Origin: a virus
IMG/VR virus record: IMGVR_UViG_3300005542_000014
Span: 1-37,917 of that record
DNA: 37,917 nucleotides
Reading direction: 5' to 3' (one strand)
Part shown: positions 1-37,917 of the stretch, one piece after another
Numbering within the stretch: the first letter of the stretch is position 1
Layout of the letters: the number at the start of each line of letters is the position of its first letter
Notes under the pieces: generated by a model
The model's input: only the letters and a program-made list of their open reading frames with translations
Databases searched by the model: none
What the model was told of the DNA's origin: nothing
Translations under genes and position numbers: made by a program

Positions 1-21
1 TGGTTGACGATCCCATAAGAT

Positions 22-35
22 CGTGTCACGACACG
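22..35. promoter_or_regulatory. 14-bp inverted repeat upstream of the ssDNA-binding protein gene
   Basis: CGTGTC-AC-GACACG is a perfect 6-bp inverted repeat in the leader of the first gene. It could be an operator or a small RNA hairpin. No clear -35/-10 pair is visible before it, although TTGACG occurs at the window edge. Confidence 0.3.
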
Positions 36-73
36 CTCGCCAATGTGAAAACGAGAAAATGAAAGGACAGACA

Positions 74-724
74 ATGGCAAAATCCGAACGGGTACGACTC
101 TTGACGCCGACATTCCGGGTGAGCTTCCCGGACGTGTTCGTGAAGCGCGTCTTTGAAGGCCAGGGCGAGGAAAGCGGGCGATATAGCTGCGCGGCCTTGT
201 TTTCGGGCTTTGAAGTCGTCAACGGCCGCACGGTTATCAAGGCGCCGACTTCTTGGGCCGAGAAGGATCAACAGAAGTGGATGGCCCTGGTCGCCGCGTG
301 CAACAAGGTGTCTTTGGAGGCTTTCAAGAAGCCGATGAAAGACCTGGACCGCGCCGTGTACAAGCTCCCCTTCCATCGTGGCGAGGAAAAAGAATACGAC
401 GGGTATGGCCCCGGCGTCGTCTATTTCACCATGTCGGCGAAGAACCGCCGGCCGGGCATCGTTGCGCGCGACGGCATCACGCCGATCACGCAAGGCGGCC
501 CGGACGAATTCTACGCCGGCTGCTACGCGCGCGCGTCCGTGACGCCGTTCGCGAACAAGCAATGGAAGTCCCTCTCGCTCGGCTTGAACAATCTGCAAAA
601 GCTGGCGGAAGGTGCGCGACTCGATGCGTTCTCGTCTGCCGAGGACGACTTCGGTTCCGATCCGGCGGAATTTGCCGGCGAGGACGAGGGTGTCGAGGGC
701 GACGCCGCGAGCGATTTCGAGTAA
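74..724 (+). CDS. phage ssDNA-binding protein, DUF2815 family
   Basis: A 216-residue protein that most resembles the DUF2815 phage proteins, an OB-fold ssDNA-binding family comparable in role to T7 gp2.5. Seen directly: the family-like segment FYAGCYARASV near residue 146, then SLGLNNLQKL and SAEDDF near residue 189, followed by a very acidic C-terminal tail rich in D and E. Such tails in SSB-type proteins recruit replication partners. The ATG at 74 is chosen because AAAGGA stands 7-12 bases before it; an upstream in-frame ATG gives only an unconserved extension. The polymerase lies downstream, which fits a replication role. The family assignment rests on remembered motifs, not on a search. 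Confidence 0.8.
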   Translation: MAKSERVRLLTPTFRVSFPDVFVKRVFEGQGEESGRYSCAALFSGFEVVNGRTVIKAPTSWAEKDQQKWMALVAACNKVSLEAFKKPMKDLDRAVYKLPFHRGEEKEYDGYGPGVVYFTMSAKNRRPGIVARDGITPITQGGPDEFYAGCYARASVTPFANKQWKSLSLGLNNLQKLAEGARLDAFSSAEDDFGSDPAEFAGEDEGVEGDAASDFE

Positions 725-745
725 GCTCGCGCAACACAGACAAGG

Positions 746-765
746 CGGCCGGCGTCAGCCGGCCG
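746..765 (+). terminator. strong GC hairpin after the SSB gene
   Basis: CGGCCGGC-GTCA-GCCGGCCG is a perfect 8-bp stem with a 4-base loop. Outer ACAGAC/GTCTGT arms (735-774) can extend it imperfectly. No T-run follows, so it may be a processing or attenuation structure rather than a classical terminator. Confidence 0.45.
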
Positions 766-771
766 TCAGTC

Positions 772-791
772 TGTCAACAAATAGGTTGACA
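772..791. promoter_or_regulatory. inverted repeat overlapping a start codon (operator or RNA switch candidate)
   Basis: TGTCAAC-AAATAG-GTTGACA is a perfect 7-bp inverted repeat whose right arm ends on the A of the next ATG. A protein bound here, or the RNA hairpin, would block initiation of the small gene at 791. It sits directly behind the hairpin at 746-765. Confidence 0.35.
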
Positions 792-988
792 TGGCTCACC
801 CGGTTGTAAACACAAAAGTTGAAGTCGTGGTCGAGGCCATCGAGAATATGGCGCTCGCTTGCGCCGAGTCAGTTCACGTCGGCGGCGGCCCCGACGCTTT
901 CCAAAAAGTTGCCGACGCGCGCAAGACATGCACCGACGCGCTCCGCTCTTTCCTCCAACCGACGCTCCGACTCGTAAGCTCAGAATGA
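791..988 (+). CDS. small hypothetical protein
   Basis: 65 residues, mostly helical in character (VVNTKVEVVVEAIENMALA and a KVADARK segment), with no recognised family. The start ATG follows the inverted repeat at 772-791 and only a weak AGG Shine-Dalgarno is present. Its stop overlaps the next start as ATGA (985-988), so it is probably translationally coupled to the glycosyltransferase-like gene. Function unknown. Confidence 0.6.
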   Translation: MAHPVVNTKVEVVVEAIENMALACAESVHVGGGPDAFQKVADARKTCTDALRSFLQPTLRLVSSE

Positions 989-1767
989 ACTACTGCACAT
1001 CCATGAACGGCGGCATCGGCGACGCGCTGCTTTACATGATGCGGCCCGAGTCCGACCTTGGCTATTTTCGCTCCCTCAAAGAACGCGGCCACAAGACGAT
1101 GATCCAATGGGTCGCGCACAGCGCCGACGCTTGCGAGCTTCTGTACGATCTGCCTTACGTCGATCACATCCGGTTCGTGGGCGGCAATGTCAAGATCGAC
1201 ACGACGCGCGTCACAAATGACGCCGACGCGAAGTGGTCAAGGATCAACCACAATCACGAACGCAATCTGCTTTGGTATAAGCCGAAGCTGTCGCTGTTGG
1301 ATGACGAGCTTGACGCCATCGACCTGATAACAGAGAAGCCGTATATCGCTGTGCACGCGACGGCGAGCGCGATGAACAAGTGCATCCCCGATCCCGAAGG
1401 TTTGCTCAAGGCGATCTGCCGGCGATCTGAAATGCCGGTATATTTGCTCGGCGGCCCGGACGAGCGCACCGACTTCAAACACGGCGCGCTGACGAACCTG
1501 ATCGGCGTGCCGTCGCTTCGGCTGCACGTCGCGGTCGCGCAACGCGCTGCGAAGTTCGTGGGGCCGCTAAGTTGTTTCAACTGTGCGGCGCAGCTTGCGA
1601 AAGTGCCATCGTTCGTGATCGTCAATCAATCAATCAAAGAGCCGACGATCTATAAGATGATGACCGACAACGGTGCGCGAGTCGTGCCGTTCAACGGCCG
1701 CCCGATCCCGGCGCTGCATCGCGAAGCCGCGGAATGGGCCACAGGCATGTACGAGGCGCCGCTATGA
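985..1767 (+). CDS. glycosyltransferase family 9-like (ADP-heptose transferase-like) protein
   Basis: 260 residues. It starts NYCTSMNGGIGDALL, the Gly-rich G-x-G-D N-terminus typical of GT9/heptosyltransferase folds. Further on it has HATASAMNKC near residue 124 and LLGGPDE near 153, the C-terminal Rossmann half that binds the nucleotide sugar, then FVGPLSCFNCAAQLA near 190. That is the usual order in GT9. The family normally transfers heptose from ADP-heptose to lipopolysaccharide core. The acceptor here is unknown, and the position between the SSB and the DNA polymerase makes a virion or DNA target worth considering. It is ATGA-coupled on both sides. A second GT9-like gene lies at 33286-34386. 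Confidence 0.65.
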   Translation: MNYCTSMNGGIGDALLYMMRPESDLGYFRSLKERGHKTMIQWVAHSADACELLYDLPYVDHIRFVGGNVKIDTTRVTNDADAKWSRINHNHERNLLWYKPKLSLLDDELDAIDLITEKPYIAVHATASAMNKCIPDPEGLLKAICRRSEMPVYLLGGPDERTDFKHGALTNLIGVPSLRLHVAVAQRAAKFVGPLSCFNCAAQLAKVPSFVIVNQSIKEPTIYKMMTDNGARVVPFNGRPIPALHREAAEWATGMYEAPL

Positions 1768-4310
1768 TCTATGGCGACTTCGAGACAAGAAGTGCGTGCG
1801 ACATTAAGTACGGCGCCGTCCGCTATGCGGAAGATCGCACGACGCAAGCTCTGTGCCTGTGCTGGACCTACGATGACGAGGACGAGGTTCACCTTTGGCA
1901 CCGCGACCATCCCTGGACGCAGAAGTGCGAGCGCCCCGACGAGCTTCTTCGTCGCATCAAAGCCGGCGAATTGTTTGAAGCGCACAATGCGAAATTCGAG
2001 TACGTGATCTGGAATTATGTGCTGCGCAAAGAGTTCCCGGAATTCGATGTACCGCTGCGGATGGAGCAAATGCGGTGCTCGGCCGCGAAGGCGTCGTGCC
2101 TCTCCCTGCCCCGCGCGTTGGGCGACGCAGCGAACGCGGTTGGCCTCACCAACCGCAAGGACACTGACGGCAAGCGGCTCATTAACAAGCTGTCGAAGCC
2201 GATGCCGAAGCGTCGCACCAAGGCGATGTTGCTTGCCGCGGTCGTGGCGATCTGGCGTGACGATATGTTCGCCGGCCGCCGTGAAGGCAGAGATTTTCCT
2301 ATCGAGTTGGCGCAGTCTCGCGTGTTCGATATTGACGAGGGCGGAATGCTCTCGACGAAAGATAACGCCGCCATTGTGCGCCGCGGTCTTACGTGGTTGC
2401 GCGATGCCGGCTACATCGTCTTTTATCCGAACGGCGTGAAGAACGAGTATCGCTGGACCGATCAACCGCCGCCGGAACGTGACTCGCCGTTCACGCTCGC
2501 CGAAGCATTGCAGGATGCGGCCGACGCCGTAGTGTGGTGCGAGGAAGAAGAAGAACATCGGCGCAATTGGGCATACTGCGAGCAAGACGTGCGAACCGAG
2601 CGCGAGTTGTCGAATTTCTGCCCGGAAATGACCGAACGCGAATTACAGTATTGGCTCATGGATTTCCGCATGAACATGCGCGGCGTCAAGCTCGACGAGA
2701 CGTGCGCGCGAGAAGCCATCGGCATGTGCGCGACCGAAGTCACCCGACTCGACGGCGAAATGCAAGAGATAACCGGCGGCAAGGTGCTCGGCGGATCGAA
2801 GCGAATACCGTTCAAGGCGTGGGCCAACGAACAGATAAAAGAACTGCGTGACTTCGGTCACGACATTGATTTCATTCCCGACACCAAAGCTGACACGCTG
2901 AGCTTTCAATTGTACGGCGTTCCGACCAAGGCGAGCGAGGAAGCGAAGATCGCGCTCAAGCCGGCGATGGATGCGAAGTGGCTCGGCTTCGGCGACCAGG
3001 GCATTCAGGTCAAACGCGCGATGGAGATTTGTCTTGAAGTAAATCGGTCGAGCGTTTCCAAATTTCGCACGATGATGGGCAGCGTATGCAAGGACGGCCG
3101 GCTGCACGACATTATGTTGTACAACGGCGCCGACCGCACCGGCCGCTGGTCCGGCCAGGGTGTGCAGCCGCACAACTTCGTTCGCGGCTACATGAAGGAA
3201 ATGCCTCACGTATGGGAGGCGCTTCTTGAAAAGGACCCTGACTATGTGACGCTTATCACGGGCGACTTGATGTTGCCTTCGCTCGCCAAAGCGTGCCGCG
3301 GCGCGCTCACGGCATCGGAAGGCTGTGAGCTTTACGCCGCCGACTTTAACGCCATCGAGGCGCGCAAGCTCGCGTGGCTCTCCGGGTGCTCGACGTTGCT
3401 CACGCTATTCCAGACCAATGGAGACCCGTACTGCGATATGGCGAGCGCGATTTTCAAACGCGAAATTACTAAGAAGGACAAGGCCGAACGCCAACTCGGC
3501 AAGAAGGCCATTTTGGGACTAGGCTACGCGATGGGATGGGAGAAGTTCCAGGCGACCGTGTATGCAGAGGAAGGCATTTGGCTCGACGATGACTTCTGTA
3601 AGCTGGTCGTGCGCATTTACCGCAAGGACAAGTACCCGGAAATTCCGAAGTTGTGGAAGGCCGCCGAGAGGGCCGCCATCGCAGCGGTCGAGGAAGGTGG
3701 CGAGCATTGGTGCGGCGGCGATCCTACGACCGGAGCCGGCGCCGTCTGCTACTTCGTCCACGGGCGCTTCCTCCATTGTCAGTTGCCGAGTGGGCGCTTG
3801 CTGGCGTATCTCGACCCGGAAGTGCACACCAAGGTCAACTATCGCTTCGCGGCTCTCAATGCTCGCGGCACCGCGACTACGGTGACATTCCCGGCGAAGG
3901 TTGGAGTGCCGATGAACCGTGTCAAGCGGCACGCCGAACGCCTCGCCGAGAAGCAGAAGAAAAGACTGACCGGCGATCCGCCCGAGTCGTTCACGACGCC
4001 GCATCTGTCCTTTATGGGGCGGCACATCATCACGAAACAGTGGCAGCGGCTTGGCACGCACGGCGGGACGCTCGTCGAGAATTTCGACCAAGCAAGCTCA
4101 CGCGATCTTCTCGCCGAAGCGATGTGGCGGGTTGACCAGGACGACCGCTTCGGCTTACTCTTGAGCATTCACGATGAAGTGGTCGCCGAAGCTCCTATCG
4201 GTTCATGCTCGCTCCGCGAGTTTGAAAACATCATGAGTGAGGTTCCTATATGGGCGCCGGGAATGCCAATCGGAGCGGAGGGCTGGATCGGCCCTCGCCT
4301 GCGCAAGTAA
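1764..4310 (+). CDS. family A DNA polymerase with 3'-5' exonuclease
   Basis: 848 residues, replicative phage polymerase. The exonuclease domain is N-terminal: Exo I is DFETRS at residues 5-10, Exo II is EAHNAKFEYVIW near 75, and Exo III is YCEQDVRTE near 270 (YxxxD). The palm motifs are all present: motif A YAADFNAIEARKLAWLSG near 525, motif B GKKAILGLGYAMGWEKF near 580, and motif C SIHDEVVAEAP near 801. Key acidic residues and the motif B Lys/Tyr are intact, so it should be active. The start is the ATG overlapping the previous stop (ATGA at 1764), directly followed by the Exo I motif. Upstream in-frame starts would only extend into the glycosyltransferase gene. Confidence 0.95.
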   Translation: MIYGDFETRSACDIKYGAVRYAEDRTTQALCLCWTYDDEDEVHLWHRDHPWTQKCERPDELLRRIKAGELFEAHNAKFEYVIWNYVLRKEFPEFDVPLRMEQMRCSAAKASCLSLPRALGDAANAVGLTNRKDTDGKRLINKLSKPMPKRRTKAMLLAAVVAIWRDDMFAGRREGRDFPIELAQSRVFDIDEGGMLSTKDNAAIVRRGLTWLRDAGYIVFYPNGVKNEYRWTDQPPPERDSPFTLAEALQDAADAVVWCEEEEEHRRNWAYCEQDVRTERELSNFCPEMTERELQYWLMDFRMNMRGVKLDETCAREAIGMCATEVTRLDGEMQEITGGKVLGGSKRIPFKAWANEQIKELRDFGHDIDFIPDTKADTLSFQLYGVPTKASEEAKIALKPAMDAKWLGFGDQGIQVKRAMEICLEVNRSSVSKFRTMMGSVCKDGRLHDIMLYNGADRTGRWSGQGVQPHNFVRGYMKEMPHVWEALLEKDPDYVTLITGDLMLPSLAKACRGALTASEGCELYAADFNAIEARKLAWLSGCSTLLTLFQTNGDPYCDMASAIFKREITKKDKAERQLGKKAILGLGYAMGWEKFQATVYAEEGIWLDDDFCKLVVRIYRKDKYPEIPKLWKAAERAAIAAVEEGGEHWCGGDPTTGAGAVCYFVHGRFLHCQLPSGRLLAYLDPEVHTKVNYRFAALNARGTATTVTFPAKVGVPMNRVKRHAERLAEKQKKRLTGDPPESFTTPHLSFMGRHIITKQWQRLGTHGGTLVENFDQASSRDLLAEAMWRVDQDDRFGLLLSIHDEVVAEAPIGSCSLREFENIMSEVPIWAPGMPIGAEGWIGPRLRK

Positions 4311-4621
4311 TAGCCGACCTGGACAAGTTCGTCGGGTGGGAAGCAGACGGCTCGCCGCGAGTCGCGATCATGCGCGAGGCCGCTGCGTTGCTGCGTCGCT
4401 TCGCGCCGAAGGCCGGCGGCGATCCGTTGGAGGACCCGGACTATCAAGCGCGGAGCTATCGACTGGACACCGACAAGCGCGAGAAGCAACTGCGTATCTG
4501 CTTCTTCCGCGACCACAGACAAAAAGGGCCGCTCGGCTACCTTGTCTTGGAGACGCCCGAGATTTACAGCCTTGGCACTGATCTAATAAAGCACTACGAC
4601 TCATTAGAAGGGATTAAGTGA
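4250..4621 (+). CDS. hypothetical protein overlapping the polymerase 3' end
   Basis: 123 residues that overlap the polymerase by 61 bases in another frame. GAGG lies seven bases before the ATG. It has a helical part (DLDKFVGWE, REAAALLRRFA) and then a mixed charged part, RICFFRDHRQKGPLGYLVLE, ending with EGIK. No family is recognised. Its stop is one base before the next ATG, so it is part of the same operon. Confidence 0.65.
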   Translation: MGAGNANRSGGLDRPSPAQVIADLDKFVGWEADGSPRVAIMREAAALLRRFAPKAGGDPLEDPDYQARSYRLDTDKREKQLRICFFRDHRQKGPLGYLVLETPEIYSLGTDLIKHYDSLEGIK

Positions 4622-4622
4622 C

Positions 4623-5144
4623 ATGCGCGTCCCCCGCTTTGTTACCGAATATCTGATCCGCAAGTTGATGCCGCTCGCCGCCGAAGTGCCCGACGAGTTG
4701 ATCGGTCACAACATGCGCTCGCGCAAGAAAACCGGGCACATCAATCCGCCCGAGAAGCCGTTCTTGAAGCGATGGTTCGTGATCCCGAAGAACCGCTTCA
4801 TGAACATTTATCTGCACCAATTCGTGCGCGATGACGAGGATCGCGCGCTGCACGATCATCCGTGGCCTAATCTCAGTGTCTTGCTGCGCGAGTCGTACAT
4901 CGAGCATACGATTGATAAGGGCGGCGTCCATCGGCGCACGACGTACACGGCCGGCGCGCTCAAGGTGCGCTCGCCATGGGCCGCGCACCGCGTCGAGCTT
5001 CACCGCGATGCGGACGGCGAACCGCTGCCGTCCTGGTCGCTGTTCATCACTGGTCCTGTCATGCGCGAGCGATGGGGCTTCCACTGCCCGGAAACGGGCT
5101 GGCGCTCGTCGCATGATTTCCACATCAACGGCGGCTGTGAATGA
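4623..5144 (+). CDS. cupin-like phage protein
   Basis: 173 residues. It contains YLHQFVRDDEDRALHDHPW followed by NLSVLLRESY and then SPWAAHRVELH, the two His-rich strands of a cupin double-stranded beta-helix, and SLFITGPVMRERWGFHCP near the end. This order of segments is familiar from widespread uncharacterised phage cupin proteins. A metal site from the HDHPW and AHRVEL histidines is likely. Reaction and substrate are unknown. It is coupled by ATGA to the HD phosphohydrolase, so a small-molecule or nucleotide role is possible. Confidence 0.7.
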   Translation: MRVPRFVTEYLIRKLMPLAAEVPDELIGHNMRSRKKTGHINPPEKPFLKRWFVIPKNRFMNIYLHQFVRDDEDRALHDHPWPNLSVLLRESYIEHTIDKGGVHRRTTYTAGALKVRSPWAAHRVELHRDADGEPLPSWSLFITGPVMRERWGFHCPETGWRSSHDFHINGGCE

Positions 5145-6163
5145 GCGAGCGCAAAGGCTTCATGCCTGATTTGTCTCAGTTCTACAAGCCGTTCTTTGAC
5201 GACCGCGACCGAAAGGTCGCGGCGACGAACACCGAAGAAGGCTATCAACTTCGCAAAGCCGGTGTCATCCCGGAGAAGAAGCTCGACACCGACACTGCGT
5301 ACAAGGCCGTCGATTTCATCGAGACATACACTGGCCGCGCCTTCTATCCGCTCGCACCGAGAGTCGAGGACGTGACGATCATCGACATTGCGCACCACCT
5401 ATCCAATCAGTGCCGCTATTCCGGCGCAACCAAATGGATGCTCTCGACCGCGCAGCATTGTTGTTTGCTGTACGATTATGTGAGGAACATCTATAAGGGC
5501 AGTTGGCTAGACTGTCTGCAAATCCTGATCCATGACGGGGCCGAAGCATACCTCGTTGATATGCCGCGGCCGGTCAAGCAGCACATGCCCGAATTCCGGG
5601 TGTGGGACCGCAACATCCAAATGGTCATTCGGTCGTGGGCCGGCCTTGCCGATGTGCCGATCCCAAAGTGGCAAGATGAACTGGACTCGCGGATTATCGT
5701 CGATGAACGTGCTCAGGTCATGAGCGAGAGCACGAACGATTGGCAACATGATCTTGAACCGCTCGGCATTCGCATCACACCCTGGACCCCGGTACAGGCC
5801 GAACAACAATTCCTCATGCGCTATGCTCAGTGCACGCACCGCATCTTCGGTAAGCATCAATACTTGCGCAGCGCATGGGGCATCCCGACAATTTCGCATT
5901 ACAAACCGGCAGACTTCAAGACCGGCGGCAGTGATGTAGTGCAATACGGCGATACTGATACGAAAATTTTGACCGACTTGATGGAGGTTGACTTCCGCGG
6001 TGGCGTCGGTCGCGTCGCGGTACGCTCGCCGGACGGCATGATGGTCCGGGACACCGACGCAGGTACATTCCCCATGCCGGCGTGGAAATGGGTCCGCGGC
6101 GAATTCGAGCTAACCGAACCGGGCTTTCATGCCGCGGTTCTTGAAGTGGGCGCACCGCAATGA
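5141..6163 (+). CDS. HD-domain phosphohydrolase, YfbR-like
   Basis: 340 residues. The core matches phage HD hydrolases of the YfbR type, which act on deoxynucleotides: AFYPLAPRVEDVTIIDIAHH (ending near residue 84), STAQH near 102-106, and the HD pair in ILIHDGAEAYLVDMPRPVK near 131-132. Metal-binding histidines and the HD aspartate are present. The protein is longer than the usual ~200 residues, with about 50 extra residues in front and over 100 behind (MRYAQCTHRIFGKHQYLRSA onward). That tail is not recognised. Possible roles are dNMP or dNTP hydrolysis to supply or edit the nucleotide pool. It is coupled to its neighbours by ATGA overlaps. Confidence 0.8.
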   Translation: MSERKGFMPDLSQFYKPFFDDRDRKVAATNTEEGYQLRKAGVIPEKKLDTDTAYKAVDFIETYTGRAFYPLAPRVEDVTIIDIAHHLSNQCRYSGATKWMLSTAQHCCLLYDYVRNIYKGSWLDCLQILIHDGAEAYLVDMPRPVKQHMPEFRVWDRNIQMVIRSWAGLADVPIPKWQDELDSRIIVDERAQVMSESTNDWQHDLEPLGIRITPWTPVQAEQQFLMRYAQCTHRIFGKHQYLRSAWGIPTISHYKPADFKTGGSDVVQYGDTDTKILTDLMEVDFRGGVGRVAVRSPDGMMVRDTDAGTFPMPAWKWVRGEFELTEPGFHAAVLEVGAPQ

Positions 6164-6438
6164 GTTGGTCACAAGAAGATCGTGTCATCACATTCTACTG
6201 CGACACCGGCGACGAGAGCGAGTCGATCAATGTCGATGCCCACCGGACATGGGTGAATGCCGGGCAATCCGATTACATGGTTGCGGAAGCACAATTGACG
6301 AACTGGATTGCGCTCAAACGTGCCGGCCAGCCTTGGACACACCATTGCCCGAAGTGCGCGGAGCAAGCCGAACGCGAGCACGAAATCCACAAGCGCAATG
6401 AAGCCGACCGCGAACGTCTCAAGGCCCGCAACGCATAG
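6160..6438 (+). CDS. small hypothetical protein with a single CxxC
   Basis: 92 residues. One CPKC motif (HHCPKCAEQAE) precedes a charged C-terminal helix EREHEIHKRNEADRERLKAR. With only one Cys pair plus adjacent histidines a zinc knuckle is possible but not proven. The start overlaps the previous stop as ATGA. Confidence 0.65.
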   Translation: MSWSQEDRVITFYCDTGDESESINVDAHRTWVNAGQSDYMVAEAQLTNWIALKRAGQPWTHHCPKCAEQAEREHEIHKRNEADRERLKARNA

Positions 6439-6447
6439 GAGACAGGG

Positions 6448-6822
6448 ATGCCGGCCCTCACTCACTCGACTGCCTATCTGATCGAGCAAAAACGTCTTGA
6501 GGAAATCCGCACCCGCACCGCGCTTCTCAGGTCGCTGCGCGAGTCGGTCCCGAAACCGAAGCGGCCGAAGCGCGCCAAGGTCGCCGAGTCAAGTTGGTAT
6601 GATGACGTGCTCGACGTTGTACGGCGGATCAATGCAATAACGTTCACTGCCGCGGACGTGTACGAGTATTGCGACGAGCTTGAAAAGAAGCATCCTGAAT
6701 GCGAAGATGCTCGGTCGTCGATCCGAGCCAATCTGCAAAAACTGCGCGACGCCGGCATTCTGTTCTTCTACGGTCGCGGCCGATACACGAACCTGGAACT
6801 TGAGCGCGCGAAATTGAAATGA
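6448..6822 (+). CDS. orphan DpnI-like winged-helix protein
   Basis: 124 residues. The C-terminal ~60 residues (ITFTAADVYEYCDELEKKHP, RSSIRANLQKLRDAGILFF, GRGRYTNL) look like the winged-helix domain at the C-terminus of DpnI and Dam-replacing proteins, where it reads DNA. The PD-(D/E)XK catalytic half of DpnI is absent. The first ~60 residues are basic and helical instead (KPKRPKRAKVAE). It is therefore a DNA-binding protein without visible nuclease. An AGG is close before the ATG, and the stop overlaps the helicase start (ATGA). Confidence 0.65.
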   Translation: MPALTHSTAYLIEQKRLEEIRTRTALLRSLRESVPKPKRPKRAKVAESSWYDDVLDVVRRINAITFTAADVYEYCDELEKKHPECEDARSSIRANLQKLRDAGILFFYGRGRYTNLELERAKLK

Positions 6823-8291
6823 TCCCGAAGGTCGTCAATAAATCCACATCGAAGCGGTGGGAGCACCAAGCCAAAGAATTTCAGATTGGTCGGGCGAAGC
6901 GGAGCCGAGCCTACATTTGGCCGATGCGATCCGGCAAATCGCGCGCGTGCATCGACACCGGCTGTTATCAGCATCGGCACATGGGCGTCGAAGGCGTCAT
7001 TATCATTGCTCCGAACGGTGTGCATCTGAATTGGGCCTATCGCGAAGTGCCGACGTGGGGGTGGCTCGACATACAGCATCGCACCTTCCCATGGGAAACA
7101 ACCAAGCGTGGCTTCCCGGAGAAAGAACGCGAATGGGAGTCGTTCATCGCACACCGCGGCCTCAAGTGGTTCTGCATCAATATGGAAGCTCTCGCGCGTG
7201 ACGATTGCAAACGCGCCATCAATCGCTTCATCGCGTCATGTCACGGCAACTTCGGCCTGATCGTTTCCGAAGCCCACCACTTCGGTCGCCCCGGCGCGAA
7301 GCGCACTTATAAGGCACGCTCATTGTCCTACCACGCAACGTTCGTCCGCACCGAGACGGGCACGCCGATCCTGACCGGCCCGCTGCGCGCGTTCTCTCAG
7401 TATGAATTGCTGGCGCCCGGCGCGCTCGGCTTTCGCGCGTTCAAGCCATTCGAGGCACACTTCGCCGACATGGTGCCCATGGGGGCGCCGGGGATGCGGA
7501 CGCGCAAGAAGGTCGAGAAGTACAAAAACCTGGACGAGCTTACCGCCAAGATCGCGAAGTGGTCGAGCCTCGTCTTGCGCGGCGATCTAAAAGACATGCC
7601 CGACCTGATCCAGACCGAGCGGCCGGTCGTCATGAGCGACGAACAGCGCAAGGCGTACATCCAAATGGTCGCGGTGCATCTAGCCGAAGTCGAGGATGGT
7701 GAAGTCGCAGCCAAAGACGCCGGGCCTCGCATGATGAAGCTCCAACAGATACTCATGGGCTACATCATGGACACACAAGCGAAACGCATCCTCACTATCG
7801 ACGAGGATGCTCCGATCTATGACGCGCTGTTGGAACAAATCCGCGGTACGCTGCCCGGCAAGGCGCTCGTTTGGTGCCGCTACAAAGAGGATTGCCGCCG
7901 ACTCGCCGCGAAGCTCAAGCGACACAAGATGGCATCGCTCGCGTATTGGGGCGACTTCTCGACCACCGAGCGCGAGAAGAACCGCGCGATGTTCCTTGAT
8001 CCGCTCGATGACCGCACGATGATCGGCACACCGGATTGCGGCGGCGAAGGTTTAGACTTCTCGACCGGCGATGCCGTGATTTTTGGTAGCATTCCGCCGA
8101 ACGCGCGCATGGTCGCGCAGGCGCAAGAGCGTGCGACTATCAAGGGTGGCAAGAGCGTCGCCGTCGTGCGGATGCGATCCTACGGCACCGTTGATGATCG
8201 CATGTGGGATATAGTTGATGGCAACACGTCGCTCGCCGACACAGTGACCGGGACTGGACTTCGCAAGTTGCTTATGGCAACAGATGTTTGA
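6819..8291 (+). CDS. SF2 (SNF2-like) DNA helicase/translocase with divergent motifs
   Basis: 490 residues. Motif I is IWPMRSGKSRA near residue 35 instead of the usual GxGKT. Motif Ia-like VIIIAPNGVHLNW follows. The Walker B position reads LIVSEAHHFGR near 149, with Ser where Asp is normal. Motif III-like TGTPI is present. The second RecA domain has ALVWCRYKEDCRRLA, motif V DCGGEGLDFS near 407, and a degenerate motif VI MVAQAQERATIKGG near 433. The layout is that of phage SNF2-type helicases next to polymerases. The S for D change may weaken ATPase activity or be a tolerated variant. Confidence 0.85.
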   Translation: MIPKVVNKSTSKRWEHQAKEFQIGRAKRSRAYIWPMRSGKSRACIDTGCYQHRHMGVEGVIIIAPNGVHLNWAYREVPTWGWLDIQHRTFPWETTKRGFPEKEREWESFIAHRGLKWFCINMEALARDDCKRAINRFIASCHGNFGLIVSEAHHFGRPGAKRTYKARSLSYHATFVRTETGTPILTGPLRAFSQYELLAPGALGFRAFKPFEAHFADMVPMGAPGMRTRKKVEKYKNLDELTAKIAKWSSLVLRGDLKDMPDLIQTERPVVMSDEQRKAYIQMVAVHLAEVEDGEVAAKDAGPRMMKLQQILMGYIMDTQAKRILTIDEDAPIYDALLEQIRGTLPGKALVWCRYKEDCRRLAAKLKRHKMASLAYWGDFSTTEREKNRAMFLDPLDDRTMIGTPDCGGEGLDFSTGDAVIFGSIPPNARMVAQAQERATIKGGKSVAVVRMRSYGTVDDRMWDIVDGNTSLADTVTGTGLRKLLMATDV

Positions 8292-8527
8292 TGGCAATAC
8301 GCAAGACCACTACCTCTGAGGCGGCGCGTAACGTGCGCGTGCGGCGCTCGTCGGATCGGTTGTTAGCGCGCCTTCAAAACGTGCACGGGCAGGCCAGCGA
8401 AATCCGCGCTCCGCGGAAGCATAAGCCAGCCGAACACCACGATCACGACAACGGCGCAAGCGACAGGAATAGCGCGGCGCCAGTTGATCTTCATTTGATC
8501 CAAGCGGTTGCCCTTCTCGACGGTTGA
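8291..8527 (+). CDS. short basic hypothetical ORF (uncertain)
   Basis: 78 residues starting MAIRKTTTSEAARNVRVRR. The ATG overlaps the helicase stop by one base (TGATG), the usual coupling style here. The C-terminal half is His/Asp rich and could simply be the antisense of the membrane ORF at 8363-8494. No family is recognised. One of the two opposed ORFs is probably real; the sequence alone does not decide. Confidence 0.35.
   Translation: MAIRKTTTSEAARNVRVRRSSDRLLARLQNVHGQASEIRAPRKHKPAEHHDHDNGASDRNSAAPVDLHLIQAVALLDG
8363..8494 (-). CDS. candidate antisense one-TM micro-protein
   Basis: 43 residues on the minus strand inside an otherwise + strand arm. It starts MKINWRRAIPV, has a hydrophobic segment ACAVVVIVVFGWLML flanked by positive charges, and ends HVLKAR. 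GGA precedes the ATG by four bases, and third-position GC is high, as in real genes here. It is fully antisense to the ORF 8291-8527, so only one may be expressed. Confidence 0.35.
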   Translation of the reverse strand: MKINWRRAIPVACAVVVIVVFGWLMLPRSADFAGLPVHVLKAR

Positions 8528-8592
8528 CCGGCCAGCATATCGGGGCTATAGGTCCCAAGATCAAGCCTCGTCCCGAAACGCGGTTAACGCCC

Positions 8593-8973
8593 ATGGTTGC
8601 GCCCAACACCGAAGAAGTCTCTTTCGTAGTGGCACTCCCCGGTTGGGAAGTGCTTTACTACGTCAAGGGCGGCGACTTCTCGGCAGTGGCGGTCATCGCG
8701 TGGGGTGTCATTCTTGGCAGCGACGGTGTGTCGCACGTCCATCCGGTCACGGTCGGCGCGGCCGAATGGCCGCTCGACCAGGAACGGCCGCTGTGCTCGC
8801 CTGACGGTGACGTGTCCTACAACGGTAAGAACTGGCCGACCGTGTGGGCGTGGCTCGACGAAATGAAAACCACCGAGCCGACCGCCTTAGCAATCTCTCA
8901 TGCGCCGACCGGCGTGCTCGCGCTCGATAAGTACCGGCACAAATTTGCAATTCCTCATGGAGACGGGTCATGA
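8593..8973 (+). CDS. hypothetical protein
   Basis: 126 residues from the ATG at 8593 (APNTEEVSFVVALPGWEVLYYV). A TTG at 8524, overlapping the previous stop, is an alternative start that would add 23 residues. The pattern of short beta strands (AVIAWGVILGSD, HVHPVTVG) suggests a small all-beta or alpha/beta fold. No family is recognised. The SD is weak for either start. Confidence 0.6.
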   Translation: MVAPNTEEVSFVVALPGWEVLYYVKGGDFSAVAVIAWGVILGSDGVSHVHPVTVGAAEWPLDQERPLCSPDGDVSYNGKNWPTVWAWLDEMKTTEPTALAISHAPTGVLALDKYRHKFAIPHGDGS

Positions 8974-9059
8974 TGTTTTGGGTGATATGGCTTGCGATGA
9001 TCGACGCGCAGTTGGAGCTTTGCTATGGCATACAACGAGACACAACCCCGCGCGCCTGA
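8970..9059 (+). CDS. 29-residue membrane micro-protein (candidate)
   Basis: The ATGATG at 8970 overlaps the preceding stop. It encodes MMFWVIWLAMIDAQLELCYG and a short tail. A hydrophobic N-terminus and coupled start resemble the other micro-proteins of this arm (10002, 11255). It ends 35 bases inside the next gene. Confidence 0.35.
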   Translation: MMFWVIWLAMIDAQLELCYGIQRDTTPRA

Positions 9060-9333
9060 CGGCAAGTGGTCCGGCGGGTTGATGGACTCGCTTGAACACC
9101 AACTCATGAAGAAAAACCCGAACGCGGGTCGCACCGCTGCGCACCAACTCGCCGTCGAGATTATGACCAATCAAGGCACCTATGATCCAAAGACCGGGCA
9201 GCTTACCGCGAAGGGTAAAGCGCGCGAAGCTCTCGGTCACAAGGGCCGCGTGATCGACCGAGCCGCGCGGCAGCTTGGCCGCAAGCCCGAGGAAATCGGA
9301 ATTCAAAATAAGCGCCCCTTCGTCAAAACATAA
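9025..9333 (+). CDS. small hypothetical protein, possibly DNA-associated
   Basis: 102 residues, basic. Visible segments are LMDSLEHQLMKKNPNAGRTA, QLAVEIMTNQGTYDPKTGQL and AREALGHKGRVIDRAARQLG. The last has a helix-turn-helix-like rhythm but no confident match. It is followed, 11 bases on, by the MazG-like gene. Confidence 0.55.
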   Translation: MAYNETQPRAPDGKWSGGLMDSLEHQLMKKNPNAGRTAAHQLAVEIMTNQGTYDPKTGQLTAKGKAREALGHKGRVIDRAARQLGRKPEEIGIQNKRPFVKT

Positions 9334-9344
9334 GGAAGTCCCCA

Positions 9345-9776
9345 ATGAGCATCATGTCACGACTCGCCGCCGAATGGGCGCTCCGATCCTTCGGTGGTCT
9401 GCACGTCACCAACATCCCTGAGCGTTCGCTGCGCACCGTCGAGGAAGCGATTGAGCTTTGCCAGTCGTTGAATGTGCCGAAGGAAAAAGTCTTGCTCGCC
9501 GTCGAGACGGTGTACAGCCGCCCCATCGGCTCGCCGATGCAGGAAATCGGCGGCGTGCTCTTGACCACCGCCATCCTGTGCGAAGTGCTCAAGGTCGAGC
9601 CGGACGACATGCTCGAAATGGAGCTTGCGCGTGTGCTCAGCAAGACCAAAGAACACATGGAGGCGCGCAATAAGGAAAAGCTCGCCTTGGGACTCGGTTG
9701 CGAGGATAGCAATCCGGTGCCCGAACAATTCCGCAAGGCGGCAGCACCGCCGTCGAAGATCATCAAGGCGTCGTGA
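9345..9776 (+). CDS. MazG-like nucleotide pyrophosphohydrolase-related protein
   Basis: 143 residues, all helical. RTVEEAIELCQ (E33, E34 and E37) and PMQEIGGVLLTTAILCEVLK followed by EPDDMLEMELARVLSK follow the MazG/phage MazG-like plan, in which acidic residues on paired helices bind Mg2+ and hydrolyse (d)NTPs to monophosphates. The second acidic cluster is weakened: QEIGG stands where ExxD is usual. Activity is therefore uncertain. The leader AAGGAAGTCCCC before the ATG is the same type as at the gapR and 23057 genes. Confidence 0.65.
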   Translation: MSIMSRLAAEWALRSFGGLHVTNIPERSLRTVEEAIELCQSLNVPKEKVLLAVETVYSRPIGSPMQEIGGVLLTTAILCEVLKVEPDDMLEMELARVLSKTKEHMEARNKEKLALGLGCEDSNPVPEQFRKAAAPPSKIIKAS

Positions 9777-9777
9777 C

Positions 9778-10005
9778 GTGGCCCGCAAACGCAAGCGAGC
9801 GTCAAAGCCGTCCGGGCTGCGCGCCGGGCAAACCGAATGGAACGTGCGGCTTAACCGGCCACAAGCGGTCGCCGTCGATATGGTGCTCGACTATGTGATA
9901 GACTCGATGGTGTACTCGTCCGCCAGCAACGATGCGGCAGGCTTCGCCAAGAGGTTCACGATGACGCAGCTTCGCGCGATCCGCGAGAAGGTGCACGTGT
10001 CATGA
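9778..10005 (+). CDS. small hypothetical protein with GTG start
   Basis: 75 residues. The start is GTG one base after the previous stop, with AAGG about 10 bases before. The N-terminus is very basic (ARKRKRASKPSGLRAGQ), then NRPQAVAVDMVLDYVIDSMV and RFTMTQLRAIREKVHVS. Upstream in-frame starts lie inside the previous gene. It is coupled to the next micro-protein (ATGA). No family recognised. Confidence 0.6.
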   Translation: MARKRKRASKPSGLRAGQTEWNVRLNRPQAVAVDMVLDYVIDSMVYSSASNDAAGFAKRFTMTQLRAIREKVHVS

Positions 10006-10148
10006 AACTTTCTCATAAAGCGATCATCTGGACTTCGGCCGCCGTCACCGCATCCGGTGTCGGGTGGGTCGCATACGAGACGTGGCGCGATTGTTGGTGG
10101 GGCCACATTTTTTGGTGGTCAATCAAGATTTGCGGGCTTACACAATGA
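10002..10148 (+). CDS. 48-residue Trp-rich membrane micro-protein
   Basis: It starts MKLSHKAIIWTSAAVTASGV and contains an unusual WWGHIFWWSIKICGL segment. One or two short hydrophobic stretches suggest a membrane protein. Both ends are ATGA-coupled (10002 and 10145), good evidence that it is translated. Function unknown. Confidence 0.55.
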   Translation: MKLSHKAIIWTSAAVTASGVGWVAYETWRDCWWGHIFWWSIKICGLTQ

Positions 10149-10726
10149 GCACAGGCGACACTCGCAACGATCCGTTTCCGTTCACCGTAGCGGAAGCGAA
10201 CAAGATCATTCAATTTCCGACTGTCGCGCGTTTCATGCGGCGGCGCTACAAGATCGACAAGTCCTATGACATTCCGTATCTCGCCGGCTACAGCCTCGAC
10301 GGCGAGACGATTTTCATTGACCGCGATCTTGGTATCTGGACCTATCTCGGCAAGCAATGGAGCACCGATTGGTTCTTGACGCTTCATGAGCTAGTCGAGA
10401 AATCCATCATCGACGCGATCCGCGAGGAAGGCGACGACAAGCAACGCCAGCGGCTTTTGATTTTGCTTCGGATGACCGGGCCGGACGATCAAATCTATTT
10501 CCACTGCCACGGCGTTGCAACGGCCGTCGAGGAATACGCCGTCAAGATGCAGCACGGCGAGTCGGGCCTGAAATCGTACAACGACTTCATGGCGACACAG
10601 GTCAAGCGCGCCGAGAGCGAACGGATTAAGCGTGTGCCGCGGGTGCTCGACACGACGCCGTACCAGGGCAACGACCGCCAGGATGTTCATCTGCGCGCGG
10701 TCATGCACGCGGCCTTGGCGGCTTGA
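10145..10726 (+). CDS. phage protein with HE(x2)E and HxH motifs (putative metal-binding)
   Basis: 193 residues. YDIPYLAGYSLDGETIFIDR is followed by TLHELVEKSIID (H81, E82, E85) and later YFHCHGVATAVEEYA (H120, H122). I recall this order from a common uncharacterised phage family in which the His/Glu residues look like a metal site, possibly hydrolytic. It ends RVPRVLDTTPY. The ATG at 10145 overlaps the previous stop. Promoter elements for the next gene begin inside its last codons. Confidence 0.6.
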   Translation: MSTGDTRNDPFPFTVAEANKIIQFPTVARFMRRRYKIDKSYDIPYLAGYSLDGETIFIDRDLGIWTYLGKQWSTDWFLTLHELVEKSIIDAIREEGDDKQRQRLLILLRMTGPDDQIYFHCHGVATAVEEYAVKMQHGESGLKSYNDFMATQVKRAESERIKRVPRVLDTTPYQGNDRQDVHLRAVMHAALAA

Positions 10727-10749
10727 CACGGGGCGCCGACCGCTATTAT
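10723..10749 (+). promoter_or_regulatory. sigma-70-type promoter for the gapR-like gene
   Basis: TTGACA at 10723-10728 and TATTAT at 10744-10749. Read as the Caulobacter style, TTGACAC is followed 12 bases later by GCTATTAT, close to GCTANAWC. It lies 40 bases before the start codon, in one of the few real gaps of the left arm. Confidence 0.6.
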
Positions 10750-10788
10750 ACGCAAATATCGAAACGAGTATAACCCGAAGGAAGTCCC

Positions 10789-11073
10789 ATGGCTCTGACC
10801 GCAACTGCCGAAAAGCCGGCACTGAAAGACGCGAGCGCGGTGCGCTTCGCGAAGGATCAACTCAAGGCATTCGTCGAGCGCGTCGAGCGCCTTGAGGAAG
10901 AAAAGTCCGCCATTGGCGGCGACATTAAGGACGTGTACGCCGAGGCTAAGGGCAACGGCTTCGACGTGAAGGTGCTTCGCACCGTCGTCCGCTTGCGCAA
11001 GATGGACCCGAACGAGCGCAAGGAAGCCGACGCGATCTTGGAAACCTATTTGAACGCGCTCGGCATGATCTAA
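10789..11073 (+). CDS. gapR: GapR/DUF2312 nucleoid-associated protein
   Basis: 94 residues. It matches the DUF2312 family: [40 protein letters not shown] and [20 protein letters not shown], then a short end near the usual ~90 residues. In Caulobacter, GapR binds overtwisted AT-rich DNA ahead of replication forks and stimulates topoisomerases. A phage copy may organise replicating phage DNA or rival the host protein. It has its own promoter (10723-10749) and a GAAGGAAGTCCC leader. It overlaps the next start by one base. Confidence 0.9.
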
Positions 11074-11258
11074 TGCAAGTGCTGCGGGCCGTCCATTATC
11101 GGGATGGTCGCTGGACCTTCCTGTATGCGGACGGCTCGCGACTCGTTACCGACAGTCAGCCGCAAGCCGAGCTTCTTGTCGGCGACGAGCTACCAATCAA
11201 TAAATACGGCGTGCGGATCACTAGCTATATAGACCCGGCCGCCGGCTGCGATTGGTGA
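11073..11258 (+). CDS. small hypothetical protein
   Basis: 61 residues: HYRDGRWTFLYADGSRLVTD and GDELPINKYGVRITSYID, a probable small beta fold. The ATG shares its A with the gapR stop (TAATG), so it is cotranscribed with gapR. No family is recognised. Confidence 0.6.
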   Translation: MQVLRAVHYRDGRWTFLYADGSRLVTDSQPQAELLVGDELPINKYGVRITSYIDPAAGCDW

Positions 11259-11458
11259 CGCCATGGGGATGTGTCGTGGGGCACTGGACAGGAATTCAGC
11301 TATGGCTTATATGCGTGCTGACATTCATGGTTGCGGTACTCTGCATCACGAAACACCCGGAGTGGTTTGATGGCTCAGTTGCCTATCGTGGCACCGAACT
11401 TTACCGAGACGTGGGTATCCGCCCTGAGTCGAATGACCATGGCGACGACGGTCAGTGA
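11255..11458 (+). CDS. one-TM small protein
   Basis: 67 residues from a GTG overlapping the previous stop (GTGA). The TM segment is IQLWLICVLTFMVAVLCI, followed by a polar tail rich in Asp. It overlaps the first 89 bases of the sugar isomerase gene in another frame. A later GTG at 11276 is an alternative start. Confidence 0.45.
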   Translation: MTPWGCVVGHWTGIQLWLICVLTFMVAVLCITKHPEWFDGSVAYRGTELYRDVGIRPESNDHGDDGQ

Positions 11459-11969
11459 CGACGGCGGCCGGGTGAAATCTCTCGACGAGGGCGTGCTGGC
11501 ATTCCGCCGATTGGCCGCACACCACATTACAGACAACGGCGGCCAATTCATTCTCGCCGGCAACGGCGGTTCGCTCGCCATCGCCGCGCACATTGCTACC
11601 GACTTCTGTCTATGCGGTTGGCCGTCGATTGCTCTGACCGATGCGGTGACCCTCACGTCGCACACCAATGACTACGGCGCCGAAGCGAATTTCTCCAAGC
11701 AACTCGAATTGTCGCGCATCCTCGTCGATGACATTTTGATCGTCATGTCGTGCAGCGGCAAGTCTCCGAACATTCTTGACGCCGTGCGCTTTGCCAAGAG
11801 CGAAGGGCACAAGGTTGTCACCCTTTCCGGGTTTGAGCACGACAATCCGTTGCGCTCGCTCGGCGATCTGAATTTTCACGTGCCAGCGTTTCGTTACGGT
11901 TGGGTGCAACTCGCGCATGAGAGCATCCTTCACGCGGCGTGCGACATAGAAGCGGGATGGACGCCTTGA
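11370..11969 (+). CDS. SIS-domain phosphoheptose isomerase-like protein (GmhA-like)
   Basis: 199 residues. The GmhA-type hallmarks are present: AGNGGSLAIAAHIATDF (64 on), SHTNDYGAEANFSKQLE (98 on), SCSGKSPNILDAV (127 on) and AHESILHAACDIEA with E184 and H188. GmhA converts sedoheptulose 7-phosphate to D-glycero-D-manno-heptose 7-phosphate, the first step of heptose synthesis. The typical GNS Asn is Lys here (SGKS). A GGAG SD supports the ATG at 11370. In a phage this suggests supply of a heptose-type sugar, in line with GT9-like genes at 985 and 33286. Confidence 0.8.
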   Translation: MAQLPIVAPNFTETWVSALSRMTMATTVSDDGGRVKSLDEGVLAFRRLAAHHITDNGGQFILAGNGGSLAIAAHIATDFCLCGWPSIALTDAVTLTSHTNDYGAEANFSKQLELSRILVDDILIVMSCSGKSPNILDAVRFAKSEGHKVVTLSGFEHDNPLRSLGDLNFHVPAFRYGWVQLAHESILHAACDIEAGWTP

Positions 11970-12202
11970 GCAAGCCACGTTTGTCGAAACCTGCGGAGAA
12001 GATGCTACGCCGGATGTACGCGGGCGACTTCTACACAGGCGACAAACATGGATTGCCGACGCCGGTCATCCAGGAATTGATCGACGCCGGCCTTGTTGGC
12101 ACCATGGGTCGTGTCCAACGAATTGTGCGCTGTTACGTGCCGAAAGGCACCAAGCCGTTCCGACTCGAAAGCATTCCCAAACCGCCGCGGTGGCTCAAAT
12201 GA
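11957..12202 (+). CDS. small basic hypothetical protein
   Basis: 81 residues. KPAEKMLRRMYAGDFYTGD, then PTPVIQELIDAGLV and RIVRCYVPKGTKPF. The middle resembles a short helix-turn-helix/wing arrangement, but this is only a rhythm. It overlaps the isomerase by 13 bases and couples to the next gene (ATGA). Confidence 0.55.
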   Translation: MDALSKPRLSKPAEKMLRRMYAGDFYTGDKHGLPTPVIQELIDAGLVGTMGRVQRIVRCYVPKGTKPFRLESIPKPPRWLK

Positions 12203-12747
12203 CAAGAACAATTCTTATCGTGATCTGCATCGTCGCTGCGTTGATCGTGCTTGGTCGTGCTACCATGCGGCACCATGAACATCTGCCCCCAACTCGACCG
12301 CCGGTCGTACAGGTCGAGCCGCCGTTCACATGCGCGGTCATCGGGGACAGCATCGCCGACATGGTGCAAGACTTCTTGCCCGAATGCGATCACAACACCA
12401 AGGTCGGCATATCCAGCGCCGCGGTGCTCGCGCGCGTGCTCGCCGAGAAGCCGCGATCCGTCATCATCGTGAGCGCCGGCAGCAATGATCCGACCAATCC
12501 CCGGCTCGTCGCGAACCTCGCCGCGATCCGCGCGCATGGTCCGGTGATCTGGATCGTGCCGAGCGCGACCGCCGGCAGTGTCGCGCAAGCTCGCCGAGTC
12601 GTCCTGAAATTCGTCGCCGATCATCAAGACCCGAGCGTGCAGTTCACGCCGGGCTGTTGCGGCGTCCAGGCCCGCGTGCATCCGATCCGGCCGCGAGAGA
12701 TTGCGACCGCGGTGCGCGCTCTGCCGATCTGGCGAGGGAAGAAATGA
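12199..12747 (+). CDS. membrane-anchored SGNH/GDSL-type hydrolase-like protein
   Basis: 182 residues. The N-terminal TM or signal anchor is ILIVICIVAALIVLG. Block I is AVIGDSIADMV (GDS at 49-51), block III VSAGSND (94-97), and block V ARVHPIRP with H161. SGNH proteins remove ester or acetyl groups from glycans and lipids. The Asp normally three residues before the catalytic His is Ala here, so it may use a Ser-His dyad or be inactive. The TM suggests an envelope target on the periplasmic side. It is ATGA-coupled at both ends. Confidence 0.7.
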   Translation: MTRTILIVICIVAALIVLGRATMRHHEHLPPTRPPVVQVEPPFTCAVIGDSIADMVQDFLPECDHNTKVGISSAAVLARVLAEKPRSVIIVSAGSNDPTNPRLVANLAAIRAHGPVIWIVPSATAGSVAQARRVVLKFVADHQDPSVQFTPGCCGVQARVHPIRPREIATAVRALPIWRGKK

Positions 12748-12995
12748 GCGACTCCGACGAGGCAATGACGAACCTTCGCCAAAATCTTGCGACGGCCCAA
12801 CGCAAGATCGAGCAAATGACCATCGCTCGCACGCCGGATGGCATGATGAAAATGTCGGACGAGGCGGCTCGCGAGATTGAGGATATTTTTGCTCGCGGCG
12901 GCTACTCGCGTGACCAACGGCTCACTCTCATGACCAAGGCTATCCGCCGACGCATAGCAATCGCCGTCCAGGGCGAAGCGATATGGAGCGATTGA
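12744..12995 (+). CDS. small helical hypothetical protein
   Basis: 83 residues. A coiled-coil-like LRQNLATAQRKIEQMTIAR is followed by DEAAREIEDIFARGGYSRDQ and LMTKAIRRRIAIAVQGEA. No family is recognised. Start and stop overlap neighbours (ATGA in front, 13 bases behind). Confidence 0.6.
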   Translation: MSDSDEAMTNLRQNLATAQRKIEQMTIARTPDGMMKMSDEAAREIEDIFARGGYSRDQRLTLMTKAIRRRIAIAVQGEAIWSD

Positions 12996-13234
12996 CAGTG
13001 AGCGCGCCCGAGATAGTCGAATGCACCATCATCCGCCGGACGACCAACTACGACCGAGACGTGATCCGACCGAAGCTCTATGCCTTCTCTGAAATCCTTA
13101 TGACCGATGCGAACGGGCGCCACTATTGCTCGCGCACGTGGGATGAATTGAAGGACTCGCCGTTCGCCCGAGCGCACCAAATCGCCGAATTCAAGAAGCG
13201 ATGGGAGGCGGACGAACGTGCCCGGCGAGCCTAA
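12983..13234 (+). CDS. small hypothetical protein
   Basis: 83 residues from the ATG at 12983. A GTG at 12998 is an alternative that starts just after the previous stop. VECTIIRRTTNYDRDVIRPK and SEILMTDANGRHYCS look like beta strands, with a charged helical end (KKRWEADERARRA). No family recognised. Confidence 0.55.
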   Translation: MERLTVSAPEIVECTIIRRTTNYDRDVIRPKLYAFSEILMTDANGRHYCSRTWDELKDSPFARAHQIAEFKKRWEADERARRA

Positions 13235-13442
13235 CTTCGATTTGCTGTTGGCGTTCGCCGCGGCGCGCGAGCTTGCACGCCGACTAGACGACACGCCGCG
13301 CTTCTACCTCAATCCCTTTGAGTGGGACCATTGGGCGCTTAACGGGTGGTTCACCTTCACGGCGGATGGCCGGACGCTCTCCAATTGCCCCTATGAGCCG
13401 GCCGGTGTCGAGTGCCGGCTGTTGCGGCCGATCCCGGTGTAA
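13218..13442 (+). CDS. small hypothetical protein, GTG start
   Basis: 74 residues. GGGAGG stands about ten bases before GTG at 13218. FDLLLAFAAARELARRLDD is helical, followed by WDHWALNGWFTFTADGRTL. No family is recognised. It is the last gene before a structured regulatory gap. Confidence 0.55.
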   Translation: MPGEPNFDLLLAFAAARELARRLDDTPRFYLNPFEWDHWALNGWFTFTADGRTLSNCPYEPAGVECRLLRPIPV

Positions 13443-13589
13443 GCGAACGTTGACATTCCGCAATGTCACCGTTCGGGAACATTCTGCCGATTTAGGGTCG
13501 AAATGCCCTATTTTGACCCCGTTCGGGAACGCCCCGCAAAGCCGCGATCTTGACAGGTTCCGCGGTGGTCCCGTACACGTGCTCGCGAC
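13443..13589. promoter_or_regulatory. structured intergenic region with repeated operator-like sites
   Basis: There is no gene in these 147 bases. TGACATT-CCGC-AATGTCA is a 7-bp inverted repeat at 13452-13469. CCGTTCGGGAAC occurs twice, at 13470-13481 and 13520-13531, each with a GTTC-GG-GAAC dyad. Between them lies a long imperfect palindrome at 13496-13520. A possible promoter, TTGACA (13551-13556) with TACACG 18 bases later, precedes the nuclease gene. The arrangement looks like a control region with paired operators. Confidence 0.5.
13496..13520. repeat. 25-bp near-perfect palindrome
   Basis: Arms GGGTCGAAAT and ATTTTGACCC (9 of 10 paired) around GCCCT. It is flanked on both sides by the CCGTTCGGGAAC repeats. 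It could be a terminator stem or a protein-binding site. Confidence 0.5.
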
Positions 13590-13913
13590 ATGGCGGTTCA
13601 TCCAAAGCATCTAGGTGCGCAGTCCGAATTGATCGCAGCCGCGTGGTTGCTCGACAAGGGCTATGAGGTTTTTCAAAATGTCAGCCCGCACGGGCATATT
13701 GATCTTGTCGCGATCCGCAATGGTAGCGTGTACATGATCGACGTTAAGACGTGCAATCCGAACCGTTGGGGGCACTATCGGCGAGCGCCGCCAGCCGACC
13801 CGGCACCGGGCGTCCTTTACCTGCTAGTTTTCCCCGATAAGCACTGCGAATGGGTCCCCGGATTGACCCGAACGTGGGTTTTCGGGGAATGCCCCGCAAA
13901 CCCTCAGAATTGA
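13590..13913 (+). CDS. PD-(D/E)XK endonuclease-like protein
   Basis: 107 residues. HLGAQSELIAAAWLLDKGYE gives the helix Glu (E13), HGHIDLVAIRNG the Asp (D38), and YMIDVKTCN the D-x-K (D51, K53). This matches small phage and mobile-element PD-(D/E)XK nucleases of the PDDEXK_5/Holliday-resolvase-like sort. It may cut branched DNA or host DNA. It stands alone between two structured gaps and probably has its own promoter. Confidence 0.75.
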   Translation: MAVHPKHLGAQSELIAAAWLLDKGYEVFQNVSPHGHIDLVAIRNGSVYMIDVKTCNPNRWGHYRRAPPADPAPGVLYLLVFPDKHCEWVPGLTRTWVFGECPANPQN

Positions 13914-14192
13914 CCGTACAGCGGGGTCCCGGTCCAGGGCGCCCGGAGCCGCGGTTTGGGCGCCCGGCGAGCGTAGCCACGGTCAGCCGGCGGCCGAAAC
14001 GGGGTTTTCCACTCCCCGGACCCGGCCCGGCCGCGCCAGTGGAAAAGCCCACAATTTCAACGGATCGAGTCGATTTGCCCCGGAACTGTTGAAACGGTCC
14101 ATTAACCGTCCGCCAAGGCTTTCCTTGCGCCATTCCTGGACCGCTGCCATCTTCGGGCCACTAGGAAATCAGCACACCGGAGAGCCTATCAA
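13914..14192. promoter_or_regulatory. 279-base GC-rich structured gap before the AAA+ gene
   Basis: I see no convincing gene here. GGGCGCCCGG occurs twice, at 13937-13946 and 13958-13967, 21 bp apart, about two helical turns. A long hairpin has arms 14001-14013 and 14038-14050 (TTTTCCACT/AGTGGAAAA core). TTTCAAC/GTTGAAA arms lie at 14055-14061 and 14088-14094. CAAGG-CTTT-CCTTG lies at 14114-14127. ATTAACC is at 14101. The leader ends CACCGGAGAGCC before the ATG at 14193. This could be an operator cluster, an untranslated leader RNA or an origin. Confidence 0.5.
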
Positions 14193-15821
14193 ATGACGAC
14201 CGAAACCAAGCCGACAATCAGTCGCGGCAAAAAGGTTGCCGACGACGTATCCTCGTTGCTGCGCTCGCGCGCGCCGCTGTTGTGGATCATCACACGCGAG
14301 GAAGCTCGCGTCGAAAGCTATCTGGCCGAAGCCGCGAAGGCGGCCGGCTACCCCGTCAACTTTTGGGATATTGCGCAGGGCGTCACGAACCTGTCCGGCG
14401 TCGTCCAGAAGAACGTTGGCTCAGCCGACATTGACGAGACGCTGACGGCCATCAAGGCGCGCGCTGAGACGGGCACCGACCGCGGCGCCTGGATATTGCG
14501 CGATCTGCCGGTCTGGATTAGCGGACCCGGCGGCGCCAAGACACTTCGCCAACTCCGCAACCTTGCTCGGCTGCTTCCCGGCGTCGAGCGCGAGCGCGCA
14601 CAGTCTGTGATCGTGCTCACACCGAGCGGCGAAATCCCGCCCGAGCTTTCCGGCCATGCCACGGTCATCGAATGGCCGCTGCCGGATCGCACCGAGATTG
14701 CCGGCGTGCTCGACTCGGCTATTGCCGTGCTGCCGGAATTCAAGAAGGACGGCAAGACGCCGCTGCGCGCAGCCGCGGCACCGGAAGATGTACGCGAGGC
14801 GGCCATCGACGCCGCGATTGGTCTGAGCGGCGAGGAAGCCGCGGCGTGCTTCGCCCGGTCGCTTGTCGAGAGCAACAAGATCGACCCGGTTTTGATCGCG
14901 AACGAGAAGAAGCGGGTGATCGCACGCGAGCGCGTCCTGGAATGGTATGACCCGCTCCCCGGCGGCATGGATGCGGTCGGCGGTCTGGAAAACCTCAAAG
15001 CGTGGCTCAAGTCGCGCACAAGCGCCTACAGTCCGGCGGCTCGCGCCTATGGCCTGCCGGCGCCGAAGGGTACGTTCATCGCGGGTGTGTCCGGTTGCGG
15101 CAAGTCGCTCACCGCGAAGGCCATCGCGACGAATTGGCAAGTGCCGTTGCTCAAGCTCGACCTAAATGCGCTCAAGGGTAAGTTCGTCGGCGAGAGCGAA
15201 GGCAACCTGCGCAAAGTGTTCCGCGTCATCGAAGCCATCGGCCGCTGTGTCGTGTGGATCGACGAAATCGAGAAGGCGTTGGCCGGCGCAACTGGCGGCG
15301 CGTCCGCGGACGGCGGCGTATCTGCCGACGCACTCGGCTCGATCTTGACCTGGATGCAAGAGCGCAAAGGCGAGGCGTTCGTGATTGCCACGGCGAACAG
15401 CATCGAAACGCTGCCGCCGGAATTGCTCCGCAAAGGCCGATGGGACGAGTTGTGGTTCGTCGATCTGCCGAACGTCCAGGAAAGCATTGCGGTGCTCAAG
15501 GCGGCGCTTGTCGTACACGGCCGCGGCACGGTGAAGATCGACCATGCGGCGGTTGTCGAGCATTGCAAGACGTTCACCGGATCGGAAATCGCAGCCATCG
15601 TGCCCGACGCTTTGTTCGCGGCGTTCGATGACATGGGCCGTGAAATCACGACCGAAGATTTGGTGACTGCCGCGAAGGCTGTGACGCCGCTCGCCAAGAC
15701 GGCCGAACAAAAGATCAAGTCGCTTCGCGATTGGGCCGCTGGCCGCGCCCGTTCGGCGACGGCGGCAGTGGTCGAGGAAAAGACTGCCCGTCGCGGTCGC
15801 AACCTGGACCTTGCTGACTAA
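14193..15821 (+). CDS. AAA+ ATPase, Ycf46-like
   Basis: 542 residues. The N-terminal half (APLLWIITREEARVESYL, ILRDLPVWISG) resembles Ycf46-type AAA+ proteins of plastids and cyanobacteria. The ATPase domain has Walker A GVSGCGKS (298-305), Walker B CVVWIDEIEKAL near 355, sensor 1 VIATANSIETLPPE near 398, and an arginine-finger region LRKGRWDELWF near 413. All look intact. The phage role is unknown; remodelling of DNA or protein complexes is likely. It is the first of four consecutive genes that are each preceded by strong hairpins or palindromes. The SD is CGGAG. Confidence 0.85.
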   Translation: MTTETKPTISRGKKVADDVSSLLRSRAPLLWIITREEARVESYLAEAAKAAGYPVNFWDIAQGVTNLSGVVQKNVGSADIDETLTAIKARAETGTDRGAWILRDLPVWISGPGGAKTLRQLRNLARLLPGVERERAQSVIVLTPSGEIPPELSGHATVIEWPLPDRTEIAGVLDSAIAVLPEFKKDGKTPLRAAAAPEDVREAAIDAAIGLSGEEAAACFARSLVESNKIDPVLIANEKKRVIARERVLEWYDPLPGGMDAVGGLENLKAWLKSRTSAYSPAARAYGLPAPKGTFIAGVSGCGKSLTAKAIATNWQVPLLKLDLNALKGKFVGESEGNLRKVFRVIEAIGRCVVWIDEIEKALAGATGGASADGGVSADALGSILTWMQERKGEAFVIATANSIETLPPELLRKGRWDELWFVDLPNVQESIAVLKAALVVHGRGTVKIDHAAVVEHCKTFTGSEIAAIVPDALFAAFDDMGREITTEDLVTAAKAVTPLAKTAEQKIKSLRDWAAGRARSATAAVVEEKTARRGRNLDLAD

Positions 15822-15831
15822 TCGTTAACCA

Positions 15832-15866
15832 CTGTCGGCGATTGCTCAGCAAGCGGTCGCCGACAG
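15832..15866 (+). terminator. 10-bp perfect stem between the AAA+ gene and the next gene
   Basis: CTGTCGGCGA (15832-15841) pairs perfectly with TCGCCGACAG (15857-15866), and the loop holds a second small stem TTGCT/AGCAA. GTTAACCAC immediately precedes it. No T-run follows, so factor-dependent termination, RNA processing or protein binding are all possible. Confidence 0.5.
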
Positions 15867-15912
15867 TGCTATATCAGATGTACTACCAGCACAAACACCG
15901 GAGAACATCCAA

Positions 15913-16659
15913 ATGACTACCAACGTCACTGCTACCACGATCCGTCCCGGCATCCTCGTCGCTCTGCGCACGTCGGTTACCGGCAACGTCAAGTACGCGA
16001 AGCGCGTCATCGAGGCCGGCCGCACGACCGAAGAAGGCGTGCACGTCGCGGAATGGGAAACCACCCGCACCATCATCGACCGCGCCGAACATGAGCGTGC
16101 CGTCAAGGTTCGCTCGGAAGCTCGCGGTTATCTGACTAAGGTCTGTATCGCCTCTGCGTTCGGGCTGCTTTGCCCGGAAGCCGACTCGCCGGACTTGCTC
16201 GCCGCACTCGCCAAGGCGAAGGCCCTCTGCGCCGAGTTTAACAAAACCTCGACCGTTACTACCGTCTCTTTCAACGCGCTCATGGGCCGCGTCGCCCAAG
16301 ATGACGTTGAAGCGATCAAGGCGATTAGCGCCGAGGTTCGCGATCTGCTTTCCGACATGGAGGAAGGCGTCCGCAATCTCGACGTTGAACGTATCCGCAA
16401 GGCGGCGACCGAAGCCACGCAAATCGGACAGATGCTTTCTCCCGACGCGCAGGCTCGGTTGCAAGTCGCCATCGCCGCGGCTCGCGGTACGGCCAAGGAA
16501 ATCGTCAAGGCTGGCGAGCAAGCTGCCGTCGAAATCGACCGGGCCACGCTCCGCAAACTCACCGAGGCGCGCACCGCGTTCCTCGACCTGGACGATGCGG
16601 TCGCGGTTGACCAGCCGGCCGCGCTCACCGGCCGTGGCGTCGATCTGAAAGCCGACTAA
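15913..16659 (+). CDS. hypothetical helical protein, partner of the AAA+ ATPase?
   Basis: 248 residues. The first ~55 are beta-like (RPGILVALRTSVTGNVKYAK, VAEWETTRTII). The rest is helical with repeated acidic/basic stretches (VEAIKAISAEVRDLLSDMEE, RIRKAATEATQIGQML, AAARGTAKEIVKAGEQAA). No family is recognised. It has its own leader CACCGGAGAACATCC, matching the AAA+ and 17734 leaders, and its position suggests it works with the ATPase, perhaps as substrate adaptor. Confidence 0.7.
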   Translation: MTTNVTATTIRPGILVALRTSVTGNVKYAKRVIEAGRTTEEGVHVAEWETTRTIIDRAEHERAVKVRSEARGYLTKVCIASAFGLLCPEADSPDLLAALAKAKALCAEFNKTSTVTTVSFNALMGRVAQDDVEAIKAISAEVRDLLSDMEEGVRNLDVERIRKAATEATQIGQMLSPDAQARLQVAIAAARGTAKEIVKAGEQAAVEIDRATLRKLTEARTAFLDLDDAVAVDQPAALTGRGVDLKAD

Positions 16660-16666
16660 CGTGTCA

Positions 16667-16694
16667 TCGGTGGCGGTCTATAGACCGCCACCGA
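16667..16694. repeat. 28-bp perfect palindrome
   Basis: Left arm TCGGTGGCGGTCTA, right arm TAGACCGCCACCGA, with no mismatch. It sits 7 bases after the previous stop and 20 before the next ATG. Candidate protein-binding site (dimer operator) or very stable mRNA hairpin. Confidence 0.7.
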
Positions 16695-16714
16695 CCACAT
16701 CGGGAGAACAGCAC

Positions 16715-17056
16715 ATGCCATGCGATACAGTACGACGCCGCGGACAGACCCTCACCGTGCGAAAGCAGGAAGTGCGGTCGGTCATCGAGACGGTTGACCA
16801 GGGCTTAGGCCGCGGTCGCATCAAGGCGGTGGTTGACAAGAAAACCGGCGCCATCGCATTCTCTGGCCTGACGAACGAGGAACGTGACGACGTGACCGAC
16901 GCTTGCGTATATCGCTCGATCATGAAAACCGGCTCGGCGCTCGCGCGCCACATGATCGTCAAGGCCGAACAATTCGCCGGTCGCACGGTCGATCAAAAGT
17001 CCGTCGCCCAAGGCATCCATTCGCACGACGGCGGCGAGACATGGGGGAAGGACTAA
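16715..17056 (+). CDS. conserved hypothetical phage protein (MPCDT family)
   Basis: 113 residues. It starts MPCDTVRRRGQTLTVRKQEV and has VDKKTGAIAFSGLTNEERD, DACVYRSIMKTGSALAR and ending IHSHDGGETWGKD. I recall this pattern from uncharacterised proteins in phages and mobile elements that lie near AAA+ ATPases, but no function is known. The ATG at 16715 is chosen for the GGGAGAAC SD; the upstream in-frame GTG start would begin inside the palindrome region. Confidence 0.65.
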   Translation: MPCDTVRRRGQTLTVRKQEVRSVIETVDQGLGRGRIKAVVDKKTGAIAFSGLTNEERDDVTDACVYRSIMKTGSALARHMIVKAEQFAGRTVDQKSVAQGIHSHDGGETWGKD

Positions 17057-17304
17057 TGCCGAAACCTTACGTGCGCAGCTTGGAATTGACCGACGAGATA
17101 CCGCAAGCGGATGGCTCGACCCTTTGGCGCCTACAGTTCACGCCGAAAGCTCTCGCCGCCGCGATGAATATGGACCGTACTGCGCAACGGTCGATCCTCG
17201 CTCGCCGGCTACAGCCTCGTCCGGTCCAGGTCGAGTCGCGCCGCGAATATGATACCGATGACCCGATGGCGGAAGCTGCCGCCGCGCGTCACGGGTGGGC
17301 CTAA
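17056..17304 (+). CDS. small hypothetical protein
   Basis: 82 residues starting PKPYVRSLELTDEIPQADGS, then LWRLQFTPKALAAAMNMDRT and a basic/acidic end. No family recognised. The ATG shares one base with the previous stop (TAATG), so it is coupled to the MPCDT gene. A stack of hairpins starts right behind its stop. Confidence 0.6.
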   Translation: MPKPYVRSLELTDEIPQADGSTLWRLQFTPKALAAAMNMDRTAQRSILARRLQPRPVQVESRREYDTDDPMAEAAAARHGWA

Positions 17305-17326
17305 ACCCGGTCCTCTCCAACCGGGT
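17305..17326 (+). terminator. hairpin 1 of a five-hairpin stack
   Basis: ACCCGGT-CCTCTCCA-ACCGGGT, a perfect 7-bp stem starting one base after the stop codon. It is followed by CTTGC, not a T-run. Confidence 0.5.
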
Positions 17327-17329
17327 CTT

Positions 17330-17350
17330 GCGTGGGTGAGTTGCCCACGC
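17330..17350 (+). terminator. hairpin 2 of a five-hairpin stack
   Basis: GCGTGGG-TGAGTTG-CCCACGC, a perfect 7-bp stem three bases after hairpin 1. Confidence 0.5.
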
Positions 17351-17351
17351 C

Positions 17352-17381
17352 GCGCCGGGGCGGGTGCTGCCGCCCCGGCGC
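17352..17381 (+). terminator. hairpin 3 of a five-hairpin stack, very stable
   Basis: GCGCCGGGGCGG-GTGCTG-CCGCCCCGGCGC, a perfect 12-bp stem of almost only G-C pairs, one base after hairpin 2. It would stall polymerase or exonucleases and is the strongest structure in the left arm. Confidence 0.6.
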
Positions 17382-17387
17382 CACCTA

Positions 17388-17416
17388 TTGACAACATCCC
17401 TGCGATCCTCCATTAA
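17388..17416 (+). promoter_or_regulatory. possible promoter between hairpins 3 and 4
   Basis: TTGACA at 17388-17393 and CATTAA at 17411-17416 with 17 bases between. The -35 is perfect and the -10 weak. It would restart transcription for the Cys-rich and DUF5664 genes after the hairpin stack. Confidence 0.35.
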
Positions 17417-17421
17417 CCGCC

Positions 17422-17491
17422 GATGCTCGACCACACGGCACGCGCCGTGCACAGCATCCCAATGCAGCCAGTCGGGGCGATAGGCTGGCTG
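17422..17491 (+). other. hairpins 4 and 5: structured leader RNA candidate
   Basis: Hairpin 4 has nested arms GATGCT/AGCATC (17422-17427, 17453-17458) and CACGGC/GCCGTG (17434-17439, 17444-17449). Hairpin 5 has CAGCCAG/CTGGCTG (17465-17471, 17485-17491). Together with the possible promoter in front and the GGAG-ATG behind, this would be a folded 5' leader. It matches no riboswitch class I know. Confidence 0.4.
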
Positions 17492-17513
17492 ACTTTCATT
17501 CGCGGAGTCCTCC

Positions 17514-17762
17514 ATGACGTGCGCGTACACGCCTTGCCGCTGCGCCGAGACAATGGGCAATGATTTTTGGTTTTTGCCGACCGGCCGCTGTCTGTACGAG
17601 CGCGACATTCCGCCGCTACCAACCGAAACATCCGCGCGTGACAATTTTTGCTCGCTAGGGCACGACTGTCTGTGCGACCGCACGGCCGGCGCAACTCCCC
17701 ATGCCGGTTGCCCCCACCATCGGAGAACGATCCATGTCCAGCCCCAACCCCAACCGACGTGA
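17514..17762 (+). CDS. Cys-rich small protein with two CxC motifs
   Basis: 82 residues. Cysteines sit as C3-x4-C8-x-C10 and C46-x5-C52-x-C54, two similar clusters separated by a hydrophobic stretch NDFWFLPTGRC. This could bind zinc. The last 30 bases overlap the DUF5664 gene start, and the C-terminal residues (HHRRTIHVQPQPQPT) look unstructured. A GGAG precedes the ATG. No family recognised. Confidence 0.45.
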   Translation: MTCAYTPCRCAETMGNDFWFLPTGRCLYERDIPPLPTETSARDNFCSLGHDCLCDRTAGATPHAGCPHHRRTIHVQPQPQPT

Positions 17763-18195
17763 CGCCGAAACAGTGCCGGTCAAAGATACCGGCGTGCTTC
17801 GTAGCTTCTCGACCGGAGCGACGCGCGACACAGCCGCCGGCAAACACGACTACGACGGTTTCATTTCGCCGCTCGTCCTTGAGGCGTTCGGCACATACAT
17901 GGACTTCAATCGGTTGCTGCCGGACGGCTCGACTCGCGAAAGCGACAATTGGCAGAAGGGCATCCCGTTGCCGGTGTACGTGAAGTCGGGCTGGCGCCAT
18001 TTCGTCGATTGGTGGCGCGAGCACCGCGGCTATCTTTCGCATGAGGGTGTCGTGTGGGCGCTCTGCGGTTTGCTGTTCAACGTCAACGGCTATCTGCACG
18101 AATATCTCAAGGCGCATCCGGGTGCGCTTGCCGAAGCTCTCGACCGTGCAAATGAGCGACGCGCACAGGACCCGCGTTTCAAGAAGGATAAGTGA
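17734..18195 (+). CDS. DUF5664 dATP/dGTP diphosphohydrolase-like protein
   Basis: 153 residues. STGATRDTAAGKHDYDGF (residues 26-43), SPLVLEAFGTYM, DNWQKGIPLPVYVKSGWRHF and VDWWREHRG follow the phage DUF5664 family, named for the dATP/dGTP diphosphohydrolase N-terminal domain found in MazZ of Z-genome cyanophage S-2L. Such enzymes turn purine dNTPs into dNMPs. The acidic/His residues expected of a MazG-type site are plausible but I cannot map them. The ATG at 17734 is chosen for CGGAGAAC before it. Confidence 0.75.
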   Translation: MSSPNPNRRDAETVPVKDTGVLRSFSTGATRDTAAGKHDYDGFISPLVLEAFGTYMDFNRLLPDGSTRESDNWQKGIPLPVYVKSGWRHFVDWWREHRGYLSHEGVVWALCGLLFNVNGYLHEYLKAHPGALAEALDRANERRAQDPRFKKDK

Positions 18196-18587
18196 TGGCT
18201 GTTCCCCCGCGAAAGAGGCGCAAAGCTCCGGGTGACGAGGATGGCGGCGTGCGTGTCGAGCGCGCGTCCGACAAACCGCGTCGCGCTCCATCTATTTCCG
18301 GCGAGACGACATGGCTCAATCCGCGCGAGCCATTGCCCGACTCGGTGACCAGGAAGTTGCTCGACGCGGGTAGTGCAGCCGACGCCACCAAGCCGAAGTC
18401 ATCACTGATCGAAGCGGCAGTATTGGCGGCGACCGGCATGAGGTTGGAAGATGTGCCGGACGAACAGCGTGGTGATCCGGCTTTCAATCAGGTACTCGCC
18501 GCCGTCATCATCGCACAGGCACTCGACCGGCTTGGCGCGAAATTGATCGACGCCGCGGCGGTGAGCCGCTATCGCAGTGGCCCGTGA
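18195..18587 (+). CDS. hypothetical protein
   Basis: 130 residues. The N-terminal third is very basic and disordered-looking (AVPPRKRRKAPGDEDG); the rest is helical (LIEAAVLAATGMRLEDVPDE, FNQVLAAVIIAQALDRLGAK). No family is recognised. TGATG coupling to the previous gene and an 11-base overlap with the next suggest one mRNA. Confidence 0.6.
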   Translation: MAVPPRKRRKAPGDEDGGVRVERASDKPRRAPSISGETTWLNPREPLPDSVTRKLLDAGSAADATKPKSSLIEAAVLAATGMRLEDVPDEQRGDPAFNQVLAAVIIAQALDRLGAKLIDAAAVSRYRSGP

Positions 18588-19035
18588 AAGCTCATTGTGG
18601 GGCCGGCTTCGCAATACCGGCGTCCCCGAGCTAAGAGAGCGGGGTTATGGTGTCGATGTGCAGCGTATCGAGAACGCAGCCGCCGCCGGCCACCCCGACG
18701 TTGAAGGCTTCCTCACCGATCCGTTTGAAGCGGCCGGCGAACAGTTTTGGATCGAGTTAAAGTCCAACGACCGCCCTGTTCGGCTTTCGACGCCGATCCA
18801 TCCTAAGACGCGCGACTCGCAATCCATCTGGCACCGCACTCGCGCAGAAGCGGGTTGCCGCTGTCATTGGGTCCTGCTACAAGTCGGCAGTGGTCACCGG
18901 GCCTGCCTGTACTTGATCCCCGGAAGCCTGTATGACAAGATCGAGGCTACCGAGAGTGACCTTGCTTCAATGAGCGTCGTGTCCCCTGACGCTTCGCCGG
19001 CCGAAGTTCTAATAAGAGCCGCACGCGGATGGTGA
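18577..19035 (+). CDS. VRR-NUC-like PD-(D/E)XK nuclease
   Basis: 152 residues, GTG start. VDVQRIENAAAAGHPDVEGF gives the catalytic Asp (D41) and FWIELKSND gives E60-x-K62, the PD-(D/E)XK triad. The layout fits the VRR-NUC/phage DUF-type nucleases that act on branched or damaged DNA. The region after residue 95 (HWVLLQVGSGHRACLYLIPG) is the usual closing strand pair. It is the second small nuclease of the window (other at 13590). Confidence 0.7.
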   Translation: MARESSLWGRLRNTGVPELRERGYGVDVQRIENAAAAGHPDVEGFLTDPFEAAGEQFWIELKSNDRPVRLSTPIHPKTRDSQSIWHRTRAEAGCRCHWVLLQVGSGHRACLYLIPGSLYDKIEATESDLASMSVVSPDASPAEVLIRAARGW

Positions 19036-19038
19036 GAC

Positions 19039-19398
19039 ATGAGCAAATCGAAAGCCGATCTGCCTTCGACTCCTACTGATCCCGCGCTCGCGCGTAAATG
19101 GCGCAGCGTGATGTTCGGCCACCGCAAGGGCGAAACCATCCACGATTTTGCAGCCGCCATGGTGCAACTTGTGCACATGCTCGATGCTGACGGCCGCGAC
19201 ATTGGCTTCGACTACGAATACATCCGCGAGGCGATCCTTCGTCGCTTCCCGAAAGTCAAGGTGGGCGGCCCGCACAAGGGCCAGCCGACTAAGATGCCGT
19301 ACAAAGAGCTTCAAAAAATTACAGGCGAGTTGAACCGGAAGGGCGTCAAGCTCCCATTTCGGCCGCGGCGAAAAGTTAAAAAGAAACTCCGACCTTGA
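19039..19398 (+). CDS. hypothetical protein with basic tail
   Basis: 119 residues. ETIHDFAAAMVQLVHMLD and FDYEYIREAILRRFPKVKVG are helical, then a Lys/Arg-rich end (FRPRRKVKKKLRP). It may bind nucleic acid. No family is recognised. It starts three bases after the previous stop. Confidence 0.6.
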   Translation: MSKSKADLPSTPTDPALARKWRSVMFGHRKGETIHDFAAAMVQLVHMLDADGRDIGFDYEYIREAILRRFPKVKVGGPHKGQPTKMPYKELQKITGELNRKGVKLPFRPRRKVKKKLRP

Positions 19399-19781
19399 CC
19401 AGCAAACGTATGTCCGCTACCAAGCGGCGAGAAAATCATCGCGTCGCTCAAGCGCGGTATTCACGAACAAAAGCCGGACGCGCCACCAAGGCGCGCTACG
19501 CGCGAAAAGAAAAAGGACGCGCGGCCCAAATCAAATACAACAGGTCCCCGAAAGGCTCGGCTCGACGATGGCGGTATCAGCAATCGCGAAAATATCTTGA
19601 AGTGAAACGTCGTTACCAAAAATCCCCCAAGGGGCAAGAGACAGATTGGAGTTATCGCCATGGCCGCACCCGTCAAGAAGATCGAAGATCAACTCCGCGA
19701 TGCCAACGAAATCATCCGAAGCAAAAATCGAGAACTGATCGGGCTGCGCCGCGACCTAAACCGCCGATCTGCCGAGCATGA
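19395..19781 (+). CDS. very basic tandem-repeat protein
   Basis: 128 residues from TTG overlapping the previous stop; an ATG at 19410 is the alternative start. The first 70 residues hold about four or five repeats of 12-14 residues with the pattern Arg/Lys-Tyr-x-Arg/Lys-x-x-Lys-Gly-x-Ala (ARYSRTKAGRATK, ARYARKEKGRAAQ, IKYNRSPKGSARR, RRYQKSPKGQE). A Lys/Arg/Tyr repeat suggests DNA or RNA binding. The last 122 bases overlap the metallophosphoesterase gene in another frame. Confidence 0.55.
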   Translation: MTSKRMSATKRRENHRVAQARYSRTKAGRATKARYARKEKGRAAQIKYNRSPKGSARRWRYQQSRKYLEVKRRYQKSPKGQETDWSYRHGRTRQEDRRSTPRCQRNHPKQKSRTDRAAPRPKPPICRA

Positions 19782-20799
19782 GACAGCCGAGAAGGTGCGC
19801 CGCGAAATCTTCAACATCGCCGAGTATTCTCCCGAGCCGCCGACATGGCTCACGCGAGAGCCGGGCAAAGGCACGACGGGCATCCCGATCATCTGTCTGA
19901 ATGACTGGCATTGGGGCGAAACGGTCGATCCCGATCAAGTCGGCGGCATCAACAAGTTCAACCGTCTGATCGCGCGGCAACGAGTCCATACGCTGTTCGA
20001 CACCGTGAACGATCTTTGTTTCAACCACATGGTCAATCCGAAATACCCCGGCGCCGTCGTCACCATTCTCGGCGACATGATTACCGGCTGCATCCATGAC
20101 GATCTGGCGATGACCAACGATGGTCCTCTCACCATTTCTCTCGTCGAAGTCGAGAACCACATCATCGCGCTGTTGCAGGGATGGGCCGACAAGTTCGGCA
20201 AGCTCGCGGTCATCTGTGTGCCGGGCAACCACGGCCGCAACACGACAAAGCCTCGCAACGCGAACAAAGTCTATGAGTCATACGAGTGGCTGGTCTATTG
20301 CCACATCGAAAAGTTCTTCCGCAACGACCCGCGTGTGAGCGTGTATGTGCCGAACGAGGTTGACGCGCACTTCTCGGTGTTCGGTCATCGCTTCATGGCG
20401 ACTCACGGCGACACGCTCGGTGTCAAGGGCGGCGACGGCTTCATTGGTGCGCTTGGCCCAATCTCGCGCGGCACGCTCAAGGTCGGCGCTCAGCAACGAT
20501 CCGCCGGCAAGGATTTCGACACGCTTATCATCGGGCACTATCACATCTATGTTCCGCGCGGCGACGCTGCCCCGGTTCTTGTCAGCCCGTGTTTGATCGG
20601 CCACAGCATGTACGCCCATCTTCAACTGCGCGTCCGCGCCTCGCGGCCGGCACAGGCGCTCTCATTCGTTCACCATAAGCACGGCTTCACGGCGCAGTGG
20701 CCGATGTACCTTGACAAGAAGCCGCAAGCTCTCAAGAATGCGCCGTGGTTCACATGGGAGGGCGGTCGCATCAATCGCGATCTAGGACTCGACGCATGA
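19660..20799 (+). CDS. calcineurin-like metallophosphoesterase
   Basis: 379 residues. A coiled-coil N-terminus (to ~50) is followed by the metal motifs: D-x-H in CLNDWHWGE (82/84), GDMITG (138-139), GNHGR (189-191), ATHGD near 248 and IIGHYHIY near 290. These are the five blocks of calcineurin-like phosphoesterases. Phage members of this length may act on nucleic acids or nucleotides, in the way of SbcD/Mre11, but no SbcC partner is seen. GGAG precedes the ATG. Confidence 0.85.
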   Translation: MAAPVKKIEDQLRDANEIIRSKNRELIGLRRDLNRRSAEHETAEKVRREIFNIAEYSPEPPTWLTREPGKGTTGIPIICLNDWHWGETVDPDQVGGINKFNRLIARQRVHTLFDTVNDLCFNHMVNPKYPGAVVTILGDMITGCIHDDLAMTNDGPLTISLVEVENHIIALLQGWADKFGKLAVICVPGNHGRNTTKPRNANKVYESYEWLVYCHIEKFFRNDPRVSVYVPNEVDAHFSVFGHRFMATHGDTLGVKGGDGFIGALGPISRGTLKVGAQQRSAGKDFDTLIIGHYHIYVPRGDAAPVLVSPCLIGHSMYAHLQLRVRASRPAQALSFVHHKHGFTAQWPMYLDKKPQALKNAPWFTWEGGRINRDLGLDA

Positions 20800-20951
20800 T
20801 AATCGACGCGCGGCTCACTGAGGATGATCTTCGAGCGACGATCTTATCGGTGCTTCGGAAAGCGCCGGATACGGTGCCAATGCCAGTGCTCTTACGGGAC
20901 CTGACCGCGGCGGTGAAGCTCGCGCTCGAAACCGGAGAGCCGCCGAAATGA
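20796..20951 (+). CDS. 51-residue hypothetical protein
   Basis: IIDARLTEDDLRATILSVLR and MPVLLRDLTAAVKLALETGE, two amphipathic helices. Start ATGA-coupled to the phosphoesterase and stop ATGA-coupled to the next gene. No family recognised. Confidence 0.6.
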   Translation: MIIDARLTEDDLRATILSVLRKAPDTVPMPVLLRDLTAAVKLALETGEPPK

Positions 20952-21568
20952 ATGCTCTTGGTTTCACGGTAACGCGCACTCAGTCGCGCCCCGGCGGTCA
21001 TCGGTGCGGAGTGATCCACATCCGCGCTGAGAACCAAGAACTTCTCACGCGCCTATTCGTTCGCCTCCAAGAATTTTACGAGTCGCCGGTCGGTAGTATT
21101 CGCGGTCACCACTTCACTCTGCCCGAGCTTGAGCGCGTATATGTTCCGCGCCATGAGAAGGATCGCGGCACCGGCAAGTTTACTTATTACACCGACTGGC
21201 ACGGCTACAATGTGCCCGGCACGGTGATCGACAACTTCTTCGCGATGTTCTCCGATCTGACGGATGGTGAGAAGTGGTTGCGCGAAGTGACGCGCGGCTA
21301 CGACTCGTACTATTTGATCGGCTCGCATGACGGCGGCGATCCGAATGAGGACGCGCTCGATCATGAGCTTGTACACGCGACCTACTATCTTGATGACAGC
21401 TACCGGGCAGTGGTGCACCGACAAATTGACCTATTCCATGCGACTACGGACTTGGAATGGTGGGCGGTTAAAACCGGCGATCTTCCGCTCGCCATCGCTC
21501 TGTCGCGCGAGGCCAAGCCGTTTCGGTCCCTCGCCGCCGCGTATCGAACCAAGGAAAGATGGCTATGA
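20948..21568 (+). CDS. HExxH protein, putative zinc-dependent hydrolase
   Basis: 206 residues. The motif DALDHELVHATYYLDD carries H139, E140 and H143, the gluzincin-like HExxH signature. HExxHALYYL-type phage proteins exist with no known substrate. N-terminal part: TRTQSRPGGHRCGVIHI, HHFTLPELERVY. A third ligand may be D150 or E174, which I cannot fix from sequence. Protease activity is inferred only from the motif. Coupled by ATGA at both ends. Confidence 0.6.
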   Translation: MNALGFTVTRTQSRPGGHRCGVIHIRAENQELLTRLFVRLQEFYESPVGSIRGHHFTLPELERVYVPRHEKDRGTGKFTYYTDWHGYNVPGTVIDNFFAMFSDLTDGEKWLREVTRGYDSYYLIGSHDGGDPNEDALDHELVHATYYLDDSYRAVVHRQIDLFHATTDLEWWAVKTGDLPLAIALSREAKPFRSLAAAYRTKERWL

Positions 21569-21894
21569 GCGGCTTCACCAAAACCAATTGCGCGCTCGGC
21601 GCCGATTGCGCGTGTGTTCGTAACTCCAAGTATTTCAACTGTCCGAATTGGGGCCGATCCTCGCTCGCCGCGCCGGCTATCATCGGTCGCGATCCGCAAT
21701 ATGGTGGCGGCGGCAAGAAGGTCGAACGCGCCAAGAAGAAAGTCAGCCGTCTGGACTACGAGAAGCAAGTCGGCGCCTTGCGCCGCGATGGCGAGCGCCG
21801 AGTGAGAAATTTCGTCGAGACGGAAAAGCGATTGCGCGAAATCCGGCACTCCGATCCGCGGAAGCATCTGCGTCGGAAGGGCATCAAGATATGA
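21565..21894 (+). CDS. small hypothetical protein, Cys-rich N-terminus
   Basis: 109 residues from the ATG at 21565 (AAGGAAAG SD, ATGA overlap); an ATG six bases earlier is too near the SD. Cysteines sit in TNCALGADCACVRNSKYFNC. The rest is very basic and helical (KKVERAKKKVSRL, RRVRNFVETEKRLREI). May bind nucleic acid or metal. No family recognised. Confidence 0.55.
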   Translation: MSGFTKTNCALGADCACVRNSKYFNCPNWGRSSLAAPAIIGRDPQYGGGGKKVERAKKKVSRLDYEKQVGALRRDGERRVRNFVETEKRLREIRHSDPRKHLRRKGIKI

Positions 21895-22388
21895 TTTGGC
21901 TGGACATGGACGGCGTTGTCGCCGACTTCGACGAGGGCTACTTCCGACACTTCGGCGTGCGGCCGACTCGATGGCCTGAGCCTGAGACTGTCGATTGGAA
22001 ACTCGTTCACTCCATCCCGGACTTCTACAGCAAGCTGCCGTTGATGCCGGGCGCCCATGATCTGTTTCGCTATGTTGACGAGCTTGGCTTCGGCGCCGGT
22101 TTCCTCACAGGTGTTCCAAGAAGTATCTCGTCATGTGAGCCACAAAAACGCGCGTACATCGAATATCACTTCGGGCCGGATGTTCTTGTTCAAGGATGCC
22201 CGGCGCGCGAGAAGTGGCATTTCGGCGAGCCGGGCGATGTGCTGGTCGATGATTACACTAGATACCGGGTTGAATGGGAGGTTATGGGTGGTATCTTCAT
22301 CCATCACACGTCAGCCGCCGCGTCGATCCGCGAGATAGGGGAGCTTGTATCATGGGGCATCATCGGGGAGGATTGTTTGCCGCACTGA
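21891..22388 (+). CDS. HAD-family 5'(3')-deoxyribonucleotidase-like protein
   Basis: 165 residues. HAD motif I is IWLDMDGVVADF (D5, D7), motif II sits near FLTGVPRS, and motif III/IV is DVLVDDYTRYRVEW near 118. The short length and the motif order match NT5C-type deoxyribonucleotidases, which dephosphorylate dNMPs. In a phage this would trim the dNMP pool, together with the HD, MazG-like and DUF5664 enzymes. Start is the ATGA overlap at 21891. Confidence 0.75.
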   Translation: MIWLDMDGVVADFDEGYFRHFGVRPTRWPEPETVDWKLVHSIPDFYSKLPLMPGAHDLFRYVDELGFGAGFLTGVPRSISSCEPQKRAYIEYHFGPDVLVQGCPAREKWHFGEPGDVLVDDYTRYRVEWEVMGGIFIHHTSAAASIREIGELVSWGIIGEDCLPH

Positions 22389-22588
22389 TCGCATTCGTGA
22401 TCTTCCATTCGGGAGACGGGAGCATGATGGGTTTTGATCCAGGCAAAGATACCACGATCATCGTTCGGCGAGTGCCGCCGGGCACCGGCATTGACGGCAA
22501 CACGCTAATTTCGACCGGAGCCGGCACGGTAGCGGTTCAAGAGTCGGTCGAGGAAGTGATTGAGAAGATAGATGGGAGCCACAAATGA
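22352..22588 (+). CDS. small protein with hydrophobic N-terminus
   Basis: 78 residues from the ATG at 22352 (GGGAG SD): HHRGGLFAALIAFVIFHSGD is a short TM or signal-like segment, then TTIIVRRVPPGTGIDGNT and EESVEEVIEKIDG-type acidic end. A second good start (GGGAGC before the ATG at 22424) would remove the TM. Overlaps 37 bases of the nucleotidase. No family recognised. Confidence 0.5.
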   Translation: MGHHRGGLFAALIAFVIFHSGDGSMMGFDPGKDTTIIVRRVPPGTGIDGNTLISTGAGTVAVQESVEEVIEKIDGSHK

Positions 22589-23031
22589 AACTTTATTTTG
22601 CTGCACCGCTGTTCACGACTGCCGAGCGCGACTTCAATGCCGCTGTCGTGAGGCATCTTCGCCTCGCCGACCATGAAGTGTTCCTGCCGCAAGAGACTGA
22701 GCAAATCGAGACGAAAGCCGGTGCGATCTTCGGTGCCGAAACCGGGGCGATGAAATGGTGCGAAGCCATCGTGGTCAACGCAGACGGCCCGGACCCGGAC
22801 AGCGGATCGTCATGGGAACTTGGCAACACATGGCGCGACAAATTGTCCGTGGCTTACCGAACCGACATTCGGGACGTGGATGACGGCTTCCCGCCGTTCA
22901 ATCTCATGCTCACTCAATCGGTTAACGTGGTTCTTAACTGTAAATGGAAAACGGTCGAACAAATCGCTGACGCTATTGACGCCGCTTTGCGTGAGCTATA
23001 TGCCAGCGGTGCGCTACCCAAGGGTACGTGA
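22585..23031 (+). CDS. nucleoside 2-deoxyribosyltransferase family protein
   Basis: 148 residues. LYFAAPLFTTAERDFNAAVV and HEVFLPQE form the typical start; GPDPDSGSSWELGNTW holds the Glu that is the nucleophile in this family; YRTDIRDVDDGFPPFNLM follows. Members swap bases on deoxynucleosides or hydrolyse dNMPs to base and sugar phosphate (DNPH1-like). Both would alter the nucleotide pool. Start is ATGA-coupled. Confidence 0.8.
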   Translation: MKLYFAAPLFTTAERDFNAAVVRHLRLADHEVFLPQETEQIETKAGAIFGAETGAMKWCEAIVVNADGPDPDSGSSWELGNTWRDKLSVAYRTDIRDVDDGFPPFNLMLTQSVNVVLNCKWKTVEQIADAIDAALRELYASGALPKGT

Positions 23032-23056
23032 TCGTTAACCACAGAGAGGAAGTCCC

Positions 23057-23764
23057 ATGTTTCCTACCGCGTTTTTACTTGCGGTGATCGCCGCGTTGAC
23101 GATCATCGTTGCGTTGCAAGTCGCTGCGTCGATCCGCGTGCAGCGCAAGCAAAGAGAGGCCGACCGGAAAACCGGCCGCGCCATCGGAGAGCTTTTCGTC
23201 CTCGTCATGAAGTCCGGCGCCGCCGCGATCCAGAAGGCTCACAAGCGCGGATACGCGCAGGCCATCACGGATATTACCAAGCCGCTGAGTCGCAGCATCG
23301 ACAACGACGTGTTCCATGCGTTGATGTTCGGCTCGCCGACCGGGCGTTTCCGGCCTCGCGCTCACGACTTCGCGTCCTTCGCCCACTTGAAGCCCGATGA
23401 CGCGAATGGATCGGCATTCTCCATCGCCGACCTGGAAGCCGCGCTCGCAAGCACGCCGCGGTACAGCGGCGCGCGTCCGCGTGATCCGTTCGCGTGGCCT
23501 CTCGACCGTGACCTTCTGCGCCGTCAAGAATTCGGTTTGCGGCAGGATACTGGCGGTGCTAACCCGCTCGACGACACCGATCCGGTCGAGCGCACGGCCG
23601 CGGACCAAGTTGCCGGCGACGGCGGCGTGGCGAGCGAGGCCGAAGCGAACGCCGCGACTCAGGCCGAACCGCTGCCGCAAGACTACGCTACGCGCTCGGA
23701 AACCCATCCCGAGCCGCGGGCGCCGAGCGGTATCGGTCGTCAGCGTGTGACGGCCGCCGACTGA
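23057..23764 (+). CDS. one-TM hypothetical protein with low-complexity tail
   Basis: 235 residues. TM segment FLLAVIAALTIIVALQVAAS at residues 6-25, then a charged helix (VQRKQREADRKTG), a middle domain (KPLSRSIDNDVFHALMF) and a long Ala/Asp/Glu/Pro-rich disordered end. The leader GAGGAAGTCCC is the gapR type. It is the last + strand gene. Function unknown. Confidence 0.65.
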   Translation: MFPTAFLLAVIAALTIIVALQVAASIRVQRKQREADRKTGRAIGELFVLVMKSGAAAIQKAHKRGYAQAITDITKPLSRSIDNDVFHALMFGSPTGRFRPRAHDFASFAHLKPDDANGSAFSIADLEAALASTPRYSGARPRDPFAWPLDRDLLRRQEFGLRQDTGGANPLDDTDPVERTAADQVAGDGGVASEAEANAATQAEPLPQDYATRSETHPEPRAPSGIGRQRVTAAD

Positions 23765-23797
23765 GCGCGTTTCAAAGAGTTGACTGAGTGGCGGGAG

Positions 23798-23828
23798 CGC
23801 GCCGGCCGAAAGGCCGGCGTGTTCTTTA
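23798..23828 (+). terminator. rho-independent terminator at the strand switch
   Basis: CGCCGGCC-GAAA-GGCCGGCG is a perfect 8-bp stem with a GAAA tetraloop, followed by TGTTCTTT (T-rich). It ends the rightward transcription unit. It lies exactly between convergent gene blocks; the minus-strand gene at 23826 ends on its 3' side. Confidence 0.75.
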
Positions 23829-23948
23829 TGCGTGGGACCGCGGGTAGCGGTCGTGATGGTGGAAGTCCGGCCACCGCCAGCGGATCAACCGATAGGCAAA
23901 TGGCGAGACGGCGACGGCGACGAGGCAAAGATTTACAAAATTGCTCAT
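23826..23948 (-). CDS. 40-residue one-TM protein, His-rich tail
   Basis: MSNFVNLCLVAVAVSPFAYR is hydrophobic, then LIRWRWPDFHHHDRYPRSHA. Its ATG overlaps the stop of the preceding gene (ATGA), and it ends just before the terminator. Likely the last gene of the lysis cassette. Function unknown; an accessory lysis or holin-regulating role is possible. Confidence 0.5.
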   Translation of the reverse strand: MSNFVNLCLVAVAVSPFAYRLIRWRWPDFHHHDRYPRSHA

Positions 23949-24397
23949 GACGCATCCCCCTCGTTGTCAGCGGGGGCTTCCGGTGTCATTGCCGGGTCTG
24001 ACGTGGTATTCAATTCAGCGACGGACTTCGCTGTCTCACCGCGGACCTGGACGAGCGCGGCTTCGGCCGCGGCGGCATTGATCTTGTCGGCGGCGTCAAC
24101 CCGAGCCACCCGGCGAACTTCAAGAGCTTCCAACTGAGCCGTAGCGATCTTCACCGCGGCCTGTAGCTTGGCGATCCGTTTGATCTTATGTCGGGCGCTG
24201 GATCGAGCGTGCCAGTCCTGGACTGTCTTGCTCTCCCACAGCATGACAATGTACCACGCGATAGCGAACAAGCCGCCGATAGCTGCGATGGTGCCGGGGA
24301 GGTAACCCAACCAATGCCCGAGCCACCCGCCACTCAATACGGCGACGATGCCCGCACTCTGACCTTGGGGGCCGGTGATAACCTCTGCGATCTGCAT
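23945..24397 (-). CDS. membrane protein with coiled coil, lysis-cassette member
   Basis: 150 residues from the ATG at 24397 (AGGGG SD). Two hydrophobic stretches, SAGIVAVLSGGWLGHWLGYL and IAAIGGLFAIAWYIVMLW, then a long charged coiled coil (KIKRIAKLQAAVKIATAQLE, VDAADKINAAAAEAALVQV) and an acidic end. The TM pair plus helical tail suits a holin or spanin-like role. Family not recognised. Confidence 0.6.
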   Translation of the reverse strand: MQIAEVITGPQGQSAGIVAVLSGGWLGHWLGYLPGTIAAIGGLFAIAWYIVMLWESKTVQDWHARSSARHKIKRIAKLQAAVKIATAQLEALEVRRVARVDAADKINAAAAEAALVQVRGETAKSVAELNTTSDPAMTPEAPADNEGDAS

Positions 24398-24409
24398 GAC
24401 CACATCCCC

Positions 24410-24856
24410 TTATCCCGCCTTGCCGAGCCGACCAACAATCGGTCCAAGGATGGACGACGCGGCGGCGAGTCCGAAGAACGACAGGACAATGTAGTTGTCC
24501 CACGCTTCGATTTGCTTGGGGACTTCGGGGATGTTCCAGTAGCACGCACTGCCATAGAAAGCGCAGACGAGCGACTTGATGTGAATGAGGGCAACGTAGG
24601 CGCCGGCAGGCAGCACGAACAGTGACCAGCCCCACCACCAAATGCGGTGAGTCATTTCGGCTTGCATGACGGACGAGAGAGCTTGCTGGCGCGAAATCTC
24701 GGCGCTCACTACAGCGGTGACTTCCGTTGCAGCAAGGCCGGTCTGCGCGACTACGATGGCTTGATGCTCGTTCGTGAGAGACGTGACAACGCCGCTCACG
24801 AACGAGAGCACAGGCCCCGAGAACATTTTGAGGGCGATGGATGCGAGCCAGCCCAT
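24410..24856 (-). CDS. 3-TM holin-like protein
   Basis: 148 residues. Hydrophobic segments lie around MFSGPVLSFVSGVVTSL, IWWWGWSLFVLPAGAYVALI and YIVLSFFGLAAASSILGPIV. The order (WW-x-W-x-FVLPAG then IPEVPKQIEAWDN and a terminal TM) resembles 3-TM phage/gene-transfer-agent holin families. It sits directly after a second holin-like gene. Which one sets the lysis clock is unknown. Confidence 0.6.
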   Translation of the reverse strand: MGWLASIALKMFSGPVLSFVSGVVTSLTNEHQAIVVAQTGLAATEVTAVVSAEISRQQALSSVMQAEMTHRIWWWGWSLFVLPAGAYVALIHIKSLVCAFYGSACYWNIPEVPKQIEAWDNYIVLSFFGLAAASSILGPIVGRLGKAG

Positions 24857-24859
24857 GAC

Positions 24860-25135
24860 TTACACCCCGTCATCAACGCCGCGGTACACCGGAGCCGATT
24901 GATAGGCGGACAGGTTGCCGCCGGCATCGGTCGAAGTGACGTAGCGCAGCCAACCGAAGAACAGTGCGATCAAGAGCATCGCAATCGGAAGCGAGTCGGG
25001 ATTGCGCACGAACAACTGGACCAGGGGCGTCAGGTCGAATTCCCCGAGCATCGCCAGTCCGCCAACAACGCCAAAAGCCCCCGCGCCCGCGAAGGTGCGA
25101 AAGCCTTTGATCTTGTTTTTGAGGCGCGTAAACAC
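24860..25135 (-). CDS. 2-TM holin-like small protein, GTG start
   Basis: 91 residues. RLKNKIKGFRTFAGAGAFGV then a first TM and a second (LPIAMLLIALFFGWLRYVTS). The ending of TM2 in LRYVTS resembles small phage holin-like proteins ending in RFVTT. GTG start (25135) with only a modest SD. Coupled tightly to neighbours. Confidence 0.6.
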   Translation of the reverse strand: MFTRLKNKIKGFRTFAGAGAFGVVGGLAMLGEFDLTPLVQLFVRNPDSLPIAMLLIALFFGWLRYVTSTDAGGNLSAYQSAPVYRGVDDGV

Positions 25136-25145
25136 GGGAGCACCG

Positions 25146-25457
25146 TTACGCGGGCTTCACAGCCGCGGCGGCCGGGGCAGCGGCAGTTGCCGGTGCAACC
25201 GGCGCAGCGGGAGCCGCGGCGGCAGCGGTGGCGGTCGCAGCCTTGGCGACGAGATTGCCAACGTTGCCGACAACCGCGGCCTTCTGCTTCGCAAGCTCCG
25301 ACATGGCAGACGCTTCCGCGGCAGACATGGCCGTGCGCAGTTGCGCGGGCACGCCGTTGATCCAGTCTTTGACCTTCTGTGCGGTGAATACGCCGAGCAA
25401 GAAGGCGACGGCGAGAGCACCAAGCAGCCAAAGGCCGTCGAGAGCAACGTGTTCCAT
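25146..25457 (-). CDS. one-TM protein with Ala/Pro-rich tail
   Basis: 103 residues. TM: LDGLWLLGALAVAFLLGVF, followed by TAQKVKDWINGVPAQLRTAM, then AEASAMSELAKQKAAVV, then a low-complexity Ala/Pro/Thr tail. AGGAG precedes the ATG at 25457. Next to the endolysin; possible holin, spanin or envelope accessory. Confidence 0.65.
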   Translation of the reverse strand: MEHVALDGLWLLGALAVAFLLGVFTAQKVKDWINGVPAQLRTAMSAAEASAMSELAKQKAAVVGNVGNLVAKAATATAAAAAPAAPVAPATAAAPAAAAVKPA

Positions 25458-25525
25458 GGGGAGTCTCCTAGGGGTGTTGTGACCAGGGATAATGCACTTC
25501 CGGTAGGGTCGGTTCAACCGGGCTT

Positions 25526-26593
25526 TCAAGCCACGGTGCGGCCGATCCACTTGTTGATGGTTGCATGAATGTCGTGCCGGTAAGTCCATGCGAGGTAAGC
25601 GGCAATCGAGCCGACGATCACAAGTCCGGCGACGAGCGCGATGTTTCCAGAATGCGTGCTGACCCATTGGTGCAAGCCGATATATGTGCCCGGCACCGCG
25701 GGGGTAGCGACTTTCATTGTCTTGGAAACAGCCGAGCGCAGGTTCTTCGCGCGGTCGAGCGCCGCATCCGTAGCCGGCCCGACAACGCCGTCGTCGCTGA
25801 GATTTGGATGTGTAGCCTGAAACTTTTTGACGGCCGCTTCGGTGTCGTCATCGAAGGTGCCGGTGACCGCTGTTGCGATGCCGGCGGCATTGAGCTTCTG
25901 TTGGGCATCGGTGACTTCCGGTCCCGAGTCGCCCTTCTTGAGCGCGCCTGGATGCGCAACCGGCGGTGTGGCGTTCGCCGGGGGCGGCGCCGCGACGGTG
26001 CCGGCAACGTGGGTCGCCGGATCGGTCGGATATGCGGTGAGAAGATCGCCGTAGCCGTGATATGTTTCGCGACCGGCTGCGTTGGGAACAACGTTTGTCG
26101 GCCCGGTCAGGTGACCGTAGTTGCCGGCGCTCACCATCGCCCAATCGGTTGCGCGCCGACGCACAAGGTCTTGGAGCACGCGACCGCCAGCCCGGCACCA
26201 ACTTTTCATGCTCGTCTCTGCTTCGGTCATGCGGCCGGCACCGAGCAATTTCGGCCACGTGGCTTTGCGAATGCCACCGCAATTGAAATGGAAGTCAACG
26301 CCGCCATCGACGGCACCTTGCGGGTGCTGATACGTGCCGCCGCTAAGCGCGCGCAGCGTGTCGGGCAGATAGTTTTCGCGGATCGACTTGAGCAAGAACC
26401 ATTCGGCTTGCTGTTCGGTGATGACGAGTCCGGGACCGACTTTCCAGGGCAGACCCTTGTCGTAGTTGGTCAGACCGTAGCCGACTGTCCAGACGTGAAC
26501 CGTATCCTGATAGGCGCGAAGTGCGCGACCTTCCTCAGAGCGCGTGCGGTTCAAGCCGCTCAATGAAACGTCGGTGGGAAGCTGTGTGCCCAT
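25526..26593 (-). CDS. endolysin: GH24 lysozyme with peptidoglycan-binding domain and C-terminal TM
   Basis: 355 residues. GH24 catalytic triad by spacing: E21, D30 (+9) and T36 (+15) in SEEGRALRAYQDT and VWTVGYGLT, as in T4 lysozyme (E11, D20, T26). A PG_binding_1-type domain runs about residues 215-280 (GDSGPEVTDAQQKLNAAGI, DGVVGPATDAALDRA). A Pro/Ala linker lies between. A hydrophobic segment near 318-338 (NIALVAGLVIVGSIAAYLAW) makes the enzyme membrane-tethered at its C-terminus, which is unusual for endolysins. ATG at 26593 with GGGGA SD. Confidence 0.9.
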   Translation of the reverse strand: MGTQLPTDVSLSGLNRTRSEEGRALRAYQDTVHVWTVGYGLTNYDKGLPWKVGPGLVITEQQAEWFLLKSIRENYLPDTLRALSGGTYQHPQGAVDGGVDFHFNCGGIRKATWPKLLGAGRMTEAETSMKSWCRAGGRVLQDLVRRRATDWAMVSAGNYGHLTGPTNVVPNAAGRETYHGYGDLLTAYPTDPATHVAGTVAAPPPANATPPVAHPGALKKGDSGPEVTDAQQKLNAAGIATAVTGTFDDDTEAAVKKFQATHPNLSDDGVVGPATDAALDRAKNLRSAVSKTMKVATPAVPGTYIGLHQWVSTHSGNIALVAGLVIVGSIAAYLAWTYRHDIHATINKWIGRTVA

Positions 26594-26614
26594 GATCGTA
26601 TCCCCGAATTTTGG

Positions 26615-26690
26615 TCAGGGCGGTGTGATTTGAACACACGACCCCTTGCTTCCGAAGCAAGTGCTCTAAACCGGACTGAGCTACGCCCTG
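26615..26690 (-). tRNA. tRNA-Pro (CGG)
   Basis: Cloverleaf on the minus strand: acceptor CAGGGCG/CGCCCTG (7 bp), D arm GCTC/GAGC, anticodon stem CTTGC/GCAAG with loop TTCGGAA (anticodon CGG, codon CCG), T arm GTGTG-TTCAAAT-CACAC. Discriminator A. CCA is encoded at 26612-26614. All arms pair without mismatch. Confidence 0.9.
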
Positions 26691-26746
26691 AGCGCCCTAC
26701 CGCGCTGGCGCGGGCGGGAGCGTAAATGTCGGACGTGCTACTAAGT

Positions 26747-26823
26747 TGGAAGCCCCGGTGAGTAGTCTCGACCCCACATTTCGACGTTCAAAGCGTCGCG
26801 TCCTGCCGTTGAACGACAGGGCC
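26747..26823 (-). tRNA. tRNA-Gln (TTG)-like gene with enlarged T-loop, CCA encoded
   Basis: Acceptor GGCCCTG/CGGGGCT (7 bp with two G-U pairs), D arm GTTC/GGAC, anticodon stem CGACG/CGTCG with loop CTTTGAA (anticodon TTG). The T stem GTGGG/CTCAC encloses 10 bases, GTCGAGACTA, instead of 7. The last three bases are CCA. It may be a divergent working tRNA or a decaying one. Confidence 0.6.
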
Positions 26824-27011
26824 ACGGTGCTTTGCTGTTGGTCGATTGTAGTCATCATACTCACTCGAAAAGGTGGGCTTCTCCGCAAGGTCCCGCTTGC
26901 AATCAAGCCCTGAGTTGGCGCCGCCCGACCGCTGGCCTAGGCCATTGCGGTCAAGCGACGTTTGCCGGGTTGAAGCCCAACACCCGCGTTTACCATTCCA
27001 GGGTGTAGGCG
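26824..27011. other. gap upstream of the tRNAs
   Basis: 188 bases without a gene. It contains a hairpin with GACCGC/GCGGTC arms (26927-26952) around the palindrome TGGCCTAGGCCA, and the promoter at 26987-27015. No further gene or tRNA is supported. Confidence 0.5.
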
Positions 27012-27015
27012 TCAA
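26987..27015 (-). promoter_or_regulatory. promoter for the tRNA and lysis genes
   Basis: On the minus strand TTGACG (27010-27015) and TAAACG (26987-26992) are 17 bases apart, with TGG just before the -10. TTGACG overlaps the stop codon of the upstream gene. The same GGCTTGACG-N14/15-TGGT-A/T-AA arrangement occurs at 34982-35010 and, less clearly, at 33261-33289. Confidence 0.5.
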
Positions 27016-27632
27016 GCCTTCATGCCGCCGGCTTCCGGGCGCAACGGCCGCGGATCGGGGATAGCTTCGGTGAGCCATAGGAACGATGGGGAACCGAAAG
27101 TGGCTTGCGTCCAGCCGGACATGCTGCGCACGAACGGCCGCAATTGCGCCTCATGGTGGTTCCATCCGCGGATGAAGCCCGGCGCCGCGTTCCAGCGTTG
27201 GTGTCGCACGAAATGTTCTGCCTCGACCGTCATCGGGACGCCGCACAGGATGATGTGCGTGTATCCCGTCTCGCGCGCGATCTTCGTCATGAACAAGCCC
27301 GACGATCCTTGCCAGTCTTTCGTATGGTTCGTGAAGTTCTTGTAAGGCCGGTGCGCCCACGTCGAGCCATACGGCAGCGGGTGGCCGTTCTTTTCGCGCA
27401 ACACGGTCCAGGCAATCATCTTGTCCGGGTGAAGCGTGCACGCGAAGTCGATGCGATGTGGAAACAGCGCGAGCAAGTCATTGCAGACAAGCGTCGTGTA
27501 CGTCTTGCCGGCAGCTTCGCACATGAGCCGAGCCGCATCGAATTCCGACAGCGGATCGCCGCCACCGCCGACAACGAGGGCCACGTCCTTCTTATCGTGA
27601 AATACGGAAGGTGATTGACCGGGTGTTGGCAT
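27012..27632 (-). CDS. MptE/DUF115-like phage protein (glycan module)
   Basis: 206 residues from the ATG at 27632. VALVVGGGGDPLSEFDAARL, CNDLLALFPHRIDFACTLHP, DKMIAW and GLFMTKIARETGYTHIILCG with VPM follow the pattern of the 6-hydroxymethylpterin diphosphokinase MptE-like/DUF115 relatives seen in phages and in glycan clusters. Its position at the end of the nucleotide-sugar operon suggests a sugar-related role. The promoter -35 of the tRNA unit overlaps its stop. Upstream starts would overlap the previous gene more; the SD is weak. Confidence 0.55.
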   Translation of the reverse strand: MPTPGQSPSVFHDKKDVALVVGGGGDPLSEFDAARLMCEAAGKTYTTLVCNDLLALFPHRIDFACTLHPDKMIAWTVLREKNGHPLPYGSTWAHRPYKNFTNHTKDWQGSSGLFMTKIARETGYTHIILCGVPMTVEAEHFVRHQRWNAAPGFIRGWNHHEAQLRPFVRSMSGWTQATFGSPSFLWLTEAIPDPRPLRPEAGGMKA

Positions 27633-27855
27633 AATAGCACACAGCGCCTTTGAAGCTGCCTTCGACCCATCTAAGTTCAATATGAGGCGGTGCAGTTCGG
27701 CGGTTGAAATAAGATTGAGCGCAGAGCTTGGCATCGTCTAACGAGCCTCCAATTTGCTCGATCACTTCATACATCGTTTCGCCGGGCGACTCATGCGTGT
27801 CCTCCCGCCGCGCCGCGATGATGAAACATCCCCGTTCACTTGTCGGGTTGGTCAT
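27592..27855 (-). CDS. small hypothetical protein in glycan operon
   Basis: 87 residues from the ATG at 27855, GGGG seven bases before; the ATG at 27774 would give a shorter form. TMYEVIEQIGGSLDDAKLCA and RTAPPHIELRWVEGSFKGAV suggest a small alpha/beta domain. It overlaps genes on both sides (20 and 41 bases). No family recognised. Confidence 0.5.
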   Translation of the reverse strand: MTNPTSERGCFIIAARREDTHESPGETMYEVIEQIGGSLDDAKLCAQSYFNRRTAPPHIELRWVEGSFKGAVCYYANTRSITFRISR

Positions 27856-28804
27856 TGCTGACCCCGATCTTGTCAATCGCCGCCTCGACGGCGCGCTGTT
27901 GGCCGTACCAGTCGTAAGTCTCTTTGAGGCCGCGCTCGATGCTGTACGCCGGCTCAAAGCCGAGTGCGGCGAGTCGGGTCAGGTCGTAGCCGCGATAATC
28001 GACGCCGTTCGGTTTCGTGTCGTCCCATTTCACACGTGACGGTGCGATGCCGGAAATCTTCGTCAAGGCATCGACAATATCCTTGATCCGCCACACCGAC
28101 GCGGTGCCGAAGTTGACCGGGCCATGCGCTTTGTCCATGACCATCACAGCGGCGCGCGCCATGTCCTTGATATAGAGGAAGTCGCGGCGAGCGGAGCCAT
28201 TGCCCCAAACCACAACGTCGGTGCCGTCGCGCGCCGCCTCATAGAACTTGCGGACGAGAGCCGGCACGACATGGCCGTTCACCGGATCGAACTTGTCGTG
28301 CGGCCCGAACAAATTGCACGACACGATGTAGGCCCAATCCATTGCGGCGCGATGGCCGTAGGTTTCGAGTTGCGCGAGCATCGCCAGCTTGGCGTGAGCA
28401 TAGGCCGCCTCGCTCGGATGCGGCCGGCCCATGAAAATGTCGTCCTCGCGCAGCGGAGTACGGATTGGCGGGAACGGGTACACACAGCCGGTGCCAACGG
28501 CGGTCACCTTCTTAACTCCGCTCGCGCGAGCCGCTTCGATCACGTTGGTATTGATCCTGATATTTTCGAGGAACGACTTACCGGGATTGTTTAGGTTGCC
28601 CATGATGCCGTACACGCAAGCCGCCGCGTGAAAGACATGGGTGGGGCGAACGCCGCGGAAGATCGTCTCGACCTTGCTGGCGCTGCAAAGATCGCAATCG
28701 TCGCGACCAATGCCGACCACGTTCCGGCCCTGTAGCTTGAGCAAATCGACCACGTGAGAGCCGACCATTCCGGCTGCGCCGGTCACAAGGATAAGTTCGC
28801 TCAT
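27836..28804 (-). CDS. fcl: GDP-L-fucose synthase-like NAD-dependent epimerase/reductase
   Basis: 322 residues, extended SDR. The Rossmann motif is TGAAGMVGSHVVDLLK at 8 on; FHAAACVYGIMGNLNNPGKS and VGTGCVYPFPPIRTPLREDD are typical of GDP-fucose synthase; catalytic Tyr-x3-Lys is AYAHAK. The natural step is GDP-4-keto-6-deoxy-mannose to GDP-L-fucose, but close relatives reduce GDP-6-deoxy-heptose. It directly follows the GMD-like gene, so the two form one pathway. The gene symbol is by family resemblance. Confidence 0.8.
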   Translation of the reverse strand: MSELILVTGAAGMVGSHVVDLLKLQGRNVVGIGRDDCDLCSASKVETIFRGVRPTHVFHAAACVYGIMGNLNNPGKSFLENIRINTNVIEAARASGVKKVTAVGTGCVYPFPPIRTPLREDDIFMGRPHPSEAAYAHAKLAMLAQLETYGHRAAMDWAYIVSCNLFGPHDKFDPVNGHVVPALVRKFYEAARDGTDVVVWGNGSARRDFLYIKDMARAAVMVMDKAHGPVNFGTASVWRIKDIVDALTKISGIAPSRVKWDDTKPNGVDYRGYDLTRLAALGFEPAYSIERGLKETYDWYGQQRAVEAAIDKIGVSNDQPDK

Positions 28805-28806
28805 GA

Positions 28807-29853
28807 TTACCTCGTCAGGAATTCGGTATTGCGCACACGCTCGCGCCAGTAGTCGAGAAGATCGGCCATAGTGCGCTCAAAAGTGTATTGCGGCGCCCAT
28901 CCAGTATGCCGGCGGAACTTGGTAGTGTCTGGCACTTGAAGGTCGGCGTCAATGGGGCGCAGCCGCGCCGGATCGGTCCTGACCTGGACGACTGTTACGT
29001 CCTGATCCATACCGCGCATTGCGTGGCGAGCGAGCGACGGCGACAGGTCGAGCAATGTGTCAAGCATTTGGTCGATGGTGCGCGTCGTGTCGCCGCCGAT
29101 GTTGTAGTAGGCGCCCGGCGTCGGGTTGATGGTCAAGAGCATGTGGTAGGCCCGCACAGCGTCACGCACATCGGCGAAGGTGCGAAGTGAGTCGAGATTA
29201 CCGACCTTGATGATCGGCGGGATTTTCTTTTGCTCAATAAGTGCGATCTGCTTCGCGAAGGTGCTCTCAGCGAACACGTCGCCGCGGCGTGGCCCGGTGT
29301 GCGTGAACATGCGCGTCGTCTGCACGTTCATGCCGTAGGCTTCGGCATAGTAGCGGCCGATCAAATCGGTGCCGACCTTGCTGATCGCGTAAGGTGAGGC
29401 GGGGTGGAAACTGCATTCCTCGTTGATCGGGAGTTTGTCCGCGGGCACGCGGCCGAACACTTCCGATGACGAGCACACATGAATGATCGCATCCGGGCGA
29501 TACTTGCGCAGCGCAGCAAGCACGCGCTCGGTGCCTTGGACATTCGTGTCGAGCGTGACCAGCGGTGAGTCGAAAGACACTTTCGGAAAGCTCTGCGCGG
29601 CCAGATGGAAAACGTAGTCGGGCATACTGGCCTGGATCACAGCATCAATCGAAAGTGCGTCGGTCAGGTCGCCATAGAACAGCTTGATACGCCGGTCGCC
29701 GTCGTTTATCCGCTCGATGTGGTCCTGGATGTTGTCGAGCGGCGAGCGCCAACGCAACATGCCGTGAATTTCCCAATCCGTATTCGGGAGCAAATAGTCG
29801 AGCAAGTGCGATCCGACCATTCCTGTGATGCCAGTGATTAGCGCGCGGGTCAT
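28807..29853 (-). CDS. gmd: GDP-mannose 4,6-dehydratase-like SDR
   Basis: 348 residues. TGITGMVGSHLLDYLLP (7 on), GDLTDALSIDAVIQASMPDY, HLAAQSFPKVSFDSPLVTLD, then VCSSSEVFGRVP with the catalytic region and SPYAISKVGTDL holding the Tyr-x3-Lys. HTGPRRGDVFAESTFAKQIA is the GMD-type substrate loop. The normal product is GDP-4-keto-6-deoxy-mannose; a heptose substrate is possible because a GmhA-like gene is in the same genome. The gene symbol is by family resemblance. Confidence 0.85.
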   Translation of the reverse strand: MTRALITGITGMVGSHLLDYLLPNTDWEIHGMLRWRSPLDNIQDHIERINDGDRRIKLFYGDLTDALSIDAVIQASMPDYVFHLAAQSFPKVSFDSPLVTLDTNVQGTERVLAALRKYRPDAIIHVCSSSEVFGRVPADKLPINEECSFHPASPYAISKVGTDLIGRYYAEAYGMNVQTTRMFTHTGPRRGDVFAESTFAKQIALIEQKKIPPIIKVGNLDSLRTFADVRDAVRAYHMLLTINPTPGAYYNIGGDTTRTIDQMLDTLLDLSPSLARHAMRGMDQDVTVVQVRTDPARLRPIDADLQVPDTTKFRRHTGWAPQYTFERTMADLLDYWRERVRNTEFLTR

Positions 29854-29875
29854 GCACGGACTCCCCCTCTAAGGC

Positions 29876-30298
29876 TCATGAAAATATATTCCAGTTGCCG
29901 AACTGAGGTTCAAGATCGCTGGCGAGGCAGTCGATCTTATGATCTTTGCGGCCGGCGCTGTACGCAGCCACGATGTTCTTTGCGGTGTTGCGCACGCCGT
30001 TGACCGAATGCGTGAGCTTCAAGAGCTTGTCTTGTTCGGAGCCACCGAGTCGCGCCCGGCTTTCGTTCTCCCAAATGTATCGGTTGGAAAGCATGATGAC
30101 CATAATCGCGTGCACATCCTTCGCAGTCATCTTGCCGAGGGACGGGTCGGCGAGCATCAAGTCAATATCGTGCAGAATAAGCTCGCGCTCGGCAACGTAG
30201 GCGTCTTTGTGCTCCGGGATGAAGATTGCTTTCAACTGCACGATTGCGAGGCGGTCGATAAGCTCGGCGAGGGTCGGAAGGTATTTGCGCTCGGTCAT
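29876..30298 (-). CDS. hypothetical protein of the glycan module
   Basis: 140 residues. LAELIDRLAIVQLKAIFIPE, DIDLMLADPSLGK, MVIMLSNRYIWENESRARLG and LTHSVNGVRNTAKNIVAAYS. The LIDRLxIxxLK start is reminiscent of DUF6165 and related phage glycan-cluster proteins, but I am not sure. It is ATGA-coupled to the beta-propeller gene. Function unknown. Confidence 0.6.
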   Translation of the reverse strand: MTERKYLPTLAELIDRLAIVQLKAIFIPEHKDAYVAERELILHDIDLMLADPSLGKMTAKDVHAIMVIMLSNRYIWENESRARLGGSEQDKLLKLTHSVNGVRNTAKNIVAAYSAGRKDHKIDCLASDLEPQFGNWNIFS

Positions 30299-31227
30299 AT
30301 CACGCTCCGCAATTCGTCAAGGTCAATGGTAGCGACGAACGGTTGTTCCTGTAGGGCAAGCGGGCCGGCTGACGGATCGTCGCGACCGTAGGACAAAATG
30401 ACGCGCTTGCCGTCCGGGTGATAGGCCATGCCGATCACGACTTCAAGCCCCTCTCCGAATAGTTGGAATGCGTCGGAAATACCCAAGGGTCGGCCTGCGC
30501 GGTCGAGCTTGGCGAAGTGCTGCCATGTGCGGCGCCGATCCTCTGTGTACGCATGAACTACGCACAGGCCGCCGTCCTGGTACGGGATGACTTGTGAGCC
30601 ACCGTTCAAATGCGCGAAGTCTTGGCGGGCATCAGCAAGAGGAACGAGGCCGCCGATGGGATTGACGAGCGTGCCGAGTCGGTAGTGCAAGCGAAGCTCG
30701 CCGTTGGTCATGTCGGGCATGAAGTTCTTTTCGCTTGGCGCCGCCGGGTCGCCGATGACGCGGCGAACATCGGTGAAGGCCGGAACGCGCTTACCTTCGT
30801 CGATGCGTGCCATGTAAAATTCAGCTTCCGGTGTTGCGCCACAGCCCGACGCACACAACGTCATCCATAGTTGATCGTTGCGTCCGAACAGACGACCACT
30901 CTCGAAGCCGCGAAAGCCGCGAAATGATTTGCCGGTCGGCGTCGGCGTCGCACTCGGCGGCGTTGCAATTTCTCGCACCATAGCTACGTCAAGATCGTGA
31001 TTGAAGTACGCAAGGTAGGTGATGTTGCGTGCGTCGGTGTGCTCATACGGCGTGCCGGGTGGCAACGGCCAGAAGCCGCCTTCCGGTGCGAGGTACTTGT
31101 TCATCGCGCATACACTCGCCATGATCTGCCCGCATCCGGGGCGCACCATGACCGAGGCATTTGTAAGCATGAAACCTTCCTTGACGGGAAAGCGGATCGG
31201 CTTCTCGATTGTGGATTTGAACATCAT
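30295..31227 (-). CDS. beta-propeller glycosidase/glycosyltransferase-associated protein, copy B
   Basis: 310 residues from the ATG at 31227 (ATGA coupling). SEKNFMPDMTNGELRLHYRL, LNGGSQVIPYQDGGLCVVHA and GLEVVIGMAYHPDGKRVILS. Repeated strands with a sensor-like K-N-x-M-P motif suggest a five-bladed propeller of the GH43/GH130-like kind. It is a paralogue of the next gene, sharing the same blocks. Hydrolase or phosphorylase activity on the phage sugar is a guess. Confidence 0.6.
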   Translation of the reverse strand: MMFKSTIEKPIRFPVKEGFMLTNASVMVRPGCGQIMASVCAMNKYLAPEGGFWPLPPGTPYEHTDARNITYLAYFNHDLDVAMVREIATPPSATPTPTGKSFRGFRGFESGRLFGRNDQLWMTLCASGCGATPEAEFYMARIDEGKRVPAFTDVRRVIGDPAAPSEKNFMPDMTNGELRLHYRLGTLVNPIGGLVPLADARQDFAHLNGGSQVIPYQDGGLCVVHAYTEDRRRTWQHFAKLDRAGRPLGISDAFQLFGEGLEVVIGMAYHPDGKRVILSYGRDDPSAGPLALQEQPFVATIDLDELRSVI

Positions 31228-32261
31228 GCCCGGACTCCCGGACGGATGATGCGTGGTCGCGTCGCGTTGCGCGGAGAGCGGATCGTCGGTTGTACGCGAG
31301 GCATGTACGGTCGGCGCGTCTGGACAGTCCGGCCTTGCGGCTCGCCATTCCACTGCATTGCGCGAATATCGTCGAGCGACACATCGGCGACGAACGGCCC
31401 GTGCGAGATAACGGCGCGGCAATTGTCCGGGTGCAGTGCGAGGCCGGTGACGACTTCGACCTTTTCCACATCGTACAGGCAGAATGGTTCCGACAGCGCA
31501 ATAGGTGCACCCGATCTGTCAAACTTCACGAAATAGTGGCGATACTGCCGACCGGGTGTATCTCTGCCGAAGTGGAAGTCGTGCACAATGGCGAGGCCGC
31601 CGCCATTGAACGGAATGACTTGAGTGCCGCCGTTGATGCTGGTCCAATCTTGACGACCGACCACGTATTCAAGTCCCGTAAGATCAATCAACATGCCGAG
31701 GCGATAATGATAGCGCAGAGCATCGTCGATCACTTCCGGCATCCAATTCTTCTCGTCACCGCGCCGCGCGCCGCGCGGAGCAAGTTGATGAACTTCGGTG
31801 ATCGCTGCGCCGTCGAGCCGACTCAGGAAAAAGTTAAGATCGCGACCTTCGCGCCCGGCGTAGAAGTCCATCCACAATTGGTCACGCCACTCAAACGGCT
31901 TCGGCCCGTCGAAACCGGCGCGCGAGTGGCGGAATTTCTCGGCGAGCGGATCGACAGTCTGCGCGAAGATAATATCTTGTACATCCTCGACCGCGAAACA
32001 GTCGGAGAGCGTGACGAGATATGGCGGCCGATGCGATGTAGGGATGCCTGGACGACTTCTCGATCCAGGTGGTGCCACATAGCGCACATACTTCGCAGTT
32101 CGTGGATCATAGACCATGTTGGACGCCCAAAAGGCGCCGACGAGTTTGCCTTTGAAAGTAGTGACCGAACTGCCGATCAAGAAGAAATCTTGATGTGCGG
32201 GAAAGTCGATCATACGTTGTTTGAATGACGGGCAAAGCGCGGCGAGCGGGGGCGCGATCAT
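31224..32261 (-). CDS. beta-propeller glycosidase-like protein, copy A
   Basis: 345 residues. DEKNWMPEVIDDALRYHYRL, INGGTQVIPFNGGGLAIVHD and VEVVTGLALHPDNCRAVISH align block by block with copy B, so the pair is a tandem duplication that diverged. It has an extra C-terminal basic tail (MPRVQPTIRSPRNATRPRI) ending PGVRA. Coupled by ATGA to the DUF5672 gene. Confidence 0.6.
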   Translation of the reverse strand: MIAPPLAALCPSFKQRMIDFPAHQDFFLIGSSVTTFKGKLVGAFWASNMVYDPRTAKYVRYVAPPGSRSRPGIPTSHRPPYLVTLSDCFAVEDVQDIIFAQTVDPLAEKFRHSRAGFDGPKPFEWRDQLWMDFYAGREGRDLNFFLSRLDGAAITEVHQLAPRGARRGDEKNWMPEVIDDALRYHYRLGMLIDLTGLEYVVGRQDWTSINGGTQVIPFNGGGLAIVHDFHFGRDTPGRQYRHYFVKFDRSGAPIALSEPFCLYDVEKVEVVTGLALHPDNCRAVISHGPFVADVSLDDIRAMQWNGEPQGRTVQTRRPYMPRVQPTIRSPRNATRPRIIRPGVRA

Positions 32262-33211
32262 GCTTTCACTCCGGGCTGACGTGTCAGGTATCCGATCATG
32301 CGCCGATGACCGTTGTGATGCGGGAGTCGCTGTTGTCCGGGGCTGGCCGGGTTTTGTGGCGGGACGACGGGCCGCGGTCGCGGCGTGATCGGCAGACGAA
32401 CGGTGCGAGCGTTGCGCCGCGCAATGACAGGCCGAAACTTATTCTCGGCATTCAACAATTCGGGTCCGATGAATTCTCGCATCCAAGGCCACTCCGACGA
32501 AAGTAAGCGGAGCTTCGGCGTCGCCGTCACGATGTATTGGTTTTGCATGACGAGTTGTACGCGGCGCTTCAACTCGTCGCGGTCGAGTGCGAGCGGCCAG
32601 TTGAAAACGTCGTGGTAACCGAAGCTCGGCGGCGCGTCCTTGCGCGCCTGATAGCCGTGCTCGTATGCGAACTGAAAGCCCACATCTTCGGGCGCCCACA
32701 CCGCGCCGCAATCCTTCTCGAAAAACTGACGGTGCTCGCGGCAAAGATGCACGTCGGTCGCGACTATGAAGCGATCACTGTTCGCATGGATCGAGTCGGC
32801 GAGCTTCTTCGACAACAGCATGAAGCCGCCATTGCCGACCGAATGTTCGCGTTTGTTGTCTCGCGCCCATACCCACGGTGCGCCGATCATGTCGTATTTC
32901 AGGAAGTCATCCCGCCAAGACGATACGTCGCGAATGCCCGCATCCCATTCCATCATCAAGACGTGCGAAGTCTTGGCGGCCTGCGCTGCGTGCGAATAAT
33001 AGAACGTGCCTTGCTGGATTTTGTCGGGCCAGTTGGGGGCGGGAATGATCCGAGTGATCGCCGACTCGGTAAAGAAAAGCTCCGGTTGATCTGTGTACAG
33101 GATTACTTCACCGAACTGGACCTTCGATGTTGCGTCGAGGATCGCCTGCCGAGCAAGCTCATGCGTTTGTGTCTCGACCAGGATAAGGGTCACGTCGGGC
33201 AGGGAGAGCAT
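32258..33211 (-). CDS. DUF5672-like glycosyltransferase
   Basis: 317 residues. LPDVTLILVETQTHELARQA, HVLMMEWDAGIRDVSSWRDD, FLKYDMIGAPWVW, VGNGGFMLLSKKLADSI and GYHDVFNWPLALD match the DUF5672 glycosyltransferase plan. The short acidic stretch (EWDAG) stands where the family has a DxD-like site. A Pro/Arg-rich tail follows. The SD GGAAGG is good. Confidence 0.75.
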   Translation of the reverse strand: MLSLPDVTLILVETQTHELARQAILDATSKVQFGEVILYTDQPELFFTESAITRIIPAPNWPDKIQQGTFYYSHAAQAAKTSHVLMMEWDAGIRDVSSWRDDFLKYDMIGAPWVWARDNKREHSVGNGGFMLLSKKLADSIHANSDRFIVATDVHLCREHRQFFEKDCGAVWAPEDVGFQFAYEHGYQARKDAPPSFGYHDVFNWPLALDRDELKRRVQLVMQNQYIVTATPKLRLLSSEWPWMREFIGPELLNAENKFRPVIARRNARTVRLPITPRPRPVVPPQNPASPGQQRLPHHNGHRRMIGYLTRQPGVKA

Positions 33212-33240
33212 GGGGACCTTCCGGGAGTAGTTTGTATAGC

Positions 33241-33263
33241 AAAATGGCCCTTAGAGGGCCATT
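33241..33263 (-). terminator. rho-independent terminator upstream of the DUF5672 gene
   Basis: On the minus strand AATGGCCCT-CTA-AGGGCCATT (9-bp perfect stem, 3-base loop), then TTTT. It would end the mRNA of the upstream GT9 gene. Next to it, TGCTATACA is a possible extended -10 that could restart transcription. Confidence 0.65.
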
Positions 33264-33285
33264 AACCACGGCGAACTACTCTGCG

Positions 33286-34386
33286 TCAAGCCTTGATCTG
33301 GCCGCGGCGTGCTAACAGGGCCGGATTGCCCGGCCGAATGACTCGTTGCCGAAGCGCGAAGCGGTTGATCGGAATGGCATCGGCGACCGTGGCCGGCGCG
33401 AACATTTCAGTTACCGGACGGCTTTCAGCAAACGTTGAAACCTCGCAATTCGCTCGGCAAAATTCATGCACTCTGGCGATTGCCGTTGGCACGTCGATCT
33501 TCTTGGTGCAGGGATTGGTACAGCTTGACGTGCCGCACTGACACGGCTGCATCGGCTCGATGCCAAGCCAGGGCGCGTGCTTCGCGCCGTCTGCCAGCCA
33601 AGATGCCGGCTCGTAGCCGCCGAGGATGGAAATGCAAGGGGTGTTGACCGCGGGCGCAAGAACCGCTGCGAAGCCGCTGGACGTGTACACGCACGTCGCG
33701 CTCTTGAACAACGCGGCGAGTAATTCAAACGTAAGCTCGCCCTTGTGCAGCGTCACGTCCGCTTTCAACTCCGGGCCGACGATCCACTCCCGCATTGGTT
33801 CAAGATCGGCGACCGAAACAACAAAGAAGTTATCGCGGATCGCAGCGAAGATTTCTGCGTAGTCGGTGGCGTTGGCGTTGCGGACCTGACTGCCGCGCCA
33901 CTCCGGTCGAGCGACGAGCGGCCGATAAACGAGAAGCGGCTTGCCGGTGTTCGGCCAATGTCGGGAGACTTCATTGAACAAACGGAAAGACCAATCGTCC
34001 GGCACAGGCAACGTGAAGTCGGCGGCCGGGTAGCCGACCGCCGCACTCGCGCCCTTGAACATCGCTTCAAGAACGCTGCGCGACGCGCACTCGTTGATGG
34101 TCTTGGTGCCGTAGGAGAAGCGGATCGTCGGCATGTGATGATGCGGCGCCGGATTGTCCGAAAACTTCTCGCGCTCGCGACTCGCATTCTTCAATTGAGT
34201 GCGGAGCGCGACCGGCCGATTGACGACGCGCAAGCCGTCGCCAAGCAAGTCGTGATAGATACAAGGCCAGGATGTTTCCAGGACGATGTTGTAGCTCTGC
34301 ATGAGGTAGCGGAGCACTGCGCGTTGATGGAGGTTATCCCCCATCCCGTGCATCCCATGGACAAGCAGCAATTGCTTACTCGTCAT
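33286..34386 (-). CDS. glycosyltransferase family 9-like protein
   Basis: 366 residues. LLLVHGMHGMGDNLHQRAVL (with G-x-G-D) is the GT9-type start; GYPAADFTLPVPDDWSFRLF lies in the N-terminal half; the C-terminal half has GELTFELLAALFKSATCVYT, SSGFAAVLAPAVNTPCISI and a Cys-rich PCQCGTSSCTNPCTKK near residue 285. This is the nucleotide-sugar-binding half. It is longer than the one at 985. A role in adding the phage-made sugar is likely. It overlaps the next gene by 11 bases. Confidence 0.7.
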   Translation of the reverse strand: MTSKQLLLVHGMHGMGDNLHQRAVLRYLMQSYNIVLETSWPCIYHDLLGDGLRVVNRPVALRTQLKNASREREKFSDNPAPHHHMPTIRFSYGTKTINECASRSVLEAMFKGASAAVGYPAADFTLPVPDDWSFRLFNEVSRHWPNTGKPLLVYRPLVARPEWRGSQVRNANATDYAEIFAAIRDNFFVVSVADLEPMREWIVGPELKADVTLHKGELTFELLAALFKSATCVYTSSGFAAVLAPAVNTPCISILGGYEPASWLADGAKHAPWLGIEPMQPCQCGTSSCTNPCTKKIDVPTAIARVHEFCRANCEVSTFAESRPVTEMFAPATVADAIPINRFALRQRVIRPGNPALLARRGQIKA

Positions 34387-34564
34387 CGGCTTCTTTGACT
34401 AGATCAAAGCGACCGTATGGGACACCCATGTTGTCGAGCAAGCCTTTGCCGGATCGTTTGCCGCGACCGTGTTTGTTGTAGTCGTCGATACGGTTCGCGG
34501 CTTGCGCGTTTCCGAGCGAAGTATTTTCGGACCAAGCTCGGCTAAAGTCGCGCCAAAAACCCAT
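34376..34564 (-). CDS. 62-residue hypothetical protein
   Basis: MGFWRDFSRAWSENTSLGNA and RIDDYNKHGRGKRSGKGLLD. Charged, no TM, no family recognised. It lies between the small structural protein and the GT9-like gene, in the same direction. Confidence 0.55.
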   Translation of the reverse strand: MGFWRDFSRAWSENTSLGNAQAANRIDDYNKHGRGKRSGKGLLDNMGVPYGRFDLVKEADDE

Positions 34565-34569
34565 GGCAT

Positions 34570-34953
34570 TTACCCGTGCGTGATGGTGGCCGCGGTGAGC
34601 GTGACCGATTGGCCGGCGACGATGGACGTGCTCGACAGGTTAATGTCGCTCGCCGACGTGCCCACGGTCAGACCGGAAATGACCACGTGACCGACGCCAT
34701 CTTCGACTTCGGCCTGTGTCGCTGTGCCCGTGTTGCCCGCGCTCGCATCGACCAGCGGCGTACCGCTGAATGTGAGAACGCCGCCCGACACGGTGCCGCA
34801 AGTTGCGGAGAACGTGATGGCGGCGAGCAAATGAGCACCGGAGAAGCCAACCGAGTCGCCGAACAGAAGGGAGCCGGCACCGCCGTTGTCGATGGCCGTA
34901 ACCACCGAAGTCATGCGGGTGTTTTTCAGGGTCGTGTTGTAGGTGACGGACAT
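34570..34953 (-). CDS. small phage structural/decoration protein
   Basis: 127 residues. It starts SVTYNTTLKNTRMTSVVTAI and ends GLTVGTSASDINLSSTSIV plus GQSVTLTAATITHG, a pattern I recall from small beta-rich structural proteins of siphoviruses and prophages. It has a strong SD, GGAGGGA, and a promoter at 34982-35010. It is probably part of the tail or head surface. Confidence 0.65.
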   Translation of the reverse strand: MSVTYNTTLKNTRMTSVVTAIDNGGAGSLLFGDSVGFSGAHLLAAITFSATCGTVSGGVLTFSGTPLVDASAGNTGTATQAEVEDGVGHVVISGLTVGTSASDINLSSTSIVAGQSVTLTAATITHG

Positions 34954-34981
34954 GGCTGTCCCTCCAAAGTGGGGCTGACAT

Positions 34982-35010
34982 GGTTAACCACGCCCGGCCG
35001 CCCTCGTCAA
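34982..35010 (-). promoter_or_regulatory. promoter for the small structural gene
   Basis: Minus strand TTGACG (35005-35010), 17 bases, TTAACC (34982-34987), with TGG in front of the -10. Same layout as 26987-27015. The -10 lies in the palindrome TGGTTAACCA. Confidence 0.5.
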
Positions 35011-35018
35011 GCCGGGTG

Positions 35019-37917
35019 TTAGGAAACGATCAAAAGTCGCCGTTTTCGCGGGGTCGGCGGCACGACTTCCGGGATTAAGAAGCCGGCCGACGCGAAGCGG
35101 TCCCTGAATTCGGTCGAATGCCATACGGCAGTGACCGCCGGGCCAATGTTGCTAAAGCCAGGGCGGTCAGGAAGCTCGCGTCCGTTCATGCGTGCGGTGA
35201 TACCGTTACCGATGACCCACGCGCCGCCCGAGAAGCTGTCTTTGCGGTCGGTGCTGGCCCACGTGCAGAAGGCCGGGACCCATCCAAGCCATCCGATGCT
35301 GAGATAGGGTGCCTGAGCCGGGGCGCCGCCGGGCTTATCCTTGGCGTCCGTAGCGGCCATGGCGGCGGTCGCCGGCACATAGCCGACCCAACCATTCGGC
35401 GACGAGATACCGATGGATGTGAAATCTCCGGGGTGCGTCAATTTGTCTTTGGTTTCGATGCTGCCCCACGTGCCTTCCGGCGGCACTGGCAAGCCGACCG
35501 GGATCGCGTCGCCGATCATGACCCAAGTGGTCGGCGACGGCGAGGCATCGAAGGTCGCGATGCCAGCCGACAAAAGCGTCGGCTGATACATGAATTCGAT
35601 TGCGATGTTCGCGGGCGGCCCCGCACTCGTCAAGCTCAAGGCCGGCGGGTTGTCTGAGAAGAACGGCAGTGTCGCATCCGGCCCTTCATCGGTCGAGAGG
35701 TTTGCGGTGATACCGAGCAAAAGAGTGTGCGGATTGATCGTGCTCATTCCGGTGACGTGAGGGAACACGCCCGCACCGCCGCCTGTGTTGGAGTCATTGA
35801 GCGCCGGTAGTGTGTTAGAGCCATCCCAAAACGGTTCGCCGACCGCGAGCGCCGCTGTCGTATTACCGACCGCAAACATAACGCAAGACACGGTGTCGCC
35901 GTTCGCCGTGTTAGCAGTGTCGATGACGACTGTATCGCTACCATCCGGCGGGCCGCCGCTTCCGAAGGCGTACCACGTTTCGAGAGCGATCAATCCAGTA
36001 GGGTCGGTGACGCGGGAACGGCGCTCAAAGGCGGGAGACGAGAATTTATTTTCGGAGTCGGTGATACTTGTCACAGTGCCGAGGCCGCTCGCCGACTCGA
36101 TCAAGACGGCACAGATGTACATCAAATCTTGATTGTAGAACGTGACGCCGGTCATCGGCACCGACTCATTGGTGCTCGTCAGTTCCAAGGTCGTGCGCGA
36201 TCCGCCGGGGTCGAGAAAGAATTGGACCGGCTGATCGGTGCTCGGCTCGCTCCATTCCACAAGCGCGTCTTGAAAGAGGAAACGAGTATTGAAGCCACCG
36301 CCGGTTTGACCGAACTGAATTTGCAGATTGCTTTGCGGCACCCCGGTTACCGCCGACGCCAAGCTCGCATAGAGTGTGTCGCCATTGTGCTCGGCTTGAT
36401 TTACGTTGGCATTGACAGTGAATGGGCTAGTGATCGTGTGCGTGTTATCGACACCATTGCTGGCGTACATTGCAAGCATCAACGTGTTGTTCGCTTTGGT
36501 ATAGAAAACATCGGTCGGATTGCCGGACCCGACATTATCAGATGCTCGGCCCGCAAATGTATGCAAGTCCCACGGCGATGCCGGATTGGTGCCAGTGACA
36601 CCGAGGGCAATGAGTGAGCAAGCACCATTACCTGCGCCGCCGAAGTGCGCGGTGATAACATCGGCCGACAGCGGAGTCGGCGCCGCGGCCCACCAAATCT
36701 CGACGTAGGGCGCCCCGCCGTGGATGCGGCGGATATTTCGACGTTTCCAGGTCAAGCCGGCAGTGTCAGTGACGCTAGTGATCGGATTGAAGTTGAAGTG
36801 CCCGCCGGACACCGCGTACAGTACGATCACTTCCTCGTCGAAGTTCGTGCTCAGCGTAACGCTTGCCGACGTGATCGGGGGATTGCTCGGCGTCCCCGCC
36901 CCGCCCGTCTCGATAGTGTCGATGGCGAGCGTGCGCGCCTCGAAACCGGAGAAGGTATCTTTGGTGTCGGTCGAAGCCCACGTGCCTTTCAGTTGCGGAT
37001 AGCCGGCGCCTGCGAACGTGTCCTTGGCTTCGGTCGGCGCCATCGTGCCGGTCGGCGGCGGCGTAGGATCGGCCGTAAGCGCGAGGACAAGCTCGGTCCA
37101 TCCCACTGAGTTGCCGGTTGCTGCATCCTGGAACGTCGCGCTCGATTGCGTCGAAGTCACTGCCTTCGTATTGACGCCGAGAGCGATGCCGGCGAGGCCG
37201 CTATTGTCGTTCGGTGAAGCGATCTGAGTCCATCCGCTCGGCGCTGTCGGGAATTCGTTTGTGCCGAATGGATTGATGTTGATCGACAAGCCAATGAGAA
37301 GATCATGATTGAGGCTTGTGCTAAAGGTGACAGCCGGCGGTGTGGTGTTAGATGAATTAAAGGCGGAAGCCGCCAGCGAAACGTTGTTGTCGAATGCCTG
37401 CGTAAGACTATTAAGTCCTTGAATGCCGATAATGCACACGGCTGCGTCATCGACTTCTTGGCCGCTCCCCCAATTGACCGTATAGGTCAGGTTGGCGCCC
37501 CCGGAATTGAATGCCGAGCTTGCCGGCGCCCCCCACACTTCGATGGTGTTATTTGATGCACCGGAAGTCGAGTTATCGACGCTGAATAGCTTGGTGAAGG
37601 TGAGGCCGGTCACCGTGACGCTGGATACGGTTACGTCGGCGCCTGAGCGAAGGTTATATCCGATCAAAGCGAGGAAATACTCATTCGCGCCCGCCGCCTT
37701 GTTGGTCCCGGAAAAGCTCAGGGACGCGGGCGACGTGAGCGAGTGGCCGTGCCCGGTCAATTCGCCGAACGTTGCATCGACGTTAGGTGGCACCGGCTGA
37801 CCTGTGCCGCTCGCCGACATGGTGTCGGTCGCTTCGGTCGAAGCCCACGTGCCCGATGGAGACGAATTATCGCCAGTGATGGCAAATTGCACAATCGTTG
37901 TGTCGTTGTTATCGAGG
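35019..37917 (-). CDS. giant tail/fibre protein with repeated domains (5' end outside window)
   Basis: The frame is open to the window edge (before GTG at 37892 it reads LDNNDTTI), so the gene starts outside. At least 965 residues are visible. A motif of the form G-T-W-A-S-T-x-x-K-D-T/S-F-S-G recurs about seven times, near residues 14, 281, 302, 806, 846, 877 and 924 counted from the GTG. Between them lie three related beta-rich domains (GLTFTKLFSVDNSTSG, GLTWKRRNIRRIHGGAPYVE, FERRSRVTDPTGLIALETWY). This suits a long tail protein, baseplate or fibre. Receptor binding is inferred only. Confidence 0.7.
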   Translation of the reverse strand, partial: LDNNDTTIVQFAITGDNSSPSGTWASTEATDTMSASGTGQPVPPNVDATFGELTGHGHSLTSPASLSFSGTNKAAGANEYFLALIGYNLRSGADVTVSSVTVTGLTFTKLFSVDNSTSGASNNTIEVWGAPASSAFNSGGANLTYTVNWGSGQEVDDAAVCIIGIQGLNSLTQAFDNNVSLAASAFNSSNTTPPAVTFSTSLNHDLLIGLSININPFGTNEFPTAPSGWTQIASPNDNSGLAGIALGVNTKAVTSTQSSATFQDAATGNSVGWTELVLALTADPTPPPTGTMAPTEAKDTFAGAGYPQLKGTWASTDTKDTFSGFEARTLAIDTIETGGAGTPSNPPITSASVTLSTNFDEEVIVLYAVSGGHFNFNPITSVTDTAGLTWKRRNIRRIHGGAPYVEIWWAAAPTPLSADVITAHFGGAGNGACSLIALGVTGTNPASPWDLHTFAGRASDNVGSGNPTDVFYTKANNTLMLAMYASNGVDNTHTITSPFTVNANVNQAEHNGDTLYASLASAVTGVPQSNLQIQFGQTGGGFNTRFLFQDALVEWSEPSTDQPVQFFLDPGGSRTTLELTSTNESVPMTGVTFYNQDLMYICAVLIESASGLGTVTSITDSENKFSSPAFERRSRVTDPTGLIALETWYAFGSGGPPDGSDTVVIDTANTANGDTVSCVMFAVGNTTAALAVGEPFWDGSNTLPALNDSNTGGGAGVFPHVTGMSTINPHTLLLGITANLSTDEGPDATLPFFSDNPPALSLTSAGPPANIAIEFMYQPTLLSAGIATFDASPSPTTWVMIGDAIPVGLPVPPEGTWGSIETKDKLTHPGDFTSIGISSPNGWVGYVPATAAMAATDAKDKPGGAPAQAPYLSIGWLGWVPAFCTWASTDRKDSFSGGAWVIGNGITARMNGRELPDRPGFSNIGPAVTAVWHSTEFRDRFASAGFLIPEVVPPTPRKRRLLIVS

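Follow-up and report, generated by a model that had tools for sequence, protein, structure and literature searches.

Gene content and setting of the module

We analysed a window of 37,917 nucleotides (the whole stretch of DNA under study, from IMG/VR virus record IMGVR_UViG_3300005542_000014), which probably represents part of a larger genome and had no near DNA match among phages. Eight co-directional genes on the minus strand (27012-34386) make up a glycan module flanked by virion genes on one side and an endolysin on the other, and neighbouring ORFs mostly abut or share 4 bases. The ORFs that a sequence-only reading had named are present on this strand where it placed them, and the tail/lysis setting that it described is right in outline. 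Upstream, also on the minus strand, are two genes. The first (35019..37917) runs off the contig and encodes a large Ser/Thr-rich protein (21.5% Ser+Thr, 3.8% Lys+Arg), likely part of the virion or of an appendage; it had no PHROG match, and in kin phages its weak relatives are neighbours of v34570 or gt9b. The second, v34570 (34570..34953), encodes a small virion structural protein (PHROG 3758) with 29% Ser+Thr and 1.6% Lys+Arg. Downstream, a tRNA-Pro(cgg) gene (26612..26690, minus strand) lies between the module and its boundary, the endolysin (25526..26593, minus strand; PHROG 7, 3.8e-31).

The module starts with gt9b (33286..34386), a glycosyltransferase of GT9 fold, and a putative glycosyltransferase (32258..33211) whose earlier assignment to DUF5672 is confirmed by PF18922 (43.3 bits for a Pfam gathering cut-off of 24.4). 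These are followed by two propeller proteins (31224..32261 and 30295..31227, the start of the latter being set at the ATG overlapping the preceding stop), the small protein u29876 (29876..30298), a GDP-heptose-type 4,6-dehydratase (28807..29853), an Fcl/GMER-like epimerase-reductase (27836..28804) and the conserved module protein u27012 (27012..27734). Pfam gave DUF4254 for u29876 only at E 0.093, and the gene is conserved beside heptose-type dehydratases in loci L015, L042 and L044. Relatives of u27012, 45-58% identical, occur in 11 kin loci, and a PDB profile search gave no match for the family. Another GT9-like gene, proposed at 985, is unsupported, with no Pfam match in a sequence profile search.

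Kin phages keep a common frame made of the virion protein, the GT9-like transferase, the DUF5672 protein, the Fcl-like enzyme and u27012. In 13 other viral contigs, the GT9-like gene lies directly behind the same virion gene, and most of them have the remaining frame. Since these contigs repeat it, the arrangement of the module is not due to chance.

Dehydratase, reductase and proposed heptose supply

The product of 28807 had been described as GMD-like. It is an SDR dehydratase (PF16363 at 4.5e-75), but the implied GDP-mannose family did not hold: it scores 316.9 bits to the Campylobacter GDP-heptose 4,6-dehydratase (7us5) versus 143.2 to the E. coli GMD, and stays below the NCBIfam equivalog cut-off for GDP-mannose 4,6-dehydratases (TIGR01472, 187.7 versus 415 bits). 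Its class motifs are SSSEVFG, YAISK and TGITGMVG. In the phylogenetic tree it groups with the bacterial enzymes of L104-L106 (SH-aLRT 88), and the classical GMDs are split from this side with a support of 100. Judged by its sequence family, this is a GDP-heptose and not a GDP-mannose enzyme. Kin phages with the same frame encode a classical GMD instead, with scores of 469 and 463 bits against GMDs and of 134 and 117 bits against 7us5. Therefore, the window shows a hexose-to-heptose swap of the dehydratase relative to these phages, which is newly shown here by computation.

The genomic context of the bacterial relatives is informative. HddA-like kinase, dehydratase and Fcl-type partner occur together in their cassettes; the nearest relatives (L104-L106) all have the kinase nearby, and the cassettes of L105, L112 and L116 also contain GmhA and HddC/GmhB. 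The sequence-only reading had recognised the logic of GDP-6-deoxy-heptose synthesis, and this is supported because the dehydratase sides with GDP-heptose enzymes and the cassettes of its kin carry the kinase. The substrate may nevertheless vary within the family, since some relatives adjoin a DegT aminotransferase and TPP enzymes.

The GDP-fucose-synthase-like enzyme at 27836 was correctly recognised as well. It is an SDR enzyme (PF01370 at 3.8e-52) that scores below the NCBIfam equivalog cut-off for GDP-L-fucose synthase (NF047922, 232.4 versus 500 bits). Neither SDR enzyme lacks its catalytic residues: the dehydratase has S-x-E and YxxxK, and in its partner Thr replaces Ser107, Tyr and Lys are kept, and so is the epimerase dyad Cys109/His179 (E. 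coli numbering). The enzymes of kin phages have Ala109, and 27836 shares a one-residue insertion and a 'PFP' segment with enzymes of bacterial heptose clusters. On these sequence features, the idea that 27836 was simply retained from kin phages appears weakened; AU tests of its origin, arrival with the dehydratase versus retention, gave p 0.13 and 0.09. The two enzymes together would supply GDP-6-deoxy-heptose, and the product is likely the C3/C5-epimerised (L-galacto) form because 27836 keeps the Cys/His dyad.

A GmhA-like gene had also been noted in the left arm (11370..11969, plus strand). Its product indeed matches SIS_2 above the Pfam cut-off, and its best PDB matches are phosphoheptose isomerases; it scores well under the equivalog cut-off of GmhA in NCBIfam (TIGR00441, 75.6 versus 209 bits). 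Among the residues that we take to be the metal or catalytic ones of GmhA, it keeps His61, Gln172 and His180, and Glu65 is replaced by Asp. The resulting phage subtype, with HxxxD for HxxxE, also occurs in other phage forms that adjoin heptose kinases. We recognised no HddA, GmhB, HddC or cupin C3/C5 epimerase on the contig, in line with the earlier remark that the kinase, phosphatase and GDP-transferase steps are not seen. A search for GHMP kinases covered the window and 31 further virus records, of which 27 are kin (left-arm or GT9-like) and four are dehydratase relatives. Its only hit was in the dehydratase relative L004, with none in the window or in the 27 kin.

The route in Campylobacter and Yersinia uses a GDP-heptose 4,6-dehydratase and GMER-like reductases. 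The window resembles it in the dehydratase family, the Fcl-like partner and GmhA at the entry. It differs in being phage-borne, in having no recognised cupin epimerase, and in that kinase, phosphatase and guanylyltransferase are off the contig. GmhA adjoins a heptose kinase in two isolated phages, the Caulobacter phage Cr30 and the cyanophage SynMITS9220M01, and the dehydratase of the latter is 48% identical to 28807. Their gene order and transferases are other than those of the window, and we found no functional test of their heptose genes.

Transferases and a shared C-terminal tail

The assignment of 33286 to GT9 was borne out by its AlphaFold model (AF2 pLDDT 82.8, pTM 0.82), even though none of the 11 members of the gt9b family has a Pfam GT9 match and profile searches of Pfam and PDB gave nothing useful. 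The model folds like GT9 enzymes, and those nearest to it are heptosyltransferases, including the BAHT protein heptosyltransferase TibC (Z 20.1 to the GT9 member 3tov, 18.9 to TibC and 18.3 to WaaF). GT9 members took the top ranks in the fold search, where other enzymes reached at most Z 11.4, with the exception of plant NDH-complex subunits (Z 15-17). Proteins 33% identical to 33286 are annotated as GT9 in Pseudomonas phages. The likeness to TibC (PMC4358343) covers the GT9-type catalytic fold (model residues 1-318 align to TibC 92-393) and a four-cysteine cluster in the C-terminal lobe, where cysteines 282, 284, 289 and 293 are invariant in 11/11 members of gt9b. However, the spacing differs from that of the iron finger of TibC, and the N-terminal beta-barrel of TibC (residues 1-97) is missing.

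The two propellers called by the sequence-only reading are paralogues (38% identity); they are proteins of GH130/GT108 fold and not parts of the tail. The AF2 model of 31224 (pLDDT 73.8, pTM 0.77) is a five-bladed propeller that matches GH130 mannoside phosphorylases at Z 21.0 (2.9 A over 259 residues) and the Leishmania GT108 mannosyltransferase at Z 16. Its sequence is under the Pfam cut-off for GH130 (PF04041, 10.4 versus 26 bits, E 0.3). GxEDxR, which we take to contain the catalytic Asp of GH130, is degenerate in both window propellers (GFDGPK and GFESGR) and intact in their viral relatives. A pattern search with 31224 alone retrieved no viral relative; an alignment of both propellers retrieved eight distant ones. 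The propeller had no plasmid match.

A previously unremarked feature is common to many module transferases. In the window, gt9b ends in RGQIKA, the DUF5672 protein in QPGVKA, u27012 in AGGMKA and the disordered C-terminal tail of 31224 in RPGVRA; its paralogue 30295 has no such tail. Across loci, G-x-[KR]-A-COOH ends 31/60 unrelated module transferases versus 1/228 other ORFs. Such ends might be a by-product of a Shine-Dalgarno sequence and start-codon overlap (GGRnnnAARGCATGA) and not a peptide signal, as 22 of the 31 overlap a start codon and GCA dominates among them (23/31). We find this doubtful and largely reject it as the sole cause: nine tails lie on ends lacking the ATGA overlap versus 0/191 other such ends (p 2e-10), and among overlapping ends the tail is in 22/38 transferases versus 1/37 others (p 1e-7). 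The tail Ala codons GCC, GCT and GCG and the stops TAA and TAG also occur, and the tail is never found on dehydratase or Fcl ends. It is tentatively proposed that the tail (G-[LVQ..]-[KR]-A) is a docking signal gathering unrelated phage glycosyltransferases (GT9-like, DUF5672, GH130-fold, u27012 and others) onto one partner, perhaps a virion protein. They would form an assembly line with a cassette-exchangeable sugar supply, changed here from hexose to 6-deoxy-heptose.

Proposed virion glycosylation and its alternatives

The virion, host LPS and phage DNA had been put forward as targets. We found v34570 directly upstream of gt9b in the 13 contigs described above, and it is absent from six kin genomes lacking gt9b. 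This linkage favours the virion, with the product of 34570 as a candidate glycan acceptor. We infer, with about equal weight for and against, a late-operon module for virion glycosylation of heptose type. In it, 33286, the DUF5672 protein and perhaps 31224 and u27012 would build a glycan on the Ser/Thr-rich products of 34570 and/or 35019, and the shared tail would probably bring these unrelated transferases to one partner.

The module could instead act on the surface of the infected host, altering its LPS, O-antigen or capsule to bring about superinfection exclusion or receptor change, as is believed for the glycan genes that cyanophages and temperate phages carry. GT9 includes the LPS core heptosyltransferases WaaC and WaaF (Z about 17-18 to the model), the bacterial cassettes of L112 and L116 lie, by inspection, in polysaccharide-type clusters, and heptose genes of cyanophages are annotated as LPS-related (PMC7378029). 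The module is nonetheless late and beside virion genes, tightly linked to v34570 and with no recognised flippase, polymerase or anchor gene, and we regard this alternative as unlikely.

Somewhat less probable still is that the pair 28807/27836 acts on GDP-mannose and yields either GDP-L-fucose or GDP-D-rhamnose as its 6-deoxyhexose product. Chloroviruses are known to make such a sugar and kin phages are expected to; the heptose-type sequence would then mark lineage and not substrate. The classical GMDs of kin phages with the same frame, the existence of dehydratase-family contexts without GmhA or kinase, and the missing HddA and HddC would fit this. Against it are the distance of 28807 from classical GMDs, the kinase near all of its nearest bacterial relatives and the GmhA-like gene on the same contig. 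Glycosylation of phage DNA is very improbable. DNA glycosylation is known in phages, and the window encodes a nucleotide phosphatase (5141) as well as a nucleoside 2-deoxyribosyltransferase (22585), but we recognised no base-hydroxymethylating or other base-activating enzyme, and the module adjoins virion genes and lies apart from the replication arm.

Virion glycosylation has precedents. In chlorovirus PBCV-1, GMD/GMER and virus-encoded transferases glycosylate the major capsid protein (PMC5408694). The window likewise encodes a dehydratase, an epimerase-reductase and transferases; PBCV-1 is an algal virus with a classical GDP-mannose enzyme and proven capsid glycans, whereas the acceptor proposed here is a candidate. 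According to PMC12619734, which cites Freeman et al. 2023, capsid and tail subunits of mycobacteriophages carry glycans. These phages are unrelated to the window phage. We know of no heptose supply for mycobacteriophage glycosylation.

In phages, sugar-nucleotide genes are often taken for surface-polysaccharide genes. In this case, linkage, fold and tail point to a virus coating its own particle. With one enzyme swapped, the sugar should have seven carbons in place of six. If virion glycosylation of heptose type is true, it would offer a clean comparative test of the role of virion sugars and a candidate phage protein glycosyltransferase of heptosyltransferase fold, and the short tail motif would predict further members of such modules.

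Layout of the module

The window, a viral contig of 37.9 kb, is classed as a virus record; the viral contigs compared with it are metagenome-derived. Its left arm (plus strand) carries replication genes (polymerase, helicase, exonuclease and nucleotide enzymes). Nucleoside 2-deoxyribosyltransferase (22585-23031), deoxyribonucleotidase (21648-22388) and deoxynucleotide phosphatase (5141-6163) genes also lie in this arm. In the right arm (minus strand) the order is virion proteins 35019 and 34570, GT9-like 33286, DUF5672 protein 32258, propellers 31224 and 30295, 29876, the SDRs 28807 and 27836, 27012, tRNA-Pro and endolysin. Since contigs holding left-arm relatives reach 159 kb (127 kb for close relatives), the window is probably a fragment of a larger genome and the absence of a gene from it therefore says little. 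We infer an alphaproteobacterial host from the nearest dehydratases and from the Roseobacter phage RDJL3 polymerase.

A heptose-type dehydratase among kin with classical enzymes

The sequence-only reading had called 28807 similar to GDP-mannose 4,6-dehydratase (GMD). Family-level evidence points elsewhere: the protein fails the NCBIfam GMD cut-off (187.7 against 415) and scores 143.2 bits against E. coli GMD but 316.9 against the Campylobacter GDP-heptose 4,6-dehydratase 7us5. We aligned it with both of these, two GMDs from kin phages and further relatives. Its catalytic region is the 7us5 version (ASPYAISK.GTD, TRMFTHTGPRR), not that of GMD (RSPYA.AKLYAYW, ILFNHESPRR). A tree of 81 sequences places it beside alphaproteobacterial-type enzymes (L104-L106, SH-aLRT 88) and separates the classical GMDs at SH-aLRT 100.

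The frame running from 34570 and gt9b (33286 and its family) to the epimerase-reductase (Fcl) and 27012 is common to G023 and G010, phages related to the window through left-arm genes, and to further contigs found via the GT9-like family. Both phages encode classical GMDs (469 and 463 bits against GMDs, compared with 134 and 117 against 7us5), and in most other module contigs the dehydratase homologues are 69-75% identical to the G023 enzyme. Contig L243, whose 34570 homologue is 85% identical to the window's, has the order 34570, gt9b, DUF5672, classical GMD, a pair of genes from a single unassigned family, Fcl and 27012. The window matches it at both ends; between them lie two propellers, 29876 and the heptose-type dehydratase. 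The G010 locus (L100:1347-8539) also encodes an HldE-like kinase-nucleotidyltransferase (601 aa), a 505-aa fusion of a SIS domain with a TPP dehydrogenase E1 domain, a transketolase-like partner, and an SDR adjoining the Fcl orthologue; as a cluster these genes represent a sugar pathway unusual for a phage.

Several dehydratase relatives lie among GDP-heptose pathway genes. In Martelella (L105), GmhA and a guanylyltransferase-phosphatase fusion (HddC/GmhB) are upstream of, in this order, an HddA-like kinase, the dehydratase and an Fcl 55% identical to 27836. L112 encodes HddA (472 bits), GmhA, HddC (285 bits) and GmhB, and L116 a GHMP kinase, GmhA and an HddC/GmhB-like fusion. The kinase name in L104 and L105 is family-level only, because HddA scores (128-144 bits) fall below the equivalog cut-off. 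A group of contigs recorded as viral (L006-L016, L025) has consecutive dehydratase, GHMP kinase, SDR, GmhA-like and nucleotidyltransferase/cupin genes; the run also holds glycosyltransferase genes, and its cytidylyltransferase-like and cupin domains are fused. GmhA adjoins a heptose kinase in the isolated phages Cr30 and SynMITS9220M01, the latter also carrying a dehydratase 48% identical to 28807. Since other relatives have aminotransferase and TPP-enzyme genes as neighbours, members of the family may differ in substrate.

In viral contigs L017-L043 the heptose-type dehydratase adjoins a DegT aminotransferase, with split TPP-enzyme genes in many. A 700-residue frame (L044:9938-12040) joins the dehydratase's first 189 residues to more sequence, by fusion or assembly fault. 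Protein 29876 (29876-30298, 140 aa) is conserved alongside the heptose-type dehydratases of L015, L042 and L044, and further viral contigs carry it close to their glycan genes. Phage GmhA-like proteins (window 11370-11969; L006, L054, L100, L168, L182) all have HxxxD at the metal site, where cellular GmhA has HxxxE.

The second SDR, 27836, is closest to GDP-fucose synthetase (193 bits), though it stays under the equivalog cut-off. It may have come in together with the dehydratase or have been retained from kin phages. It retains Tyr, Lys, Cys109 and His179, with Ser107 replaced by Thr. Because Cys109 and His179 have a known role (PMC7949155), 27836 is predicted to epimerise C3/C5 and reduce. 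Ala occupies position 109 in 10/10 kin-phage Fcls aligned and in three of four from bacterial heptose clusters; such enzymes may only reduce.

Transferase-like proteins and their C-terminal tail

The gt9b model (pLDDT 83, pTM 0.82) has GT9 enzymes as top structural matches: 3tov (Z 20.1), TibC (18.9), WaaF (18.3) and WaaC (17). An N-terminal GxGD, at the position of the catalytic Asp of GT9 enzymes, is invariant in the family. Four C-lobe cysteines, also invariant, recall the cluster of the protein heptosyltransferase TibC. However, their spacing differs and gt9b lacks TibC's N-terminal barrel, so we do not class it as a BAHT (TibC-type enzyme; PMC4358343). Nor does the fold fix the donor sugar, because in kin phages gt9b accompanies a dehydratase of the hexose type. 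For the propeller (model pLDDT 74), the structural matches are GH130 phosphorylases (Z 21) and Leishmania GT108-type mannosyltransferases (Z 16). The GxEDxR motif kept in viral relatives is lost in both window copies, which may therefore be inactive or altered.

A short tail is common to several unrelated families, with varying codons, and is absent from the neighbouring dehydratase and Fcl. In the window, gt9b ends in QIKA, DUF5672 in GVKA, 31224 in GVRA and 27012 in GMKA; the strict pattern G-x-[KR]-A leaves out the gt9b end (GQIKA). Across 14 loci it ends 31/60 transferase-like or accessory module proteins and 1/228 others (9/22 and 0/191 at ends without start-codon overlap). Because these families were named once the tail had already been seen, and because related copies do not count as independent, p-values overstate the case. 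The sole exception (L244 6142-6861, an unassigned protein of 239 aa ending PRGKGVKA) lies inside a module and is probably another tailed transferase. Residues preceding the tail have very low confidence in both models, as expected of a flexible linker.

Candidate acceptor

Protein 34570 matches the PHROG 'virion structural protein' and is 29% Ser+Thr. Its gene is directly upstream of gt9b in 13 further viral contigs, counting some records that overlap and belong to one phage. In the six kin genomes without gt9b that were sampled (G002, G005, G008, G011, G016, G018) it was not found. G001 has gt9b without it. Because of this pairing in the 13 contigs and joint absence in the six genomes, gene content favours the virion as target over host polysaccharide or DNA.
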